Source of the DNA: Lysinibacillus contaminans
GTDB lineage: Bacteria; Bacillota; Bacilli; Bacillales_A; Planococcaceae
Assembly (NCBI RefSeq): GCF_001278945.1
Contig: NZ_LGRV01000005.1
Coordinates: 124,001 to 188,000 of the forward strand
Length of the DNA: 64,000 bases
Direction of reading: 5' to 3'
The notes under the pieces were generated by a model. It was not told the DNA's origin, did not search any database, and saw only the letters and a program-made list of their open reading frames with translations. Numbering within the stretch: the stretch's first letter is position 1; every line of letters begins with the position of its first letter. Below are positions 1 through 64,000 of this stretch, piece by piece. Both the position numbers and the translations under genes were made by a program.

Positions 1-2
1 AT

Positions 3-35
3 CGTACATTAGCATTATTAGAAAAAGAAAAATAA
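3..35 (+). CDS. 3' end of an upstream gene, cut by the window edge
   Basis: An open frame entering from the left edge ends in RTLALLEKEK and a TAA stop at 33-35. A strong hairpin follows six bases later, as expected at the end of a transcription unit. Ten residues are too few to name a family. The lysine- and glutamate-rich tail is typical of a soluble protein end, but a chance open frame of this length cannot be excluded. Confidence 0.4.
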   Translation, partial: RTLALLEKEK

Positions 36-40
36 CATTA

Positions 41-69
41 AAAGCCCATGATACTTTGTCATGGGCTTT
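41..69 (+). terminator. hairpin terminator upstream of hflX
   Basis: An 11-base perfect inverted repeat (AAAGCCCATGA / TCATGGGCTTT) with a 7-base loop. The T-run after it is weak. It separates the partial upstream gene from hflX. Confidence 0.6.
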
Positions 70-165
70 ATTCATAGCATAGTAATCGCTGAATTGGGAA
101 AATATATGTTAAGATGGAGAAAATTTTGCACAGTAACACCAAGGATATTGGTGGGAGGTATGATG

Positions 166-1452
166 ATGGATAAAATTAAAGAAGTAGATGTTTTGCTGGA
201 AAAAGCAATTCTTGTAGGTGTGAATTTACGTCATGATACTCATTTTGACTATTCAATGGAAGAACTAGAAAATTTAGCGGAAGCTTTGAACGTTGAGGTA
301 GTAGGAACAGTGACGCAAAACTTAGATCGTGTTACGTCTTCACATTATGTTGGAACGGGCAAAATCCTAGAAATTAAAAACTTTTATGATGAAGCTCAGG
401 CAAATCTCGTGATTTTCAACGATGAATTGTCACCTTCACAAATTCGTAACTTAGAGCGAGACCTTGAAACAAAGGTAATTGATCGAACAATGCTCATTTT
501 AGATATATTTGGTCGTCGTGCAAAAACGCGTGAGGCACAGCTACAGGTAGAGCTTGCACAGCTTCAATATATGTTGCCACGTTTAGTGGGCTTACATGCA
601 TCACTAAGTCGACAAGGTGGTGGCACGGGTGGTGGGTTTAAAAACCGTGGTGCTGGAGAGACGAAGTTAGAGCTTGACCGTCGGAAAATTGAGGATCAAA
701 TTTCAAAAATCAAAAAAGATCTAGAGCAAGTGAAGGAGCAACGCGAGACACAGCGTAAGCAACGTCGTAAAAACGCTTTACCAGTCGTATCGATTGTCGG
801 TTATACGAATGCAGGAAAGTCGACGATCATGAATCAGTTGTTGACGAGAATTGGACAAGAGGAACATAAACAAGTTTTTGAAAAAGATATGCTTTTTGCC
901 ACACTAGAAACTTCTGTGCGTCAGATTGAATTACCGGACAAAAAATCATTCTTATTAACAGATACCGTCGGCTTTGTTAGTAAGTTACCCCATCATTTAG
1001 TAAAAGCATTCCGCTCGACATTGGAGGAAGCGCGTGATGCTGACTTATTGCTACATGTTGTAGATGTATCGAATCCAGAATATCGTTTTATGATGGACGT
1101 AACAAATGAAACGTTAAAAGCGGTTGAGGTAGAAGGCATTCCAACGATTTACGTTTATAACAAAGCAGATTTAGCAAACGTTCCTTATCCAGTTAATAGT
1201 GGTGATAATATTTGGATTTCAGCGAAGCAGGGTGTTGGTCTAACGGAGTTAATACAAATAATTCGCCAATACATTTTTTCGGATTATGTAACTTGTAAAA
1301 TGCTAATACCATACGAGCAAGGAAATATAGTCTCCTATTTAAATGAAAATGCTTCTATTCATACTACAGAATACGAAGAAGGGGGTACACTACTTGCTCT
1401 TGAAGTCAAAGAAGCGGATTATACAAAGTACCAAAAATATGTAATCAAATAG
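166..1452 (+). CDS. hflX: GTPase HflX (ribosome-splitting / ribosome-associated GTPase)
   Basis: A 428-residue protein of the usual HflX length. The N-terminal HflX domain is followed by the glycine-rich linker GGGTGGGFKNRGAGETKLE with a coiled-coil stretch, then a G domain: P-loop GYTNAGKST near residue 212, switch motif DTVGF, NKAD and a terminal SAK. HflX binds the large ribosomal subunit and splits stalled 70S ribosomes after heat or antibiotic stress; some relatives give macrolide resistance. The frame opens earlier, at 61, but GGGAGG at 153-158 supports one of three consecutive ATGs at 160, 163 and 166; 166 gives the best spacing. It stands alone between terminators. The family call is firm; a role in stress here is inferred. 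Confidence 0.96.
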   Translation: MDKIKEVDVLLEKAILVGVNLRHDTHFDYSMEELENLAEALNVEVVGTVTQNLDRVTSSHYVGTGKILEIKNFYDEAQANLVIFNDELSPSQIRNLERDLETKVIDRTMLILDIFGRRAKTREAQLQVELAQLQYMLPRLVGLHASLSRQGGGTGGGFKNRGAGETKLELDRRKIEDQISKIKKDLEQVKEQRETQRKQRRKNALPVVSIVGYTNAGKSTIMNQLLTRIGQEEHKQVFEKDMLFATLETSVRQIELPDKKSFLLTDTVGFVSKLPHHLVKAFRSTLEEARDADLLLHVVDVSNPEYRFMMDVTNETLKAVEVEGIPTIYVYNKADLANVPYPVNSGDNIWISAKQGVGLTELIQIIRQYIFSDYVTCKMLIPYEQGNIVSYLNENASIHTTEYEEGGTLLALEVKEADYTKYQKYVIK

Positions 1453-1460
1453 AGAATATG

Positions 1461-1496
1461 AAAAATCAATGGCTAAAATGGCTGTTGATTTTTTTT
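1461..1496 (+). terminator. rho-independent terminator of hflX
   Basis: AAAAATCAA pairs with TTGATTTTT, extended inward by G-U and G-C pairs, and runs into eight T residues. Confidence 0.75.
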
Positions 1497-1795
1497 ATTT
1501 ATTTAAAAGAGTGAATAAATATTTTTAAAAAATTAAAAAGATATGCTAAAATAATTTATCTAAAGAACTCAGTTAGTCATACGTAGAAGTGTGTGAATAA
1601 TTAGTTATATTACGTATTTTTGTGAAAAAAAGCTGGAATAAATAATTTTTTTATAAAAATACCTAATATATAACATTTTAAAAGTGTCTTCCTAAAATAT
1701 TTCAAACAATTCTGTATGATGAACTGTAGTTTTTATTCTTCGTAATGGGGAATAATATTTTTGTCATAATAGTAAAAATGAAAGAGGGTATTGAT
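1497..1795 (+). other. AT-rich leader region before the peptide transporter
   Basis: About 300 bases with no convincing gene. The stretch is very AT-rich and carries several TATAAT-like hexamers, but no single promoter, operator or riboswitch fold stands out by eye. Confidence 0.4.
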
Positions 1796-3283
1796 ATGTT
1801 AAGCAAAGATGAAATTGTAAAATCCGTCCCTCAAAAAGGATTTGTGGGACAGCCAAAAGGGCTTTTTACATTATTCTTCACTGAATTTTGGGAACGTTTC
1901 TCATATTACGGTATGCGCGCGATTCTTATTTTCTTCATGTATTATGAATTGAATGAAGGTGGCCTAGGTTTAGATCGTGGTACTGCGAACTCCATTATGG
2001 CCATGTATGGTTCGCTTGTGTATATGTCTGGTATTATTGGTGGATGGATTGCTGACCGACTTTTAGGAACACGTAAAACCATCTTTTATGGTGGTATTTT
2101 AATTATGATTGGTCACGTGGTGCTCGCACTTCCAGGTGGCGTGACAATGTTATTTGCTTCGATGGCATTTATCGTTATTGGTACAGGTTTATTAAAACCG
2201 AACGTATCAAGTCTTGTTGGTGATATTTATGCAGAAACAGATAACCGCCGTGATGCAGGTTTCTCTATTTTCTACATGGGCATCAATATGGGTGCTTTTC
2301 TTGCTCCATTTATTGTTGGAACTATTGGACAAGAATATAGCTTCCACCTAGGATTTGGTCTAGCGGCGGTAGGTATGTTAGTTGGTTTAATCGTGTACAA
2401 GCTAACGGAGAAAAAGTATTTAGGTTTAGCAGGTTTACAAGTCAATAACCCACTAAAACCTGAAGAACGTAAAAAAATATTTACTCGTTTTGGTATTGCT
2501 GCTTTAATTATTATCATTGCAAGTGCTGTCGGCATTATAACAGGCACACTAACAATGAACGTCTTTAGTCTAATTATTACAACTCTAGGTATTTTGATTC
2601 CTACATTATTCTTTATCTATATGTATCGTAGTGAAAAAACAACAAAAGACGAGAAATCTCGTTTGCTTGCGTATATTCCACTGTTTATATCAGCTGTTAT
2701 GTTCTGGGCAATCCAAGAACAAGGGGCTACGATTTTAGCAACGTATGCAGATGAAAAAACACGTTTAAATATTGGTGGTTTAGAACTTAAGTCGTCTTGG
2801 TTCCAATCGTTGAATCCATTATTCATCATTACAATGGCACCATTATTTGCGATGCTGTGGTCAAAATGGGGCAATAAGCAGCCCTCAACACCACGTAAGT
2901 TTTCGTATTCATTGTTTTTTGCAGGCCTATCATTCTTAGTCATGATGATTCCTGCACATCTTTCTGGTGGAGAAGCATTGGTAAGCCCTTGGTGGTTAGT
3001 GCTATCTTTCTTTTTAGTAGTAATTGGTGAGTTATTGCTATCACCAGTTGGTCTCTCTGCGACAACAAAATTAGCGCCGCAAGCTTTCGCAGCGCAAACA
3101 ATGTCGCTTTGGTTCTTAACGAGTGCAGCTGCTCAAGCCATCAATGCGCAACTTGTTAAATTATATGAAGTGGTGAGTGAAGTCACATACTTCGGCTTCA
3201 TAGGTACATTATCAGTTGTCATTGGTATTATCATATTGGTCATTTCGCCAATTATTTCAAAGGCGATGCGTGGTATAAAGTAA
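1796..3283 (+). CDS. dtpT: proton-dependent di/tripeptide transporter (POT/PTR2 family)
   Basis: A 495-residue polytopic membrane protein with the POT family signatures: FFTEFWERFSYYGMRAIL in the first helix, GGWIADRLLGTRKTIFYGG, and the PTR2 motif FYMGINMGAFLAPF. The length and 12-14 predicted helices match bacterial DtpT. It imports di- and tripeptides driven by the proton gradient. The frame is open from 1745, but AGAGGG at 1783-1788 sits seven bases before the ATG at 1796, and the family start (soluble tail then TEFWERFSYYG) fits this choice. It is monocistronic, with its own terminator. Substrate range cannot be read from the sequence. Confidence 0.93.
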   Translation: MLSKDEIVKSVPQKGFVGQPKGLFTLFFTEFWERFSYYGMRAILIFFMYYELNEGGLGLDRGTANSIMAMYGSLVYMSGIIGGWIADRLLGTRKTIFYGGILIMIGHVVLALPGGVTMLFASMAFIVIGTGLLKPNVSSLVGDIYAETDNRRDAGFSIFYMGINMGAFLAPFIVGTIGQEYSFHLGFGLAAVGMLVGLIVYKLTEKKYLGLAGLQVNNPLKPEERKKIFTRFGIAALIIIIASAVGIITGTLTMNVFSLIITTLGILIPTLFFIYMYRSEKTTKDEKSRLLAYIPLFISAVMFWAIQEQGATILATYADEKTRLNIGGLELKSSWFQSLNPLFIITMAPLFAMLWSKWGNKQPSTPRKFSYSLFFAGLSFLVMMIPAHLSGGEALVSPWWLVLSFFLVVIGELLLSPVGLSATTKLAPQAFAAQTMSLWFLTSAAAQAINAQLVKLYEVVSEVTYFGFIGTLSVVIGIIILVISPIISKAMRGIK

Positions 3284-3295
3284 TTGTTCATTCGT

Positions 3296-3336
3296 ATAAA
3301 AACCTGCGTAGATATTGCATCTATTCAGGTTTTTAT
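3296..3336 (+). terminator. rho-independent terminator of the peptide transporter
   Basis: ATAAAAACCTG pairs with CAGGTTTTTAT around an inner AGAT/ATCT stem. The A- and T-rich ends make it usable on both strands. Confidence 0.75.
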
Positions 3337-3436
3337 ACATTATGTAGCTTATTTTCTATAGGGAAAAATAAGTTTTTGTATAGAAAAAGAATATTTTTCG
3401 TTATAATATTCTTAATATTATGTTAACGGAGGCATA

Positions 3437-3581
3437 ATGAAAACAACATTGGATAAGTTGAAGCCAAGAAGGTTGGGATTTTTCTTAGTTAGTAGTATTT
3501 CAAGAAGTACGTAGGTGTGTAGTAGAGGTGGAGATTACGCATTATTCATATGGGCCTGTGGTTTTCCGTATGTATGAGTAA
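3437..3581 (+). pseudogene. decayed FeoA-like ferrous iron transport protein relic
   Basis: An AACGGAGG ribosome binding site precedes an ATG whose frame begins MKTTLDKLKPRRLGF and stops after 23 codons. In another frame just downstream, EVEITHYSYGPVVFRMYE ends in TAA at 3579-3581. FeoA proteins usually open with a short LxxLKPG segment and end in an SH3-like stretch of the form VEVxxxxPxGDPxxFRVxG. The two pieces fit the two ends of one FeoA with the middle deleted and shifted in frame. No feoB follows. The interpretation is inference from short matches. Confidence 0.4.
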
Positions 3582-3657
3582 CTGTTCCTTATGAAGGTTT
3601 ATATAAAGCTAAGTGAATGGCATTAATTAAAGATAGTTAAGAGGAGGCGTCGGTATT

Positions 3658-4482
3658 ATGTTGGAACAAGTGCGTATAAAGAAATTGACGACATCAAGTG
3701 AACTTGGTGAAGTGCAACGTTTAAATGCAGAAATTTGGGGAAGTCAGGCAATACCTTCGCATCAATTACTTGCTACTGTGCATAATGGTGGTCTTATACT
3801 GGGGGCGTATTTAGAAGAGCGCCTTATTGGCTTTAATTATTGCTTTGTTGGTTTTAATGAAGGACAAATACACCTACATTCCCATTTGATTGGCGTTGAA
3901 AAATCATATCGTGAACGAGGAATTGGTGAACTACTAAAGCATGCACAACAGGAGTATGCGAAAGAAAACAATTTCAAACTTATTCGATGGTTATTCGATC
4001 CATTAGAGTCGCGTATGGCAAATTTATCTTTTTCCAAGCTGAATACAATCAGTCATCACTATGAAAATGACTATTATGGGCCATTAGAGGATGATTTCAA
4101 CGAGGGGTTACCATCTGATCGTATAGTTGTGGAGTGGTGGATTGAACGTAATCATGTAGATGACTGTTTAGATGAGTTAGAGGAAGATGCGGAAGAAGTT
4201 GTACCGTGGTCTTTAACAGTTGCGGGATTACCAGTGCTTGATACGGAAGGGACATTTAAAACAAATCAGGCTTTTTATAAAGATGCCTATTTACTTGCTA
4301 TTCCTCAACATTTACAAAAAATGAAGGTGGAGAGTCCAAAACTAGCAGAAGACTGGCGCTATAAAATCCGCACGATTTTAACGACATTATTTGAACAAGG
4401 ATATGCAATAGCACGTGTAAAAAAACATGATGAATATGTTCATTTTTATCTGTTAGTCAGACGCTCTTTATTAGCCTTATAA
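3658..4482 (+). CDS. GNAT acyltransferase paired with an N-acylamino acid racemase
   Basis: A 274-residue protein with a GNAT fold in its first half (LIGVEKSYRERGIGELLKHAQQEYA is the acyl-CoA pyrophosphate loop and following helix) and a C-terminal extension. It resembles the predicted acetyltransferases of COG3375 that commonly sit beside MenC-like enolase-superfamily genes. GAGGAGGCG lies nine bases before the ATG. The next gene starts 21 bases downstream, so the two are probably co-transcribed. In Geobacillus such a pair works in N-succinylation and racemisation of amino acids, converting D- to L-forms; that is a plausible role here but the substrate is inferred. A link to menaquinone synthesis is the alternative. 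Confidence 0.8.
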   Translation: MLEQVRIKKLTTSSELGEVQRLNAEIWGSQAIPSHQLLATVHNGGLILGAYLEERLIGFNYCFVGFNEGQIHLHSHLIGVEKSYRERGIGELLKHAQQEYAKENNFKLIRWLFDPLESRMANLSFSKLNTISHHYENDYYGPLEDDFNEGLPSDRIVVEWWIERNHVDDCLDELEEDAEEVVPWSLTVAGLPVLDTEGTFKTNQAFYKDAYLLAIPQHLQKMKVESPKLAEDWRYKIRTILTTLFEQGYAIARVKKHDEYVHFYLLVRRSLLAL

Positions 4483-4503
4483 TAGGTGTGAGGAGTGAAC
4501 GGT

Positions 4504-5610
4504 GTGAGGATAGAGGAAATTACGATAAGACATTTGAAAATGGCGATGAAAGCCCCATTTAAAACAAGCTTTGGCACAATCCACGAGAAAGAATTATTAC
4601 TTTTAGAAGTTAAGGATGTAGCTGGTACGATTGGGTGGGGTGAAACGGTTGCTTTTGTGGCACCGTGGTATACTGAGGAGACGCTAAAAACATCCTGGCA
4701 TATGCTAGAGGACTTTTTAATGCCAACCTTGTTACATAAAGAGATAGCACATCCTGATGAGGTCAGTAAGCTATTTGCCCCTATTCGTCGAAACTGTATG
4801 GCCAAAGCTTCGATTGAAGGAGCCGTGTGGGATATTTATGCGCAACAAACGAATCAGTCTCTTGCTCAAGCATTAGGGGGAAATAAAAACCTAATTGAGG
4901 TAGGAGTTAGTGTGGGTATTCAACCTTCAGTCGGAAAATTAATAGAATTAATAAAAAGTTATGTACAAATGGGCTATAAACGTGTAAAAGTGAAAATAAA
5001 ACCAGGTTATGACATTGAAGTAATTCGAGCGATTCGGACTGAATTTCGAGATTTACCGTTAATGGCGGATGCGAACTCAGCATATACATTAGGGGATATC
5101 GATATTTTACAGCAGCTGGATGCATTTGACTTACTAATGATTGAACAGCCACTTGCAGCAGATGATATAGTCGATCATGCAAAGTTGCAAAAACAACTTA
5201 AAACACCTATATGCTTAGACGAAAGCATCACCTCTCTAGAAGATGCACGAAAAGCAATCGAGCTTGGTAGTTGTGGTGTCATCAATGTGAAAATCGGACG
5301 TGTAGGGGGCTTAACCGAAGCTAGAAACATTCATGATTATTGTAGAGAAAAAGGAATTCCTGTCTGGTGCGGAGGTATGTTAGAGGCAGGGATTGGACGA
5401 GCACATAATGTAGCGTTAACTTCACTCGCTAATTTCGTATTACCAGGAGACACAGCAGGTTCCGACCATTATTGGTATGAGGACATTATTCAACCAGAAG
5501 TCATCGTGGAAGATGGTTTTATCCGCGTTCCACAGGCTATTGGCATTGGTTATACGCCTAATATAGACGTAATCGAAAAATTGACAATCACCAAGAAGGT
5601 CTATAAATAA
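4504..5610 (+). CDS. menC: o-succinylbenzoate synthase / N-acylamino acid racemase (MenC-type enolase superfamily)
   Basis: A 368-residue muconate-lactonising subgroup enolase with every expected catalytic element: the KVKIKPG lysine pair, metal ligands in [14 protein letters not shown] and CLDESI, and the second lysine in [11 protein letters not shown]. These enzymes dehydrate SHCHC to o-succinylbenzoate in menaquinone synthesis and often also racemise N-acylamino acids. The neighbouring acyltransferase favours the racemase role, and no other men gene is in the window. GTG at 4504 is chosen over GTG at 4495 because AGGAG at 4491-4495 then has normal spacing. It forms the middle of a three-gene operon ending at the hairpin at 6683-6728. 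Confidence 0.88.
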
Positions 5611-5626
5611 GCGGGGAGAGAAGAAA

Positions 5627-6679
5627 TTGAAGAAGAGTTTACAAATCGGTGGTGCTTTTGTCGGCATTATCGTCGGTGCGGGATTTGCGTCAGGGCAGGA
5701 AATCATACAGTATTTTACTAGCTATGGCTATATGGGAATTGTCGGTGCACTCATTGCAACATTAGGATTTGCTTTTGTTGGAATGTGTATTGCGCAAATT
5801 AGCTCGAGGCTTGGGACAACATCACATAAAGATTTGATTTATCAAATTTCTGGTAAATATATTGGCTTTGTTGTGGATTATTTACTATCATTCTTCTTAT
5901 TTGGTGTTGCGGTTATTATGTTTGCGGGAGCGGGTTCAACGTTTAAGCAGATGTTTGGCCTACCAGTATGGGTAGGTAGTTTGTTTATGATTATCCTGAC
6001 AATATTAACAGTGATGATGAACGTTAAAAGTATCATCAACTTAATTGCAATGGTTACCCCGTACTTACTAGCCATTGTCATGGTCATAGCAGTATATTCA
6101 ATAGCAACCATGGACTTATCGTTTGCTGAACAAGTAGTTATTGCTGAGCAGCAATCTCAAGTTGCATCGAACTGGTGGGTTGCAGCATTGTTGTATGTAT
6201 CATTTAATATCGGAGTCTGTTTCTCCATGCTAACAGTTGTGAGTGGATCAATTCGTAACGAAAAAGTTGCAGGGATGGGCGGTATTATAGGAGGACTTTT
6301 ACTAGGGGTATTGATGCTACTTATTAATCTATCAATGCTTGCAAAAATGGATACGATCGCAGGTTTAGATATTCCTATGCTGCAACTAGCAAATGAAATC
6401 AATCCGGTAGTCGGTATTTTAATGTCCATTGCGTTACTTGGTATGATTTATAATACGGCTGTAGGGATGTTTTATTCGTTCACAGTGCGTTTCTTTAAAC
6501 CATCCAAACCGAGTTTTAAAGTGGCTGTTATATTCATTGGAATCTTAGGTTTTGTTGCAAGTTTAGTAGGCTTTACGGAACTTGTTTCGAAAGTATATGC
6601 TGCGATGGGATATATCGGCTTTATTTTAGTCGCATCCATTGTCTTTGCGTGGTTCCGAGGAATTCGTAAGCCAGTATAA
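5627..6679 (+). CDS. YkvI-family membrane protein, putative transporter
   Basis: A 350-residue protein with about ten hydrophobic helices, beginning QIGGAFVGIIVGAGFASGQEI, the typical opening of the YkvI family (COG3949), which is distantly related to amino acid/solute symporters. The start is TTG, preceded by GGGGAGAG. It lies 16 bases after the racemase gene and is therefore probably the last gene of the acyltransferase-racemase operon. That position hints at transport of an amino acid or N-acylated amino acid, but no substrate is known for the family, so this is inference. Confidence 0.8.
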   Translation: MKKSLQIGGAFVGIIVGAGFASGQEIIQYFTSYGYMGIVGALIATLGFAFVGMCIAQISSRLGTTSHKDLIYQISGKYIGFVVDYLLSFFLFGVAVIMFAGAGSTFKQMFGLPVWVGSLFMIILTILTVMMNVKSIINLIAMVTPYLLAIVMVIAVYSIATMDLSFAEQVVIAEQQSQVASNWWVAALLYVSFNIGVCFSMLTVVSGSIRNEKVAGMGGIIGGLLLGVLMLLINLSMLAKMDTIAGLDIPMLQLANEINPVVGILMSIALLGMIYNTAVGMFYSFTVRFFKPSKPSFKVAVIFIGILGFVASLVGFTELVSKVYAAMGYIGFILVASIVFAWFRGIRKPV

Positions 6680-6682
6680 TTG

Positions 6683-6728
6683 AAAAGGTGATTGAGAAGA
6701 GGGGGAACCTAATTCTCAATTACCTTTT
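6683..6728 (+). terminator. terminator of the acyltransferase-racemase-YkvI operon
   Basis: A 16-base inverted repeat (AAAAGGTGATTGAGAA / TTCTCAATTACCTTTT, one mismatch) followed by a T-rich stretch. Confidence 0.8.
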
Positions 6729-6838
6729 TATTTTTATGAAAAATGAATAAAACTAGTGAAAAGTTTATGCATTAAAAATCGTCGTAAATGTAAATATATC
6801 GTTAATTAATCTGAAATTTCAATTATTGTTAAATAAAT

Positions 6839-6853
6839 CGAGAATAATTCTCA
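6839..6853 (+). promoter_or_regulatory. upstream Fur box
   Basis: CGAGAATAATTCTCA matches the 7-1-7 Fur consensus TGATAATnATTATCA at most positions and is nearly a perfect palindrome. It lies just upstream of the -35 hexamer of the iron operon. Confidence 0.65.
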
Positions 6854-6861
6854 ATTGGAGG

Positions 6862-6890
6862 TTGACTGATAATGCAAACATGCTTATAAT
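6862..6890 (+). promoter_or_regulatory. sigma-A promoter of the siderophore-uptake operon
   Basis: TTGACT at 6862-6867 and TATAAT at 6885-6890 with a 17-base spacer, close to consensus. It is bracketed by Fur boxes, so it should be strong and iron-repressed. Confidence 0.8.
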
Positions 6891-6905
6891 GAGAATCGTG
6901 AGTAA

Positions 6906-6920
6906 TGATAATCATTTTCA
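6906..6920 (+). promoter_or_regulatory. downstream Fur box
   Basis: TGATAATCATTTTCA matches the 7-1-7 Fur consensus at 13 of 15 positions. It covers the region just after the transcription start, where bound Fur would block initiation or early elongation. Confidence 0.78.
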
Positions 6921-6965
6921 CTAGAAAATCACTTACGAACAAAAATGAATCTACCGGGGATTACA

Positions 6966-7916
6966 ATGAAAATAAGATATCTTTTAACAGCAACTGTTGT
7001 GTTGTCTATTGTGTCACTGTTTATCGGTGTAGTAGATATTAAACCGAGTGACCTATTAGACTTCGAATCAGAGGAAACTAGATTATTTTTAATTAGTCGT
7101 ATACCGAGACTTGTGGCAATTTTGTTAGCAGGAGCAGGTATGAGTATAGCTGGTCTAATTATGCAAAGCTTAAGTAGGAATAAGTTCGTGTCACCAACAA
7201 CAGCAGGAACTTTAGACGCAACGAAATTAGGAGTATTAATTTCGATGATGTTTTTCACAAATGTCACGTATGTCCAAAAAATTTCCTTCGCTTTCATATT
7301 TGCTTTAGCCGGCACATTTGTATTTATGCAAATATTAAATCGAATAAAGTTTAAAGATGCGATTTTTATACCGCTTATTGGCTTAATGTTCGGGAATATT
7401 TTATCGTCGATTACGACATTCTTTGCCTATAAGGCAGATATTATTCAAAACATTTCTGCATGGTTACAAGGAGATTTTTCATTATTGATGAAAGGTCGTT
7501 ACGAGCTTTTATACATAAGTGTACCCGTGCTGATAATAGCTTACATTTATGCGAACCGCTTCACAGTTGCCGGAATGGGTGAGGATTTTGCAAAAAATCT
7601 TGGACTTTCTTATAAGTTTGTTGTGAATTTAGGTTTAGTATTAGTAGCACTTGTGTCAACGACAGTGGTGTTAACAGTTGGAGTGATTCCATTCCTTGGT
7701 TTAATCATTCCGAATATTGTTTCGTTGTTCAAAGGCGACAATCTAGCGAAGACATTGCCGCATACTGCATTACTGGGCATGTCATTCCTATTATTCTGTG
7801 ATATTTTGGGCAGGGTGCTGATTTTCCCTTATGAAATTCCGATTAGCATGACCGTTGGTGTCATCGGAAGTGCGATCTTCCTATTTATGTTGTTTAGGGG
7901 GAAAGCATATGCGTAA
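6966..7916 (+). CDS. yclN: siderophore ABC transporter permease, first subunit (YclN-like)
   Basis: A 316-residue FecCD/BtuC-type permease, the same length as Bacillus subtilis YclN, with about nine helices and the family motif RIPRLVAILLAGAGMSIAGLIMQ. With the next three genes it forms an iron-siderophore importer; the subtilis ortholog carries petrobactin. ATG at 6966 is preferred over ATG at 6945 because GGGGA lies just before it and the shorter form starts with a normal membrane-helix N-terminus. The operon starts at the Fur-regulated promoter and the next gene overlaps this one by eight bases. The exact siderophore is inferred from order and similarity. Confidence 0.9.
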   Translation: MKIRYLLTATVVLSIVSLFIGVVDIKPSDLLDFESEETRLFLISRIPRLVAILLAGAGMSIAGLIMQSLSRNKFVSPTTAGTLDATKLGVLISMMFFTNVTYVQKISFAFIFALAGTFVFMQILNRIKFKDAIFIPLIGLMFGNILSSITTFFAYKADIIQNISAWLQGDFSLLMKGRYELLYISVPVLIIAYIYANRFTVAGMGEDFAKNLGLSYKFVVNLGLVLVALVSTTVVLTVGVIPFLGLIIPNIVSLFKGDNLAKTLPHTALLGMSFLLFCDILGRVLIFPYEIPISMTVGVIGSAIFLFMLFRGKAYA

Positions 7917-8862
7917 TCGTACGAAAATGTTAATTTTAGTGGGACTTGCCATAGTGTTTGTATTACTTTATGTGTTTTATGAGTTAAATGGCAACTATCA
8001 TTACGCGTTCCCGCGCCGCCTTATAAAGGTAGCTGCGATGGCATTAACGGGTATGGCAATTGCTTACTCGACGGTTGTTTTCCAAACGATTACACATAAC
8101 CGTATATTAACGCCAAGTGTAATGGGTCTCGATGCTTTATATATGATGGTTCAAACAATTATCTATTTCTTCTTTGGATCAATGTCGATTTTTGTCATTA
8201 ATGCACATTTCAATTTCTTATTAGCTGTTACAGCAATGATTGTCTTCGCATTAGTGTTCTACCAAGTATTATTCAAAGAAGGTAAACGTCCGATTTACTT
8301 CCTACTGCTAGTAGGTATGATTGTCGGAACATTCTTAGGAAGTGTTACAACGTTCTTCCAGGTGTTGATTGATCCGAATGAGTTTTTAAGTTTACAAAGT
8401 AAAATGTTTGCAAGCTTCAACAATGTAAATTCAGATTTAGTGTGGCTAGCAGGTATTGTGATTTTGATTGTCTTTGTTTATGGTTGGCGTCACCTTAGCC
8501 AATTAGACGTTATGTCTCTTGGTCGTGATACTGCAATTAACCTAGGCGTTCCTTATGATAAACTTGTTAAGCGCATGCTTGTATTATCTTCGGTATTAAT
8601 TGCCGTTTCTACAGCGCTAGTTGGGCCGATTACGTTCTTCGGTTTAATCGTTGCGAATTTGTCGTATCAGTTTTTCAAAACGTACAAGCACTCAGTTTTA
8701 ATCGCAGGTTCTTGTGTGATGAGTATTGTTGCTTTAATCGGTGGTCAGTGGATGGTCGAACGGGTATTTAACTTCGACACAACACTCAGCGTTATTATAA
8801 ACTTTGTAGGTGGCGTATACTTCATCTACTTATTACTGAAGGAAAGTAGGTCAGCGGGATGA
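7909..8862 (+). CDS. yclO: siderophore ABC transporter permease, second subunit (YclO-like)
   Basis: A 317-residue FecCD-type permease that pairs with the preceding one to form the heterodimeric channel. It shows the permease motif TGMAIAYSTVVFQTITHNR and the cytoplasmic coupling region TAINLGVPYDKLVKRMLVL. The frame opens at 7855, but AGGGGG before the ATG at 7909 and the overlap with the previous stop indicate translational coupling from 7909. The following ATPase gene starts inside its last codons (ATGA overlap at 8859-8862). Confidence 0.9.
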   Translation: MRNRTKMLILVGLAIVFVLLYVFYELNGNYHYAFPRRLIKVAAMALTGMAIAYSTVVFQTITHNRILTPSVMGLDALYMMVQTIIYFFFGSMSIFVINAHFNFLLAVTAMIVFALVFYQVLFKEGKRPIYFLLLVGMIVGTFLGSVTTFFQVLIDPNEFLSLQSKMFASFNNVNSDLVWLAGIVILIVFVYGWRHLSQLDVMSLGRDTAINLGVPYDKLVKRMLVLSSVLIAVSTALVGPITFFGLIVANLSYQFFKTYKHSVLIAGSCVMSIVALIGGQWMVERVFNFDTTLSVIINFVGGVYFIYLLLKESRSAG

Positions 8863-9620
8863 TCCAAGTAAAAGAAATTTCTAAGTTTTTTGGGAAAAAG
8901 CCGGTGATTCAAGATGTTAGTGTCGAAGTAGCGACAGGGAAAATTACGTCCTTTATCGGACCGAATGGCGCTGGTAAATCAACACTTCTTTCAATGGTAA
9001 GTCGTTTACTTAACGCAGACACTGGGGAAGTATTACTCGATAAAGCGGATGTGCGTCGTTGGAAATCAGACGATTTTGCAAAGCGCGTCTCGATTTTAAA
9101 GCAGTCGAACTATATGAATGTGCGCCTAACAATACGCGAACTTGTATCGTTTGGTCGTTTCCCTTATTCAAAAGGGAATTTAAAGCCAGAGGATGAGGTA
9201 AAGGTAGACGAGGCACTTCAATATATGAATTTAGATGATCTTCAACATAATTATCTAGATGAATTATCAGGCGGTCAGCGTCAACGTGCCTTTATCGCAA
9301 TGGTAATCGCGCAAGACACAGACTATATCCTACTCGATGAGCCACTCAACAATTTAGACATGAAGCACTCAGTGCAAATCATGAAAATTTTGCGCAAGTT
9401 GGTGGATGAGCTAGGGAAAACGGTAATCATTGTATTACATGACATTAACTTTGCGTCTGTATACTCTGATAACATTGTTGCACTGAAAAATGGACGTGTT
9501 GTCAAAGACGGTCCAACGAATGACATCATTAACTCTGATGCGCTTAAGGAAATCTATGATATGGATATCCCTGTTCAAGAACAGAATGGTTGCCGCATCT
9601 GCGTATATTTTAATTCATAA
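8859..9620 (+). CDS. yclP: siderophore ABC transporter ATP-binding protein (YclP-like)
   Basis: A 253-residue ABC ATPase with Walker A GPNGAGKST, signature LSGGQRQRAFIAM, Walker B YILLDEP and the switch histidine in VLHDINFA. Sequence and position match the FepC/YclP class that powers iron-chelate uptake. Translation is coupled to the permease by an ATGA overlap. The gene ends 19 bases before the binding-protein gene. Confidence 0.92.
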   Translation: MIQVKEISKFFGKKPVIQDVSVEVATGKITSFIGPNGAGKSTLLSMVSRLLNADTGEVLLDKADVRRWKSDDFAKRVSILKQSNYMNVRLTIRELVSFGRFPYSKGNLKPEDEVKVDEALQYMNLDDLQHNYLDELSGGQRQRAFIAMVIAQDTDYILLDEPLNNLDMKHSVQIMKILRKLVDELGKTVIIVLHDINFASVYSDNIVALKNGRVVKDGPTNDIINSDALKEIYDMDIPVQEQNGCRICVYFNS

Positions 9621-9639
9621 AAAGAGGAGCAATAAAACA

Positions 9640-10647
9640 ATGAAAAATTGGAAATTACTTACGGTTTTAATGGCGATGATGCTATTAGTATTAGCAGCTT
9701 GTAGTTCAAAGGACGAAGCAGAAACTGACAAAGGTGATTCAGCTGAAAACAAACCAGCAGAAGAATCAACAGGGGATGCAACAGCTTATCCACTTACAAT
9801 TCCAGGTAGCACATCTGGTGAAAATACATTTGCTGATGTAACGTTAGAAAAACAACCAGAAAATGTTGTTGTATTTGACTATGGTTTCCTTGATACGTTA
9901 GACGCTCTTGGGGTTGAAGTTGCAGGTGTAGCACAAAAATCAGTTCCTGAATATTTAAGCAAATACACTGACACAACTTACATGAACGTTGGGTCTTTAA
10001 AAGAGCCAGATTTTGAAGCATTATCTTCTATGAACCCAGACATTATCTTCATCTCTGGTCGTCAAGCATCTGCTTATGAAGAATTATCAAAAATTGCACC
10101 AACTGTTTTCGTAGGTGTAGATAACACTAACTTTATTGAATCGTTCAAAGTAAATACAGAGTTAGCTGGTAAAATTTTCGGTAAAGAAAAAGAGGCTGCT
10201 GATGCATTTGCTGCATACGAAGCAAAAGTAGAAGAAATTAAAGCAAAAACAGCTACTTCTGAAGAAAAAGCTTTAATCGTTTTAGGCAATGAAGGATCAT
10301 TATCTGCTTACGGTCCTGGTTCACGTTTCGGTGTAATCCATGATGTATTTGGTGTAAAACCTGCAGACGAGAACATTGAAGCTTCTACACATGGTGCAAA
10401 TGCATCATTTGAATATGTACGTGATACAAACCCTGATATTTTATTTGTAGTTGACCGCGATGCTGCTGTAAATTCTGAAGGTGAATCAGGTACAAAAGCT
10501 GCAATTGAAAATGAAATCGTAGGCGCTACTAATGCTGCGAAAAACGGTAAAATTTTCTACCTAGATCCACAATATTGGTACCTATCAGGTGGTGGTATTA
10601 CATCTGAAACTGCAAAAGCTGATGATGTTTTAAAAGCTTTTAACTAA
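9640..10647 (+). CDS. yclQ: siderophore-binding lipoprotein (YclQ-like)
   Basis: A 335-residue substrate-binding protein. A signal peptide ends in the lipobox LVLAAC, giving a lipid-anchored Cys near residue 21. A Glu/Asp/Thr-rich linker follows, then a two-lobed periplasmic-binding fold of the FhuD/YclQ class (ENVVVFDYGFLDTLDALGVEVAGV). The real start is ATG 9640, ten bases after AGAGGAGC; the frame is open further upstream but overlaps the ATPase gene. It captures the iron-siderophore outside the membrane for the YclNOP channel. Petrobactin is the likely ligand by family resemblance, not proven. Confidence 0.9.
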   Translation: MKNWKLLTVLMAMMLLVLAACSSKDEAETDKGDSAENKPAEESTGDATAYPLTIPGSTSGENTFADVTLEKQPENVVVFDYGFLDTLDALGVEVAGVAQKSVPEYLSKYTDTTYMNVGSLKEPDFEALSSMNPDIIFISGRQASAYEELSKIAPTVFVGVDNTNFIESFKVNTELAGKIFGKEKEAADAFAAYEAKVEEIKAKTATSEEKALIVLGNEGSLSAYGPGSRFGVIHDVFGVKPADENIEASTHGANASFEYVRDTNPDILFVVDRDAAVNSEGESGTKAAIENEIVGATNAAKNGKIFYLDPQYWYLSGGGITSETAKADDVLKAFN

Positions 10648-10648
10648 T

Positions 10649-10963
10649 ATGTTTGTACAAATTAAACGCATGGTCGTAACAGAAGGTAATTCGGACATAA
10701 TCGTTGAGCGCTTTGGTGCGAAAAAGGATGGTCCATCATTACTGGAGCAACAACCAGGCTACATTGATAAGCAAATATTAGTCAAAAAAGTACGTCGTGG
10801 TGACGAAGAAGTGCTTATTATGGTTCGTTGGGAATCAGAAGAAGCATGGAAAAACTGGGAGAAGAGCCCCGAGCATATCGCTGGTCACAAGGCAAATGCC
10901 GGTAAGCCAAAGCCAGATTTTATCGTAGAATCAGGACAAGATGTATATTATGTAAAAGCATAA
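10649..10963 (+). CDS. hmoA: haem-degrading monooxygenase HmoA (IsdG/ABM fold)
   Basis: A 104-residue antibiotic-biosynthesis-monooxygenase-fold protein very close to Bacillus HmoA: VRRGDEEVLIMVRWESEEAW and then EHIAGHKANAGKPKPDF, which carries the Trp and haem-ligand His region expected of the family. It opens the haem ring to release iron. It starts one base after the stop of the lipoprotein gene and ends at the operon terminator, so it is the fifth gene of the Fur-controlled unit. Linking haem degradation with siderophore uptake makes this an iron-scavenging operon. Confidence 0.88.
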   Translation: MFVQIKRMVVTEGNSDIIVERFGAKKDGPSLLEQQPGYIDKQILVKKVRRGDEEVLIMVRWESEEAWKNWEKSPEHIAGHKANAGKPKPDFIVESGQDVYYVKA

Positions 10964-10966
10964 GAA

Positions 10967-11010
10967 AAGGCTGTTTCGTAAGTAGAGAAATCTACTTATG
11001 AGACAGCCTT
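10967..11010 (+). terminator. terminator of the iron operon
   Basis: AAGGCTGT...TAAGTAGA pairs with TCTACTTA...ACAGCCTT around a 4-base loop, followed by ATTTTA. A long, nearly perfect stem. Confidence 0.85.
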
Positions 11011-11251
11011 ATTTTAATGGTTAAATTTAGCCGTTATTTTTCAGAAATGTATAATTTGGATTTACGACATATTTATAAATAAGTTCAAAAAAAACAGCAA
11101 AATTTTGTTTTATGCCTATAGTGACGCATCTTTAAATATTTGTCGTATGTAGTTTTAAGGATTTTGAAGATGGCATTAATAAGGGATTTTAGAATTACCT
11201 AAAAATTATCTTATATTCAAAAATGTGGATATGTTACACTTGGTGTGGGAA

Positions 11252-11279
11252 TAAAAGGTAGTATTCTAAGTGTAGATAT
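11252..11279 (+). promoter_or_regulatory. sigma-D-like promoter of the chemoreceptor gene
   Basis: TAAA at 11252-11255 and GTAGATAT at 11272-11279 with a 16-base spacer resemble the Bacillus sigma-D (motility) consensus TAAA-N15-GCCGATAT, with 6 of 8 matches in the -10. It ends 26 bases before the TTG start. Confidence 0.5.
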
Positions 11280-11305
11280 ATTTATAGAAAGATGAGGGGG
11301 ATAAC

Positions 11306-13288
11306 TTGAAAACTAAATCTTTATTAGTAAAAATCATGTTCTTTATACTGTCTGTAACGTTGTTAACAACCGCTTCAATGGGATGGTTAAATTACAAAAC
11401 ATCTAAAGATATCATTATTAACTCATTACAAGATAATGCTGAAAGTCAAGTGACTATACATGCCTCACAGCTAGGAACTTGGCTTCAAACAAGAAAATCT
11501 GAGATAGAGGTAATGGCAAACATCGATTTAGTTCGTTTTGGGCAGCAGGAAGATATTTTACCGTATTTTGCTGAAGAAAGAGAACGAATGGATGGTACAT
11601 ATTCTTCAATTAGTTTAGGGGATACTGAAGGTAATCTAACATTTGATTCTGGGATAGCCATTCAGATTGGCAGTGAAACTACGTTCTCAGATGTTATGGC
11701 GGGAACATCAATTATTTCGAATCCTTTCCCAGACAAAGCAGACTTAAAAAATTTGATTATTTCATTCGAAGTACCTGTATATGATGAAAATAAAAAAGTT
11801 AAAGGGCTAGTTAGTGGAGCTTCTCCTATTAATAAAGTGTTTGCGGAAACAACAGATTTTAAAGTAGGAGAAACAGATACAGTGTATGTTATTCAAGGTG
11901 ATGGATTAATCATTCACCATCCAGATGAAACAAAGGTTTTACAAGAAAACTTACTTGAATCGAACAGTCAAAAAATGAAAAAACTTGCATCAGAAATGAT
12001 TGAAAAAGGACAAGGTTTTTCGGAAATCGAGATCAATGGCGAAGATCGAATGCTCTTTTATTCAACTGTACCAAATACAAATTGGATTATGGCTGTGGAT
12101 GTTCCTTTAAAAGAATTTACTTCAAAGCTAACGCCTTTATTAATTATCACTATTATATCTGGAATTGCAGCGCTTCTTCTTAACGGAATCATTCTATTTT
12201 TACTTTTAAGAAGAATGACGAATCGAATTCGTAAAGCAGCTACTATGGCGGAAGAGATTGCAGAAGGTCAATTATCGTTTGAAAAGATTGAAGATTCCAA
12301 CAACGATGAAATAAGTCATTTAGCCAGAGCAGTAAATCAAATGGCTAACAATTTAAGAGATTTACTCATGCACGTCAATCAAGTAACCGAACAAGTAACA
12401 TTAGCTTCTTCTCATTTCATCGAAGGTGCTTGGCGTGCTTCAGAAACTTCAGGAGCAATTACAAGTTCAGCCCAGGAAGTATCATCTGCAACAGCACTCC
12501 AATTACAAGCAATTCAGCAAAGTACGGAAGCTATAGACCAAATGGCAATCGGGATACAGCGTGTTGCATCATCTTCTTTTGATGTCTTTGAGGCATCCAC
12601 AAGGACTGAACAAGAAGCAGTTCAAGGAAATCAAAGCATTTCGACAGTTGTTAAACAAATGGATAGTATTTACCAATCTGTTCAAAAATCAAGTAATGTC
12701 GTTCAATTATTAGCAAACCGTTCAAAAGAAATAGGGGAGATTTCAGGCATGATTACAAGTATCTCAGATCAAACCAATTTGTTAGCATTAAACGCAGCGA
12801 TTGAATCCGCTAGAGCTGGAGAACACGGAAAGGGATTTGCAGTGGTTGCAGAAGAAGTACGCAAGCTAGCAGAGCAATCCAAAAACTCTGCTGACAAAAT
12901 CTCACATTTAATTGATGAGATACAAATAAATACAGAAGAAGCTGTCCAAGTGATGTCTGCCGGCGCCCAAGATGTCCAAGACGGAACGGAACTCGTCAAT
13001 CATGCTGGAGAAATGTTTAATAACATTCTTATAGCCATCAAACAAGTTTCCAATCAAATTCAAGAGGTGTCATCATCATCAGAACAACTATCAGCCTCAA
13101 CAGAAGAAATAAATGCGTCATCGGTAGAAATGCTTGAGATCGCTCATAAGTCCACATATAACGCAAATACAGTTACTACACAAGCTAGTTCCCAACTAGC
13201 TGTGATTGAGGACATGAAGAGCTCTACAGAGGCTTTAAATAATATGGTTGTTGAATTACAGAAAGCTATGAGAAAATTTACTTTTTAA
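11306..13288 (+). CDS. methyl-accepting chemotaxis protein with extracellular dCache-type sensor
   Basis: A 660-residue transducer. A membrane helix at about residues 8-28 is followed by an extracellular Cache-type ligand domain to about 270 ([17 protein letters not shown] is typical), a second helix at about 275-300, a HAMP domain ([19 protein letters not shown]) and the cytoplasmic coiled-coil with the invariant tip [20 protein letters not shown] near residue 490. It signals to CheA/CheW. TTG 11306 has a strong GAGGGGGATAAC leader. The sensed ligand is unknown. Together with the sigma-D-like promoter this suggests a motile cell, although no flagellar genes lie in the window. Confidence 0.93.
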
Positions 13289-14405
13289 CAGTATGCGATA
13301 TTCAATTTTCCTAATATAGAATTAAGCGAATAAAGTAGTGAAAAAGGATAACGGGTCTAGAAGTTGTTTAGAGAAATCGTCTTGAATTGTATTTTCAAAA
13401 CGGTTTTTCTTTTTTTATGGCTCTATACCATAATCTGTTCATGCAAAACATTCGCATGAATTTTGAGCAGGTCCAAATCGTGAAGTCGTAGTTGTTTTTC
13501 ACGTGCGAATACTGAACAATGAATTTTCTATAGAATATTTTTCAAACGTTTAAAAGCTCATTTGCCGAAATTGATATACGACTTAAATATAAATATGTGA
13601 CAAATAGGAGCTAAAGTCCTGAAATGGCGCTTATTTAAAAATATGTCGTGTACCGAAATTGAGCGTTTGAATAAATTCGAGTTTGTTGAAGTCATCAGTA
13701 GAATTTCCCGTGTTAAAACGAAAATAAATTCTATACACTTTAGTGGAATGATTATCAAAGAACGTTTGCTGTTTTAAAATCCTATACATAATTGTATAGC
13801 TTCTCTAATTCTTTAAAAGTTGTTTTGGCCTTCGTATAGAATTACATAAAAGTTTTGTGGTATAAGCGTTTTAAAGTGTTTTCAAAAATTCCTTCACACT
13901 TTTTTAGAGGTGTTTACATTTATTTTATCTACTGCTTTACTCAAAAAATAAGAAAGACTTGAAGACATTCTTTAAGAAAGTAGATGTTAGGTCAATCATG
14001 TTGTGAGAACAATATGATAAGATCCAGATGCGTTCAAATAATCCGTTCGGAAGCAAAACGTAATTAAAATTGCATTTTACAAAGCGAGTTCACCATTTTA
14101 TATCCTGTTTTACCAGCAAAAAAACAGGTCTATTGTCCTGTTCGTTTTATTTTGCAGCGTAATCAGAGGAGCGAAAATGACTCTATTTTGAGTTGTTTTT
14201 GTACTTTTTCAGCTGTTTTTCGGTTGTTTTTGTCAGGATAAATGGCAATTTTTTTTGCCCCTGACTTATGAATGAAGGTGGACAATGGATTTTAGTAGGT
14301 GCTTCAAGGTTTTTAAAAGGAGGCAAGCCTTTGTCTTTGTGGAGAGGTGAAAAATCCTTTTGAAAATAATCAAAAAGATTTTTTAAATTCTGATATAATA
14401 ACTAA
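13289..14405 (+). other. 1.1-kb gene-poor gap with possible gene relics
   Basis: No intact gene is visible. On the plus strand two adjoining frames look coding for short stretches: one ends RLKYKYVTNRS at about 13615, the next runs from about 13610 to a TAA at about 13776 and reads like a basic C-terminal tail (EFVEVISRISRVKTKINS). I cannot name the family; the end of a recombinase-like gene is only a guess. Around 14090-14250 there are T-rich runs and a CCTGTTTT/AAAACAGG hairpin. The rest shows nothing I recognise. Confidence 0.35.
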
Positions 14406-15041
14406 CTATTCTTCAGAAGCTAATACACGAAGTTCTCCATTGGTAAATTCAAAAGATTTTCCGTTGATGTAGAAGGGTTTACTCAAGTCTAAACCAATAC
14501 CTGCTGCAAATTGAGGGAAGTTCTGAGCGAATTCAGCGTCATTAACATTTTCTGTTGAGAAAGAACCATCTGCTATAAGAACTAAATCCATAAAAATACC
14601 GACTAGTTTATTCGCTTCTTGACGCTCCTCTATAGAATGTGATTGATGTATTCTAAGTGATTGTAGTTGCTCAGGAGTCAAGGGTGTACCAGCTGAACCA
14701 GGTGGACAGTACAACATCAAACTAAAGTTAGAATTAAAACCGCCACCTGTTAAAGGAGTCCCATTTAGCGGCTTTCCATTTACTTTACCTAATGAATAGT
14801 GTACGCCGTTTTCAATTGTCATAGAGTTTGTTTGTGTATCCACTAATTGTGTCGGGGTTGTTCCTTGCAAAATAGCATTGCTGGACTGTATAAATTCTGC
14901 ATGTTTTTTTCTCGAGAGCTCAATATCTGCTTGTTTAGAATCTACTACTGGTTCCTCAATCTTAAATGTACTATCATTACTTTTTGCTTTAGCAATAGCT
15001 ACTGTACCTAAATTTATATAAGGATTAAACGTCACCTGCAT
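14406..15041 (-). CDS. unrecognised 211-residue protein next to comQ
   Basis: I do not recognise this protein. It is predicted soluble, with no signal peptide or membrane helix, rather acidic overall, with a low-complexity middle (GKPLNGTPLTGGGFNSNFS) and a helical stretch HQSHSIEERQEANKLVGIFMDLVLIADG. It contains one Cys (YCPPG). The start ATG at 15041 has AGAGGAG nearby, so the frame is likely expressed. It is divergent from comQ across a 273-base gap and has gene-poor DNA on its other side. Its neighbourhood suggests accessory DNA; whether it is tied to quorum sensing is unknown. Confidence 0.65.
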   Translation of the reverse strand: MQVTFNPYINLGTVAIAKAKSNDSTFKIEEPVVDSKQADIELSRKKHAEFIQSSNAILQGTTPTQLVDTQTNSMTIENGVHYSLGKVNGKPLNGTPLTGGGFNSNFSLMLYCPPGSAGTPLTPEQLQSLRIHQSHSIEERQEANKLVGIFMDLVLIADGSFSTENVNDAEFAQNFPQFAAGIGLDLSKPFYINGKSFEFTNGELRVLASEE

Positions 15042-15314
15042 GTATCATTTCTCCTCTCTGTTTAGTTTTTCTATCGGTGGAAGTTTATCTTTTTCAACAA
15101 CCTTCACTTCTTTTTAAACTGATTTTATCTGCTATAGCAAATTCACTTACCCTCGAGTTGATTTAACCTATTGTCACCAACACCGATATTACAAAGACAA
15201 TTTCCCTTTATATGTGCTTCAAGATGTTGTTAACATTTTTATGGAAGAAGTCTATTATTTATTACCAATTATTAGTATTATGGTAAGTAATATAACTTAT
15301 GGAGGTGAGGACTA

Positions 15315-16217
15315 TTGCTTGACTTACACAATCGCATTAATGAGTCATTAGATACACTGATTGAAAAAGAGGCGCTTATTGGATCCGAATTGCGTGGCAT
15401 GCTGAAAGGCTTTAAGGAAGAGAAAACAGACGTAGGCTATTCCTTTGGGAAGCTATGTATTATTCACTATGAAGCATTTTCGGAACACTGTAATGAGGAC
15501 ATTTATAAAGTAGCAGCAGCCATTGAGCTCCTCATTTTGTCTTTCGATATCATCGATGATCTACAGGATCAGGATGCTGAATATAGTTGGAGTAGAACGC
15601 CTGATTTATCGTTGAATACTGCAGTGGCCATGCTTGTTATGGCGTCGAAGATTATACGTGAAAGTAATTTTGAACATAAAGGTTTAGCTGTGCAGTTATT
15701 AGAGAAGTATGCACTGCTCAGCATTAATGGTCAGCAGCTAGATTTGTTAAATTACTGTCGTGATGAGCAATCTTATTTACGAATGATTGAACAGAAATCG
15801 GGTTCACTGACAGCGATGAGTTGTTTGATAGGAGAAACCCTTGCTAAAGGGGAAGTCTCTACACAAGTTGAAGAGTATTCAAAGTACATAGGTATCATAC
15901 AACAGATTAAGAATGATATTCAGGATTTAAAAAAATGGGACAGGAAAAATGACTTATTGAACAAAAAGTACACATTACCCATAATTTTCTTACTTTTGAC
16001 AGAAAATAGTGTTTCAAAATCTGTAAAAGACTATTACAATGAAGATATAGTTACATTTATGGATAATTTTGTTATAGAAAGAGAGTTAACAAGTAGTGGC
16101 GCTATACGTTATGCATTGGCTTTGAAAAATTTGTATAAACATAAAGCACTACAGTTTCTTGAAGATGTGACTATGGATAATGGGAGTAAGGATTTTATAA
16201 AAAAACTAATGAAATGA
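15315..16217 (+). CDS. comQ: ComQ, isoprenyl transferase that modifies the ComX pheromone
   Basis: A 300-residue trans-prenyltransferase-fold protein, the same size as Bacillus subtilis ComQ (about 299). The first Asp-rich motif, DIIDDLQDQD, places DDxxD at residues 81-85; the second region is NDIQDLKKWDRKNDLLNKKY. In ComQ proteins it binds the prenyl diphosphate and attaches the prenyl group to a Trp of pre-ComX, and is needed for its processing and export. The start is TTG 15315, directly after GGAGGTGAGG. comX begins 9 bases downstream. The call rests on the fold plus the complete cassette behind it. Confidence 0.9.
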   Translation: MLDLHNRINESLDTLIEKEALIGSELRGMLKGFKEEKTDVGYSFGKLCIIHYEAFSEHCNEDIYKVAAAIELLILSFDIIDDLQDQDAEYSWSRTPDLSLNTAVAMLVMASKIIRESNFEHKGLAVQLLEKYALLSINGQQLDLLNYCRDEQSYLRMIEQKSGSLTAMSCLIGETLAKGEVSTQVEEYSKYIGIIQQIKNDIQDLKKWDRKNDLLNKKYTLPIIFLLLTENSVSKSVKDYYNEDIVTFMDNFVIERELTSSGAIRYALALKNLYKHKALQFLEDVTMDNGSKDFIKKLMK

Positions 16218-16226
16218 GGAGATTGT

Positions 16227-16385
16227 ATGATTAAAGCGATTCAGTATTTAGAGCAAAATCCAATGTTAGTAGAGTTATTAAGAGAGAAAAAAGTTTCATT
16301 AATCGGTGTTAATGATTTAGAGGTTCAGGCAATCGTAGAAGCATTTGATGATGAATTACGTTTAGAAAATCCACTTTGGAATTAA
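16227..16385 (+). CDS. comX: ComX pheromone precursor, 52 residues
   Basis: A small frame starting MIKAIQYLEQNPMLVELL, with AGGAGA six bases before the ATG, lying exactly between comQ and comP. Known ComX precursors are 50-75 residues, diverge strongly, and share only a short helical leader and a Trp close to the C-terminus that is prenylated. Here the chain ends ENPLWN, so Trp51 is next to last and is the predicted modification site. Cleavage would release a peptide of perhaps 5-10 residues. The frame's last ten bases overlap the comP start. Identity rests on position, length and Trp; modification and mature ends are inferred. Confidence 0.88.
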   Translation: MIKAIQYLEQNPMLVELLREKKVSLIGVNDLEVQAIVEAFDDELRLENPLWN

Positions 16386-18691
16386 ATTCAATAAAAAGAA
16401 ACAGATTTTTTCTTGCTATAGCTGTCTATCTAACAGTAGGTCTGTATTTATTTTATATTGTATATAGCACACCTCTTTTAGGCATTTATTTAAAGGAAGA
16501 TAAAGGGCAGTGGCAAATAACAGATCCGTACTATAAAGATTGGGCAGCTAAGCACCAAATAGCAGCTGGAGATATCGTTTTAACAATAGATGGTATTCAG
16601 ACAGAGCTTGTTCCTAATATAATGTATGATTTTGTGATTCGTGCAGCTAATGATTTAACAATAAAAAAGCCAGATGGACAAATCCTTGATGTACAAATAA
16701 ATCCTCTAGACATCCCACAGCAATTTTACTCAGTGTTGGTAGTTCCTTTTTGTTACTATTTGCTGACACTGCTGATTGTTTTATATTTATATTTAACACA
16801 AAAAAATACAACACTTTTAAATATACTCATTCTTTTTATGCTAACCGTCTCGTTAGCATATATTAGTATAGGTTCATCTGGTAGATTGAATAGTGTTGGC
16901 ATTATAGTAAATCGAAGTAGTATGTTACTTTGTCTCGTACTATTACTCCGTTTTTTGAAGAGTTATTTTTCGTTTTTAAATATAAATTGGTTATTCTTTA
17001 ACAATATAAAAGTACTTTATATAATGCCACTATTGGCGTTTTTTCTAAGCGTTCTCGGTATCGTGTATCCATCAACTCATAACCTATATTCAAATATTAT
17101 CTTGGGGTTATTTTTGTTTCTGCTTATGATGATTCTTATCATTTTAATAGTTAGCTATTTTAAGTATAGAGCACCACAAATAAAGGTTTTATTGATTAGC
17201 ATAATCATTCCATTCTTACCTTTTTTATTCCTCTATGCGTTACCAGAAATATTATTCCATAGATTTATACTTTCTGCCGATTTATGTTCATTATTTTTAA
17301 TGTTAATCCCATATAGTTTTATCTTTACACAGTTAACAGAAAGAATGTTTGATATGGAATACTTGATAACACGTCTACGCTATTATATTAGCTTCGCATT
17401 TGTTTTTTCAGTTTGGTTATTAGTAGGTCTCTATTGGCTTGCAAATCACATATTAACTGTAGTAGAAATGGTTGAGATATTTTTTTTCGCTTTTATCTCA
17501 TTGACTGTGCTTTTTTTCATAAAGGAAAAACTCGATTATCGACAACGAAAAGTTCTTTTTTCGACAAAGGGAGACTATATCCATCAACTTTACACGACAA
17601 TAGATAAAATAGGAAAAGCCTTCAAAATAGAGGATTTACTAGAGAAGTTCTCACGTGAGGTTGCTCTCCATCTTGAACTTAACCACGTAGATGTTTTAAC
17701 TTATGACTATCAAAGCCAACAACTCATATCTAAAAACGAGTCAATCGATTCACTACATAATCATGTAGACTCAGCAATTGTTGAGTTATTACAGCTAGGT
17801 GAAATAAAGAAAATAGATACTTGCTATCTGGCTTTTATCCATCAAGACGCTCATTATAAAAGAATTTTAGTGTTAGGTCATAACAATTCCATTAATTTAA
17901 AAGAAGAAGAACTATTATGGCTTGAATTATTACTTTTATATTTAAATAACTTTATTGATAACACAAAAATGATTGAAGGACTCATAGAAGAATTAAAGCA
18001 AATGAAACAATCAGATGGAAATCAGCTACCTTGGCTCAATAAATTATTATGGCTACGTTTTGAAGAAGAAAAATATCAATTGGCTCAAGAGCTCCATGAT
18101 ACAAATTTACAAGAACAGCTGCATATAGCAAGAGAAGTAGATGTCTTGATTCATACTAAGGATTCTACTGATATTCAATCGAAGCTTGTAAAGGTCCATG
18201 AACAAATGATTGCATCCATGCATGATTTAAGGTCTTATTGTGAGAATTTAAAACCGCCTCTATTAGATACATTGGGGCTTAACGCTGCTCTTGAAAAGCT
18301 TTTACAAAAAGTGATCAGTAGGGCTGATTTCGTATTAAATCATTCAATTGATCGCTTATATTTAGAAGACGAACGCTTGAATCTAATGATTTATCGATTG
18401 TTTCAGGAGTTATTAAACAATGCACTAAAGCATTCTTACGCTACTTCTGTAGAAATTCATCTAATAGAAAGGATGGATGGGTTTGAAATTACTTACTCTG
18501 ATAATGGTGTAGGGTGCGATTTGAATGACATTATGCAATCTGATTCAATGGGCATAAAAGGTATACAAGAGCGGGTTAAGGCCTTTAATGGACAATTTCA
18601 CATTAATTCTTGTATTCATCAAGGGATGTCCATTCAAATTACAGTAAGTGAAGGAAGTGACACACTTGATTACGATGCTCATAGTGGATGA
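16376..18691 (+). CDS. comP: ComP, membrane histidine kinase for the ComX pheromone
   Basis: A 771-residue kinase with ComP architecture. An N-terminal helix (about 11-31) precedes an extracellular PDZ-like segment containing IAAGDIVLTIDGI, then roughly eight to nine helices at about 115-380 form the sensor. A cytoplasmic linker leads to a HisKA_3 domain with phospho-acceptor His574 in LAQELHDTNLQEQL, and to an ATPase with NNALKHS, DNGVG and MGIKGIQERV. It would phosphorylate ComA on sensing modified ComX. The start is TTG 16376 inside comX with no clear ribosome binding site, which points to translational coupling. It overlaps comA by about 26 bases. Confidence 0.92.
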   Translation: MELNSIKRNRFFLAIAVYLTVGLYLFYIVYSTPLLGIYLKEDKGQWQITDPYYKDWAAKHQIAAGDIVLTIDGIQTELVPNIMYDFVIRAANDLTIKKPDGQILDVQINPLDIPQQFYSVLVVPFCYYLLTLLIVLYLYLTQKNTTLLNILILFMLTVSLAYISIGSSGRLNSVGIIVNRSSMLLCLVLLLRFLKSYFSFLNINWLFFNNIKVLYIMPLLAFFLSVLGIVYPSTHNLYSNIILGLFLFLLMMILIILIVSYFKYRAPQIKVLLISIIIPFLPFLFLYALPEILFHRFILSADLCSLFLMLIPYSFIFTQLTERMFDMEYLITRLRYYISFAFVFSVWLLVGLYWLANHILTVVEMVEIFFFAFISLTVLFFIKEKLDYRQRKVLFSTKGDYIHQLYTTIDKIGKAFKIEDLLEKFSREVALHLELNHVDVLTYDYQSQQLISKNESIDSLHNHVDSAIVELLQLGEIKKIDTCYLAFIHQDAHYKRILVLGHNNSINLKEEELLWLELLLLYLNNFIDNTKMIEGLIEELKQMKQSDGNQLPWLNKLLWLRFEEEKYQLAQELHDTNLQEQLHIAREVDVLIHTKDSTDIQSKLVKVHEQMIASMHDLRSYCENLKPPLLDTLGLNAALEKLLQKVISRADFVLNHSIDRLYLEDERLNLMIYRLFQELLNNALKHSYATSVEIHLIERMDGFEITYSDNGVGCDLNDIMQSDSMGIKGIQERVKAFNGQFHINSCIHQGMSIQITVSEGSDTLDYDAHSG

Positions 18692-19289
18692 TCATCCTAT
18701 CGTTTTAGAAGGAACAAAAAATCTGTTTCAAGAAATTGCTGATATGGTAGTTGATACAGAAAGCGATGCTACATGTGTGTTGCAAAAAGTGAAGAAAACA
18801 CCTTTTGATATCTATTTGATTGATATTAACATGCCGTTACAAAATGGGATTGTTTTAGCTAGAAATATTAAAGTACTACAGTCAAATGCTGCAATCATTC
18901 TTTATACAGGAGATGACATCGTAGATTATTACCCACTCATTTTAGAGAGGAAAATCCAAGGCATTCTAGCTAAAACGGCATCTAAGGAGCAAATCATTCG
19001 AACAATTCGTTCCATTAGCCACGGTGAACTTGTTCTTCCAATTAACTTCCTTGATTTCTTGGAGAGTAAATGTTATCCCCAAGAATTACAAAAAAAACTT
19101 AAGCTAAATGCTAAAGAAAAACAGATTTTAAGCTTAATTGCAGATGGTGATACTAATCATGCAATAGCAGTAAAACTCAATGTGACACAACGTACAGTTG
19201 AACGCTATTTAACACAGTTGTTTACACTATTAAATGTGGAATCTCGCACTGAAGCCGTTAATTTCGCAAAAGAAAGGCACTTACTTTAG
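18666..19289 (+). CDS. comA: ComA, NarL/LuxR-type response regulator of the quorum-sensing cassette
   Basis: A receiver domain (LIVDDHPIVLEG, phospho-acceptor Asp in YLIDINMP at residue 53 from this start, lysine in LAKTAS) joined to a C-terminal LuxR-type helix-turn-helix (KEKQILSLIADGDTNHAIAVKLNVTQRTVERYL). Total about 207 residues. TTG 18666 is preferred because AAGGAAG lies 8-9 bases upstream; GTG 18648 and ATG 18675 are in-frame alternatives. It is the output of the ComX-ComP signal and ends before a strong hairpin. The targets cannot be read here; I saw no clear TTGCGG-N4-CCGCAA box in the window. Confidence 0.9.
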   Translation: MITMLIVDDHPIVLEGTKNLFQEIADMVVDTESDATCVLQKVKKTPFDIYLIDINMPLQNGIVLARNIKVLQSNAAIILYTGDDIVDYYPLILERKIQGILAKTASKEQIIRTIRSISHGELVLPINFLDFLESKCYPQELQKKLKLNAKEKQILSLIADGDTNHAIAVKLNVTQRTVERYLTQLFTLLNVESRTEAVNFAKERHLL

Positions 19290-19327
19290 GTTCATAAACG
19301 TTAACTTTATGTTGGAGTGAATATTTC

Positions 19328-19363
19328 TAGGCGACAACTATCATTCATGAAGATTGTCGCCTA
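19328..19363 (+). terminator. hairpin after comA
   Basis: TAGGCGACAA pairs perfectly with TTGTCGCCTA across a 16-base loop, followed by AGCGTTTTAA. It closes the comQXPA unit; the T-run is modest. Confidence 0.65.
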
Positions 19364-19603
19364 AGCGTTTTAATGAGACTATTTCATGTAGTCTTTATCT
19401 ACACAATACAAAAAACTTCTCTTCATCCGGCCATTAAAGGATAATGGAATTATATCCCTTCTTAAATAAAAATTGATGACACACTATTAATTTTTCATAT
19501 GAATCCTTCAAAAAATAATCACTACGCCAAAATATATGAAGCCCCCCATATAGAACCTTCTCAAAATAAACTCTCGTTGATTCAGTAGCAACTTCAAGGC
19601 ACA

Positions 19604-19689
19604 CCGACAAGGAAAATGTCGGACACCGACAGGGAAAATGTCGGACACCGACAGGGAAAATGTCGGTATACCGACAGAAAAAATGTCAG
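19604..19689 (+). repeat. four tandem CCGACA-N7-TGTCGG hairpins
   Basis: Four consecutive units at 19604-19622, 19626-19644, 19648-19666 and 19671-19689, each a 6-base stem around a 7-base purine loop (AGGAAAA, GGGAAAA, GGGAAAA, GAAAAAA). The period is 22-23 bases and linkers are ACA or TATA. In the last unit the right arm is TGTCAG. Nothing else of this kind is seen in the window. It lies 315 bases after comA in otherwise gene-free DNA. Function unknown. Confidence 0.9.
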
Positions 19690-19966
19690 AAAGTCGCCGT
19701 TGAAATGACGGTGTCGATACTGTTAGGCTTAAAGTAACTCGTGAATAAGAAAATTAGCAATAGTGGGCAAGGGTGTAAGAGTTTTATGTATTATAAAAAC
19801 TATAAAAGAACTTAAATTCTTTTACATATTTTCAATTAGTAGAATGACACAAGGTGACCTATTATCAATGAACTGAGAGTACAATTTTAAATTTGTTCAA
19901 GAAGAATTGCCACTAGCCAAATACCTTCCTTCACGATAAAACTTTGCATAAAGGTGGGCGTATATT
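19690..19966 (+). other. gene-free stretch after the tandem hairpins
   Basis: About 280 bases between the hairpin array and the next gene. I see no coding frame with a ribosome binding site. AAGGTGGG at 19951-19958 is the ribosome binding site of the following gene. No promoter is obvious. Confidence 0.4.
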
Positions 19967-20866
19967 TTGAAAGTAGAGCTTGAGAATTTATTCTCTACGG
20001 ATGAAGCCATTCAAGATAAAGTCATTAAGGTATTTAAGCGCTATGGTATTTTTTTATGTGAACCTGTAATAAGAGAAAGTTCATTAAAGGCTTCTTTCAA
20101 TCCGATTGTTACATTAAATGAAGATGTGACGTATGAACAGATGGCATCATTATATAAATCATTGAAAAGTGAGTTGGGTATTGTTTCTATTGGAGAGCGG
20201 TTTTACTTTACTTTTTCTGATAGTGATTATGAACAAGCGCCTTTATTTACTCTAAATTCTACTGGGAATTCAACAGATATGTTTCTGGACGATAGAGGAA
20301 CACTCTTTTCAAAAAGTACATATTGCGATCATTGTGGTCTGATAGAAAAAGAGCAACTTTCACCGTTAGTGGTTGATACATCAAAATTTAAAGATCGTTA
20401 TTTATTGCATGCGAGTGGTTATTGGGTAGCCTCAGAGAAATTGGTGACAATAATGGAGCAAGGGAATATTGAAGGTTATGAGCTATTAGAAGTTATACAT
20501 CAAGGCGAAGAAGACTGGAAGCAACCGGCTTATCAATTGATACCAAAACAAGTATTACCAGCATGTAGTGCAGATAGGGTAAAGTTGCATTTTGCGACAG
20601 AAGGATCGCCATGTCGCTGTGGGTTAGGGGGTATTATCAACGGTCCTAATCTCTATGAAAAAAACAATTTAGCTGATCTGACAGGTGATGTATTCCAAGC
20701 GGCTGAATGGAGTCATAATGGAAAATATCTTTATAAGAAAACGTTATTCAGTAGAAAATTTAGAGACTTAATTATAGAGAATAATATTTCCCTAGAAGTA
20801 AAAGGCGAAAAGGATGCGAATTTTGGTCCGAAAGATTGGTTATTTGATCCCATATTATTAAGATAA
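19967..20866 (+). CDS. unrecognised protein with two Cys-pair motifs (CDHCG and CRCG)
   Basis: A 299-residue soluble protein that I cannot place with certainty. Two cysteine knuckles stand out: YCDHCGLIEKEQL near residue 122 and SPCRCGLGG near residue 220, suggesting a bound zinc or structural metal. The arrangement recalls the double-CXXCG family first noted in myxobacteria, where some members are immunity proteins, but this is only a resemblance. TTG 19967 is preceded by AAGGTGGG. It has its own terminator and no toxin-like gene beside it. Position downstream of comQXPA makes a density-controlled accessory role possible but unsupported. Confidence 0.75.
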   Translation: MKVELENLFSTDEAIQDKVIKVFKRYGIFLCEPVIRESSLKASFNPIVTLNEDVTYEQMASLYKSLKSELGIVSIGERFYFTFSDSDYEQAPLFTLNSTGNSTDMFLDDRGTLFSKSTYCDHCGLIEKEQLSPLVVDTSKFKDRYLLHASGYWVASEKLVTIMEQGNIEGYELLEVIHQGEEDWKQPAYQLIPKQVLPACSADRVKLHFATEGSPCRCGLGGIINGPNLYEKNNLADLTGDVFQAAEWSHNGKYLYKKTLFSRKFRDLIIENNISLEVKGEKDANFGPKDWLFDPILLR

Positions 20867-20881
20867 TAATCATTTATAGAT

Positions 20882-20925
20882 GTAACCCTTGATTCTCCAT
20901 TCTATAATGATGAATCAAGGGTTAC
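20882..20925 (+). terminator. terminator of the two-Cys-motif gene
   Basis: GTAACCCTTGATTC pairs perfectly with GAATCAAGGGTTAC over 14 bases, loop 16, followed by TCTTAGATTT. Confidence 0.75.
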
Positions 20926-21040
20926 TCTTAGATTTCCTAATGTCCTTAATTTCCGAAAAGTGAAATGACTAAAAAACTTTGATATGGTAGGGAATCTTTT
21001 TCATTACCTTATAAGTCAAAAGAGTAAGGAAGTGTTTGAT

Positions 21041-21172
21041 ATGTGGAAAAAACTACTACCTATAATTGTGATTTTATTTATTATTGCTTTGGCAATATCG
21101 AATTATTTTAATGAATCAGAGTCAGAAAATACTATAATAGCACAACAGATACATTACATATTTTTCGTGTGA
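21041..21172 (+). CDS. possible 43-residue membrane peptide
   Basis: ATG 21041 is preceded by TAAGGAAG at good spacing. The peptide has one strong hydrophobic helix (LLPIIVILFIIALAIS) followed by an acidic, polar tail and a short hydrophobic end. It may be a genuine micro-protein or the start of a larger membrane protein truncated by decay. No neighbour helps with function. Confidence 0.35.
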   Translation: MWKKLLPIIVILFIIALAISNYFNESESENTIIAQQIHYIFFV

Positions 21173-21636
21173 ATTTTAGTACATAATAATCGTGACTGAA
21201 GTCCAGTAACGTTTTTTATCCTTCTTTTGCTGCTAGCCATTATTAATCTTCTCCAAAAATCTTATGAGATGAGCCCCGTTCGCCAAATCCAAATTAAACT
21301 TACCCAATTATCCCAAACTAAATCGACAGGAATCAATTGAAGAGTGTCGTATTGAAATTACATACAAGTTGATATTCCAATTTGAAATACATTTAGGCAA
21401 GAACTTAAGAAGTAATTATCTTCATCATGAAATTGTATAACAAGGGGGAACCTATCACTGAGATCTCTCTTTATAGAAATAAGTAAGTCCGCTATAAATT
21501 TATTTATTATATTGTAGTTGTAAAAAAATCAGTGGCCTCTTGCATTCATATGCATATTCGCTTCAAAGCAATCGTAATTATGTTATGATGTGATGTGAAA
21601 AATATAGCGTGAATTCGTATAGAGGAGAAATAAAGT
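21173..21636 (+). other. 464-base gap without a recognisable gene
   Basis: No convincing coding frame, repeat or RNA fold was seen. GAGGAG just before 21637 is the ribosome binding site of the PAP2 gene. Confidence 0.4.
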
Positions 21637-22254
21637 ATGAATAAATGGGCATATCCATTGGCAATTTTAACACTGATTGCTTTTTTAGTTTTGCGCGTGA
21701 CGTATCAAACGGAAGCGGTTCAGAAATTTGATAGTCAAATAGCAGAATGGTTATTTGGTAATAAATTTATAGATATTTTTCATTATATTGGGGAACCTAA
21801 ATTTGTTGTTTGTGTTGCGATTTTTTTAATAGTGTATTTAGCGTGGAGAGTAAAAAACTACCGTGGTATGGTATTGGTCTTGTTAACGTTTGCGGGTGGT
21901 ACTTTGTTAAATCATCTGTTAAAAATATGGGTGCAACGTCCACGTCCAGAAATTGTAGATCAGCTAACATCCTTTAGTTTTCCATCAGGGCATTCGATGT
22001 CTGGCTTACTGTATTTGTTTACGGTTGCGTATATTTTGTCTGAAAACAATACGAAAGTTCGTAAAAAACAGCTATGGAGTGGTGCAGTCGTGTTAACCGC
22101 ACTAATCGGTATGTCCCGTGTAGCAGGGGCACGTCACTTTGCATCAGATGTACTAGCTGGGTGGAGTATAGGTTTTACATGGTTTGTCATTTGCGTTATC
22201 TGGTATGAGGGACGTAAACGGATGTTTGAAGATATTAATGAAAAACGTAAATAA
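21637..22254 (+). CDS. PAP2-family membrane phosphatase (undecaprenyl-PP / lipid phosphatase)
   Basis: A 205-residue protein with about six helices and the complete three-part PAP2 site: KIWVQRPRPE, FPSGHSMSG, and SRVAGARHFASDVLAGW. Such enzymes dephosphorylate undecaprenyl pyrophosphate (BcrC type) or phosphatidate/phosphatidylglycerophosphate at the outer face of the membrane. The length fits either class. ATG 21637 follows GAGGAGAAATAAAGT. It stands alone, so context does not fix the substrate. If it is BcrC-like it would complement the Bce module at 38-43 kb in bacitracin tolerance; this is inference. Confidence 0.85.
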   Translation: MNKWAYPLAILTLIAFLVLRVTYQTEAVQKFDSQIAEWLFGNKFIDIFHYIGEPKFVVCVAIFLIVYLAWRVKNYRGMVLVLLTFAGGTLLNHLLKIWVQRPRPEIVDQLTSFSFPSGHSMSGLLYLFTVAYILSENNTKVRKKQLWSGAVVLTALIGMSRVAGARHFASDVLAGWSIGFTWFVICVIWYEGRKRMFEDINEKRK

Positions 22255-22425
22255 GACTGTGGTAGTACTTTATTCGAAGGAATAGGGTGCTGCTTTTTTT
22301 GTATATGTAAGAAAAGAATGGAGTTTTCGTTAATGCATAATATATAGCCTGTCTAAAAAAAGTTGCTCATAGGAAACTTTTACGTTAAGATGAGTACAAT
22401 AAGAAAAAAGAGAAGGAAGATGCGT

Positions 22426-23238
22426 ATGGAAGGAAATGTGTTAATGGCATTAGGGCTAACCCTATTTGCCGGACTCGCAACAGGTGTAGGGAGTTTAATA
22501 GGTTTCTTTACTACAAGAACAAATACGAAGTTTTTATCGGTAGCTCTTGGGTTTTCCGCGGGGGTTATGATTTATGTATCGCTTGTTGAAATTTTTGTGA
22601 AGGCGAAAGATGCACTCACAAATGCGTTAGGACCAACAGAAGGTTATTGGGTAACAATTGCAGGCTTCTTTGGTGGGGTGTTGTTTATTGCAATAATCGA
22701 TAAATTTATTCCGAAGGCAAATAATCCACATGAAGTGAAGCTTGTCGAGGATATTGATGCAGTCAAACCACAAATCAATCAAGATCATTTAATGAAAATG
22801 GGCGTGTTTACAGCATTAGCGATTGCAATTCACAACTTTCCAGAAGGTATCGCTACATTTATGGCTGCGATGAACGATCCTAATATCGGGATTGCGATTG
22901 CGATTGCCGTAGCAATTCATAATATTCCAGAGGGAATTGCGGTTTCGGTACCGATTTACTTTGCGACAGGTAGTCGAAAAAAAGCGTTTAAATTATCATT
23001 TTTATCAGGTTTAGCTGAGCCAGTTGGTGCGGTTGTTGCATATTTACTGTTAATGCCGTTTTTAAATGATGTAATGTTCGGTATCGTGTTTGCAGGGGTC
23101 GCGGGGATAATGGTGTTTATCTCGCTGGATGAATTACTACCCGCTGCACAAAAATACGATGAAACGCATTTATCTATGTATGGCTTAATAGCAGGTATGG
23201 CTGTCATGGCGATTAGTTTAGTATTACTAACTCCATAA
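22426..23238 (+). CDS. zupT: ZIP-family divalent metal transporter (ZupT-like)
   Basis: A 270-residue membrane protein with eight predicted helices and the two ZIP metal-site helices: IAIHNFPEGIATFMAAM and IAVAIHNIPEGIAVSVP. These carry the His, Asn and Glu ligands for zinc, iron or manganese uptake. The frame is open from 22363, but AAGGAAG at 22413-22419 places the start at ATG 22426 (MEGNVLMALG), the usual beginning of ZupT. A strong terminator follows. No metal-responsive operator was obvious upstream. Confidence 0.92.
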   Translation: MEGNVLMALGLTLFAGLATGVGSLIGFFTTRTNTKFLSVALGFSAGVMIYVSLVEIFVKAKDALTNALGPTEGYWVTIAGFFGGVLFIAIIDKFIPKANNPHEVKLVEDIDAVKPQINQDHLMKMGVFTALAIAIHNFPEGIATFMAAMNDPNIGIAIAIAVAIHNIPEGIAVSVPIYFATGSRKKAFKLSFLSGLAEPVGAVVAYLLLMPFLNDVMFGIVFAGVAGIMVFISLDELLPAAQKYDETHLSMYGLIAGMAVMAISLVLLTP

Positions 23239-23242
23239 AGAA

Positions 23243-23278
23243 AAAGGAATCTAGCCATACGTTTAGCTAGATTCCTTT
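23243..23278 (+). terminator. terminator of the ZIP transporter gene
   Basis: AAAGGAATCTAGC pairs perfectly with GCTAGATTCCTTT, 13 bases, loop 10, followed by TTATC. Confidence 0.85.
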
Positions 23279-23416
23279 TTATCTTCATTCAGCCGAAAAT
23301 TACTACCTCTATAGGTGGTAAGATGAATGAAGATAAAGCCCCTGGCGGATGTCACAAATTTTGAATTATGCAAGCACAATTCAAAATCTAGACGCAATCA
23401 CACCGAGGCGTGATTG
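23278..23416 (+). repeat. modular dispersed repeat, copy 1 (three hairpins)
   Basis: Three nested or successive inverted repeats: TTTATCTTCATTCA / TGAATGAAGATAAA (14 perfect pairs, 23278-23337, with an inner TACTACC/GGTGGTA stem); ATTTTGAATT / AATTCAAAAT (23358-23387); and CAATCAC / GTGATTG (23395-23416). The element ends three bases before the stop codon of the minus-strand mtnX-like gene. Related copies lie at 24107-24350, 41350-41407 and 62184-62261. Confidence 0.85.
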
Positions 23417-23418
23417 AT

Positions 23419-24084
23419 TTATTCTTCGATGAGTTCTTTAACAGCATCTAGGCAGTCGTAGAACGTTTCGAAAGGTTTATAAGGGATTTGAAGATTCTCG
23501 CAACGATCTATTAAATGATCACGGGCAAGTACTAAATCCGCTTGTTTGGCTGCTTCAAAATCAGAAATTGAGTCACCGATAACGATCTTGAAGTGGTCGT
23601 CCTGAGCAACTGAGCGCATAACAGATGGCTTGCAGCAACCGCAGCCTTGTACTTCATATTTTGCACATTCTTCGTCACAAGGGTTTGGATACAATAGCTC
23701 GATTTGTGAACCTGAAAAGTCAGCACTATTACAATAAACGCCTGTAAATGGTCCGAATTTTTCAAGCATCGGCTCGATAAAGAAATCGACACCACCGCTA
23801 ACGACGTAAAACGGAATATCATTGGTATGTGCAAATTGCACAAATTCACCGAAGCCCTCACGTATGACGGCGGTATTTAGTAAGTACTGAATAACTTCAT
23901 CTTTTTGACGAGTAGATAGCAGTTCGAACATTGCTGTGACACCATCTTTGAAGGTAATTGTTTGTGCTAGCATAGCTTGTGCAATTTTCTCAGATTCCTC
24001 TGGTACGAATTGAGTCATGAGTGAAACAATATTGTCAGTTGCTGTAATGGTGCCATCAAAATCGCAGAAAATAATTGGTTTCAT
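23419..24084 (-). CDS. mtnX: HAD phosphatase of the MtnX type (methylthioribulose pathway / phosphoserine phosphatase-like)
   Basis: A 221-residue HAD hydrolase with motif I DFDGTIT, the Ser of VVSGGVDFF, and motif III GDSISDFEAAKQADLV. Length and the Cys cluster (CDEEC...CGCC) resemble MtnX, the 2-hydroxy-3-keto-5-methylthiopentenyl-1-phosphate phosphatase of methionine salvage. No other mtn gene is near, so the reaction is not supported by context and a general phosphatase is the alternative. AGGAGG lies before the ATG at 24084. Both sides are bordered by copies of the modular dispersed repeat. Confidence 0.8.
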   Translation of the reverse strand: MKPIIFCDFDGTITATDNIVSLMTQFVPEESEKIAQAMLAQTITFKDGVTAMFELLSTRQKDEVIQYLLNTAVIREGFGEFVQFAHTNDIPFYVVSGGVDFFIEPMLEKFGPFTGVYCNSADFSGSQIELLYPNPCDEECAKYEVQGCGCCKPSVMRSVAQDDHFKIVIGDSISDFEAAKQADLVLARDHLIDRCENLQIPYKPFETFYDCLDAVKELIEE

Positions 24085-24106
24085 CGTGCTTCCTCCTTCA
24101 ACATGA

Positions 24107-24350
24107 TTCAGTGGAAATCCCCTACTTCCATTAGTCGGGGAATGTATGCAAGTTTAACATTCGATTCAGTGGGTGTCCAAACGTCGACTGAATCCTGTTT
24201 AAGCTTCCGGCGGATGTCACCGATTTTGAAAGGTTAAGAAGGATGTTAGCCTAAGTACGTAGCATCCATGCGACAACGGCTAGCTGAACTGCATCATGCA
24301 GCCCTAAGCACAATTCAAAATTTGGACGCAATTACGCCAGGACGTAATTG
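24107..24350 (+). repeat. modular dispersed repeat, copy 2, with inserted loop
   Basis: Shares with copy 1 the block GGCGGATGTCAC, ATTTTGAA, AAGCACAATTCAAAAT, GGACGCAAT and the terminal stem, here CAATTACG / CGTAATTG (24329-24350). About 75 bases are inserted in the loop of the ATTTTGAA/TTCAAAAT hairpin (24231-24305), itself holding GGATG...CATCC and GCATCATGC foldbacks. The upstream module (ATTCAGTGGAA..., 24107 on) has diverged. It ends ten bases before the thrB terminator. Confidence 0.75.
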
Positions 24351-24359
24351 ATTATAATA

Positions 24360-24387
24360 AAAACGCCTACTTTAGAGTAGGCGTTTT
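24360..24387 (-). terminator. terminator of thrCB
   Basis: AAAACGCCTAC pairs perfectly with GTAGGCGTTTT around a 6-base loop; T-rich on the minus-strand exit side. It follows the thrB stop by six bases. Confidence 0.85.
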
Positions 24388-24393
24388 GATCTA

Positions 24394-25293
24394 TTACGCA
24401 AATGCTACTTGTACCCCTTTTTCATCAGCTTTCGTTAAGATAATGTGATGCTCAGGGAACTGGGCCTTCATTGTTACGACAAAATCATCAGCAATAGCAG
24501 AAGGAATAATCGAAATAAGAGTTGGGCCAGCACCGCTTAATGCTGTACCGTATGCACCTGAAGCTTTAGCAGCAGCATGGATTTCTTTATATTGCGGAAT
24601 CAGTTTGGAGCGGTAGGGCTCATGAAATAGATCCACCTCCATATAGTGACCAGCACGTTCGAAGTCTCTTGCCATGAGAGAAGCGGCAAGCATATTAGCG
24701 TTAGCAGATGCACGTACTGCATAGGCACGGTCGAACACCTCTGGTAATACAGAGCGTGCTTCACTCGTTTTTAGCTCTACATCAGGCACGTAAACAACGA
24801 ATAATGCTTCAATATCATTAATATGTAGAGTATCAACAATTCCGTTTTCGTCCATTGAAGAAATTGTTAAGCCGCCTAAAACGGAAGCAGTCGCATTATC
24901 TGGATGACCTTCAATTTGTGAAGATAAATTCAGTTTATCCTGAACAGTAAGCTCAAGATTACAAACTTGGTTTGCTAGTTCGATGCCTGCTACTATGGCT
25001 GCAGCACTACTGCCTAACCCGCGTGCGAGTGGAAGTTCACTAGCCATTTCAACGCGGCAAGCAGGAAGCTCTTCACCATACTGATCTGCAATTCTTTTAG
25101 CGATAACATATAGTAAATGGTCTTCTATCTCAAACTCGCTAGGACCATTATCATCGAGATGAATGATTTCCCAGGTATCCTGTAAAGAAACCTCTAGCTT
25201 TAAATAAAGAGACAAGCCAAGTCCAATTGAGTCAAAGCCAGGGCCTAAATTGGCTGTGCTCCCAGGAACTGAGATTTGCCACTTTTTACTCAT
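24394..25293 (-). CDS. thrB: homoserine kinase
   Basis: A 299-residue GHMP kinase. The N-terminal [17 protein letters not shown] and the ATP loop [15 protein letters not shown] (residues 89-103) are diagnostic, and [10 protein letters not shown] is the third GHMP motif. It phosphorylates homoserine to O-phosphohomoserine, the substrate of the threonine synthase encoded just upstream. The ATG overlaps the thrC stop (ATGA), so the two are translationally coupled. Homoserine dehydrogenase is not in the window. No T-box or other leader was seen ahead of the pair. Confidence 0.95.
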
Positions 25294-26342
25294 AGCACGC
25301 CCTCGATATACTTTCGAATTTCTTCTTCATTGTTTTTAAGAGAGACAAGGTCAACTGTAGATACACTCATCGCTGTATCAGGATCTTTTAAGCCATTACC
25401 AGTGAATACTGTCACGACTTTAGAACCTTTAGCAATTTTTCCGCTTTCTACTGATTTGATAACACCTGCTAAAGATGCTGCTGAACCTGGCTCAACAAAA
25501 ATACCTTCAGTACCTGCGATTAATTTGTAAGCAGCTAAAATTTCTTCGTCTGTTACAGAGTCAATGATACCGCCAGACTCGTCACGAGCCGCTTCAGCAA
25601 AACTCCAACTTGCAGGGTTACCGATTCGGATTGCTGTTGCAACTGTTTCAGGGTTTGCAATTGGTTCGCCTTTAACAATTGCTGATGCACCTTCTGCTTC
25701 GAAGCCATACATTTTTGGAAGACCAGAGCCTTTTACTTCGTTATATTCTTTGAAACCTTTCCAATAAGCTGTAATGTTGCCTGCGTTACCAACAGGGATA
25801 CATAGGTAGTCTGGAGCTGCGCCTAAAGCATCCACAATTTCGAATGAAGCCGTTTTTTGCCCTTCGATACGATAAGGGTTTACTGAGTTAACAAGTGCAA
25901 CGGGTGTTGTTTCGCTCACTTGACGTACGATATTTAAGGCGTCGTCAAAGTTACCATCGATTTCAATAATTTTCGCACCGTACATTGTTGCTTGTGCTAA
26001 TTTACCGAGCGCTACTTTACCTTTTGGGATTACGACGATGGATTGGATACCTGCGCGTGCTGCATATGCTGCTGCAGCTGCTGAAGTGTTACCAGTAGAT
26101 GCGCAAATTACGCATTTACTTCCGTCTTCAATTGCTTTTGCAACAGCAAATACCATTCCACGGTCTTTGAACGAACCAGTTGGATTTGCACCTTCAATTT
26201 TACCGTATAGTTCGATACCAAGTTTTTTAGATAGGTTTACCAAATGTATAAGAGGCGTATTGCCTTCGTTTAATGTTAGAGCGGGTGTATTTTCTGTTAC
26301 GGGTAAAAATTGTTTATATTCTTCGATAAGGCCTTTCCACAT
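25290..26342 (-). CDS. thrC: threonine synthase
   Basis: A 350-residue PLP enzyme of the short (Bacillus-type) threonine synthase class. Lys59 in [11 protein letters not shown] is the Schiff-base lysine; the phosphate-binding loop is [12 protein letters not shown] and the serine/threonine-rich [15 protein letters not shown] follows the family pattern. It converts O-phosphohomoserine to threonine. The ATG at 26342 has AAAGGAG upstream. It is first in a two-gene operon with thrB and divergent from niaP. Confidence 0.95.
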
Positions 26343-26476
26343 AACGTAACAATCTCCTTTTGTTCTTGTAGGAAGAACAGTTGTTTTTGTATAAGAGACA
26401 TTTTAACGCAAATTGCCCTATCTTTTCAATAGCTATTCGTAAATTGTCTGAACAATTCTGTATTTTGAAATTTTCC

Positions 26477-26505
26477 TTGTCACTTTATTGAAACAACTGT
26501 ATAGT
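26477..26505 (+). promoter_or_regulatory. promoter of the niacin permease gene
   Basis: TTGTCA at 26477-26482 and TATAGT at 26500-26505 with a 17-base spacer, 41 bases before the ATG. Confidence 0.55.
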
Positions 26506-26546
26506 AGAACCGTAGTGTAAAGTCATGTGTAAAGACAGGTGGTTAA

Positions 26547-27773
26547 ATGACAACAAACAAATCAACACAGCCCATATCCCGAAATAAACTTTTACGTGTA
26601 GCGGGTGTTGGCTGGCTCTTCGATGCAATGGACGTGGGAATTTTATCATTCGTCATAGCAGCACTAGCAATCGATTGGGATTTATCGAAAACAGAAATGG
26701 GCTGGATTGGGAGCGTAAACTCGATCGGTATGGCGGTAGGTGCACTCTTATTCGGTGTTTTAGCTGATAAAGTGGGACGGAAGCAAATTTTCATGTGGAC
26801 TCTCGTCTTGTTTTCAGTGGCAAGTGGCTTGTCCGCATTTACGACAACATTAGTAGCATTTATGGCGCTACGCTTTTTAGTAGGAATGGGACTTGGGGGA
26901 GAGTTACCGGTAGCCTCAACACTTGTTTCTGAAAGTGTTGAAGCGAAAGAACGAGGGAGAGTAGTTGTATTACTGGAGAGCTTTTGGGCAGTAGGGTGGT
27001 TAGTGGCTGCACTAATTTCTTATTTTGTAATTCCTGCATTCAGTCAATCAATGGGCTGGAGAGTAGCTTTATTGTTAACGGCCTTACCAGCATTGTATGC
27101 AATTTATTTACGTTGGCATTTACCGGACTCTCCACAGTTTACGGTAAAGGTAGAATCGAAAAAGCGTAGTATCTTCCAAAATATTCGTGATGTTTGGTCA
27201 AAAAAGTATGCACGTTCTACGTTGATGCTGTGGTTACTATGGTTTACAGTTGTATTTTCATATTACGGTATGTTTTTATGGCTACCGAGTGTCATGGTTG
27301 GCAAAGGATTTGACATGATTACAAGTTTTAAATATGTGCTAATTATGACGCTTGCTCAGCTACCGGGTTACTTTACAGCGGCATGGTTCATTGAAAAATT
27401 TGGACGTAAATTTGTACTTGTTTCCTATCTAATTGGAACAGCTGTAAGTGCTTTCATTTTTGGGAATGCAGAAACAATGGAAATACTATTAATTTCGGGT
27501 ATGTTTTTATCATTCTTTAATTTAGGGGCATGGGGTGCATTGTATGCCTATACGCCAGAGCAGTATCCTGCGAGTATTCGTGGTACTGGAGCCGGGATGG
27601 CAGCAGCAGTTGGTCGAGTAGGTGGTATATTCGGTCCATTATTAGTGGGATCGTTGTTAACAGCCGGCTATGATATTGGCTTTATCTTTACAATTTTCTG
27701 CGGGGCTATTATTATCGGTGTAATTGGCGTAATTTTCTTAGGGAGAGAAACGAAGCAAATCGAATTAGAATAA
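26547..27773 (+). CDS. niaP: niacin permease NiaP (major facilitator superfamily)
   Basis: A 408-residue, 12-helix transporter strikingly like Bacillus NiaP (YceI): GWLFDAMDVGILSF, WIGSVNSIGMAVGALLFG, GMGLGGELPVASTLVSE, LLESFWAVGWLVAALISYF and AYTPEQYPASIRGTG. The MFS signature ADKVGRKQ lies in loop 2-3. It imports nicotinate/nicotinamide for NAD salvage. ATG 26547 follows AGGTGG, with a good promoter upstream. In bacilli niaP is usually under the NiaR repressor; I did not identify an operator here. Related aromatic-acid or sugar-phosphate carriers are a less likely alternative. Confidence 0.9.
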   Translation: MTTNKSTQPISRNKLLRVAGVGWLFDAMDVGILSFVIAALAIDWDLSKTEMGWIGSVNSIGMAVGALLFGVLADKVGRKQIFMWTLVLFSVASGLSAFTTTLVAFMALRFLVGMGLGGELPVASTLVSESVEAKERGRVVVLLESFWAVGWLVAALISYFVIPAFSQSMGWRVALLLTALPALYAIYLRWHLPDSPQFTVKVESKKRSIFQNIRDVWSKKYARSTLMLWLLWFTVVFSYYGMFLWLPSVMVGKGFDMITSFKYVLIMTLAQLPGYFTAAWFIEKFGRKFVLVSYLIGTAVSAFIFGNAETMEILLISGMFLSFFNLGAWGALYAYTPEQYPASIRGTGAGMAAAVGRVGGIFGPLLVGSLLTAGYDIGFIFTIFCGAIIIGVIGVIFLGRETKQIELE

Positions 27774-27779
27774 AGAATT

Positions 27780-27818
27780 AATGCCTAGGTAGCACGAGTG
27801 TTCCAAGGCATTTTTTTT
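27780..27818 (+). terminator. terminator of niaP
   Basis: AATGCCTAGG pairs with CCAAGGCATT across a 12-base loop, then eight T residues. Confidence 0.85.
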
Positions 27819-28216
27819 CGTATTTTAGCTATAATAATACATAAAAATAAGTATTTATTAATTAATATACATATTTATCTAAAGTTTGTTAAAATGGATT
27901 CTTCACTGAAAGCAGGGGATGACATTAAGTTAAAGAGCTACCTCAAGTTATGGTGATGAGCCTTAAAATGACTAAATACTAAGTGAACTGCTGTTATGAA
28001 ATATGATAATCAAGAAGCAATAATTAACAGGAAATATAGAGAATTTATGTCATTCAACACAGACTATTGCGTTAGTGATTTAAAGCGCTAAAGATTTTTC
28101 AGAAAAGTCATTGTATTCAGATTGTAATCGTGATACTGTATTTTTAACCGGATTTAGAGTCAGTTATAAATAATCTCCATTCGTGATAATTACTCTTGGA
28201 AGAAAGGTTGTTAGGA
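27819..28216 (+). other. gap before the RpiR regulator, with a repeat-tail sequence
   Basis: No gene seen. The 16 bases CAAGTTATGGTGATGA at 27944-27959, and the looser match after them, recur at 57540-57555 beside a dispersed repeat, so this is probably the remnant of the same element. AT-rich sequence on either side offers several weak -10 candidates. Confidence 0.5.
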
Positions 28217-29086
28217 ATGAGTATTAATGAAGATATAAAAAGAAAATTTGTAAGACTTTCGAAAGGCCAACGTAAGGTTGCACAATTTGTAATTGATAAC
28301 CCGACAGCTGTTATTGCAAATGGCGCTGCTGAAGTTGGTAGACAGGCTAATGTCAGTGAATCTACGGTCATTCGTTTTTGCTATGCAATGGATTTATCGG
28401 GTTATGTAGAACTTCAAGAGGAAATACGAAGCTATTTAATGACCAAAAATGAAGGAGCACATGTGCATTCAACCTACTCAGCGGGACAACAAAATGTGCT
28501 AAATTACGGTAAGATTATGCAGAGAGATATACAAAACATACAAGACACAATACGCCTTATTAATGACAACACACTTCAAAAAAGTGCTAAGTGGATGCAT
28601 GAGGCAGATACAATTTACATATTAGGTGCTCGTCAAGCCGCTTCTGTGGCAAGTTGGTTATCCTATACAATGAAAACACTACGTCCAAATGTGAAGCAAA
28701 TACGCACGGATTCGGATGATTTTGTTCAACAAATTAATAGCATGGGTGAACGCACAACTTTAATCGTATTTTCATTCGACAAGCATACGAATGATATGAA
28801 GACAATTGTAGAAATTGCCAGAATGAAAAAAGTGAAGATCATAGCAATTACTGATTCAGCTTTATCTCCATTAAGAGAGTATACAAGTGCACTATTTGCA
28901 CTTAGAATGAAAAATCAGTCTTCACTAGATGTGATCCCTGTCCTCTTCTCATTTATGCATGCGCTGGTTGAAGAAATGATAAGCCACAATAAAGTGGAAT
29001 ATGATAAGTATTTACAATCTTTTGAACAAGTAGAGAATAATCTACTATTCCTAGATGTCGCTAGGGAAAAGCAAGTTTTGCGTTAA
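28217..29086 (+). CDS. RpiR/MurR-family transcriptional regulator with SIS domain
   Basis: A 289-residue regulator. Residues 1-77 form the RpiR helix-turn-helix (LSKGQRKVAQFVIDNP, VSESTVIRFCYAMDLSGYVELQ). The C-terminal half (about 110-250) is a SIS fold that usually binds a phosphosugar; TIYILGARQAASVASWLSY is its first strand and helix. ATG 28217 follows AGAAAGG; an upstream TTG at 28196 is possible but has no ribosome binding site. It stands alone between terminators, so the sugar-phosphate pathway it controls is not revealed by context. Confidence 0.87.
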   Translation: MSINEDIKRKFVRLSKGQRKVAQFVIDNPTAVIANGAAEVGRQANVSESTVIRFCYAMDLSGYVELQEEIRSYLMTKNEGAHVHSTYSAGQQNVLNYGKIMQRDIQNIQDTIRLINDNTLQKSAKWMHEADTIYILGARQAASVASWLSYTMKTLRPNVKQIRTDSDDFVQQINSMGERTTLIVFSFDKHTNDMKTIVEIARMKKVKIIAITDSALSPLREYTSALFALRMKNQSSLDVIPVLFSFMHALVEEMISHNKVEYDKYLQSFEQVENNLLFLDVAREKQVLR

Positions 29087-29097
29087 TCATAAAATGG

Positions 29098-29138
29098 AAC
29101 ACGTTGATACGCTTGTAGTGCTTGTTTACGTGTTTTTT
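29098..29138 (+). terminator. possible terminator of the RpiR gene
   Basis: AACACG pairs with CGTGTT across a 25-base partly structured loop, followed by a T-run. The stem is short but the T-tract is good. Confidence 0.5.
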
Positions 29139-29150
29139 TATTGTGAAAAA

Positions 29151-29172
29151 AGACCATAAAAAGTTATGGTCT
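29151..29172 (-). terminator. terminator of the DUF7662-GNAT gene
   Basis: AGACCATAA pairs perfectly with TTATGGTCT around a 4-base loop; on the minus strand it runs into TTTTTT. Confidence 0.8.
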
Positions 29173-29183
29173 GTAAGAGTAGT

Positions 29184-29987
29184 TTATAAAATTTTACCCA
29201 AAGTATATTCATCAATAAATGTGTCATTTAGCATAATTGATTGTAATCGCTTGCCTTCATGTTGAAATCCTATTTTCTCAAAAAGTTGTAATGCACTAAC
29301 ATTATGCGCCATCACGGATAACTCTAATTTAGTAATTGCTCTTTCTTTTGACCAACTTTCAACTTCGTCCATCAGAGTTTGTCCGATACCTTGACGGTGG
29401 TGTTCTATTTTGACTGCTAAGTGGACAGATGCAACATGTTTGACTCTTGAATGTTTGTATCCATGAATAAAGGCATATCCAGCAAATGTGCCTTCTAAAA
29501 TGCAAAGTAATATTGTGCGATTTTTTAACTTTTTCCAGCTAGATAAATCTTTACGAAGTTGTTGTACTGTTAGATCTAATTCACTAGGAGCATTGTACAT
29601 AAATTCTGTTTCATGAAAGATTTCTTCTTGTAAATTAATAAACGCTTTAGCATCAGATGCCTCAATTGTTCGAATTATGTATGCAGAAGAGTTTTCATTA
29701 TTTTCAGGAACTTGATTAGTAGAGGCCCTTGTATGGTTACGACAGAAAGTGACACTAGCGCCAAGTTTGACATCAACTACATAGAAACCTGAATTTGTCC
29801 AAGATAAGTAGTGAGATAGAGGTGGTTTCGTTTTTTTCCACCAACTCATATTTAAATAGGCGGCGTTTGGTAAGGATTGCCCAATTATATTTTCTAGTGC
29901 GCTGAAGGATAGAGTTATTTCATTTTGAGTAGTAACTTGAAAGAAAGTCGCTAATGGAATATACTTCTTTTCCATATTTTTTGTCAT
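29184..29987 (-). CDS. GNAT acetyltransferase fused to an N-terminal DUF7662-like domain
   Basis: A 267-residue two-domain protein. Residues about 8-85 (KYIPLATFF, ITLSFSALENIIGQSLP, SWWKKTKPPLSHYLSWTNSGFYV) match the pattern of the small DUF7662 domain: a Pro-Leu start, an LP segment, a Trp pair, and a WTxxGF/Y strand. After an Asn/Glu-rich linker, residues about 105-265 form a GNAT domain with acetyl-CoA loop HHRQGIGQTLMDEVESW and the terminal NVSALQLFEKIGFQHEG. ATG 29987 is chosen over 29999 because GAGG is correctly spaced. The GNAT call is firm; the N-terminal domain is recalled from pattern only. The substrate is unknown. Confidence 0.8.
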   Translation of the reverse strand: MTKNMEKKYIPLATFFQVTTQNEITLSFSALENIIGQSLPNAAYLNMSWWKKTKPPLSHYLSWTNSGFYVVDVKLGASVTFCRNHTRASTNQVPENNENSSAYIIRTIEASDAKAFINLQEEIFHETEFMYNAPSELDLTVQQLRKDLSSWKKLKNRTILLCILEGTFAGYAFIHGYKHSRVKHVASVHLAVKIEHHRQGIGQTLMDEVESWSKERAITKLELSVMAHNVSALQLFEKIGFQHEGKRLQSIMLNDTFIDEYTLGKIL

Positions 29988-30291
29988 TATAATCCTCATT
30001 TCTCTTATTTCCTAAAAATATAGACAAAATGATAATATCATAAAATTATGTATTCTTGAATGATTAAACGCAACTAAATATCTATCGGTAGAAGAATTAT
30101 GTTTTCAAATTGTCAGGATTAGAGAAAATTCATGGCGATTTAATGTTAAAAATATGATAAAAATGTAAAAATATTGAATATATAATACCTGAATTGATTA
30201 TTGTTTTAACAATATATTGTGTCATGTTGTTTCATAAGGTGTGGTAAAATAAAAGCGAAAATGTAATCGCCATTTAGGAGGAATAATACCA
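29988..30291 (+). other. gap between divergent genes
   Basis: About 300 AT-rich bases with no gene. TTAGGAGG just before 30292 is the ppaC ribosome binding site. A short TTGTTTTAACAA foldback near 30202 is the only structure noted. Confidence 0.4.
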
Positions 30292-31218
30292 ATGAATAAA
30301 GTATTAGTTTTCGGACATAAAAACCCAGATACAGATACAATTACATCTGCAATTGTTTACGCGTATTTAAAACAACAAATCGGTATAGAAGCAGAAGCAG
30401 TGCGTCTTGGCGAGGTGAATAATGAAACGAAATTTGCATTAGAGAAATTCGGTTTTGAAGCACCACGTCTAATCAGTTCTGTAGTTGGGGAAGCAGCACA
30501 AGTTATTCTTGTGGACCATAACGAATTCCAACAATCGGCTGACGGTATCGAAGAAGTACAAATTACAGAAGTAATCGACCATCACCGTGTAGCGAACTTC
30601 CAAACTTCAGATCCTTTATACTACCGTGCTGAACCAGTGGGCTGTACAGCAACAATTATAAATAAAATCTTCAAAGAAAACGGTGTCGCAGTACCAGCTA
30701 ATATTGCAGGTTTAATGCTTTCTGCGATTGTTTCAGATACATTATTATTTAAATCACCAACTTGCACAGAACAAGACGTAAAAGCTGGTGAAGAATTAGC
30801 GAAAATCGCTGAAGTAGATGTTGCAGAATATGGTTTAGCCATGCTTAAAGCAGGTGCTGACCTTTCCGATAAATCACTAGAAGATCTTTTGTCTTTAGAT
30901 GCGAAAGAATTCCAATTCGGTGAATATAAATCAGTGGTTGCACAAGTAAATGCCGTAGACGTTAACGACGTACTTGGCCGCCAAGAAGAATTAGAAAGTC
31001 TTTTAAACAAAAACGTTGCTGAAAACGGCTTAGATTTATTCTTCTTTGTTGTCACAGATATTTTAAATAACGATTCAACAGCAGTAGCAATTGGACAAGT
31101 AGCTGATGCATCTGCAAAAGCATTTGGCGCTGAAATTGTAAATGGTCGTATTCAATTACCGGGTGTTGTATCTCGTAAAAAACAAATCGTACCCGTATTA
31201 ACGGACGCTTTAAAATAA
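30292..31218 (+). CDS. ppaC: manganese-dependent inorganic pyrophosphatase (class II, DHH family)
   Basis: A 308-residue DHH phosphoesterase. Metal ligands appear in GHKNPDTD (His9, Asp13, Asp15), VILVDHNE and VIDHHRV, and the C-terminal DHHA2 domain ends with the substrate-binding SRKKQIVP. It hydrolyses pyrophosphate released by biosynthesis and replaces the class I enzyme in many bacilli. TAGGAGG lies at ideal distance from ATG 30292. It is monocistronic with a strong terminator. Length and motifs are exactly those of Bacillus PpaC. Confidence 0.96.
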
Positions 31219-31220
31219 TA

Positions 31221-31256
31221 AAAAAACCGAAGTTTCTTAGGAGACTTCGGTTTTTT
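31221..31256 (+). terminator. terminator of ppaC
   Basis: AAAAAACCGAAGT pairs perfectly with ACTTCGGTTTTTT around a 10-base loop. Confidence 0.9.
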
Positions 31257-31307
31257 ATATTAGTTCGTCGAGTAGCTGAGGAATACGATAAGGTAAGACT
31301 TCTAAGC

Positions 31308-32696
31308 TTATGAGTCTTCGAGTTTTAATGGATACACAGCAGGGCCTTCAATGACCTCTCCTTTTGCATTAAAACGTGAACCGTGACAAGGGCAGTCCCA
31401 TGTCTCATCCGCATTATTCCATTTTGTTTTGCATCCTAAATGCGTACATTTTGGTGCGTTTTTATGTTTCAAATAGCCAGTTACTAATTCTTTCGATACA
31501 AAGCCCCCAACCTTTAGCATTTGCATAAATGCGGCGCCAAACTTTGTGCGTGAAGGTGAATAAAGCGCCTCTGCTCCGGCCTCAATTTTTTCTCCTGTAA
31601 TAAGTGAACAGAGTAAATCCCCAGCAACAAATGAATTCGAAATACCCCATTTCCTATAGCCAGTTGCCATAAAGACGTTTGGAATAGATTTTGAAATATT
31701 TCCGACGTAAGGGAGCATGTCTGGCGTTTCGACATCTTGAGCCGACCATTCGTAGAGCGGTGGGTGTTGGTCGAAATGCTCTTTTAGATCTTTTTGCAAT
31801 GCATCATAAAAAGGGATTGTGTCCGTTAATTGTCCAGCAATGTGATTGGCTCCGGCTACTAGTAAATAATGTTCATCTTTAATTGTACTTGTTCGAACAG
31901 ATCTAGTGGGGAAATCGACTGATAAATATTGCGCACGTAATGTATCTGAAATTTTACTGGCGACAATATAAGATCTGCTATTTGAGAGTTTTAATAGTTG
32001 CAATCCTTTAATTGCTTCGATTGGGTAATGTGTACATAAAATGAGTTGCTTGTATTGAACAGTCATATCGTTTTGCGTTTGCACTTCATTTTTTTTAAGT
32101 GAGAGTTTTTGCACACGCGTGTTTGTATATAACTTCGCACCGGCTGCTTGTGCTTTTTTTGTGAGTATATTTGCAACTTCAACGGGGTTAATTTGGGCTT
32201 GATGTGGCATAAGTAGCGCTTTTTTTATAGAGAATGGAAGCTCAATTTCTGTAGTTAGTTTTCCGTCGATTTTCAGAGCTTTATAGGAACTCCATTCGTC
32301 TAGCAAGTCTGAATTACCTAACTCAGTTTGGCTATAAAGCACAGAATCTACTTTTCGTACTGCTGTTGGTGGAAATAGGTGCAATGCTTTGTCAATTGCA
32401 TGTTGATTGAGTTGGTAATAAAGCTGAACATCGCTGAGTGGTTGTTTTTCCATTAGTTTAGAGTAGATGACGCCGTGCTGAGCAGTCAATTTTCCGGTAG
32501 AGTGACCGGTAGTACCGTGGCTAACATGTGAATTTGCCTCGAGCAATACTACATCCACCCCGGCAGTAGCAAGTGTGTAAGCTGTATATAATCCTGATAA
32601 CCCACCTCCAATAATACAAACATCACATTTTATAGATGTAGTAAGCGTCGGTAAAGAAATTGATTCGGTTGTTGCTAGCCAAAGAGATTGTGTCAT
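31308..32696 (-). CDS. FAD-dependent oxidoreductase with C-terminal Rieske domain (YhfW-like)
   Basis: A 462-residue protein joining a DAO-type flavin domain (dinucleotide loop CIIGGGLSGLYTAYTLA, GTTGHSTGKLTAQHG) to a C-terminal Rieske [2Fe-2S] domain with both ligand pairs, CTHLGC and CPCHGSRFN. Bacillus YhfW has the same arrangement. It is a soluble redox enzyme of unknown substrate; the DAO domain suggests oxidation of an amine or amino-acid-like compound. GTGGAGG precedes ATG 32696. It stands alone, convergent with ppaC and divergent from the DsbA-like gene. Confidence 0.88.
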   Translation of the reverse strand: MTQSLWLATTESISLPTLTTSIKCDVCIIGGGLSGLYTAYTLATAGVDVVLLEANSHVSHGTTGHSTGKLTAQHGVIYSKLMEKQPLSDVQLYYQLNQHAIDKALHLFPPTAVRKVDSVLYSQTELGNSDLLDEWSSYKALKIDGKLTTEIELPFSIKKALLMPHQAQINPVEVANILTKKAQAAGAKLYTNTRVQKLSLKKNEVQTQNDMTVQYKQLILCTHYPIEAIKGLQLLKLSNSRSYIVASKISDTLRAQYLSVDFPTRSVRTSTIKDEHYLLVAGANHIAGQLTDTIPFYDALQKDLKEHFDQHPPLYEWSAQDVETPDMLPYVGNISKSIPNVFMATGYRKWGISNSFVAGDLLCSLITGEKIEAGAEALYSPSRTKFGAAFMQMLKVGGFVSKELVTGYLKHKNAPKCTHLGCKTKWNNADETWDCPCHGSRFNAKGEVIEGPAVYPLKLEDS

Positions 32697-32823
32697 ACAT
32701 ATGCCTCCACAAGTTTTTACTTTTCAGTATGGTAGACAGTATGAAAAATTATGCAGATAAGCATAAAAATTGCCTTATAATGAAGGAGGTCGATACAATG
32801 GGGAAAAGGGAGTGTGTTAATAG

Positions 32824-33531
32824 ATGAAAATTGAAATTTGGTCAGATTACGTTTGTCCTTTTTGTTACATTGGTAAAAAACAATTAGAAAAAGCAATACA
32901 AGATACAGGTTTTACAGGTCAAGTTGAGCTTGTTTATAAAAGTTATCAGCTAGATCCAAATACGCCTACGGATTCAAATAAGTATATGTATGAAGCATTA
33001 GCAGGAAAGTATGGTATGTCTATAGAGAAGGCTAAGGAGATGACACAGGGCGTAGCAGCACGTGCTAAAGAAGTGGGACTCAACTATAATTTAGATGACT
33101 CAATGGTGGAAAATACATTAAAAGCACATCGTCTTGTTAAATGGGCAGAACAGCAAGGCGATGCATCGCCACTAGTAGAAGCATTATTACACAGCTACTT
33201 CATCGAAGCAAAACGAATAGGGCAAGATGAAGTATTACTAACAATTGTTGAGCAGCTTGGCTTTAATCGAGAAGAAGCAGCGAAAGTATTAGCTAGCGAT
33301 GTCTTTGCAGAAGAAGTCGAGGCGGATATTCAAGAAGGCTTACAACTTGGTGTCCGTGGCGTACCATTCTTCGTCTTAAACCAAAAGTATGGTATTTCTG
33401 GTGCACAACCTCAAGAAGTGTTCGAAGATACATTACGTCAAGTAGCAGAAGAAGAAGGCTTACAACCTGGATTGAAAATGCAAGGGTCAGCTACTACTAG
33501 CTATTGTACAGATGATCATTGTGAATTTTAA
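32824..33531 (+). CDS. DsbA-family oxidoreductase (FrnE-like thioredoxin fold)
   Basis: A 235-residue protein with the CPFC active site at Cys11-Cys14 (WSDYVCPFCYIGKKQLE) in the first strand and helix, an inserted helical domain, and the cis-Pro loop RGVPFFVL near residue 178. It has no signal peptide, so it acts in the cytoplasm. The family (COG2761) includes FrnE and 2-hydroxychromene-2-carboxylate-isomerase-like proteins involved in thiol redox or stress. The C-terminal tail contains another Cys pair (YCTDDHCEF), which may bind metal. It has its own terminator. Confidence 0.88.
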   Translation: MKIEIWSDYVCPFCYIGKKQLEKAIQDTGFTGQVELVYKSYQLDPNTPTDSNKYMYEALAGKYGMSIEKAKEMTQGVAARAKEVGLNYNLDDSMVENTLKAHRLVKWAEQQGDASPLVEALLHSYFIEAKRIGQDEVLLTIVEQLGFNREEAAKVLASDVFAEEVEADIQEGLQLGVRGVPFFVLNQKYGISGAQPQEVFEDTLRQVAEEEGLQPGLKMQGSATTSYCTDDHCEF

Positions 33532-33538
33532 AATTTCT

Positions 33539-33575
33539 AAGGCTCCGAATCTACACTAAGATTTGGAGTCTTTTT
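33539..33575 (+). terminator. terminator of the DsbA-like gene
   Basis: AAGGCTCCGAATCT pairs with AGATTTGGAGTCTT (G-U and one mismatch) around a 6-base loop, then TTT. Confidence 0.75.
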
Positions 33576-33631
33576 ATTGTGCAAAAGTATTTACATATCA
33601 TAATTCGGTCAAAAGACTGAGAGCACTTGCA

Positions 33632-33660
33632 TTGACTTTTGGTTGAATTTTTTCTAAGAT
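33632..33660 (+). promoter_or_regulatory. promoter of the azoreductase gene
   Basis: TTGACT at 33632-33637 and TAAGAT at 33655-33660 with a 17-base spacer. The MhqR-like palindrome begins eight bases after the -10. Confidence 0.7.
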
Positions 33661-33667
33661 AGCATTA

Positions 33668-33685
33668 TATCTTGAATTCGAGATA
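33668..33685 (+). promoter_or_regulatory. MhqR-like operator
   Basis: TATCTTGAATTCGAGATA is a palindrome with one mismatch. It matches the element tATCTcgaAtTCgAGAT described for the Bacillus quinone-responsive repressor MhqR, which controls azoR2, mhqNOP and mhqED. It lies just downstream of the predicted transcription start, where a repressor would block transcription of the azoreductase gene. Confidence 0.75.
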
Positions 33686-33720
33686 ATAAAAATTAGTTAA
33701 ACTAAGGGAGAATATATAAA

Positions 33721-34347
33721 ATGAACGTATTAGTAGTAAAAGCAAACAACCGCCCAGATGGTGTCTCAACAAAAATGTATGAAACTTTCATGGAAAACTT
33801 ACAAGGCGTAGACGTAACAACTTTCGACGTATTCGCTGAAGATATGCCTTACTTCGGTCAAGATCTTTTCAACGCTTTCGGTAAATTACAAAACGGTGAA
33901 GAGCTATCTGAAATCGAATCTCGTATCTTAGCTGCAAAACAAAAAGCAACTGACGCATTATCAGCTGCAGATGTAGTAGTATTTGCTTTCCCACTATGGA
34001 ACTTAACAATTCCAGCTACATTACAAACTTTCATTGACTACACTTATGCTGCTGGCTATTCATTCAAATATGATGAAAACGGCAACTTAGTAAGCTTAAT
34101 GACTGACAAAAAATACATTGTACTTTCTGCACGTGGTGGTATTTACTCAACTCCAGAAGCAGCACCAATGGAAATGTGCGTAAATTACATCAACACTGTA
34201 ATCGGTGGCGTTTATGGTATGCAAAAACTTGATGAAGTTATCATCGAAGGTCACAACGCTGCTCCAGATAAAGCACAAGAAATTATCGCTGCTGGTTTAG
34301 AAAACGTGAAAAAGGTTGCACAATCTTTACAAACTGTAACTGCATAA
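33721..34347 (+). CDS. azoR: FMN-dependent NADH-azoreductase / quinone reductase
   Basis: A 208-residue flavodoxin-fold enzyme of the AzoR/AcpD family. The FMN site shows FPLWNLTIPATLQTFIDYTYAAGYSF and SARGGIYS. It reduces quinones by two electrons and cleaves azo dyes, protecting thiols from electrophiles. AAGGGAG lies before ATG 33721, and codon use is biased to the preferred synonymous codons, as in highly expressed genes. The MhqR-like operator points to induction by quinones or diamide. The azo substrate name is conventional; quinone detoxification is the likelier natural role. Confidence 0.93.
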   Translation: MNVLVVKANNRPDGVSTKMYETFMENLQGVDVTTFDVFAEDMPYFGQDLFNAFGKLQNGEELSEIESRILAAKQKATDALSAADVVVFAFPLWNLTIPATLQTFIDYTYAAGYSFKYDENGNLVSLMTDKKYIVLSARGGIYSTPEAAPMEMCVNYINTVIGGVYGMQKLDEVIIEGHNAAPDKAQEIIAAGLENVKKVAQSLQTVTA

Positions 34348-34398
34348 GAATATTGTTATAACGAAAGGATTTCTCAAATTCGAGGACCTTTCATTATA

Positions 34399-34437
34399 AA
34401 AAAGGAGAGGGCGAATTTATTCGCTACTCTCCTTTTT
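34399..34437 (-). terminator. convergent hairpin between azoR and the DUF2500 gene
   Basis: AAAAAGGAGAG pairs perfectly with CTCTCCTTTTT, with an inner GAAT/ATTC stem. A- and T-tracts on both sides allow two-way use. It overlaps the last codons of the minus-strand gene. Confidence 0.8.
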
Positions 34438-34779
34438 GTGTCGTTCAAACGTATGGAAACGTGTTCCTTGGAATGTTAATAGACCAAAATCGTCATCAGC
34501 TAATTGTCCGTACTCTCGACCATTTAATCGTAATTCTATACGATCACCGCTTTGAACCTCAAATGTTGCATAGTAGGTAGTACTAGCGGAAGAATCTCCA
34601 GCTCCTCCACTTGTACGAGTTCTTTTCGTAACTACCTTAGCTGGCACAGTCAGTACAGGAGAGGAATTATTCTTTGACCATTCTTTAAGATTGCTGAAAA
34701 TGATGAAAATAAATATTGCCCCAAATAGAATAAAGAAGAACGGCATAAAAGAAAAAGTATCGAAATAAAACAAAAGCAT
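34417..34779 (-). CDS. DUF2500-family small membrane protein
   Basis: A 120-residue protein with one N-terminal membrane helix (FMPFFFILFGAIFIFIIFS) and a beta-rich domain that begins VLTVPAKVVTKRTRT and continues YYATFEVQSGDRIELRLNGREYGQLADDDFGLLTFQGTRF in blocks typical of DUF2500 (YhhM-like). AGGAGG precedes the ATG. The function of the family is unknown; the C-terminal part resembles a small OB/SH3-like beta fold outside or inside the membrane. It stands alone. Confidence 0.8.
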   Translation of the reverse strand: MLLFYFDTFSFMPFFFILFGAIFIFIIFSNLKEWSKNNSSPVLTVPAKVVTKRTRTSGGAGDSSASTTYYATFEVQSGDRIELRLNGREYGQLADDDFGLLTFQGTRFHTFERHKKESSE

Positions 34780-34897
34780 ATTACACCTCCTAAAAATAAG
34801 ATTATTTCTTTATTTACGAATCAACGGATTAAAAGTTACAAAAGGAGTATCTAAAAGTTCTTTACGATATCTTAATAATCTGCGGAATTGCAAAGAA

Positions 34898-34923
34898 AGC
34901 TAACTGTCATAAGCAGTTAGCTT
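34898..34923 (-). terminator. terminator of the YceI gene
   Basis: AAGCTAACTG pairs perfectly with CAGTTAGCTT around a 6-base loop; on the minus strand it is followed by TCTTTG. Confidence 0.7.
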
Positions 34924-34928
34924 CGAAT

Positions 34929-35456
34929 TTAAATAGGGTTTATTTCCAGTTCGATGTTTATGTCGATTTCATCACTTATCAATACTCCACCGGTTTCGAG
35001 CAGTGTATTGTAAACTAATTTGAATGCACGTCGATCAATTTGTGTTTCAGCATGGAATCCATGTACTTCTTGCCCCCACGAGTTAATGACGTTACCAGTG
35101 TAAGTAGTATTGAATACAACAGGATTCGTTATATCTTTAATCGTTAAATCTCCATGCAGCGCGAATAATTTATCTTTAATTTTTTCAACCTTGGTTGAGA
35201 TGAACGTGATTTTAGGATAAAGATCGGCATCAAAAAAATTTTGTGATACAAGATGTACATCGCGATCAAAGTTTTTCGTAGAGATACTGGCCACGGCAAT
35301 AGAAAACGAAATTTGTGCATCTAACATGTCCTCTATATCAGTTACAGCTAGTGTAGCGCTATATGATTCGAATGTCCCGTGTATTCGTGATACCATCATA
35401 TGTCGTACAGAAAAACCAATCGTTGAGTGACTAAAATCAATCGCATATTTCTTCAT
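34929..35456 (-). CDS. YceI-family polyisoprenoid-binding-like protein
   Basis: A 175-residue lipocalin-like beta-barrel protein beginning YAIDFSHSTIGFSVRHMMVSRIHGTF, the diagnostic opening of YceI, with the later DLTIKDITNPVVF and FHAETQIDRRAFKL. The family binds amphiphilic isoprenoid-like molecules and is often induced by stress. There is no signal peptide, so it acts in the cytoplasm. ATG 35456 is preceded by AGGAGG; the open frame upstream to 35492 lacks a ribosome binding site. It stands alone. Confidence 0.9.
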   Translation of the reverse strand: MKKYAIDFSHSTIGFSVRHMMVSRIHGTFESYSATLAVTDIEDMLDAQISFSIAVASISTKNFDRDVHLVSQNFFDADLYPKITFISTKVEKIKDKLFALHGDLTIKDITNPVVFNTTYTGNVINSWGQEVHGFHAETQIDRRAFKLVYNTLLETGGVLISDEIDINIELEINPI

Positions 35457-36206
35457 CGAATCCCTCCTAAAACACTTTCTTACACGAATCATAAATTAAA
35501 TAATTCACTGATTCAATGAATCATTAGTGAAAAAGTAAATATTATGTAAATAATAGTTTATTTTGTGAATTTTAGTGATGAGTATTAAATTAGGTATGCT
35601 TGGAAATGATTTTATCTTTATTGAAAACTTTTAGTAATGAAGCGACTGTTTTCAAATGTAGATAGGGTTTCAACCAAACTGTTGTCTGTTATGTAAAAAC
35701 GGATGTTTCGATATTACGCCATATATTAACGTAGATACTATGGTGAAAACCTTCAGCAAATATGAATAATGTATTACCAGAGAAGTTTGTCATAATAGTA
35801 AAGCCAAACGCATCTATATAGAAGTATGTGGGCATTATTGAAAAGTATATATGGTTTAACATTAAACATTATGGGGAATACATACTTCGTTGTTGACGAT
35901 CGTATAAATCCGTAATTTCCCTGATATTTATAGACTCCAGCCCTTTAATAAGTTCACCTTTATCGACGCTTAAGTTTTCATATGTAAGTGCAAAATGGAA
36001 TATTTAGGGAGTGTATAGTAGACGAATAGGCACTTGTTTTACTGTCAATAATATAAAATAGGTTTTGAATTTATTCCCATGGCAAATCAACTTGTGTTTA
36101 GGGATTAGTGAGCACTTGTATGTGCCTAAGTTTTAACTTTGAGTCAATTATGAAAGAAATTTGAAACCCCTCTTAAAATACAATTACTTTTTATAATTAG
36201 GTATAA

Positions 36207-36238
36207 AAAAGTAAATAAGTTACTATAAATTTACTTTT
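36207..36238 (+). promoter_or_regulatory. candidate operator of the HxlR-family regulator
   Basis: AAAAGTAAAT and ATTTACTTTT form a perfect 10-base inverted repeat with a 12-base spacer. The right arm overlaps the -35 of the regulator's own promoter. Autorepression is the simplest reading. Confidence 0.55.
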
Positions 36239-36258
36239 GCTATATTAATCGTTACAAT
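36230..36258 (+). promoter_or_regulatory. promoter of the HxlR-family regulator
   Basis: TTTACT at 36230-36235 and TACAAT at 36253-36258 with a 17-base spacer, 23 bases before the ATG. Confidence 0.55.
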
Positions 36259-36281
36259 AGAATACATAAGAGGTGAGATAT

Positions 36282-36587
36282 ATGAATGAGACAGGTTTAT
36301 GTCCTCGTCTAGCAAAAGCAATGGATTTAATCGGTAAACGTTGGACTGGGTTAATTTTGTATCAATTATTAGATGGACCACAGCGTTTTAATGAAATAGA
36401 GTCAGCTCTCCCTATAAGTGGTCGTTTATTATCGGAACGTTTAAAAGAGCTTGAAAAAGAAGGACTTGTTGTACGCAAAGTATATACAGAGGTACCAGTA
36501 CGTGTGGAGTATTCATTAACTGAAAAAGGGCAAGCGTTGGAAGGTGCTATTCGCAATATTGAATCTTGGGCAACTGGTTGGCTATAA
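36282..36587 (+). CDS. HxlR-family redox regulator resembling YodB/CatR
   Basis: A 101-residue winged-helix protein: KAMDLIGKRWTGLILYQLLDGPQRFNEIE, then the recognition region SGRLLSERLKELEKEGLVVRKVYTEVPVRVEYSLTEKG. It closely follows the Bacillus repressors YodB and CatR, which sense quinones and diamide through a Cys at position 6 or 7. Cys7 is present here and is the only Cys in the protein. The frame is open from 36273, but GAGGTGAG fits ATG 36282. Its likely targets are itself, by the inverted repeat over its promoter, and possibly thiol-stress genes such as the azoreductase 2 kb upstream; the latter is inference. Confidence 0.88.
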   Translation: MNETGLCPRLAKAMDLIGKRWTGLILYQLLDGPQRFNEIESALPISGRLLSERLKELEKEGLVVRKVYTEVPVRVEYSLTEKGQALEGAIRNIESWATGWL

Positions 36588-36671
36588 AAACACTTCATTT
36601 TACTTGTCAAAACGATGTTCTAAATCCATACTAGTGTATAGTAAAAAGGATGTTAGAAAGGAATTAGCTCT

Positions 36672-37592
36672 ATGACAAAAGAACAATGGGCTGTAGATTT
36701 AGCGAGATGCATTAATCCAGCCAACATTAAGTTAAATGAATCATTACACACATATACAATGACAAAATTAGGTGGTAAGGCCGATTTATTTATCTTACCT
36801 GAAACAGAACAAGAAGCGGCAGCGGTTATCCGCTACGCACATACAAATAATATCCCATTATTAATGTTAGGTAATGGTTCCAATATGGTTGTGCGTGATG
36901 GCGGTCTACGAGGGATCGTAGTAACGTTTGCGCATTTAGATGAAATTCGTATAAACGGAGATCACGTTTATGCCCAAAGTGGCGCACTAATTAAGGATGT
37001 ATCAAAATTGGCAGCTGCAGCATCTCTTACTGGCTTTGAATTTGCATGTGGCATTCCGGGTTCAATTGGTGGTGCAATGGCGATGAATGCTGGCGCATAC
37101 GGTGGGGAAATTAAGGATGTTATCATTTCTTCTAAAGTATTAACTAAAGAAGGCGAATTCTTAACGTTAACTAAAGAAGAGCTTGAGCTTGGCTACCGCC
37201 ATAGCATTATTGCTGAAAAAGGTTATTACGTATTATCTTCAGAATTCCAATTAGCAAAAGGAGTTCAAGAGGAAATTGATGCGAAAATTGCTGATTTAAC
37301 GTATCAACGTGAGTCAAAGCAACCGCTTGAATATCCATCAGCAGGCAGTGTATTTAAACGTCCACCAGGTTATTTTGCTGGAAAGCTTATTCAAGACAGT
37401 GGCTTACAAGGTAAAGGTGTTGGCGGTGCAGAGGTATCAACGAAGCATGCAGGATTTATTGTTAATAAAGGGAATGCCACTGCGACTGACTATATTGAAA
37501 CAATTCGTATGGTGCAACGTGTAGTAAAAGAAAAATTCGGTGTCGATTTAGAAACTGAAGTGAAAATTGTCGGTGACGAAATAAACGAATAA
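36672..37592 (+). CDS. murB: UDP-N-acetylenolpyruvoylglucosamine reductase
   Basis: A 306-residue FAD enzyme of the type II MurB class. FAD-binding segments are LMLGNGSNMVVRDGGLRG and GFEFACGIPGSIGGAMAMNAGAYG; the active site includes YRHSII and SAGSVFKRPPGYFAGKLI, whose Ser donates a proton. It makes UDP-N-acetylmuramate for peptidoglycan. AAAGGAAT precedes ATG 36672. It is separate from other cell-wall genes, as in several bacilli, and has its own terminator. Confidence 0.96.
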   Translation: MTKEQWAVDLARCINPANIKLNESLHTYTMTKLGGKADLFILPETEQEAAAVIRYAHTNNIPLLMLGNGSNMVVRDGGLRGIVVTFAHLDEIRINGDHVYAQSGALIKDVSKLAAAASLTGFEFACGIPGSIGGAMAMNAGAYGGEIKDVIISSKVLTKEGEFLTLTKEELELGYRHSIIAEKGYYVLSSEFQLAKGVQEEIDAKIADLTYQRESKQPLEYPSAGSVFKRPPGYFAGKLIQDSGLQGKGVGGAEVSTKHAGFIVNKGNATATDYIETIRMVQRVVKEKFGVDLETEVKIVGDEINE

Positions 37593-37600
37593 AGAATTTT

Positions 37601-37635
37601 AAGCGCTCTTCGCTAGCTGCGAGGGGCGCTTTTTT
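37601..37635 (+). terminator. terminator of murB
   Basis: AAGCGCTCTTCGC pairs with GCGAGGGGCGCTT (two wobble/mismatch positions) around a 5-base loop, then TTTT. The exoA ribosome binding site AGGAG follows immediately. Confidence 0.8.
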
Positions 37636-37649
37636 AGGAGTGTAGCGTT

Positions 37650-38402
37650 ATGAAATTTATCTCATGGAATGTAAATGGTATTCGGGCTTGTTTAAAGAAA
37701 GGGTTTTTAGATTTCTTTCATGAAATGGATGCAGATTTTTTCTGTATTCAGGAGTCTAAATGCCAGGCTGGACAAGTTGAACTGGAGCTAGAGGGTTACG
37801 AGCAGTATTGGAATTATGCCGAGAAAAAGGGGTATTCAGGGACAGCGATTTTTACCAAGCATTCACCACTTTCTGTACACTACGGCGTAGGTGAAGATGA
37901 ATCGCAAGAAGAGGGGCGTATTATTACGCTTGAATATGCGGATTTTTATTTAGTAAATGTTTACACGCCAAATTCACAGCGCGATTTAGCAAGGTTGCCG
38001 CTAAGGTTAGTTTGGGAAGATCGCTTAGCTTTGTATTTAAAGGAGCTGGATGCTAAAAAGCCTGTAGTGTACTGCGGTGATTTGAACGTTGCACATATGG
38101 AAATAGATTTGAAAAATGCGAAATCGAATATTGGCAACTCAGGCTTTACATATGAAGAAAGGGCTAAAATGACTGAATTGTTAGAAAGTGGCTTTGTGGA
38201 TACCTTCCGCTATAAGCATCCGAATGAGACAGACCATTTCACATGGTGGTCGTATATGAATAAAGTGCGTGAGCGCAATATTGGTTGGCGTATTGATTAT
38301 TTCATCGTATCGGAGCGTATTAAGGAGCAAATTACTACGGCTACGATCCACCCACATATAATGGGTAGCGATCATTGTCCGATAGAATTACAGCTTAAGT
38401 AA
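37650..38402 (+). CDS. exoA: exodeoxyribonuclease III / AP endonuclease
   Basis: A 250-residue enzyme of the ExoA/Xth family with the full set of motifs: WNVNGIRA, the metal-binding Glu in IQESK, GDLNVAH, RIDYFIVS, and the terminal GSDHCPI with the catalytic Asp-His. It cuts the backbone at abasic sites in base-excision repair. ATG 37650 follows AGGAGTG. The gap after the murB terminator is 14 bases, so transcription may come partly from read-through. Confidence 0.95.
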   Translation: MKFISWNVNGIRACLKKGFLDFFHEMDADFFCIQESKCQAGQVELELEGYEQYWNYAEKKGYSGTAIFTKHSPLSVHYGVGEDESQEEGRIITLEYADFYLVNVYTPNSQRDLARLPLRLVWEDRLALYLKELDAKKPVVYCGDLNVAHMEIDLKNAKSNIGNSGFTYEERAKMTELLESGFVDTFRYKHPNETDHFTWWSYMNKVRERNIGWRIDYFIVSERIKEQITTATIHPHIMGSDHCPIELQLK

Positions 38403-38433
38403 CAGGCACTCAATATGCCTATTATGAAAAATA

Positions 38434-38470
38434 GCGATTCTTAGACGAGTATTGCTCGTATAAGAATCGC
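38434..38470 (+). terminator. convergent hairpin between exoA and bceB
   Basis: GCGATTCTTAGACGAG pairs with CTCGTATAAGAATCGC, 15 of 16 bases, around a 5-base loop. T-tracts are poor on both sides, so strength is uncertain. Confidence 0.6.
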
Positions 38471-38481
38471 AATATAAAAAG

Positions 38482-40428
38482 TTATAGTGCCTCTCGAATG
38501 ACTTTTTTATAATATAATACGGACAACACACCGAAAATAGAGTAAAAGCATGTATAAACAGTCATGACGATAAGCATTGGTGTCCAAATCTCAGTACCAA
38601 AAAAGAACCAACCAGACTGAACTGCAAAATAACTATGGGATAGGCCTATGATAAGTGGAATACCAAAATTGAAAAGTTGCTTAATCTTGATTCCTTGTAG
38701 TAAATCACTTTGTGTGTAGCCAAGCTTCCTTAAAATTGTATAGCTATCTTTCTCATCTTCACATTCATCCATTTGCTTAAAGTATAGAATACAACCAGAC
38801 GCGATAAGGAACGCTAGGCCTAAAAATCCGACGATAAACATCGCTAATCCCATCGTTGATTTTTGGTTCATGATCGAGACGAGTTGAGAATCTGACAACC
38901 GATTTTCATGTAAACCAAGTTGAATGAAAACATCGTTCGCTTGCTCCAATTGTTTTTTGTTAGTTACATCTATGCCGATGTAAGTAGACAACTCCTGTGA
39001 AATAGATGGGTCGAGGTCTTTTTTGAGTGCTTCAAAAACGCTGTCTTTAACAATGGCTGTTGGGATGCCACCATAAGTAAATTGCCATGAAAGAATCGAT
39101 TTCTTCTCTAATCCGATCAAGTATTGTTCATATTTGAGTGTCGAACCTAATAATTCAATTTTTCCTGAATCTTTCATCGGCATAACTTTTTGAATTATAT
39201 CACTGGTACCCGTAAATAAGACCTCACCATCAGAAAGATTCGTGCCGTCCACATCTTTCTCACTCACAATAGGCAGGATTGCATTTTCTGAATCAACATT
39301 GTCTAGGAAGGCGTCATCCTCAAAAATGTTAGTGATATTAGCTTCTATTTGAATGACATCAATATTTTTTTGACTATAGGTAATATCCTTTTCCGTCAAC
39401 GCCTTTGTAAACGTTTCTGCTTCTTGTACATTAGCAAAGGTGAAATGATTTGGTACGGTGCTCTCCGCCATTTTTTCAGCAGAGTAGTAAGAAATGTAGC
39501 TCAGTGACAGTAACCCAATCGCGAGTGCTGACACCGTTGTAATAATCGTCAATAATAGGGCATTTGACTTCATACGGAACATAATCGACGATAGTGATAA
39601 TACTTCTTTAATGTTTAAGTAGCCGCCCTTTTTCTTGCGAATTATATTCGCGACGAAGCGTACAGACCCTTTGTAAAATAAGTATGTACCAATGATGACT
39701 GCCCCAAGGATAAAGATCATAGCCCCAAGTAATTCGTTCATTGTGAGAAAATCACCACTAAATAATTGTTGCGAGACATAATATCCGGATACAATTAATG
39801 TGATGCCTAATACCCCAATAAGTACTTCTGAAATCGAGATTTTTTTCATTCTTCCTTCCGTTTTTGAAACGGCTTTAAATAACGAAAGAATGCTTTGGCT
39901 TTTAATGAAAATATAATTCGTCAGCAAAATAAGTACATAGATTGCACTAAATACAATGAGTGTCTGGATCAATGCCTCCGAAGAAAAATGAAGCTTCGAA
40001 ATGCCTTCAACACCCGTTACCTTAAATAATATCATTAAGAAAAATTTTGAAACGGCAAAGCCTACAAACGTTCCAATGAATAAAGAGCTGAAGTAAAGAA
40101 TAAAGTTTTCCACGCTCAAAATGCGTAAGATTTGATTTTTCGTCATTCCAATCAACTGGAACAAACCAATTTCCTTACTACGACGTTTTATGAATATTTT
40201 ATTCGCGAATAGAAGGAAAATTCCTACAATCGCAACAAGTAGGACAGAGGCTGCTTTAAACGCAGCGGCACCCTTAACAGACCCTTTTGCTGCATCCATC
40301 GATGGATCATATTGTAATGTTACAAAAGCAAAGTACAGCGCGGCACTAAATACTAACGCAAAAACGTACAAATAGTAATTTTTAATATTCTTTTTCAGAT
40401 TTCTGAAGATGAGTTGATTAATGCTCAT
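38482..40428 (-). CDS. bceB: Bce-type ABC transporter permease (antimicrobial peptide resistance and sensing)
   Basis: A 648-residue FtsX-superfamily permease with ten helices and one large extracellular domain of about 200 residues between helices 7 and 8, the hallmark of BceB-type transporters. The opening [26 protein letters not shown] and [19 protein letters not shown] are typical. It overlaps bceA by 11 bases. Such proteins free lipid II-cycle intermediates from bacitracin-like peptides and form a complex with the BceS kinase to signal transport flux. The peptide recognised depends on the extracellular domain and cannot be told here. Confidence 0.93.
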
Positions 40429-41179
40429 GATGCACCCCGCTCAAAACTCCTTGCGTTTTCATGATGTCTTGGAAGAAAGTCCGTCGATCTTCTTGCCCTT
40501 TGTTCATCTGCGTGTAAATTTGTCCGTCTTTAATGAAAATAACGCGACTACAGTAACTCGCTGCTACTGGATCATGTGTGACCATGACAATTGTAGATTC
40601 TCGACGTGCGTTTAGATCACCGAGCTTATTTAATAAATCTGAAGCGGCTTTCGAATCGAGTGCTCCAGTAGGCTCATCCGCAAAAATTATACTAGGCTCA
40701 TGAATGAATGCTCTTGCAGCGGAAGTACGCTGCTTTTGCCCCCCTGAGATTTCATTTGGGTATTTGTCCTTTAATTCATAAATACCTAGCTCTTTCGCTA
40801 AAGTTTGAAACTTTTGATTAGCCTCTTGTTTTGAAACTTTTTGGATTGATAGCGGCAATAAAATATTTTCTTTCACTGTTAAGGTGTCCAGTAAATTATA
40901 ATCTTGGAAGATGAATCCTAATTGCTGTTTCCGAAATGTAGCTAGCTGTTTTTCCTTCATATTCGTCATTTCAGACTCATTAATATGAATAGTACCCATG
41001 CTGACTTTATCAATAGTAGAAAGCACATTGAGTAAAGTCGTTTTGCCTGAACCTGATGCTCCCATGATGCCAACAAATTCTCCTTTCTCAATGCTTAAAT
41101 CGATACCTTTTAACACCTCTTGCTTATTGAATTTGTTGCCAAAGCTTTTATGGATTTTGGTTGCTTTTAAAATCGACAT
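40418..41179 (-). CDS. bceA: Bce-type ABC transporter ATP-binding protein
   Basis: A 253-residue ABC ATPase, the same length as Bacillus BceA: Walker [10 protein letters not shown], signature [15 protein letters not shown], Walker B IIFADEP and switch His in VTHDP. AAGGAGTG supports ATG 41179; GTG 41188 is an in-frame alternative. It powers the BceB permease. The pair is transcribed from its own promoter region at 41230-41310, which carries a Bce-type regulator box, and is separated from bceRS by a terminator hairpin. Confidence 0.93.
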
Positions 41180-41231
41180 TTCAATCACTCCTTTATATTT
41201 GAAAACGCTAATAAATTTTGAATTCTAGTTC

Positions 41232-41237
41232 ATTATA
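41232..41237 (-). promoter_or_regulatory. -10 element of the bceAB promoter
   Basis: TATAAT on the minus strand, with no good -35 hexamer at 17 bases, as expected for a promoter that depends on an activator. The predicted regulator box lies 54 bases upstream. Confidence 0.5.
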
Positions 41238-41290
41238 AAAGGGTTTGGTGTAATTTTCCTTCGATTCAGCGAACAAAAACGTGAAGTCAT

Positions 41291-41306
41291 GTGACATTCG
41301 TGTCAC
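41291..41306 (-). promoter_or_regulatory. BceR-type binding site upstream of bceAB
   Basis: GTGACA-N4-TGTCAC is a perfect 6-base inverted repeat with a 4-base spacer, close to the TnACA-N4-TGTAA consensus described for BceR-like response regulators. It lies in the only regulatory gap of bceAB. Confidence 0.65.
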
Positions 41307-41322
41307 TCCCTGAATGCATAAT

Positions 41323-41352
41323 AAAACGCTGAACGTCAAAGTTCAGCGTTTT
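41323..41352 (-). terminator. terminator between bceRS and bceAB
   Basis: AAAACGCTGAAC pairs perfectly with GTTCAGCGTTTT around a 6-base loop; on the minus strand it is followed by ATTATG. Confidence 0.8.
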
Positions 41353-41407
41353 ATCTTCATTCATCTCCCACTTTAAAATATGTAATCAATTACACCGGGC
41401 GTAATTA
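41350..41407 (+). repeat. modular dispersed repeat, copy 3 (first module inverted)
   Basis: TTTATCTTCATTCATCTCCCACTT is the reverse complement of the first module seen at 23320-23337, and CAATTAC / GTAATTA (41387-41407) is the terminal stem of the second module. The middle ATTTTGAATT hairpin is missing. It ends directly at the bceS stop codon. Confidence 0.65.
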
Positions 41408-41408
41408 A

Positions 41409-42431
41409 TTATAAATTCTCCTGTCCCAATGTGACGCTCAGATTAACAAAATCATTTCGTTTGGGGAAGGCGAGTGTAAAGGTGGTTCCTTTTCCTAACT
41501 GTGATTGGACTTCAATATGAATGAGTAAAGCCTGTGCTACATTTTTTGTTAAATAGAGACCCATTCCAGTAGCGGCATTGTCGTGATGCGCGGTCGTGGA
41601 AGTAAATCCTTTGTCAAAAATACGTGGTAAGTCCTTGGCGTCAATTCCACGCCCTGAATCCTCTATGACAAGGATAACTTGTTCATCCTGCTTCTCGCTT
41701 CGAATATATATATCAGATGCATCGCTATATTTCACTGCATTGGTTAGCAGCTGGCGTAAGATAAAGGCGACCCATTTTGCATCACTCATCACAGTTGCAA
41801 CAGTTAAATCGATATCAAAGCCAATCCCTTTGTGAATGCACCACGATTGCAGTGTTTTAATTTCCTGAAAAAGAATGTCTTCTAAATCCACCTCATCCAC
41901 ATATAAATCATTCTCTATGAATGGAATCCGTCTTTGATGGAGCTGTTGATCGAGAAGTAGGTATATACGTAGCCATTCATAAGTCATAAGTGCTTTCAGT
42001 TCCTCATCGTTCATTCGCTCGAGCATTAAATGCATAGTAGTCAACGGCGTTTTCACCTCATGAATCCAAGCTAACATATCATCTTTTTCCTGCTCTAGCA
42101 TAAGGCGATTGTAAGTGGCCTGCTGCTTCAATTTCTCTGTTTGTGTGATCATGCTTTGCTCCACAATGTGCTCAAACGGGCTATCAGGTATCGCCAAACT
42201 CTTCAAATCCAAGTCGTTGCTGCGTTCCTCTAAGCTTCTATAAAATTTCGTCTCCTTGCTGTAGCGAACAGTCAAAAAAACCACAAAAATGAGCAGTGAC
42301 AAAAACACAATATAGAACATCGACTCCAACGGGATGGTCGTGTCGACAAAAGAGATAGAAAGAACAAGTAATTGAAGAAACAAAAATAATAGGATCCAGC
42401 TAATCCGTTCTATTAAGAATTTTCTAACCAT
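41409..42431 (-). CDS. bceS: intramembrane-sensing histidine kinase BceS
   Basis: A 340-residue kinase with two N-terminal helices and almost no extracellular loop between them (LFLFLQLLVLSISF, FYIVFLSLLIFVVFLTV), the mark of kinases that sense through their partner transporter. The H-box is LAWIHEVKTPLTTMHLM; ATPase motifs are NAVKYS, DSGRGI and GMGLYLTKNVA. It activates BceR when the BceAB pump is working. ATG 42431 has GAGG nine bases upstream; ATG 42446, which overlaps bceR, is an alternative. Confidence 0.92.
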   Translation of the reverse strand: MVRKFLIERISWILLFLFLQLLVLSISFVDTTIPLESMFYIVFLSLLIFVVFLTVRYSKETKFYRSLEERSNDLDLKSLAIPDSPFEHIVEQSMITQTEKLKQQATYNRLMLEQEKDDMLAWIHEVKTPLTTMHLMLERMNDEELKALMTYEWLRIYLLLDQQLHQRRIPFIENDLYVDEVDLEDILFQEIKTLQSWCIHKGIGFDIDLTVATVMSDAKWVAFILRQLLTNAVKYSDASDIYIRSEKQDEQVILVIEDSGRGIDAKDLPRIFDKGFTSTTAHHDNAATGMGLYLTKNVAQALLIHIEVQSQLGKGTTFTLAFPKRNDFVNLSVTLGQENL

Positions 42432-42435
42432 CCCT

Positions 42436-43119
42436 TTAATCCTCATCCATTGCTAGATAGCCCTGGCCGACCTTCGTGACGATGAAGTGTCCCAACTCAA
42501 GTTCATCTAATTTTTTGCGTAAACGATTCACATTGACCGTCAACGTATTATCACTCACAAATCGTTGGTCGTCCCATAAGCTGTTGATGAGTTCATCTCG
42601 AATGACAATTTTATTCTTTTGCTCCAACAAGCACTTTAAGATAAAAATCTCATTCTTCGTCAGTTCAATCGACCCAGCTTCATTGGTTACAGTATTTCGT
42701 TCAAAATCTACGGTCGCGCCATTCCATCGGTTCAGCGCTATAGGCTCTGCGCTGTAATTATAAACACGTCGCAGTACCGCCTGGATTTTCGCAATCAACA
42801 CATCAAAATGGAACGGCTTTTGTACATAATCATCCGCACCCAACTGCATCGACATCACCATGTCCGTTGGATGATCACGCGACGACAAAAATAGAATCGG
42901 TACCTTCGACTGCGATCGAATGACACGACACCAATGGAACCCATCAAACTTAGGTAGCTGAATATCAATGAGTACTAAATCAGGCTGTATCGCCGTAAAC
43001 TCCTCTTGCACCTCACTGAAATTCGAAATTCCATACACATCGTAAGACCATTGGCTCAACCTTTCCTTAATTTCCTTAAATAAATTAGCATCATCCTCTA
43101 TTAACAGAACCTTGAACAA
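42436..43119 (-). CDS. bceR: response regulator BceR (OmpR family)
   Basis: A 227-residue regulator. The receiver has acidic pair EDD at residues 8-10, phospho-acceptor Asp52 in LVLIDIQLP and Lys in VQKPF. The winged-helix C-terminus includes ELTKNEIFILKCLL and DNTLTVNVNRLRKKL. It would activate bceAB through the GTGACA-N4-TGTCAC box. TTG 43119 gives the usual BceR start (FKVLLIEDD); GTG 43131 and GTG 43128 are in-frame alternatives. First gene of the bceRS unit. Confidence 0.92.
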   Translation of the reverse strand: MFKVLLIEDDANLFKEIKERLSQWSYDVYGISNFSEVQEEFTAIQPDLVLIDIQLPKFDGFHWCRVIRSQSKVPILFLSSRDHPTDMVMSMQLGADDYVQKPFHFDVLIAKIQAVLRRVYNYSAEPIALNRWNGATVDFERNTVTNEAGSIELTKNEIFILKCLLEQKNKIVIRDELINSLWDDQRFVSDNTLTVNVNRLRKKLDELELGHFIVTKVGQGYLAMDED

Positions 43120-43633
43120 TCCAAACACCACTCTTTTTTGTATTTTTCTACCTTAAATTGTAACGAAAAAAGACTACGTGCGCTAGGAAGGGTACTGAAA
43201 AGTCCATTTATCTTCATTTAGAAATTGTTTTCATGTATTGAAAGCCTTGTGACAGGTACCTATGTTTCTTATACATGACAGTATAAAAATAGATCGGTGA
43301 AGAAAAATTGTGGTTCAAACACATCGATAAATGATTATGTTCGATTTGAAGCAAAGAAAGCCTTGGGAGTATCTGGTCAATATTAAACGCCTTATGATTT
43401 AAGCATTACGATGCCTCAAGAAATGATGTTAGAAATGAAGTTGAATTGGGAGAACGTCAAAGCAAATCGTCTCCGTCATGATGTAAATGTAGATTTTGAA
43501 AAGTCGGATTTTTCTCAATTTTAATTGATTTATAGATCGGAAATAGCGTATTTTTAATCTAGTAACCTTTTATTTTAAAAAGACTACTTACAGATTTTGG
43601 AAATTTAGTGGGAAGTATACGGGGGGACACGTA
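43120..43633 (+). other. gap with a coding relic between bceR and the acylase gene
   Basis: About 510 bases between divergent genes. On the plus strand 43330-43524 two adjoining frames look coding: DYVRFEAKKALGVSGQ ends in a stop, and the next continues YDLSITMPQEMMLEMKLNW to a TAA at 43522-43524. They read as the frameshifted C-terminal part of a lost gene I cannot name. An internal ATG at 43411 has no good ribosome binding site. No promoter is evident. Confidence 0.4.
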
Positions 43634-45997
43634 ATGAAGAAGGGGAAATGGAAAAAGTGGCTCGTTGGTGTTGTTGGCTTTTTAGCGATTGCACTAATTA
43701 TTGTCTTTATCGGTTTTACATGGTTTATGAATAAGTCGAAGCCTGTTATTGAGGGTGAGCTTGCAGTGAATGTGCTTGAGCAAGATGTGACGGTGACGAG
43801 GGATGATAAGGGTGTGCCGCATATATTTGCTGAGACGGATGCTGATTTGTATCGTGCGCAAGGATATGTGCAGGCACAGGATCGTCTGTTTCAAATGGAT
43901 TTAGCACGTAGACAGGCAAGTGGTCGATTATCGGAGGTCATCGGCGAGGCAACGATAAATACGGATAAACATTTCCGGACATTTAGCCTACGTGATGCAG
44001 CCGAGAAATCGTTGTCAGCCTATGATGCAGATAGTAGACAAGTACTTGAATGGTATGCAGAGGGAGTTAATGCTTTTATTGCACAGGCTAAGGCAGATAA
44101 TAAGCTGAGCTATGAATTTACGTTACTAGGATACGAGCCGGAGGAATGGACTGTCGTTGACTCATTAACAATCGGTAAATACATGGCGTATGATTTGGGT
44201 GGCAACTGGGATAAACTCGCTTTCCGTCACTGGGCTTTGCAAAATTTTGATGAGGACAAGGCAAAGGAATTATTTATAACGTATCCTGAAAATGCACCAT
44301 CCATCATCGAGGCGAATATAGAAAATCCAGTAGCAGTAGCAGGACAATTTGATGCGGATTTATTGCCAAACGAATTTAATGGTAGTAATAACTGGGTCGT
44401 ATCAGGTGATAAAACAAAGTCAGGTGCGCCAATTTTAGCAGATGACCCTCATCTAGGGTTAGATACACCGTCTATTTGGTATCAAATGCATCTACAATCG
44501 CCAGAGCAAAACGTTAGTGGTGTTATTTTTGCAGGAATTCCAGGCATTATTTTAGGACATAACGATGAGATCGCTTGGGGTGTAACCAACGTTGGTCCCG
44601 ATGTTCAGGATTTATATATTGAAATTCCGAACCCAGATAATCCAACGCAATTCCGCTATGATGGAGAGTGGGAGCAAGCAGAGGTACGTGATGAGTCCAT
44701 CAAGGTAAAGGACGGAGAAACAGTAGACTTTGAAGTGGTTGTGACACGTCATGGTCCAATTATGACGGATCTAGCGTTTAAGGAAACAGAACCTTCAGCA
44801 CAATTTTCGATGCAGTGGACAGCACTGCAATCTACAGCGGAACTACGTGCAATACTTGGCTTTAATAAAGCAAAATCATGGGATGACTTTGAGTTGGCAT
44901 TAGAAGATTTTAAAGCGCCTGCGCAAAATTTTGTCTTTGCATCAACGGATGGCACGATTGCCTATAAAGCGAACGGTCAAATTCCAATTCGTAAGCAAGG
45001 TGACGGTCAATTACCTGTGCCTGGTGATTCAAGTGATTATGGTTGGGAAGGATTTATTCCGTGGGATGAACTACCAACAGTAGTGAATCCAGAGGAAGGC
45101 TTTATAGCGACGGCGAACAATGAAGTGATTGGTGAGGAATATCCATACCATATTACAAATTCCTGGGCACAGCCTTATCGATATGAACGTATTAAAGAAG
45201 TGTTAGAAGCCAACGATTCGCTTACTGTAGAAGATATGATGAACTTACAAATGGATCAGCACAATTTATATGCTCGTGAGTTTTTACCGGATTTACTATC
45301 ATCGATGAAGGCAAAAGATAGTGATGGTAAGTATAAAGAAATTATTACTTTATTAGAAGATTGGGACATGGTAGACGCAAAAGAATCAGGTGCGCCGCTT
45401 GTGTTCCATATGGTAATGGAGCAATTACAAGATGTGTTATTTAAAGATGCAATGCCTGAAGATATGTATAAGTTCATGTCAGGCAAATACAATATTACAG
45501 ATCAGCTTTTGCGAAAAGCATATTCTGGTGAGAAAAGTGCTTGGATAGAGGAGCAGGGTGGCGTGGATGCAGCAGTTTATGAGGCGTTAGAACGTTCTGT
45601 AACACTTATTGAGGAGCGCTTTGGTAAGAAAGTGTCGAAGTGGCAGTGGGGAGAATTCCATCAACTTACATTCGATCATACGCTAGGTAATGCATCGCCA
45701 ATTTTAGCAGCATACTTTAATGCGGATAAAGTACCTATCGGTGGCTCCAAGGTGACGGTACAGGCAGCTGATGACGATATGGATGGCAATGTTGATCACG
45801 GAGCATCGTGGCGCTTTGTTGCTGATGTCGGCGATTTAAGTTCGGCATACCATATTGTCGGTCCAGGTCAAAGTGGACATGTGAAATCGGATTGGTATCA
45901 AGACCAAGTGAAGGACTGGGCAAATGGAGATTTCCATGAAACCTTTGTGGAAAAAGAGGCTATTAAAGGTGATACGTTACTTTTGAAGGCACAATAA
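43634..45997 (+). CDS. penicillin acylase family Ntn hydrolase (membrane-anchored or secreted)
   Basis: A 787-residue precursor of the penicillin G acylase / AHL acylase family. An N-terminal helix (about 12-31) acts as signal or anchor. The spacer ends at GSNNWVVSG, where Ser251 would become the N-terminal nucleophile of the beta chain after self-cleavage; PILADDPHLGLDTPSIWY and WGVTNVGPDVQDLYIE follow the family pattern, with ATANNEV further on as the oxyanion-site Asn region. It hydrolyses N-acyl amides outside the cell: penicillins, N-acyl homoserine lactones or acyl amino acids. GGGGGGACACGTA precedes the ATG. The natural substrate is unknown. Confidence 0.92.
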   Translation: MKKGKWKKWLVGVVGFLAIALIIVFIGFTWFMNKSKPVIEGELAVNVLEQDVTVTRDDKGVPHIFAETDADLYRAQGYVQAQDRLFQMDLARRQASGRLSEVIGEATINTDKHFRTFSLRDAAEKSLSAYDADSRQVLEWYAEGVNAFIAQAKADNKLSYEFTLLGYEPEEWTVVDSLTIGKYMAYDLGGNWDKLAFRHWALQNFDEDKAKELFITYPENAPSIIEANIENPVAVAGQFDADLLPNEFNGSNNWVVSGDKTKSGAPILADDPHLGLDTPSIWYQMHLQSPEQNVSGVIFAGIPGIILGHNDEIAWGVTNVGPDVQDLYIEIPNPDNPTQFRYDGEWEQAEVRDESIKVKDGETVDFEVVVTRHGPIMTDLAFKETEPSAQFSMQWTALQSTAELRAILGFNKAKSWDDFELALEDFKAPAQNFVFASTDGTIAYKANGQIPIRKQGDGQLPVPGDSSDYGWEGFIPWDELPTVVNPEEGFIATANNEVIGEEYPYHITNSWAQPYRYERIKEVLEANDSLTVEDMMNLQMDQHNLYAREFLPDLLSSMKAKDSDGKYKEIITLLEDWDMVDAKESGAPLVFHMVMEQLQDVLFKDAMPEDMYKFMSGKYNITDQLLRKAYSGEKSAWIEEQGGVDAAVYEALERSVTLIEERFGKKVSKWQWGEFHQLTFDHTLGNASPILAAYFNADKVPIGGSKVTVQAADDDMDGNVDHGASWRFVADVGDLSSAYHIVGPGQSGHVKSDWYQDQVKDWANGDFHETFVEKEAIKGDTLLLKAQ

Positions 45998-46024
45998 CGT
46001 AAAGAGCCAGCATGAAAATTGAAT

Positions 46025-46071
46025 TGCACCCAATTGTTAGAGATGGTCTAACAATTGGTGGTGCATTTTTT
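46025..46071 (+). terminator. terminator of the acylase gene
   Basis: TGCACCCAATTGTTAGA pairs with TCTAACAATTGGTGGTGCA (one bulge) around a 4-base loop, followed by seven T residues. Confidence 0.88.
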
Positions 46072-46130
46072 TATGCAGAAAGGCTATATAAATAGAAAAT
46101 TTAGAATTTTTTTAGATAAATTAGCCGTAA

Positions 46131-46201
46131 CATTCAAATGTTTGTTTGAATATAGTAAAGTACTATGCTATATTGAAAACAATCAAACAAACATTTGAAT
46201 G
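46131..46201 (+). promoter_or_regulatory. twin CadC operator, 19-base perfect inverted repeat
   Basis: CATTCAAATGTTTGTTTGA at 46131-46149 is exactly mirrored by TCAAACAAACATTTGAATG at 46183-46201. Each arm contains the ATTCAAA/TTTGAAT half-sites typical of CadC/SmtB-type boxes. One arm overlaps the -35, the other lies at the ribosome binding site of cadC, so two repressor dimers could shut off the promoter or loop it. Confidence 0.8.
46146..46174 (+). promoter_or_regulatory. promoter of cadCA
   Basis: TTGAAT at 46146-46151 and TATATT at 46169-46174 with a 17-base spacer, lying between the two operator arms. Confidence 0.7.
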
Positions 46202-46211
46202 AGGTGAGGGA

Positions 46212-46580
46212 ATGAAAAAGGGATTATGTGAAGTTTCGCATGTAAATGAGGTAGCGGTCACAAAGATACAACAGCAAATGCCGGATTTATCTGGCGTAGC
46301 AAAGTTCTTAAAAGCATTGTCGGATGAAACGAGATTGAAAATTGCCTATGCTTTAACGGTAGAGGATGAATTATGTGTGTGTGACGTTGCAACGATTATC
46401 GGTTCGTCTGTTGCGACGGCATCGCATCATTTACGATATTTAAAAGAAAACAATCTAGCGAAATCGCATCGACAAGGAAAGCAAATGTATTACTCCTTAG
46501 CGGATGCGCATGTCTATCAAATTGTAACAATTGCTTATGAACATGCGAAGGAAGGGATTGTAAATGACGACACCATCTAA
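46212..46580 (+). CDS. cadC: CadC, ArsR/SmtB-family metal-responsive repressor
   Basis: A 122-residue winged-helix repressor. The metal-sensing Cys residues of CadC are all present: one in the N-terminal tail (GLCEVSHVNE) and the pair in ELCVCDVATIIG. The DNA-recognition helix is SSVATASHHLRYLKENNLA. Binding of Cd(II), Pb(II) or Zn(II) to the thiolate site releases the operator. GAGGTGAGGG precedes ATG 46212. The gene overlaps cadA by 17 bases and autoregulation is supported by the operator at 46131-46201. Confidence 0.94.
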   Translation: MKKGLCEVSHVNEVAVTKIQQQMPDLSGVAKFLKALSDETRLKIAYALTVEDELCVCDVATIIGSSVATASHHLRYLKENNLAKSHRQGKQMYYSLADAHVYQIVTIAYEHAKEGIVNDDTI

Positions 46581-48687
46581 ACAAGAATACCGATTGCAAA
46601 ATTTATCATGTGCTAGTTGTGCGGCGAAATTTGAGAAAAATGTAAAGGCTATTCCAGAAGTTAAAGACGCACAAGTGAATTTTGGTGCATCTAAACTAAC
46701 AGTTGTTGGTGATATTAGCGTTAATCAAATTGAAGAAGCAGGTGCATTTGATGGTATTAAAGTATCGCAATCACCGAAAAGAACGATAGAAAAATCTACA
46801 CCATTTTATAAAAAAACAGAAAATATTTTAGCAAGTATTTCACTGGTTTTTGTTGTGCTTGGGTATGTATTATCCTCCGTACGAGGTGAGGTAGACACTC
46901 TAGTTATAGCGATGTTTATCATCGCTATAGTTGTCGGTGGGATGGAAATATTTAAAACTGGTTTCCGTAACTTAGCCCATTTCGAATTTGATATGAAAAC
47001 ATTGATGACCATTGCCGTCATTGGTGCTGCCATTATTGGTGAGTGGGAAGAAGCGGCAGTTGTCGTATTTTTATTCGCAGTGAGTGAGGCACTTGAAGCG
47101 TATTCAATGGATAAAGCACGTCAATCAATTCGTCAATTGATGGATATTGCGCCACCAACGGCATTGATTAAACGCGCACACGGAGAGCATTTTCATGAGA
47201 TGGAACTACCGACTGAACAAATCGAAATTGGCGATATTTTAATTGTAAAACCAGGACAAAAAATCGCGATGGACGGTGTTGTGTTAAGTGGACGATCTGC
47301 GGTGAATCAAGCTGCCATTACTGGTGAATCGATCCCAGTCAACAAAATCACAGGCGATGAAGTATTTGCCGGTACTTTGAATGAGGAAGGTGCTCTTGAA
47401 GTACATGTCACGAAGCGTGTAGAAGATACAACGATTGCCAAAATTATTCACTTGGTAGAAGAGGCTCAGGCTGAAAAGGCACCATCTCAACAATTCGTTG
47501 ACCGTTTTGCAAAATACTATACACCTGCGATTATGATTGTGGCTTTACTTGTTGCGGTACTTCCACCGTTATTTATGGGGGACTGGCAACACTGGATTTA
47601 CCAAGGTTTAGCGGTACTCGTGGTTGGTTGTCCTTGTGCACTTGTTGTATCAACGCCAGTTGCAATTGTGACAGCTATTGGTAATGCAGCAAGGCAAGGG
47701 GTGCTTATTAAAGGCGGTATCCACTTAGAACAGCTTGGTCATATTGAAGCGGTTGCTTTCGATAAAACAGGCACGTTAACAAAAGGAAAACCAGAAGTAA
47801 CAGATATTTTCACACATAATAATATGACTGAAGAAACTGTACTACAGCTTGTAGCAGCGGTTGAAAAACAATCCCAGCATCCGCTAGCAAAAGCGATTTT
47901 AACAACACTACATGAAAAAGGCTTAACGGAGCTTGTGCCAACCGATTTCCAATCGATTACAGGGAAAGGCGCTTATGCAACGGTTGACGGGCAAAAGGTT
48001 TCTGTCGGTAGTTTGAAATGGATTGCCACTTTAACGACTGTGGATGAAATGACAAAAGAACGAGTAAACCAACTGCAAGCGCAAGGTAAGACGGTTGTAG
48101 CGGCTGTTAGTGACGATCAGTTAATCGGCATTATCGGAATTGCCGACCAGTTACGTGAGGAAAGTAAACATGTATTGCAAAAGCTACATGCATTAAAAGT
48201 GAAACATACTGTTATGTTAACTGGCGATGCGAAACCAACGGCAGAAGCCATTGCATCTTCTCTAGGTATGAGTGATGTAAGGGCAGGGTTACTACCAGCT
48301 GAAAAATTAACAGCAATCAAAGAACTACGCGCCAAGTATGGAGCTGTAGCGATGGTCGGGGATGGTGTGAATGATGCACCAGCCTTAGCATCTGCCAATG
48401 TAGGTATTGCCATGGGTGGTGCGGGCACAGATGCAGCATTAGAAACCGCTGATATTGCTTTAATGGGTGATGATTTAACGAAGTTGCCATATACAATCGG
48501 TCTTAGTCGAAAAACATTACGTATCATTAAAGAGAACATTATTTTTGCACTTGCATTAAAATTGATTGCCTTATTACTTGTGATTCCGGGTTGGTTAACA
48601 CTATGGATTGCGATATTTGCAGATATGGGTGCTACGTTATTAGTGGTATTTAACTCATTACGATTGATTCGAGTACGTAACAAATGA
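46564..48687 (+). CDS. cadA: CadA, P1B-type ATPase exporting cadmium/zinc/lead
   Basis: A 707-residue P1B ATPase. An N-terminal heavy-metal domain holds CASC at Cys16-Cys19. The membrane ion site is CPC at residues 356-358 (VVGCPCALVVSTPVA), the phosphorylated Asp400 lies in DKTGTLTKG, and QHPLAKAI and GDGVNDAPAL complete the catalytic set. The CPC motif plus a CadC repressor favour Zn/Cd/Pb over copper. Its start lies inside cadC, so the two are translationally coupled. Length is that of plasmid pI258-type CadA. Confidence 0.95.
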   Translation: MTTPSKQEYRLQNLSCASCAAKFEKNVKAIPEVKDAQVNFGASKLTVVGDISVNQIEEAGAFDGIKVSQSPKRTIEKSTPFYKKTENILASISLVFVVLGYVLSSVRGEVDTLVIAMFIIAIVVGGMEIFKTGFRNLAHFEFDMKTLMTIAVIGAAIIGEWEEAAVVVFLFAVSEALEAYSMDKARQSIRQLMDIAPPTALIKRAHGEHFHEMELPTEQIEIGDILIVKPGQKIAMDGVVLSGRSAVNQAAITGESIPVNKITGDEVFAGTLNEEGALEVHVTKRVEDTTIAKIIHLVEEAQAEKAPSQQFVDRFAKYYTPAIMIVALLVAVLPPLFMGDWQHWIYQGLAVLVVGCPCALVVSTPVAIVTAIGNAARQGVLIKGGIHLEQLGHIEAVAFDKTGTLTKGKPEVTDIFTHNNMTEETVLQLVAAVEKQSQHPLAKAILTTLHEKGLTELVPTDFQSITGKGAYATVDGQKVSVGSLKWIATLTTVDEMTKERVNQLQAQGKTVVAAVSDDQLIGIIGIADQLREESKHVLQKLHALKVKHTVMLTGDAKPTAEAIASSLGMSDVRAGLLPAEKLTAIKELRAKYGAVAMVGDGVNDAPALASANVGIAMGGAGTDAALETADIALMGDDLTKLPYTIGLSRKTLRIIKENIIFALALKLIALLLVIPGWLTLWIAIFADMGATLLVVFNSLRLIRVRNK

Positions 48688-48701
48688 AAAATTGTATATG
48701 G

Positions 48702-48743
48702 AAAAGGACGACTGACTACGGATTGTAGTGGGTCGTCTTTTTT
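48702..48743 (+). terminator. terminator of cadCA
   Basis: AAAAGGACGAC pairs with GTCGTCTTTT, with an inner CTAC/GTAG stem, followed by TTT. Confidence 0.8.
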
Positions 48744-48844
48744 GTAAGCAGGTGTCGCTTGCAATTCTTGATAAAAACGCTATTTAGGGCTATTATGTAT
48801 AAGGAACAATGTAACGAAAATTATAAACGAGGCGAAATTTATAT

Positions 48845-49144
48845 ATGTCAGAACCTATTTTTGTAAACGTTACAGAAGAAATTGTACGTGGTTTAGTAAG
48901 CTTTCTATTAAGAGGTCCAGAATATCAAACATTTTGCAAATGCCAAACTTGTGAATTTGACACAGTCGCACTTACATTAAATGCTTTGCCGAGCAAGTAT
49001 GTGACGTCTATGGAATCACGGGATGAAGCATTTATAATGATGAATACTCCAGAACATATTGAGCTAATTAACAAAGAAATTATTCATGCACTGCACGTGG
49101 TGAGTAAATTTCCTCGACATAAAGTAGAGCCCACTTCGATTTGA
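48845..49144 (+). CDS. comFB: ComFB-family protein (late competence development; c-di-GMP-receptor fold)
   Basis: A 99-residue protein with the core ComFB pattern: an N-terminal helical part, then CKCQTCEFDTVALTLNALPSKYV, where the Cys residues are expected to bind zinc and ALxLNxLPxxYV is the conserved helix-loop. In Bacillus subtilis comFB lies inside the comF operon; here it stands alone. Cyanobacterial relatives bind cyclic di-GMP. ATG 48845 follows GAGGCG. The terminator stem starts inside its last codons. Function in this organism is inferred from the family only. Confidence 0.85.
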   Translation: MSEPIFVNVTEEIVRGLVSFLLRGPEYQTFCKCQTCEFDTVALTLNALPSKYVTSMESRDEAFIMMNTPEHIELINKEIIHALHVVSKFPRHKVEPTSI

Positions 49145-49158
49145 AGTCGGCTCTTTTT
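49126..49158 (+). terminator. terminator overlapping the comFB stop codon
   Basis: AGAGCCCACTTC pairs with GAAGTCGGCTCT (one mismatch) around a 5-base loop, then TTTT. The TGA stop (49142-49144) lies within the hairpin. Confidence 0.8.
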
Positions 49159-49263
49159 ATATCAATACTGAGGATTACTGCATACCAATGTATTTTCAGT
49201 TAACTTTTAATGCATCATTGTAGTAAACTAAAGAGTAAGAATAGGAAAGAGAGGGAATACGGT

Positions 49264-49683
49264 ATGCCAACACCAAGTATGGAAGACCACATCGAACAAA
49301 TATATTTATTAATATCTAATAAAGGATATGCTCGTGTGTCTGACATTGCGGAAGCATTATCTGTTCTTCCTTCTTCTGTTACTAAAATGGTTCAAAAATT
49401 AGATAAAGATGGCTATTTAGTTTATGAAAAATATCGTGGTTTAACGCTAACCCCAAAAGGTCATAAATTGGGAAAGCGACTTGTTCAACGACATGAACTT
49501 CTAGAGCAATTTTTACGAATCATTGGTGTAGATGAAGAACGTATATATAATGATGTAGAAGGTATTGAACATCATTTGAGTTGGAATTCTATTGATCGTA
49601 TTGCAGATCTTGTGCAAGTAATGGAAGAAAACCCTGATATTGCGAAAAAATTAGAGGCATCAAGATCCCAGCATAATGCGTAA
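49264..49683 (+). CDS. mntR: manganese-responsive repressor MntR (DtxR family)
   Basis: A 139-residue DtxR-family regulator close to Bacillus MntR (142 residues). The metal ligands fit: [13 protein letters not shown] gives Asp8 and Glu11, [10 protein letters not shown] gives the His near 77, and [10 protein letters not shown] gives Glu99, Glu102 and His103. The DNA-binding part is [32 protein letters not shown]. It represses Mn uptake genes when Mn is replete. The frame is open from 49210, but GAGAGGG supports ATG 49264, which also restores the conserved Asp8. The next gene starts 30 bases later and is probably co-transcribed. Confidence 0.94.
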
Positions 49684-49713
49684 TATAAGATGTACGAGAG
49701 AAAGGAAGACACT

Positions 49714-50571
49714 ATGAACGAATTAAAATCAGGTGAAGTTGTTACGTTAACAGTATTGGAGCAACAAACATCTAAATGGATATTAACAAATGGGGAAGTA
49801 GAACTCCCACTAAATGCGTCTGAAGTATCAGAGCCTTTAGAAGTAGGCGATCGCATAAAAGTATTTTTATTTGCAGACAGACGCGGTGATTTAGCAGCAA
49901 CAACAGCTATACCGGCATTTGCACAAGGTGAATACGGCTGGGCCCGTGTATTACGTGTGACTCGTGAAGGAGCTTTTGTCGATATTGGCACATCACGTGA
50001 AGTATTAATAATGGAAGAGGACTTACCTGCACTAGAAGAGGTATGGCCAGCAGTAGGCGACCATTTATTTATGACATTACGTACAGATCGTAATGGGGAT
50101 TTATTTGGACGTTTAGCAACGGAAGAAAAAATATCTGAGCTATATGAAGGTGCATTGGAAGATATGCACAATAAAAACATTTTAGCTCGCCCGTACCGTT
50201 TACTACCAGTGGGTTCATTCCTTTTGGGTGTAGACAAACCATACAGAATCTTTGTCCATGAATCAGAGCGAGAAGCAGAACCACGTCTAGGACAAGATGT
50301 AGAGGTACGTATTATTGATGTAAAAGAAGACGGCTCGATGAACGGCTCACTATTACCACGTAAACATGAACGAATTACAGGTGATGCAGAGCAGATCTTG
50401 AAGTATTTACAAGAAGTTGGTGGCAAAATGCCATTCAGTGATAAATCTTCTCCAGATGAAATTCAAGAAATGTTCCATATGAGTAAGGCAGCATTTAAAC
50501 GTGCACTTGGTACACTGATGAAAGCCGGGAAAATTAAACAACAAGACGGTTGGACAGAAGAAATCAAATAG
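49714..50571 (+). CDS. cvfB: CvfB/YitL, S1-domain RNA-binding protein
   Basis: A 285-residue protein with three S1-like OB domains (GEVVTLTVLEQQTSKWIL..., GEYGWARVLRVTREGAFVDIG..., GQDVEVRIIDVKEDGSMNGSL) and a C-terminal winged helix (DEIQEMFHMSKAAFKRALGTLMKAGKI). This is the architecture of CvfB, which binds RNA with purine preference and affects virulence factor expression in staphylococci; YitL is the Bacillus form. AAAGGAAG supports ATG 49714 over 49690. It follows mntR closely. Confidence 0.93.
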   Translation: MNELKSGEVVTLTVLEQQTSKWILTNGEVELPLNASEVSEPLEVGDRIKVFLFADRRGDLAATTAIPAFAQGEYGWARVLRVTREGAFVDIGTSREVLIMEEDLPALEEVWPAVGDHLFMTLRTDRNGDLFGRLATEEKISELYEGALEDMHNKNILARPYRLLPVGSFLLGVDKPYRIFVHESEREAEPRLGQDVEVRIIDVKEDGSMNGSLLPRKHERITGDAEQILKYLQEVGGKMPFSDKSSPDEIQEMFHMSKAAFKRALGTLMKAGKIKQQDGWTEEIK

Positions 50572-50579
50572 TATCACAC

Positions 50580-50634
50580 AAAATGACGCGGAATGAGGCA
50601 TGGAAACTGACATGAAACCTTCCCGTCATTTTTT
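50580..50634 (+). terminator. terminator of mntR-cvfB
   Basis: AAATGACGCGGAA pairs with TTCCCGTCATTT (one bulge) across a long loop, then TTT. Confidence 0.65.
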
Positions 50635-50721
50635 CGTACTAATAACTGTATAGTGGTGTAAGCAATCGGAGCTGGGTGATTTGCAAAGTAGGGAATCATA
50701 AAAAGCGAAAGGGGTAACAAC

Positions 50722-51633
50722 ATGAAAACAAAATGGTTGAAGATGATAGCGGTAGTCGTATTAGCATTAGGTGTGATGGCACCGGCTACAGGATTTGCTG
50801 CGGATAATAGCAAAAAGGCAATTGATGAAAAGCTTGGCGTACCTATCGTTGTGTACGGAGCAAACTTATCTGAGGTTGAAAAAGAATCTGTAAAGAAATC
50901 TTTGACAGTGGACGAAGAACCTGAAATTGAAGAAATTACAGTATCAGGACAAGACTTAGTAAAATACATTAAAGATAGTAATTCAAGCTCACGTATGTAC
51001 TCATCTGCGAAAATTACGCGTAAAGATGCTGGGAAAGGCTTAGTCATTGAAATTGTCACACCAGAAAACATTACACAAGTAACAGCTGAGATGTATGCCA
51101 ATGCAATGCTAACAGCAGGTATTGAGGATGCAACCGTACAAGTAGCAGCACCTAAAGCAGTAACAGGCCACTCGGCGCTTGTTGGAATATATAAAGCTTA
51201 TGAAGTAACAACTGGTGAAACGCTTGATATTGAGCGTACAGACGTTGCAAATGAAGAGCTATCTGTAGCGACTTCTATTGCTGAATCATCAGGTGTAGAT
51301 GATGCTAAAGTCGCAGAACTATTAACAGAAATAAAAAAAGAGATAGCTGAGTTGAATCCAGCAACTCGTGAAGAAGTACAACAAATTGTAGAAAATCAAT
51401 TAAGTAAATTAGAAATTAATTTAAGTGAACAAGACCATCAATTGTTAGTCGACCTTATGGACAAAATTAGCAAACTAGATATTGATTTTAGTAAATGGTC
51501 TGAGCAATTAAATGATATTAGTAATACATTACAAGAAAAATTCGGTGCGCTGATGGAGGATGAAGGTTTCTGGGCGGGAGTAAAAAACTTTTTTGCCAAT
51601 TTAAAAGAATCGATTTCTACATGGTTTAACTGA
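50722..51633 (+). CDS. DUF1002-family secreted protein
   Basis: A 303-residue exported protein. A signal peptide (MKTKWLKMIAVVVLALGVM) ends near ATGFAA. The mature part begins GVPIVVYGANLSEVEKESVKKSL, the DUF1002 opening, and continues ITPEN-like IVTPENITQVTAEMYANAMLTAGIEDATVQVAAPK. The C-terminal half is helical and acidic, possibly coiled-coil (KLEINLSEQDHQLLVDLMDKISKL). The family is widespread in Firmicutes and of unknown function. AAAGGGG precedes the ATG, and a perfect terminator follows. Confidence 0.88.
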   Translation: MKTKWLKMIAVVVLALGVMAPATGFAADNSKKAIDEKLGVPIVVYGANLSEVEKESVKKSLTVDEEPEIEEITVSGQDLVKYIKDSNSSSRMYSSAKITRKDAGKGLVIEIVTPENITQVTAEMYANAMLTAGIEDATVQVAAPKAVTGHSALVGIYKAYEVTTGETLDIERTDVANEELSVATSIAESSGVDDAKVAELLTEIKKEIAELNPATREEVQQIVENQLSKLEINLSEQDHQLLVDLMDKISKLDIDFSKWSEQLNDISNTLQEKFGALMEDEGFWAGVKNFFANLKESISTWFN

Positions 51634-51638
51634 TGATG

Positions 51639-51673
51639 TAAAAGCTTACTGTTGCAATGGCAGTAAGCTTTTA
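51639..51673 (+). terminator. terminator of the DUF1002 gene
   Basis: TAAAAGCTTACTG pairs perfectly with CAGTAAGCTTTTA around a 9-base loop, then GTTTT. Confidence 0.88.
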
Positions 51674-51776
51674 GTTTTATCTAAGGAAACGTCAGGAGAT
51701 TGAAGCAAAATGGAGACCGCTTTCTTTGTAAAATGGAAAATCTCTATGTTACTATGAGAAAAAGGAGTGGTGATAT

Positions 51777-52058
51777 ATGGAATTTCAATTACAAGAGCAA
51801 GGGGCCAATAAATTTGCATTTGTAGGAGAGCAAAACGGTGAACGTTTAGCGGAAATCTCGTGGGTACAGCAAGGTGAAGTGATGGTAATGGACCATACGG
51901 TTGTATCAGATAAGCTTCGCGGTCAAGGGGTAGCGAAGAAGTTATTAGACCGTGCTGCAGATTATGCACGTGAAAATCACTACAAAATGCAAGCGGTTTG
52001 TACGTATGTAGTCGCTGCTTTTGAAAAGTCTGATGCATATGATGATGTAAAACAATAA
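51777..52058 (+). CDS. small single-domain GNAT acetyltransferase (YjdJ/NATD1-like)
   Basis: A 93-residue minimal GNAT protein: ISWVQQGEVMVMDHTVVSDKLRGQGVAKKLLDRAADYAREN is the beta4-alpha3 acetyl-CoA binding part, and the CTYVVAAFEKSDAYDDV end is typical of the short YjdJ/GTLF3B group. AAAGGAGTGG precedes ATG 51777. The substrates of this group are unknown. It stands alone between two terminators. Confidence 0.85.
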   Translation: MEFQLQEQGANKFAFVGEQNGERLAEISWVQQGEVMVMDHTVVSDKLRGQGVAKKLLDRAADYARENHYKMQAVCTYVVAAFEKSDAYDDVKQ

Positions 52059-52066
52059 AAAAATAA

Positions 52067-52106
52067 GGCAATCCTCCATTAGCTCTTTGCTGATGTGTGG
52101 ATTGCC
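52067..52106 (+). terminator. terminator of the small GNAT gene
   Basis: GGCAATCC pairs perfectly with GGATTGCC, inner CA/TG, long loop, followed by CTTTTAATTTTT. Confidence 0.75.
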
Positions 52107-52141
52107 CTTTTAATTTTTACAGCCATAATCCGTTACTCTCC

Positions 52142-52243
52142 TTAAAGTTGAATGACACCGTAAAAAAGCAGGGTTAAGAAAGTTGCCCCTCCGATTAATG
52201 AAGCCATATCTACCCAATCATATGTTACATCTACATCTTTCAT
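52142..52243 (-). CDS. 33-residue membrane micro-protein
   Basis: On the minus strand, ATG at 52243 is preceded by GGATGGTGG at about nine bases. The peptide starts MKDVDVTYDWVDMASLIGG and continues into one hydrophobic helix ending FLTLLFYGVIQL, then TAA. An acidic head and single helix of this size are typical of conserved Bacillales micro-proteins that annotation pipelines miss. No function can be assigned. It is encoded opposite to both neighbours and lies between their regulatory regions. Confidence 0.55.
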   Translation of the reverse strand: MKDVDVTYDWVDMASLIGGATFLTLLFYGVIQL

Positions 52244-52386
52244 AATAGCCACCATCCTATCAATTATAATATTTCATTATTTCCCTTAGAACTTTAAATA
52301 TAATCATAAATAATTACAATTTTATAATAATTGACGAAAACAATATTAGAATTGTGCGATAATATCGATTAGGAGAGTGATATATA

Positions 52387-52836
52387 ATGTCTTGGAAAAT
52401 TCAAACTTATGATGAATTAACGAAAGAAGAGCTGTATAAAATTATTCAACTACGAGTAAATGTGTTTATTGTGGAACAACAAACATGCTATGAGGATTTG
52501 GATGATCACGATCAAAACTCCATACATTTATCATATGCTAAAGATGGAAAATTATTCGCATATACACGCTTATTACCGCCAGGAGAAAAATTCGAAATGG
52601 CTTCTTTAGGACGTGTTATTACGAGTCAGGAGACACGTGGAACAGGGCTGGGTAGAGAAATGATTCAACTAGCACTAGATACAATTGAAAAAGAATGGCC
52701 AGGGTCCGAAGTGTTTATTCAGGCGCAAGAATATTTAAAGGGCTTTTACGGATCATTTGGTTTTGAACCAGTATCAGAACCTTATATGTACGATAGTTTG
52801 CCACATAGGGACATGCTGTATAAACCGAAGAAGTAA
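52387..52836 (+). CDS. elaA: ElaA-family GNAT acetyltransferase
   Basis: A 149-residue GNAT of the ElaA type, recognised by LRVNVFIVEQQTCYEDLDDHD near the N-terminus and SLGRVITSQETRGTGLGREMIQLAL, the acetyl-CoA loop. The C-terminal FYGSFGFEPVSEPYMYDSLPHRDMLY is also typical. AGGAGAG precedes ATG 52387. The physiological substrate of ElaA is unknown. It appears monocistronic. Confidence 0.9.
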   Translation: MSWKIQTYDELTKEELYKIIQLRVNVFIVEQQTCYEDLDDHDQNSIHLSYAKDGKLFAYTRLLPPGEKFEMASLGRVITSQETRGTGLGREMIQLALDTIEKEWPGSEVFIQAQEYLKGFYGSFGFEPVSEPYMYDSLPHRDMLYKPKK

Positions 52837-52909
52837 GGTTTAACTTTCTAATAAATAGGGAAAAGCTATTTTATAAGGCGTATTTCTATATTTTTAGGAG
52901 GGATTTAGG

Positions 52910-53215
52910 ATGGCAAAAGGTAAAGGAATTGTACTTGCGGGATTAGCGGGATTTGCTGCTTCTTTTTTGAGTAAAAAGGAAAATCGCGAAAAGACACTTG
53001 AAATATTTAATAATGCAAAATGTAAATTAGAATCTTATTTGAATACATCAAAAGTTGATATGGATTCAAACATTGCTGAACGTGTAACTACTGAAGTCGC
53101 TACTGAGGCTGGGACAACATCGACAAAAATTGCATCAAATGAAATGGTTGCTGAGGGCGGTGGCCATACGGCTGTTCATTTCTATAACGAAGAGATTCAG
53201 GCAAAAGAAAAATAA
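52910..53215 (+). CDS. small protein of unknown function with N-terminal hydrophobic segment
   Basis: A 101-residue protein starting MAKGKGIVLAGLAGFAASFLS, a glycine-rich hydrophobic helix, then a Lys/Glu-rich amphipathic stretch (KKENREKTLEIFNNAKCKLE) reminiscent of YtxH-like stress proteins, and a low-complexity Thr/Glu tail. AGGAGGG lies before ATG 52910. I cannot assign a family with confidence. It has a strong terminator of its own. Confidence 0.7.
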   Translation: MAKGKGIVLAGLAGFAASFLSKKENREKTLEIFNNAKCKLESYLNTSKVDMDSNIAERVTTEVATEAGTTSTKIASNEMVAEGGGHTAVHFYNEEIQAKEK

Positions 53216-53217
53216 AC

Positions 53218-53251
53218 AAAAACCTTCTCATTTAACCGTGAGAAGGTTTTT
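53218..53251 (+). terminator. terminator after the 101-residue protein gene
   Basis: AAAAACCTTCTCA pairs with TGAGAAGGTTTTT, perfect, around an 8-base loop. Confidence 0.9.
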
Positions 53252-53303
53252 GTGGTTGTCTTTTGACGTTATAAGGATGACCTTTTGTAGAGAATAAGAA
53301 ATT

Positions 53304-54452
53304 TTAAATACTTTGAGAGATTTTATTTTTGTTTGGAATAATTGTTAAGCAAGCAAAGCAAAGCAGCACAATTCCTGTAAAGATAAAGCCACTTGTAGTG
53401 TCGAGAGATAGCCAACCAAGTAATGATGAACCAAGAACCACACCTAAAGAGAAGAATGCATAGAAATAACCATATGCCTTGCCGCGAATTTCAACTGTTG
53501 TTGAGTCGATTAATAGTGAATTGACGGAAGGGAATAAAAATCCGAATCCACAACCATAGCAAATCATTGCTAGATATAACAATGTGCTAGAGTCTGCCTG
53601 GCTAATAAGTATCTGACTAATACCCATTAAACTAATTCCTAAGGCGAGTGTTTTAATGGGTGCCACTTTATCGAATATTCGATTTGTCGGTAGGATGAAA
53701 ACAAGTACTGCAACAATGCCAAATGCACTCATTAGCGTTCCACTTAAGCGAGAATCAAAGCCTAAAGACTGTACTTTCAATGGTAGTAAATAGGCAATTA
53801 CACCTTGAGAAAACATTAAGAAGAAAGCACCCGAAAATGCTTTTAATGTACCAGTATTATTGAAGAAAACACTAATAGGTACATGTTTACTAGAAGTAGT
53901 TTCTTCTTTTTTAGCTCTAGTCGAGTTTAATAAAAAGAAAGCGAGAATCCCTAAAATTAGCATAAAGCTAGCAGTCACGTTAAATACAAAAGGTACGCTT
54001 GTACGACTTGCTAAAATACCACTAAAAGCGGGACCGATAATAGCTGCAATACCAACGAATGCACCGGAAATCGCACTACCTTTACCACGCTTTTCTTGTT
54101 CCGTAGCATTTGCCAAAAACGTAAAGGCAGCTGGGACGATAAAGCCTGCTACTAAGCCATGTAAAAAACGCACGATAAGTAGAAAAATAGGATCTTCTAC
54201 TAAATTGTAAAAAGTTAAAGAGATACCGGTTGTTAGTAGCCCAATAATTAATATAACAAATGGTCCTTTACGATCGGTTAAAAACCCAGAAATAATATTT
54301 CCGAATGTGTTAGAGAGGGAGTACATTCCGACTGCTAACCCTGTTAAAAAGGCAGATGCCCCTAAAGATTCTGCATACGTACTCATAACAGGAAGTTGTG
54401 TAAATAAATCAAAAAAAGAAAAGAATATAATTACATAGATAAATGCCTTCAT
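53304..54452 (-). CDS. MFS transporter, drug:proton antiporter type
   Basis: A 382-residue, 12-helix MFS protein. The motif A loop is GFLTDRKGPFVILIIG, motif B is IVRFLHGLVAGFIVPAAF, and the DHA1 antiporter motif C region is GIAAIIGPAFSGIL. The length and motifs fit the DHA1 class of multidrug or sugar-efflux pumps. GGAGG lies before the ATG. It stands alone, so the cargo is unknown. It is not closely alike the second MFS pump at 62.4-63.6 kb. Confidence 0.85.
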   Translation of the reverse strand: MKAFIYVIIFFSFFDLFTQLPVMSTYAESLGASAFLTGLAVGMYSLSNTFGNIISGFLTDRKGPFVILIIGLLTTGISLTFYNLVEDPIFLLIVRFLHGLVAGFIVPAAFTFLANATEQEKRGKGSAISGAFVGIAAIIGPAFSGILASRTSVPFVFNVTASFMLILGILAFFLLNSTRAKKEETTSSKHVPISVFFNNTGTLKAFSGAFFLMFSQGVIAYLLPLKVQSLGFDSRLSGTLMSAFGIVAVLVFILPTNRIFDKVAPIKTLALGISLMGISQILISQADSSTLLYLAMICYGCGFGFLFPSVNSLLIDSTTVEIRGKAYGYFYAFFSLGVVLGSSLLGWLSLDTTSGFIFTGIVLLCFACLTIIPNKNKISQSI

Positions 54453-54509
54453 AATTCCTCCAAAAAATATTACGCCATAATGGTTCTATTATAGCATTTT
54501 CGACAAAAA

Positions 54510-54551
54510 AAGACCGCTTGATAGGTCTAAAAGAACATATCAAACGGTCTT
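54510..54551 (-). terminator. terminator of the CoA-transferase gene
   Basis: AAGACCGCTTGATA pairs with TATCAAACGGTCTT (one mismatch) across a 14-base loop; on the minus strand it is followed by TTTTTTGTCG. Confidence 0.82.
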
Positions 54552-54562
54552 GCATATAGAAA

Positions 54563-56083
54563 TTACGCTTTTACGTTTTCTTTTTTCATTGTTTTGTTTT
54601 TAGCAAGGTTTACGTGCCAAGAAAGAGCTTCCTCTAAGATATGAGGCGTTTGTTGATTACCTGTTGCTTCAACAGCACGGTTGTAGTAATCCCATAATTG
54701 CTCTTTGTAATCTGGGTGAGCACAGTTTTCGATGATTAGAGGTACACGCTCTTTTGGCGCAAGACCGCGTAAGTCAGCGATACCTTGTTCAGTAACGATT
54801 ACATCTACATCATGCTCAGTGTGGTCTACATGAGAAACCATTGGTACGATTGAAGAAATTGCGCCGCCTTTTGCGTATGATTTTGTCACGAAGATTCCAA
54901 GACGTGCATTACGTGCGAAGTCTCCAGAACCACCGATACCGTTCATCATTTTTGTGCCAGATACATGTGTAGAGTTTACGTTACCATAGATATCTAATTC
55001 AAGAGCTGTGTTGATTGAGATTAAACCCAAACGACGGATAAGCTCTGGGTGGTTAGATATTTCTTGTGGGCGTAAGCAAATTTTATCAGCGTACTTTTCT
55101 AAATTACCGTAAACTTTTTTCTGTAATTCTTCAGTAAGCGTAATTGATGTCGCCGCTGCGAATTTAACTTTACCAGCATCGATTAAGTTGAATACAGCAT
55201 CTTGAAGTACTTCAGAAGCAACCACTAAGTCTTCAAATTCTGAATCAGCGAAGCCATCAAGTACAGCGTTTGCTACAGAACCTACACCAGATTGTAATGG
55301 CATTAAACTGTTCGTTAAGCGACCAGCTTTAATTTCACCGCGGAAGAAGTCCATTAAAATGTTCGCCATTTTTTGCGTTTCTTCATCTGGAGGAACGATT
55401 AATGAAGGAGCATCTGGCTCTTCAGAAATAACGATTGCTTTAATTTTAGCTGGATCTACTTTAATACCAATTTCACCAATACGTTGTGTAGCATCAGTCA
55501 TTGGGATAGCTTCACGTTTACCTTGATCAGCTGGTACGTAGATATCATGAATACCAATTAGAGCTTCTGGGTGAGCAATATTTAACTCGATAATAATATT
55601 TTCAGCATACTCAGCAAAAATTGGAGAGTTACCTACCGAGTTTGTAGGGATAATATATCCATCTTCTGTAATCGCAACAGCCTCAAGAATTAAATATGTA
55701 ATTGGCCCTATGATTCCTTGGCGTACCAATTCAGCGTTATGAGAAAGGTGAGCATCTACATACATAATGTCACCAGAGTTGATTAGGTTACGAATACCAG
55801 CATCGCCTTGGAATGGTCCACGTTTGCGGATAACGCCCGCTTCAGCTAAATATTTATCTACTTCAGGGCCTAAAGAAGCACCAGTATATACATCAATTTT
55901 AAATTTTTCGTTTTTAGCGCGTTCTACTAATGCCGTAGGAACCACTTTAGCGTCCCCAGCGCGAGTGAATCCACTCATACCAACTACATCACCATCAGAA
56001 ATAAGTGCTGCAGCTACATCAGCAGTAACGATTTTGTTTTCAAGTTCTTTAATACCTAAACGTTTTTGAACAATTGCATCCAT
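54563..56083 (-). CDS. acetyl-CoA hydrolase / succinate:acetate CoA-transferase family (Cat1-like)
   Basis: A 506-residue class I CoA-transferase. It opens VTADVAAALISDGDVVGMSGFTRAGDAKVVP and contains LVVASEVLQD, where the Glu would form the glutamyl-CoA intermediate, and MNGIGGSGDFARNARLG, the CoA-binding glycine loop. Such enzymes move CoA between acetyl-CoA, succinate or propionate and acetate, or hydrolyse acetyl-CoA. Cells use them to balance overflow acetate with the TCA cycle. A LytTR regulator lies directly upstream on the same strand, a pairing that suggests dedicated control. Transferase versus hydrolase cannot be decided by eye. Confidence 0.9.
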   Translation of the reverse strand: MDAIVQKRLGIKELENKIVTADVAAALISDGDVVGMSGFTRAGDAKVVPTALVERAKNEKFKIDVYTGASLGPEVDKYLAEAGVIRKRGPFQGDAGIRNLINSGDIMYVDAHLSHNAELVRQGIIGPITYLILEAVAITEDGYIIPTNSVGNSPIFAEYAENIIIELNIAHPEALIGIHDIYVPADQGKREAIPMTDATQRIGEIGIKVDPAKIKAIVISEEPDAPSLIVPPDEETQKMANILMDFFRGEIKAGRLTNSLMPLQSGVGSVANAVLDGFADSEFEDLVVASEVLQDAVFNLIDAGKVKFAAATSITLTEELQKKVYGNLEKYADKICLRPQEISNHPELIRRLGLISINTALELDIYGNVNSTHVSGTKMMNGIGGSGDFARNARLGIFVTKSYAKGGAISSIVPMVSHVDHTEHDVDVIVTEQGIADLRGLAPKERVPLIIENCAHPDYKEQLWDYYNRAVEATGNQQTPHILEEALSWHVNLAKNKTMKKENVKA

Positions 56084-56350
56084 AAAAAAAATCCTCCCCT
56101 AAAAATTATTGATGGAAACGAGTGACAAAACAAGAAAAACCTTGTTAGAATTTTCTGTTTATTTAGTTGTAGTATAACTCCAACTATTTACATTAATACT
56201 ATCACCAATTTGACACAAATACTGTATAAACAACATTAAATTGTCTAAAAAAAGAATAAACGAGAAAATTCGCGCATTACTGACAGTGAAAACGGTTTAA
56301 AACAGATGCAATCAATTTGTAAGGTTGTCGGAATTGTATTAAATAAACGA
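56084..56350 (-). promoter_or_regulatory. control region of the CoA-transferase gene
   Basis: A 320-base gap up to the LytTR gene. TAGTTG at 56164-56169 and CAACTA at 56181-56186 form an inverted repeat around a minus-strand TATACT (56171-56176), a plausible -10 under repressor or activator control. LytTR regulators usually bind direct repeats, so the binding protein is not certain. Confidence 0.4.
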
Positions 56351-56397
56351 AAAATCACAACAAATATTCAAAAAAGATGAATGTTTATTGTGATTTT
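56351..56397 (-). terminator. terminator of the LytTR gene
   Basis: AAAATCACAACAAATATTCA pairs with TGAATGTTTATTGTGATTTT (two mismatches), 20 bases, around a 7-base loop. Confidence 0.8.
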
Positions 56398-56403
56398 GTA
56401 AAA

Positions 56404-57054
56404 TTAGAAGCCTAAAGAACGGCGGAAGTAGCTAGCATAACGTTGACTGACAGGAATTCTTGTACCGTCTTTCATGATTAATAAGAAAGTCGAATGTGAG
56501 TCTGGTTGAATTTCGTCTATATAATCGATGTTCACGATGTAAGAACGATGGCATCGAATAAATGAGTCTGGTGCTAGGAATAGCTCAAGGTCACTTAAAT
56601 TAAGACGATGGTAACCTTCACGACCCATTGTTTTTACAAAGGTTTTACGAAGTTGTGTTTCAAGGTAAATCACTTGGTCGTGTTTAATTGGGTACCAACA
56701 ATCATCGATTTTGATTGTGATATAGTTTGTTAAGAATGCAGATGGCTTTTGTGGGAAAATGGCAGTAATAGCACCTTTTGTTTCTCCTTCTTCCATAAGA
56801 GGGATACTCATACCGAAATAAGCAACGCCAAATACATCAGGTTCGATGTACGTACTGATTTTTTGACCATAAGTTAAAGCTTTATGAGCAGCTGAACCTT
56901 CTTTTACTGGATCACCTGGTTTAATCTTTAAATCGACTTTCTTGCTCGGTTGGTAATACAAGTACTCAGTTGTGTCGGAAATTGCGATTGATGTATTCTC
57001 TGGAAAAAACTCCTTAATAATATCCATAATCTCTTCTATTTGCTTTGGATCCAC
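56404..57054 (-). CDS. LytTR-family transcriptional regulator with N-terminal sensor domain
   Basis: A 216-residue regulator. The C-terminal LytTR DNA-binding domain is clear (VIYLETQLRKTFVKTM, HRLNLSDLELFLAPDSFIRCHRSYIVNIDYIDEI, GTRIPVSQRYASYFRR). The N-terminal part (about 1-110) is not a receiver domain but a small alpha/beta sensor, perhaps PAS or GAF-like (SIAISDTTEYLYYQPSKK, KGAITAIFP). GTG 57054 has GAGGTG six bases upstream and is preferred over ATG 57087. It lies directly upstream of the CoA-transferase gene on the same strand and likely controls it in response to a metabolite. Confidence 0.85.
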   Translation of the reverse strand: MDPKQIEEIMDIIKEFFPENTSIAISDTTEYLYYQPSKKVDLKIKPGDPVKEGSAAHKALTYGQKISTYIEPDVFGVAYFGMSIPLMEEGETKGAITAIFPQKPSAFLTNYITIKIDDCWYPIKHDQVIYLETQLRKTFVKTMGREGYHRLNLSDLELFLAPDSFIRCHRSYIVNIDYIDEIQPDSHSTFLLIMKDGTRIPVSQRYASYFRRSLGF

Positions 57055-57689
57055 TATTAACACCTCATTTTGAACTTTTAAAAACAATATTATTATCTAT
57101 TTTACTACATATTCATATAAATTATATAGAGAAGATTTAGGAATAAACAAGAGAAATGTCGAATAGAGTAAGATATGTTACATAATATGTAATTATTTTT
57201 AATTAATTACTAATGTATTGTGTATTTAATATGGTAAAATATGATTGTATATAAATTGATTTTATGGGTTTCTACTATGTATGCATGATAAATAAGAACT
57301 AGAAACCTCGGTAAAATATGGTTGAAAGAAAATCGCAAAATATGGTAAAATCCACAGTACAGTCTAAAATATTTTTTTTAGTAGTATTTTTGATAGGCTA
57401 TTTATAATTGAAAGGTGTTTCATCACCAAAAGATCGGAATGACATTTGGTTAAAGGACATATCAAAATTAGAATGGTCGTTGATTGAAGTGTAGGCTGGA
57501 CGCCCCCGGAAAGCGCCAATCGGAACGGAAATCAACCCCAAGTTATGGTGATGAACATTAAAAGTTACATAATTTATACGAAAAAGGATTCGATTTATCC
57601 GTAAAATGGTCAAATAACATTTTACGTTTTAGATTGGTGTCAATTCATGTAAGGTTATTCGTGTACTCTGAGGAAAGATGGGGAAGATA
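57055..57689 (+). other. gap between divergent regulators, with one dispersed repeat
   Basis: About 630 bases, very AT-rich from 57090 to 57400 with nothing I recognise. The GC-richer block 57481-57536 is a short dispersed repeat listed separately. No intact gene was seen. Confidence 0.45.
57481..57555 (+). repeat. short form of a Bacillaceae-type dispersed repeat
   Basis: TTGATTG ... ACGCCCCCGGAAAGCGCC ... CGGAACGGAAATCAAC: terminal TTGATT/AATCAA, a GC-rich middle with GGAAAGCG and the end GCGGAA-like ATCAAC recall a repeat common in Bacillus-group genomes (GTTGATTGgaGcGGAAGGCG...GGAAAGCG...GGAAATCAAC), here internally deleted. The flank CAAGTTATGGTGATGA (57540-57555) recurs at 27944-27959. 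Confidence 0.6.
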
Positions 57690-58484
57690 ATGCAACTACA
57701 TCAACATTCTATGTCAGAAACGATATCAAAAAGATACTTTCAAGAAATCGATAATATTAATCAATACATCGGCGTGGAAGAATTTTTTAATATTGAGTCA
57801 AAATTAATATTTGAGATTTATCATCTAGAATCAGCAAAGGCAAAGAAATCTTTGCATGAAATAATTGATATTCTTTCAATTCGTTTTGGTAAGCAAGTCA
57901 TTAAAATAGTCCGAAGCTATTTTTCAGTTTTGTCATCGATTGTTGCGCGTAAATTGCTAGACAATCAAGTACCTTCGAAAAAAGCATTTGCCTTTAATGT
58001 TGCTTGTAATGATATGATTGAAAATCAAATGAAAGACGCAGAGTTTTTACAATTTGCAGATGACTTAATAGATTTCTTCATATACTTTATTGCAGATCGC
58101 AAACAGCCGACATTCCGTCATCAAACGGTAAATAAAGTAATAATGTACATAAATGATGAGTTGGAAAATGACTTAACAGTGGAAACGATTGCAAATAATT
58201 TTCACATAAGTACAAGCCACTTATCTCGGATTTTTAGAGAGCATGTCGGCATTACACTTGTAGAATATTTAAATGTCCGTCGTGTAGAAGAATCACAATA
58301 TTATCTACGACATACTAATAAGAGCATTACATCTATTTCAGATCAGTTCCACTTCTGTAACCAAAGTTATTTCACACGTATTTTCAAAAAATATACGAGT
58401 GTAACACCTAAGCATTTCCGTGATGAATTGCACCATGAATTCTATCGTTTCGAGATGGCAGAATTGGAACTTCAAAACGTATAA
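57690..58484 (+). CDS. AraC-family transcriptional regulator
   Basis: A 264-residue regulator with the double helix-turn-helix of AraC/XylS at its C-terminus (VNKVIMYINDELENDLTVETIANNFHISTSHLSRIFREHVGITLVEYLNVRRVEESQ and ISDQFHFCNQSYFTRIFKKYTSVTPKHFR, given here in pieces). The N-terminal 150 residues are helical and show no cupin signature, so the ligand is unknown. ATG 57690 follows GGGGAAG; ATG 57678 is an alternative with GAGGA too close. It stands alone and its targets are not evident. Confidence 0.85.
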   Translation: MQLHQHSMSETISKRYFQEIDNINQYIGVEEFFNIESKLIFEIYHLESAKAKKSLHEIIDILSIRFGKQVIKIVRSYFSVLSSIVARKLLDNQVPSKKAFAFNVACNDMIENQMKDAEFLQFADDLIDFFIYFIADRKQPTFRHQTVNKVIMYINDELENDLTVETIANNFHISTSHLSRIFREHVGITLVEYLNVRRVEESQYYLRHTNKSITSISDQFHFCNQSYFTRIFKKYTSVTPKHFRDELHHEFYRFEMAELELQNV

Positions 58485-58632
58485 TTTGAATCTACGTCAT
58501 GTATAGTAGGTTAATGAATGGAATTTTCTTGAATTATTAAGTGAGAGTACTTATGAAGAGTTGACAGAATGCGGTCCTATTAGCTAACTCCATGACGGCA
58601 TTTAACTTTCATATAATAACAGCGCCTGCTAT

Positions 58633-58662
58633 TTGATTAAGTCAGTCTTCATAAGGTATACT
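58633..58662 (+). promoter_or_regulatory. promoter of the YidC2-like gene
   Basis: TTGATT at 58633-58638 and TATACT at 58657-58662 with an 18-base spacer, 34 bases before the ATG. No MifM-like stalling leader frame was found between AraC and this gene. Confidence 0.5.
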
Positions 58663-58696
58663 TCACATTAGTTGAAAATTAATAGTAGGTGGATAA

Positions 58697-59458
58697 ATGA
58701 AGAATTTGAAGCTATTATCAATGCTTGGATTAGCTGTCTTTGTTCTTAGTGGATGTCAGGCTGTCGAAAACAAAGAAGGCTTTTTCTATAGTATTTTTGT
58801 TAAACCAATGGAATTTTTGCTTGAATTTTTCGGGAATAACATTTTTTTAGGTAGCTATGGTCTTGCAATCATTGCGATTACAGTATTAATCCGTTTGATC
58901 TTAATGCCGATTATGTTGAAAAACTATCGTCAGCAGCAAATGATGAAAACGAAAATGGACGCATTTAAGCCAGAGCTTGAAGAAGTTCAAAAGAAAATGA
59001 AGGAAGCAAAAACAAAAGAAGAGCAAATGCAATACCAACAAGAAATGGTTGGTCTATATAAAAAACATGGCATCAATCCATTGAACATGGGCTGCTTACC
59101 AATGTTAATCCAAATGCCAATCATTATGGGTCTTTACTTTGCAATTTTATATTCGGCCGATGTGAAAACACATCAGTTTTTGTGGTTTAGTCTAGGTTCG
59201 CCAGACATCATAATGACGATTATTGCAGGTCTTGTCTACTTAGTACAAGCGCGTGTATCTTTATGGACTGTACCGGAGCAACAAAAAGCACAAATGAAGA
59301 TGTTCGTTTATATTTCACCAATTATGATTGTCTTTATTTCTATGTCATCTATGGCAGCATTACCACTGTACTGGTCTGTTAGTGGTGCATTACTAATTCT
59401 CCAAACATATATTGGAAGAAAATATTATTCGGATCATCCGAATAAAGCAAATTCATAA
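58697..59458 (+). CDS. yidC: YidC/OxaA/SpoIIIJ-family membrane protein insertase (lipoprotein form)
   Basis: A 253-residue insertase. The lipobox VLSGC marks a lipid-anchored Cys near residue 20. The five-helix YidC core follows: LGSYGLAIIAITVLIRLILMPIMLKNYRQQQMMK carries the conserved Arg in helix 1, then the cytoplasmic coiled-coil hairpin, GINPLNMGCLPMLIQMPIIMGLYFAI and ALPLYWSVSGALLILQTYIGRKY. It inserts membrane proteins with or without Sec. Its length and lone position fit the second paralog (YqjG/YidC2); SpoIIIJ normally sits by rnpA and dnaA. Confidence 0.93.
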   Translation: MKNLKLLSMLGLAVFVLSGCQAVENKEGFFYSIFVKPMEFLLEFFGNNIFLGSYGLAIIAITVLIRLILMPIMLKNYRQQQMMKTKMDAFKPELEEVQKKMKEAKTKEEQMQYQQEMVGLYKKHGINPLNMGCLPMLIQMPIIMGLYFAILYSADVKTHQFLWFSLGSPDIIMTIIAGLVYLVQARVSLWTVPEQQKAQMKMFVYISPIMIVFISMSSMAALPLYWSVSGALLILQTYIGRKYYSDHPNKANS

Positions 59459-59468
59459 ATGAACGGAT

Positions 59469-59498
59469 ATCGAGGCGCATGTAGCCTCGATTTTTTTT
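59469..59498 (+). terminator. terminator of the YidC2-like gene, touching the next ribosome binding site
   Basis: ATCGAGGC pairs perfectly with GCCTCGAT around a 7-base loop, then eight T residues. AGGAGG of the next gene begins two bases later. Confidence 0.85.
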
Positions 59499-59510
59499 AG
59501 GAGGTAACTT

Positions 59511-59759
59511 ATGAACACAAAATGGATTCCATCAATCCTAGTAGCTTTTTTTAGTATTGCGGCGATCGTGTTTGTCGTAAAGGGTAATTTTGATTTTGCA
59601 GTACTTGCTATGACAGTTATGTTTGCGATGTCAAATGGGTTTAGAGCGAAAAGTTTTAAAGAGCAAGGTTATATCAAAGAGGCGAAATGGATGCGGTATA
59701 TGGCTGTCTTTTTCGGCATCGCTTCAGTTGCCGTATTGGCAATTATCACAACATCATAA
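59511..59759 (+). CDS. 82-residue membrane protein of unknown function
   Basis: A small protein with three hydrophobic segments (WIPSILVAFFSIAAIVFVV, FAVLAMTVMFAMSNGF, YMAVFFGIASVAVLAIIT) separated by short charged loops. AGGAGG precedes ATG 59511. It has no promoter of its own: the upstream gene's terminator ends 12 bases before the ATG, so expression probably needs read-through. The family is not recognised. Confidence 0.65.
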   Translation: MNTKWIPSILVAFFSIAAIVFVVKGNFDFAVLAMTVMFAMSNGFRAKSFKEQGYIKEAKWMRYMAVFFGIASVAVLAIITTS

Positions 59760-59905
59760 TTAGGAAGACATCAATTGGACATAGGGACAATGGTGTTTTT
59801 AAAGTAAGGCATATTCCCTGAAAATTATGTGAAAAAATCCTACTAAAAGATGTGAACAGTGATAAAATTAGACCATGTGTATAAGTGAAAAGGGGCATTT
59901 GAAAA

Positions 59906-60676
59906 GTGAAAAACAGTCGTATAAAAATCATTGTCGGCGCCATTATTTCGGTCGCTCTCATTATCTCAATTTTTGTGGTGGTCAAATACAAAAATAATCA
60001 GGTGAATATTGCATCAGATAATGACAAGCCTTCAACTGAGCAACAGGCAAACGAAAAACCAGCAGGTGAAGAACCAACAACACCCGAAGTACCAGAAGAA
60101 CCGGAAGTAAAGCCAGATAAAAATGGTTATATTCCAAATCAAACTTTACCAACAGAACCGACTTATATAAATGGAATCTTACTTGCCAATAAAAGATATC
60201 CGCTGCCATCAACTTTTGCGCCGGGTGAAGACGCGAAAGCGCGTGAGGCACTTAATACAATGCTAGCAGCGGCAAAACAGCAAGGCTTTGACTTAGTAGC
60301 ATTTAGTGGCTATCGTTCATTTGAATATCAAACGACTCTGTACAATAATTACGTCAATCGTGATGGAGTAGATGCGGCAGACCGTTATAGTGCGCGCCCT
60401 GGTTACTCTGAGCATCAAACAGGACTAGCGTTCGATATTGGAGAAAAAGGGAAAGAAGATTTATGGCTAACTGCCGAATTTGGCGAAACATCAGCAGGAC
60501 AATGGCTTGTTGCCCACGCCAATGAATTCGGGTTTATATTACGATTCCCACAAAACAAAGAGCATATTACAGGTTATATGTATGAATCTTGGCATTTTCG
60601 TTATGTAGGTGTTGAGATTGCCAAAGAAATTAAACAGCGAGACATAACATTAGAAGAATATTTAGGCGTAAATTAA
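59906..60676 (+). CDS. M15-family D,D-carboxypeptidase (VanY/DacB-like), membrane-anchored
   Basis: A 256-residue protein: an N-terminal anchor helix (IIVGAIISVALIISIFVVV), a Pro/Glu-rich linker to about residue 70, then the VanY domain. Zinc ligands and active-site residues are visible in SGYRSFEYQ, GYSEHQTGLAFDIG (His and Asp), the Glu/His pair of ESWHFRYVG. It trims D-Ala from peptidoglycan stems outside the cell. The start is GTG 59906, with AAAGGGG upstream. It is convergent with cls across a shared hairpin. No vancomycin-resistance genes lie near, so a housekeeping wall role is likely. Confidence 0.92.
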   Translation: MKNSRIKIIVGAIISVALIISIFVVVKYKNNQVNIASDNDKPSTEQQANEKPAGEEPTTPEVPEEPEVKPDKNGYIPNQTLPTEPTYINGILLANKRYPLPSTFAPGEDAKAREALNTMLAAAKQQGFDLVAFSGYRSFEYQTTLYNNYVNRDGVDAADRYSARPGYSEHQTGLAFDIGEKGKEDLWLTAEFGETSAGQWLVAHANEFGFILRFPQNKEHITGYMYESWHFRYVGVEIAKEIKQRDITLEEYLGVN

Positions 60677-60705
60677 AAAGGAGTGGGCTTATGCCCGCTC
60701 CTTTT
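60676..60705 (+). terminator. shared convergent terminator of the M15 peptidase and cls genes
   Basis: AAAAGGAGTGGGC pairs with GCCCGCTCCTTTT (one G-T mismatch) around a 4-base loop, with A- and T-tracts on both sides. Confidence 0.85.
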
Positions 60706-62161
60706 ATAATATAGGCGTTAGTAAACGTGAAATGGATTCTTTAAACTTTATCAAATTTGAACGATTTTGATATATTTCCATCGTAAGCTCTGTACAGTCT
60801 AAAATATCCTTCTCGAAAATTTCAGCAAGTTGATGAGAAATCGTACAATCATAAATAAAGGCATTCACTTCAAAGTTCAGGCTAAAGCTACGTACATCAA
60901 TATTGGCAGTACCAACAGTTGAAGCTTCATCGTCAATAACAATTGTTTTTGCATGGATAAAGCCCTTTTCATAAATATAAACCTTAGCCCCTGCATTTAG
61001 TAATTGTCCAACATATGAATATGTAGCCCAATAAACAAACATATGATCTGGTTTATTTGGAATCATAATACGTACATCAATACCCGATAACGAGGCAATT
61101 TTAATGGCATCTAAAAAACTAACATCCGGGATAAAGTATGGTGTTTGAATATAAATATATTTTTTTGCCATATTGATAAGTTTTAAATAGCCAATTTTAA
61201 TTTGCTCCCAGTCGGAGTCGGGTCCGCTTGAAACAATTTGTATGCCCGTATCACCTTTTTCAGGAATAGCAGGGAAATACCTATCCGAGTAGCCCATTTT
61301 TTGCTGTTCACATGCCTGGTTCCAATCCAGTAAAAAGCGTGTTTGTAATGGATGCACGGCACTACCTTCAATACGTAAATGCGTATCGCGCCAGTAGCCG
61401 AACTTTTGCTGTAGCCCGAGGTACTCGTCTCCAATATTAAAGCCGCCGATATAGCCGACACGACCATCAATCACAACAATCTTACGGTGGTTTCGGAAAT
61501 TAAGACGTGGGTTAATAAGAGGGAAAATAGATGGGAAAAATACTTCAATTTCACCACCCACTGCAGTTAATTCTTTAAAATGACGCTTTTTTACATTACG
61601 TGAACCCATCTCATCATACAGAAAGCGTACTTTGACACCTTGCTTAGCTTTTTTAATTAGGGCATTAACGATGTGAGTACCCAAATCATCGAATCGGAAA
61701 ATATAATACTGAATATGAATATGGTCTTTCGCCGCTTCAATATCTTTTAGCAATGCTTCGAATTTATTGGCACCATCATCGAAAATTGTAACGCGATTAT
61801 CTTGTGTTAGCACAGCGTTATTTGTTTTTAAGTGCATGTAAATTAAATCTTTATAGTTTTCAGCGTTGTTGATACGAAACTCAAAAGTATCTTTTAGTAA
61901 TGCTTCTTTTTGATAATTAATAAGATTGTCAATCCCGATATCCTTGCGTCCATCCCAGCGGAAAAGATGCTTTTTGCGTAATTTTCGTCCGAGCAATAAG
62001 TATAAAAAGAATCCAACTACGGGGATGAAAAATAATACAAGTATCCATGCCCAAGTAGAAGAAGGGTCTTTACGCTCTAAAAAGATAACTGTCATGGCTA
62101 ATAAAATATTGGCCACTAAAGTCAAAGGTACGAGAAAACTTAATTCTGTGAAATAGCTCAT
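60704..62161 (-). CDS. cls: cardiolipin synthase
   Basis: A 485-residue phospholipase-D-superfamily enzyme with two N-terminal helices and both HKD motifs: HRKIVVIDGRVGYIGG at His225 and HAKTIVIDDEASTVGTAN at His403. It joins two phosphatidylglycerols into cardiolipin and glycerol at the membrane. Length is that of Bacillus ClsA. The ATG at 62161 lies behind a T-rich stretch with AGG further upstream (GGCAGGTT). Monocistronic, with the repeat copy 4 in its upstream gap. Confidence 0.95.
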   Translation of the reverse strand: MSYFTELSFLVPLTLVANILLAMTVIFLERKDPSSTWAWILVLFFIPVVGFFLYLLLGRKLRKKHLFRWDGRKDIGIDNLINYQKEALLKDTFEFRINNAENYKDLIYMHLKTNNAVLTQDNRVTIFDDGANKFEALLKDIEAAKDHIHIQYYIFRFDDLGTHIVNALIKKAKQGVKVRFLYDEMGSRNVKKRHFKELTAVGGEIEVFFPSIFPLINPRLNFRNHRKIVVIDGRVGYIGGFNIGDEYLGLQQKFGYWRDTHLRIEGSAVHPLQTRFLLDWNQACEQQKMGYSDRYFPAIPEKGDTGIQIVSSGPDSDWEQIKIGYLKLINMAKKYIYIQTPYFIPDVSFLDAIKIASLSGIDVRIMIPNKPDHMFVYWATYSYVGQLLNAGAKVYIYEKGFIHAKTIVIDDEASTVGTANIDVRSFSLNFEVNAFIYDCTISHQLAEIFEKDILDCTELTMEIYQNRSNLIKFKESISRLLTPIL

Positions 62162-62183
62162 TTTTTAACCTGCCTTTAACTTA

Positions 62184-62261
62184 ATTCAGTAGAAGTCTCG
62201 CACTTCTATAAATTGTGAGATGAATACGGATTTTGAATTGCACAAGCACAATTCGAAATCC
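62184..62261 (+). repeat. modular dispersed repeat, copy 4
   Basis: ATTCAGTAGAAGTCTCGCACTTCTATAA with an AGAAGT/ACTTCT hairpin, then GAGATGAAT (as in copy 1) and GATTTTGAATT / AATTCGAAATC around the shared loop core CAAGCAC (62229-62259). The GGCGGATGTCAC block and the terminal CAATTAC stem are missing. Confidence 0.75.
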
Positions 62262-62395
62262 TAGTGCCATGTTTTTCAGCGCTACAGCGACAGGTATAAT
62301 TCGCTGAGCCTAAATTAATACTATTTCCTCATGCATTTAGTATAGCCTACTTCCTGTGATGAAAGAAAGGAGATAGGCTAACGGAGTCTCAAAAG

Positions 62396-62432
62396 AAAAA
62401 GGAATACCCCAAAGTTATATTTGGATATTCCT
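62396..62432 (-). terminator. terminator of the second MFS pump gene
   Basis: AGGAATA (62400-62406) pairs perfectly with TATTCCT (62426-62432), extended inward by CC/GG with one mismatch; on the minus strand it runs into TTTTTC. It begins eight bases after the stop codon. Confidence 0.75.
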
Positions 62433-62440
62433 CAAAACTA

Positions 62441-63601
62441 CTATTCAAAACGTAAAGATTTTTTTGAATTTTTATAAATGAAGATTAGCACAATGGATAC
62501 AACTGCAATGGCAGCTGAAATGTAATAACCAAGATTTGATTCTACAGTGAATAACCATGTGAAAAATAGTGGGCCAAGAATACGTCCTAAGTTATCCATT
62601 GAGTAAGAAAGACCAGCGGCTGTACCATATTGTCCACCAGATTCCTTAGACGAAAGTGATACCACACATGTTCTTGCAAGGGCGTTACCTGCAGTAAACA
62701 CACAAAGTGCAAGGCCGGCGAAGAATAAGTTAGATGTTAAGGTAAATAAAATCATTCCAATGGCTGTGGTAATTTGTGCACCGATGAGCCAGCTTGTTTC
62801 AGTACCGTTTTTAATGCGACGTACGACACCACCTTGAATTGCTGCGTCAACAAAGCCACTGAACATAAATAAGTAACCGATTTGAAGTGGTGTAATATGA
62901 ATACGATCGATTTGGAATAGTTGGAATGTTGCTTCCACACCTGCAAGCATAAATGTAACTAAGAATGAGAACATAAATAAATAACGGACACGATATTGTA
63001 GCATTGTGCCAGCACCCCTTGGCACGATGGCGCGTTTATTTGCTTCTTTATGTTTCTCGGGTTCTTTTAATACTAGACTTGCATAGATAAATAGAAGTGC
63101 AATTAGAGATGCAGAGGCGATAAATGGTAATTGAAGGCTATAATGTCCGAGCACACCGCCAATCGCCGGTCCGAAGATGAAGCCAAGACCAATGGACATC
63201 CCCATAAAACCCATGTATTTATTTCGGTCTTCCTCACTCGACATATCCCCGATAAAGCCAGTAACAGCTGTATATAGTGCACCTGAAAATAGACCCCCGA
63301 CAACACGTGATACATAAAGAATCGCTAAATTATCGATAAATAAAGAGAAAATGATGAAGCTTAGGCAAAAGCCAACTAGTCCTGTTAAGATGAGCTGTTT
63401 TCGCCCAACTTTGTCTGATAACATACCCCAAAGTGGAGCCGTGAAAAAGCTTGCAAGTGAGTACACGGTCAGTAAGCCACCGACATGCATTTCATCCCAG
63501 CCCTTTTGTACAATTACTTCGGGCAATACGGGAATAATAATCCCGAAGCCTAAATAAACAAGAAATTGTACAGACATTAATAATAAAATTGCTTTTTTCA
63601 T
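62441..63601 (-). CDS. MFS multidrug efflux transporter (NorA/Bmr/TetA-like)
   Basis: A 386-residue, 12-helix DHA1 transporter starting FLVYLGFGIIIPVLPEVI, with motif A GMLSDKVGRKQLILTG, motif B YVSRVVGGLFSGALYT and motif C GLGFIFGPAIGGVLG. This set is typical of the NorA/Bmr/TetA drug:proton antiporters of Gram-positives. AGGGAAC lies close before the ATG at 63601. No regulator of the BmrR or TetR type is next to it, so the drug range is unknown. Confidence 0.9.
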   Translation of the reverse strand: MKKAILLLMSVQFLVYLGFGIIIPVLPEVIVQKGWDEMHVGGLLTVYSLASFFTAPLWGMLSDKVGRKQLILTGLVGFCLSFIIFSLFIDNLAILYVSRVVGGLFSGALYTAVTGFIGDMSSEEDRNKYMGFMGMSIGLGFIFGPAIGGVLGHYSLQLPFIASASLIALLFIYASLVLKEPEKHKEANKRAIVPRGAGTMLQYRVRYLFMFSFLVTFMLAGVEATFQLFQIDRIHITPLQIGYLFMFSGFVDAAIQGGVVRRIKNGTETSWLIGAQITTAIGMILFTLTSNLFFAGLALCVFTAGNALARTCVVSLSSKESGGQYGTAAGLSYSMDNLGRILGPLFFTWLFTVESNLGYYISAAIAVVSIVLIFIYKNSKKSLRFE

Positions 63602-63743
63602 TTTGTTCCCTGCTTTCCTAAAACGATATTCAGTATATATATTCTACATCTGTTGGTAATTGCATGACAAGAAAAGGGGTAGTAGGAATGTGTGTCCAAT
63701 CCGTAAAAAGGGGGTAGGGTAAAGAATAAGAGAGAAAGTACTC

Positions 63744-63853
63744 TTACATTTTCGCTCTTTGTAGTCGCAATGAATTTAACACAACTGATATGGAACTAAA
63801 ATCCATGGGAGCACTCTTTACCGGTGGTGCAAGTAAACCAACAACTGCAATGT
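63744..63853 (-). pseudogene. C-terminal relic of a CopA-type copper ATPase
   Basis: On the minus strand a frame with no start reads YIAVVGLLAPPVKSAPMDFS then SISVVLNSLRLQRAKM and a TAA at 63746-63744. This matches the end of CopA-type ATPases (IAAxGLLxPxxAxxAMxxSSVSVVLNALRL). An in-frame TGA lies just upstream (about 63857), and the sequence further right to the window edge shows no matching frame, so the gene is truncated and decayed. Confidence 0.7.
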
Positions 63854-64000
63854 AGCTTCACGTTGTCCAATAATTGCTGCAAACATGACGGATTTACCGA
63901 GTACCTATTGTTCAGAAATAATTTTTTATCCGAATGAGAATAAAGATGGCGTGTTCTGTAAATAACTAAGCTGTACAGATTGGGAATTTATTTCCCTACG
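63854..64000 (+). other. right window edge, nothing recognised
   Basis: About 150 bases beyond the CopA relic. No frame with homology that I can name; it may be more of the same decayed region. Confidence 0.3.

What the first reader, a model, noticed from the sequence alone, without database searches (positions are those of the whole stretch)
15315..19289. Complete comQXPA quorum-sensing cassette outside the Bacillus subtilis group
Four genes in the classical order encode a DDxxD prenyltransferase, a 52-residue peptide with a C-terminal Trp, a multi-helix HisKA_3 kinase and a LuxR-type regulator. They overlap or nearly touch, so the system looks intact. The rest of the window looks like Lysinibacillus/Solibacillus, where this system is little studied, and no srfA or deg target is near.
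Basis: partly seen in the sequence, partly recalled or inferred. Interest (0 to 1): 0.8.

Follow-up and report, generated by a model that had tools for sequence, protein, structure and literature searches.

The report
Lysinibacillus comQXPA peptide quorum-sensing cassette
The window holds an intact four-gene cell-to-cell signalling system known from Bacillus subtilis and already reported in this genus; less expected is that most related species carry extra signal-receptor pairs that seem to share its single maturation enzyme and regulator.

Summary
Confirmed: comQ, comX, comP and comA lie intact and in order at 15315-19289 of a Lysinibacillus-group genome. ComX passes its Pfam cut-off (35.1 vs 25 bits). 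ComQ separates from the genome's own HepT and FPP synthase; ComP separates from three other kinases of the genome. The Trp is penultimate, not terminal. The kind is not new: a 2014 census (PMC4008528) reports comQXPA in Lysinibacillus and the same overlaps in B. isronensis. The cassette is core to the genus: comQ in 32 of 32 genomes.

Not found in print: 26 of 32 genomes carry at least 33 satellite comX-comP pairs, none with comQ or comA within about 5 kb. In L. piscis the main locus keeps only comQ and comA; the only comXP found is a satellite. In four pairs of related genomes the satellite kinase halves are 98-100% identical but the sensor halves 60-68%, with different ComX tails. Rap (PF18801), B. 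subtilis' other ComA input, was found in 0 of 32. No satellite was found in the window genome. That satellites use this ComQ and ComA is inferred.

The parts
15301..15309 (+). Shine-Dalgarno sequence GGAGGTGAG of comQ
   Evidence: sequence
15315..16217 (+). comQ, 300-aa polyprenyl-synthetase family protein, DDLQD and NDIQD motifs, TTG start
   Evidence: PF00348 72.9 bits; apart from the genome's HepT and FPP synthase; orthologue in 32 of 32 genomes of the genus
16216..16221 (+). Shine-Dalgarno sequence GAGGAG of comX, overlapping the comQ stop codon
   Evidence: sequence
16227..16385 (+). comX, 52-aa pheromone precursor ending ELRLENPLWN, Trp penultimate
   Evidence: PF05952 35.1 bits, cut-off 25; 64 ComX compared
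16376..18691 (+). comP, 771-aa sensor histidine kinase: about 10 membrane helices, PDZ-like loop at about residues 33-108, LHDTNLQ box with His574, HATPase
   Evidence: Pfam, His574, hydropathy, AlphaFold2 model mean pLDDT 71.9, trees
18666..19289 (+). comA, LuxR/NarL-type response regulator, TTG start inferred from an orthologue
   Evidence: PF00072 and PF00196; start
19601..19689 (.). four 22-bp near-palindromic repeats downstream of comA, scored as terminator-like on the - strand; role unknown, perhaps not part of the system

Best explanation
The locus is a working comQXPA quorum-sensing cassette, the conserved core copy ('hub') of a system found throughout Lysinibacillus. By analogy with B. 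subtilis, ComQ prenylates the Trp near the C-terminus of the 52-residue ComX precursor; a short C-terminal prenyl-peptide leaves the cell and at high density binds the polytopic sensor half of ComP; ComP autophosphorylates His574 and passes the phosphate to ComA, which acts on target genes not identified here. Overlapping frames suggest coupled translation of ComX, ComP and ComA. Shown here: gene order, domains, motifs, phylogeny, conservation, and coupled variation of ComX tail and ComP sensor across the genus. Inferred: prenylation, export, binding, phosphotransfer, targets. In most relatives the same ComQ and ComA probably also serve one to five satellite comX-comP pairs elsewhere in the genome; none was found in the window genome.
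For: Pfam hits for all four proteins. ComQ orthologue in 32 of 32 genomes. In the 31 relatives' loci, comQ and comA in 31 (one comA only 132 aa long) and comX and comP in 30 (absent in L. piscis). ComQ apart from HepT and FPP synthase, SH-aLRT 98. ComP-like proteins apart from three other kinases of the genome, bootstrap/SH-aLRT 98/97. Among 31 hub loci, ComX-tail identity tracks ComP-sensor identity after correction for the kinase half: partial Mantel 0.65, 0 of 2000 permutations as high, as expected of a signal and its receptor. LHDxxLQ box in 64 of 64 proteins: 31 hub ComP, 29 satellite ComP, 4 ComP3. The AlphaFold2 model has ten membrane-type helices and a beta-rich loop between the first two, the topology that PMC9620489 (passages) describes for B. 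amyloliquefaciens ComP.
Against: No biochemistry. HisKA_3 is just under its Pfam cut-off. The B. subtilis ComA box (recalled as TTGCGG-N4-CCGCAA) is not enriched in the genome: 2 sites per strand with one mismatch against 3 per strand for the reversed control, so the regulon is unknown. No B. subtilis ComQ or ComP was in the trees; the outgroups sit on very long branches. ComA matches solved NarL, DesR and others better than the B. subtilis ComA fragments 2krf and 3ulq. Model confidence is modest (pTM 0.46; residues 547-579, around His574, under pLDDT 50).
Confidence: 0.9

Rival explanations
1. The four genes are intact but use another chemistry or signal: ComQ makes a free prenyl product or is a relic, and ComP senses something else.
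For: Prenylation cannot be tested by sequence. NCBIfam gives ComQ only sub-cut-off hits, to HepT and other synthases.
Against: HepT and FPP synthase are encoded elsewhere in the genome. Trp close to the C-terminus in 64 of 64 ComX. Tail-sensor coupling.
Confidence: 0.05
2. The satellite comXP pairs of the genus do not work with the hub: they use the separate comP3-comA3 locus, another comQ, or are decaying copies.
For: A ComP3-like kinase occurs in 32 of 32 genomes (my count from the rows; 7 of them placed in one clade), with a comA-like gene beside it in 5 of 5 loci where I looked (L111; L172, L181, L182, L183). In 4 of 33 satellites comP is split or broken.
Against: 29 of 33 satellite comPs have at least 700 aa. 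In the phosphoacceptor helix, hub ComP is 81% identical to satellite ComP but 68% to ComP3 (hub to hub 94%). L. piscis keeps hub comQ and comA without hub comXP. No comQ or comA match within about 5 kb of 33 of 33 satellites.
Confidence: 0.3
3. The satellites act as brakes rather than extra accelerators: an unliganded satellite ComP dephosphorylates ComA, giving an AND gate, as Rap-Phr does in B. subtilis.
For: All 64 proteins keep the Gln of LHDxxLQ, which in HisKA_3-type kinases is linked to phosphatase activity (recalled). PMC4771773 (abstract and passages) argues that repressive, not activating, extra systems accumulate. Rap (PF18801) found in 0 of 32 genomes.
Against: In B. subtilis with a second, engineered ComP-ComX the two signals acted additively, OR-like (PMC4771773). 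No activity data here.
Confidence: 0.35

Closest known systems
comQXPA of the Bacillus subtilis group
   Same: Gene order, domains, short ComX precursor with a Trp near its end, polytopic ComP, LuxR-type ComA, ComX tail and ComP sensor that vary together
   Different: Genus Lysinibacillus; comX/comP and comP/comA frames overlap; Trp penultimate; B. subtilis-type ComA boxes not enriched; Rap (PF18801) not found in 32 genomes
Non-B. subtilis-like comQXPA clade of the 2014 census (PMC4008528)
   Same: The census names Lysinibacillus in this clade, and B. isronensis B3W22 has the same 3-residue ComP extension into comX plus a comP/comA overlap
   Different: As described in the passages read, the census sought four-gene loci, so comXP pairs without comQ and comA would not be listed; it gives two loci for each of two Lysinibacillus species
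Engineered ExtraCom strain of B. subtilis (PMC4771773)
   Same: Two ComX-ComP pairs feeding one ComA
   Different: Engineered, and its second set brought its own comQ; the authors write that they know of no bacterium with multiple activation-based systems in parallel
Rap-Phr systems of B. subtilis
   Same: Several dispersed signal-receptor pairs converging on ComA
   Different: Rap receptors repress ComA until bound by Phr (PMC4771773); satellites encode ComP-type membrane kinases and ComX peptides

Membership tests
comQXPA quorum-sensing system | Four adjacent genes in the order Q-X-P-A on one strand | tested here: met
comQXPA quorum-sensing system | ComQ: polyprenyl-synthetase family protein distinct from housekeeping synthases | tested here: met
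   PF00348 72.9 bits; tree against HepT (L193) and FPP synthase (L194) of the same genome, SH-aLRT 98, long outgroup branches; a third PF00348 gene, L195, was not put in the tree
comQXPA quorum-sensing system | ComX: PF05952 precursor with Trp near the C-terminus | tested here: met
   35.1 bits against cut-off 25; 52 aa; Trp penultimate
comQXPA quorum-sensing system | ComP: multi-helix N-terminus with HisKA_3 and HATPase_c | tested here: met
   HATPase_c over cut-off; HisKA_3 22.8 bits, under its cut-off of 24, E 1.4e-4; ten membrane-type helices; ComP clade 98/97 against three other kinases
comQXPA quorum-sensing system | ComA: receiver plus LuxR-type HTH | tested here: met
   the PDB comparison does not single out ComA
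comQXPA quorum-sensing system | ComX tail and ComP sensor vary together (pherotypes) | tested here: met
   partial Mantel, 31 hub loci 0.65, 29 satellites 0.46, 0 of 2000 permutations as high in each
comQXPA quorum-sensing system | Trp of ComX is prenylated by ComQ and the peptide activates ComP | not testable with these tools
   needs mass spectrometry and reporters
comQXPA quorum-sensing system | ComA targets carry the B. subtilis ComA box (a trait of B. subtilis rather than of the family) | tested here: inconclusive
   box, recalled from memory, not enriched over control in an 86%-complete genome; the box may differ here
PDZ-bearing ComP as modelled in PMC9620489 | PDZ fold between membrane helices 1 and 2 | tested here: inconclusive
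   PDZ_2 14.5 bits, cut-off 27; beta-rich fold at 33-108, pLDDT about 84; the first 50 rows of the whole-model search are headed by histidine-kinase entries and show no PDZ entry

The most novel reading that the evidence does not exclude
Lysinibacillus runs a hub-and-satellite quorum-sensing network: one core ComQ and ComA (the window's cassette type) serve one to six ComX-ComP channels. The satellite channel exchanges its sensor half and ComX tail between related species more than the hub does, and multiplies in some (five satellites in L. macroides, three of them with a full-length comP). It stands where B. subtilis has Rap-Phr, and would be a natural case of parallel kinase-based ComX channels, which published theory says should be selected against unless the unliganded extra receptors repress ComA.
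Probability: 0.55. Interest if true: 0.75.

Novelty: new member of a known kind. Interest (0 to 1): 0.5.

Why it matters
The cassette itself extends a known system and mainly confirms a 2014 prediction. It matters as the core of a network. According to PMC4771773 each B. subtilis isolate has a single ComX-ComP but several Rap-Phr pairs, and extra activating pairs should be selected against. A genus in which 26 of 32 species genomes carry extra ComX-ComP pairs, and in which Rap was not detected, lets that argument be tested in nature: whether extra receptors activate or repress, whether one prenyltransferase serves several pheromones, and why the satellite channel keeps changing. L. piscis, with comQ-comA and comXP at separate places, is a natural split of the system.

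Tried and rejected
Housekeeping prenyl synthase: rejected. Chance ORFs: rejected. B. subtilis ComA boxes as a guide to targets: not above control. A motif shared by hub and satellite promoters: none found by a simple count of short words and palindromes. The satellites share a promoter and leader of their own; its pattern, searched in 6 genomes with up to 3 mismatches, marks 8 of the 9 satellites of the three satellite-bearing genomes, plus one 3-mismatch site inside a hub comQ, with 2 hits in all for the reversed control. Window cassette as a hub-satellite chimera: its ComP sensor half is nearer to satellites (mean 60.4% against 56.3% to hubs) and its kinase half nearer to hubs (77.1% against 71.4%), but trees do not settle it: kinase tree of 64, outside both groups; sensor tree, unresolved, one hub clade not rejected, p-AU 0.414; 28-row full-length tree, sister of the satellites, 91; 30-row kinase tree, with two of three satellites, 80/79. 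ComP remnant at G000:C1:871626 as a dead satellite: best hit a satellite (46% over 71 residues), hub hits nearly as good, undecided. ComP3 as orthologue of the Metasolibacillus-type comXPA kinase: not supported. Phage-borne ComP: no match at E 1e-20. First scan of named genomes found nothing. Rows dropped: two loci gave no ComP to the tree (L200, L081), and only one outside kinase went in, so I repeated the test with three. Satellite ComPs under 700 aa (4 of 33) are not in the trees or the Mantel test. The leader fold used 22 of 33 leaders. The satellite count is a lower bound (PF05952 at E up to 0.01). The '26 of 33 in one group' is single linkage on any shared flanking gene family and may chain neighbouring sites.
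Full report
OBSERVATION. Each hits the expected Pfam families; HisKA_3 is slightly under its cut-off. The Trp is penultimate (...ENPLWN).

WHAT IT IS. The window is G000:C4:124001-188000 of a 4.1-Mb assembly given as 86% complete. ComQ occurs in 32 of 32 genomes of the genus searched. In 31 relatives' loci comQ and comA are present in 31, comX and comP in 30. ComX occurs in 63 of 250 genomes of the family sample, 32 of them of this genus. ComQ separates from the genome's HepT and FPP synthase (SH-aLRT 98; names from NCBIfam cut-offs). ComP-like proteins separate from three other kinases of the genome (98/97).

MECHANISM. By analogy with B. subtilis (ComQ prenylates ComX, ComX activates ComP, ComP phosphorylates ComA; passages of PMC4008528 and PMC9620489). 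Support from this work: ComX tails vary together with ComP sensor halves after correction for the kinase half (31 hub loci, partial Mantel 0.65; 29 satellites, 0.46; 0 of 2000 permutations as high in each). The AlphaFold2 model (mean pLDDT 71.9, pTM 0.46, 18 sequences) has ten membrane-type helices and a beta-rich loop at 33-108; PMC9620489 describes ten helices and a PDZ-like loop, which may bind ComX, in B. amyloliquefaciens ComP. The PDB search is headed by DesK and VraS kinase structures. Targets are unknown: B. subtilis ComA boxes are not enriched. The genome has three ComK-family matches over the cut-off.

THE NETWORK AROUND IT. PF05952 hits away from comQ led to 33 satellite loci in 26 of 32 genomes. 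The six without are the window genome, G012, G020, G026, G027 and G029. All 33 hold comX and comP sequence, and none has a comQ- or comA-like match in the roughly 5 kb fetched on each side (tblastn, E up to 1e-4). 29 of 33 comPs have at least 700 aa; in the other four comP is split or broken. By shared flanking genes 26 satellites fall in one group, 8 of them with gcvPB in the fetched stretch; the other seven are in three genomes. Beside gcvPB the window genome has a gene of the family found downstream of several satellites, but no comX or comP. L. macroides has five satellites and six different ComX tails, hub included; three of the five satellite comPs are full length. No hub and satellite of one genome share a tail (0 of 32 pairs). 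Satellite ComPs form one side of a branch in the kinase tree (SH-aLRT 91) and in the sensor tree (81).

PHEROTYPE SWAPPING IN SATELLITES. Six satellite pairs have kinase halves at least 95% identical; their sensor halves are 60-73% identical and all have different tails. Among them, G002, G003 and G009 share 97.8-99.6% of the kinase half but 60-64% of the sensor half; G006 and G007 share 100% and 68%, while their hub ComPs are identical over the columns used for both trees. Over pairs with kinase identity of 93% or more, sensor identity averages 64.8% in 14 satellite pairs and 87.9% in 18 hub pairs. The hub also has low pairs (minimum 61%), so the contrast is of degree.

DO SATELLITES USE THE HUB? 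Inferred, for three reasons. They lack comQ and comA. Their phosphoacceptor helix resembles the hub's: 81% hub to satellite, 94% hub to hub, 68% hub to ComP3. In L. piscis the hub locus, with the usual downstream neighbours, holds comQ and comA side by side without comX or comP, and the only comXP found in that genome is a satellite. Against: a ComP3-like kinase occurs in 32 of 32 genomes (my count), with a comA-like gene adjacent in 5 of 5 loci looked at (L111; L172, L181, L182, L183); it could be the real partner or the reason why comA is kept. Rap (PF18801) is found in 0 of 32 genomes, with B. subtilis positive as control; other Rap models were not tried.

OTHER COM LOCI OF THE WINDOW GENOME. 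A second comQ-comP-comA set on G000:C9 has a candidate comX on the opposite strand (PF05952 14.1 bits, cut-off 25), the arrangement that PMC4008528 shows for L. fusiformis ZC1. It lies beside a subtilosin-A-like precursor (PF11420, E 8.8e-19) and an AlbA-like maturase (720 bits, cut-off 850), so a sactipeptide may be its target. A third locus is comP3-comA3 without a recognisable comX.

KNOWN OR NEW. PMC4008528 (part 2 of 4 of the text, and passages) already reports comQXPA in Lysinibacillus, two loci in each of two species, and the same overlaps in B. isronensis. I therefore file the window's cassette as a new member of a known kind. I found no report of comXP satellites in searches of the held library; these are listings, four of which (7, 36, 77, 78) show only part of the papers that matched, and I opened three papers in all. 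Subscription papers and preprints are not held. PMC4771773 (abstract and passages) says that each B. subtilis isolate has a single ComP-ComX and that its authors know of no bacterium with parallel activation-based systems; the satellites would bear on that if they prove active.

Noticed in passing
L064 (G000:C9:8000-18050), 2607-8845: Second comQ-comP-comA set with a candidate comX on the opposite strand, beside a subtilosin-A-like precursor and an AlbA-like radical SAM maturase.
   Followed up: partly
L111 (G000:C1:1068000-1082000), 4614-7446: comP3-comA3 pair without a recognisable comX or comQ; a ComP3-like kinase is present in 32 of 32 genomes.
   Followed up: partly
L112 (G000:C1:866000-878000), 5636-5893: 85-aa remnant matching ComP residues of about 466-540, beside a regulator gene that looks sigma-54 type by my reading.
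   Followed up: partly
Upstream of satellite comX genes, e.g. L066, L070, L074: Conserved promoter followed by a leader whose 5' end can pair with sequence upstream of the ribosome-binding site: 8-bp stem, 4 pairs with changes on both sides in 22 of the 33 leaders.
   Followed up: partly
   Followed up: no
L199 (L. fusiformis plasmid pMGMM7), 5980-7055: comQ and comX without any comP or comA match in the 12.9 kb fetched: a possible sender-only form.
   Followed up: partly
CP065518.1 and CP031730.1: Two plasmids labelled Stenotrophomonas rhizophila carry a comQ 65.9% identical to the window's, the same figure as the L. fusiformis plasmid; possibly mislabelled or contaminated records.
   Followed up: no
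L200 (Priestia megaterium plasmid), 5908-12768: comQ, comX, a sensor kinase and a response regulator directly followed by acpS, acyl carrier protein and amino acid-ACP ligase genes, a candidate target cluster.
   Followed up: no
window 24235-24302: Bacillaceae-1 RNA (RF01690), the only Rfam match over gathering score in the window.
   Followed up: no
window 19601-19689: Four 22-bp near-palindromic repeats downstream of comA.
   Followed up: no
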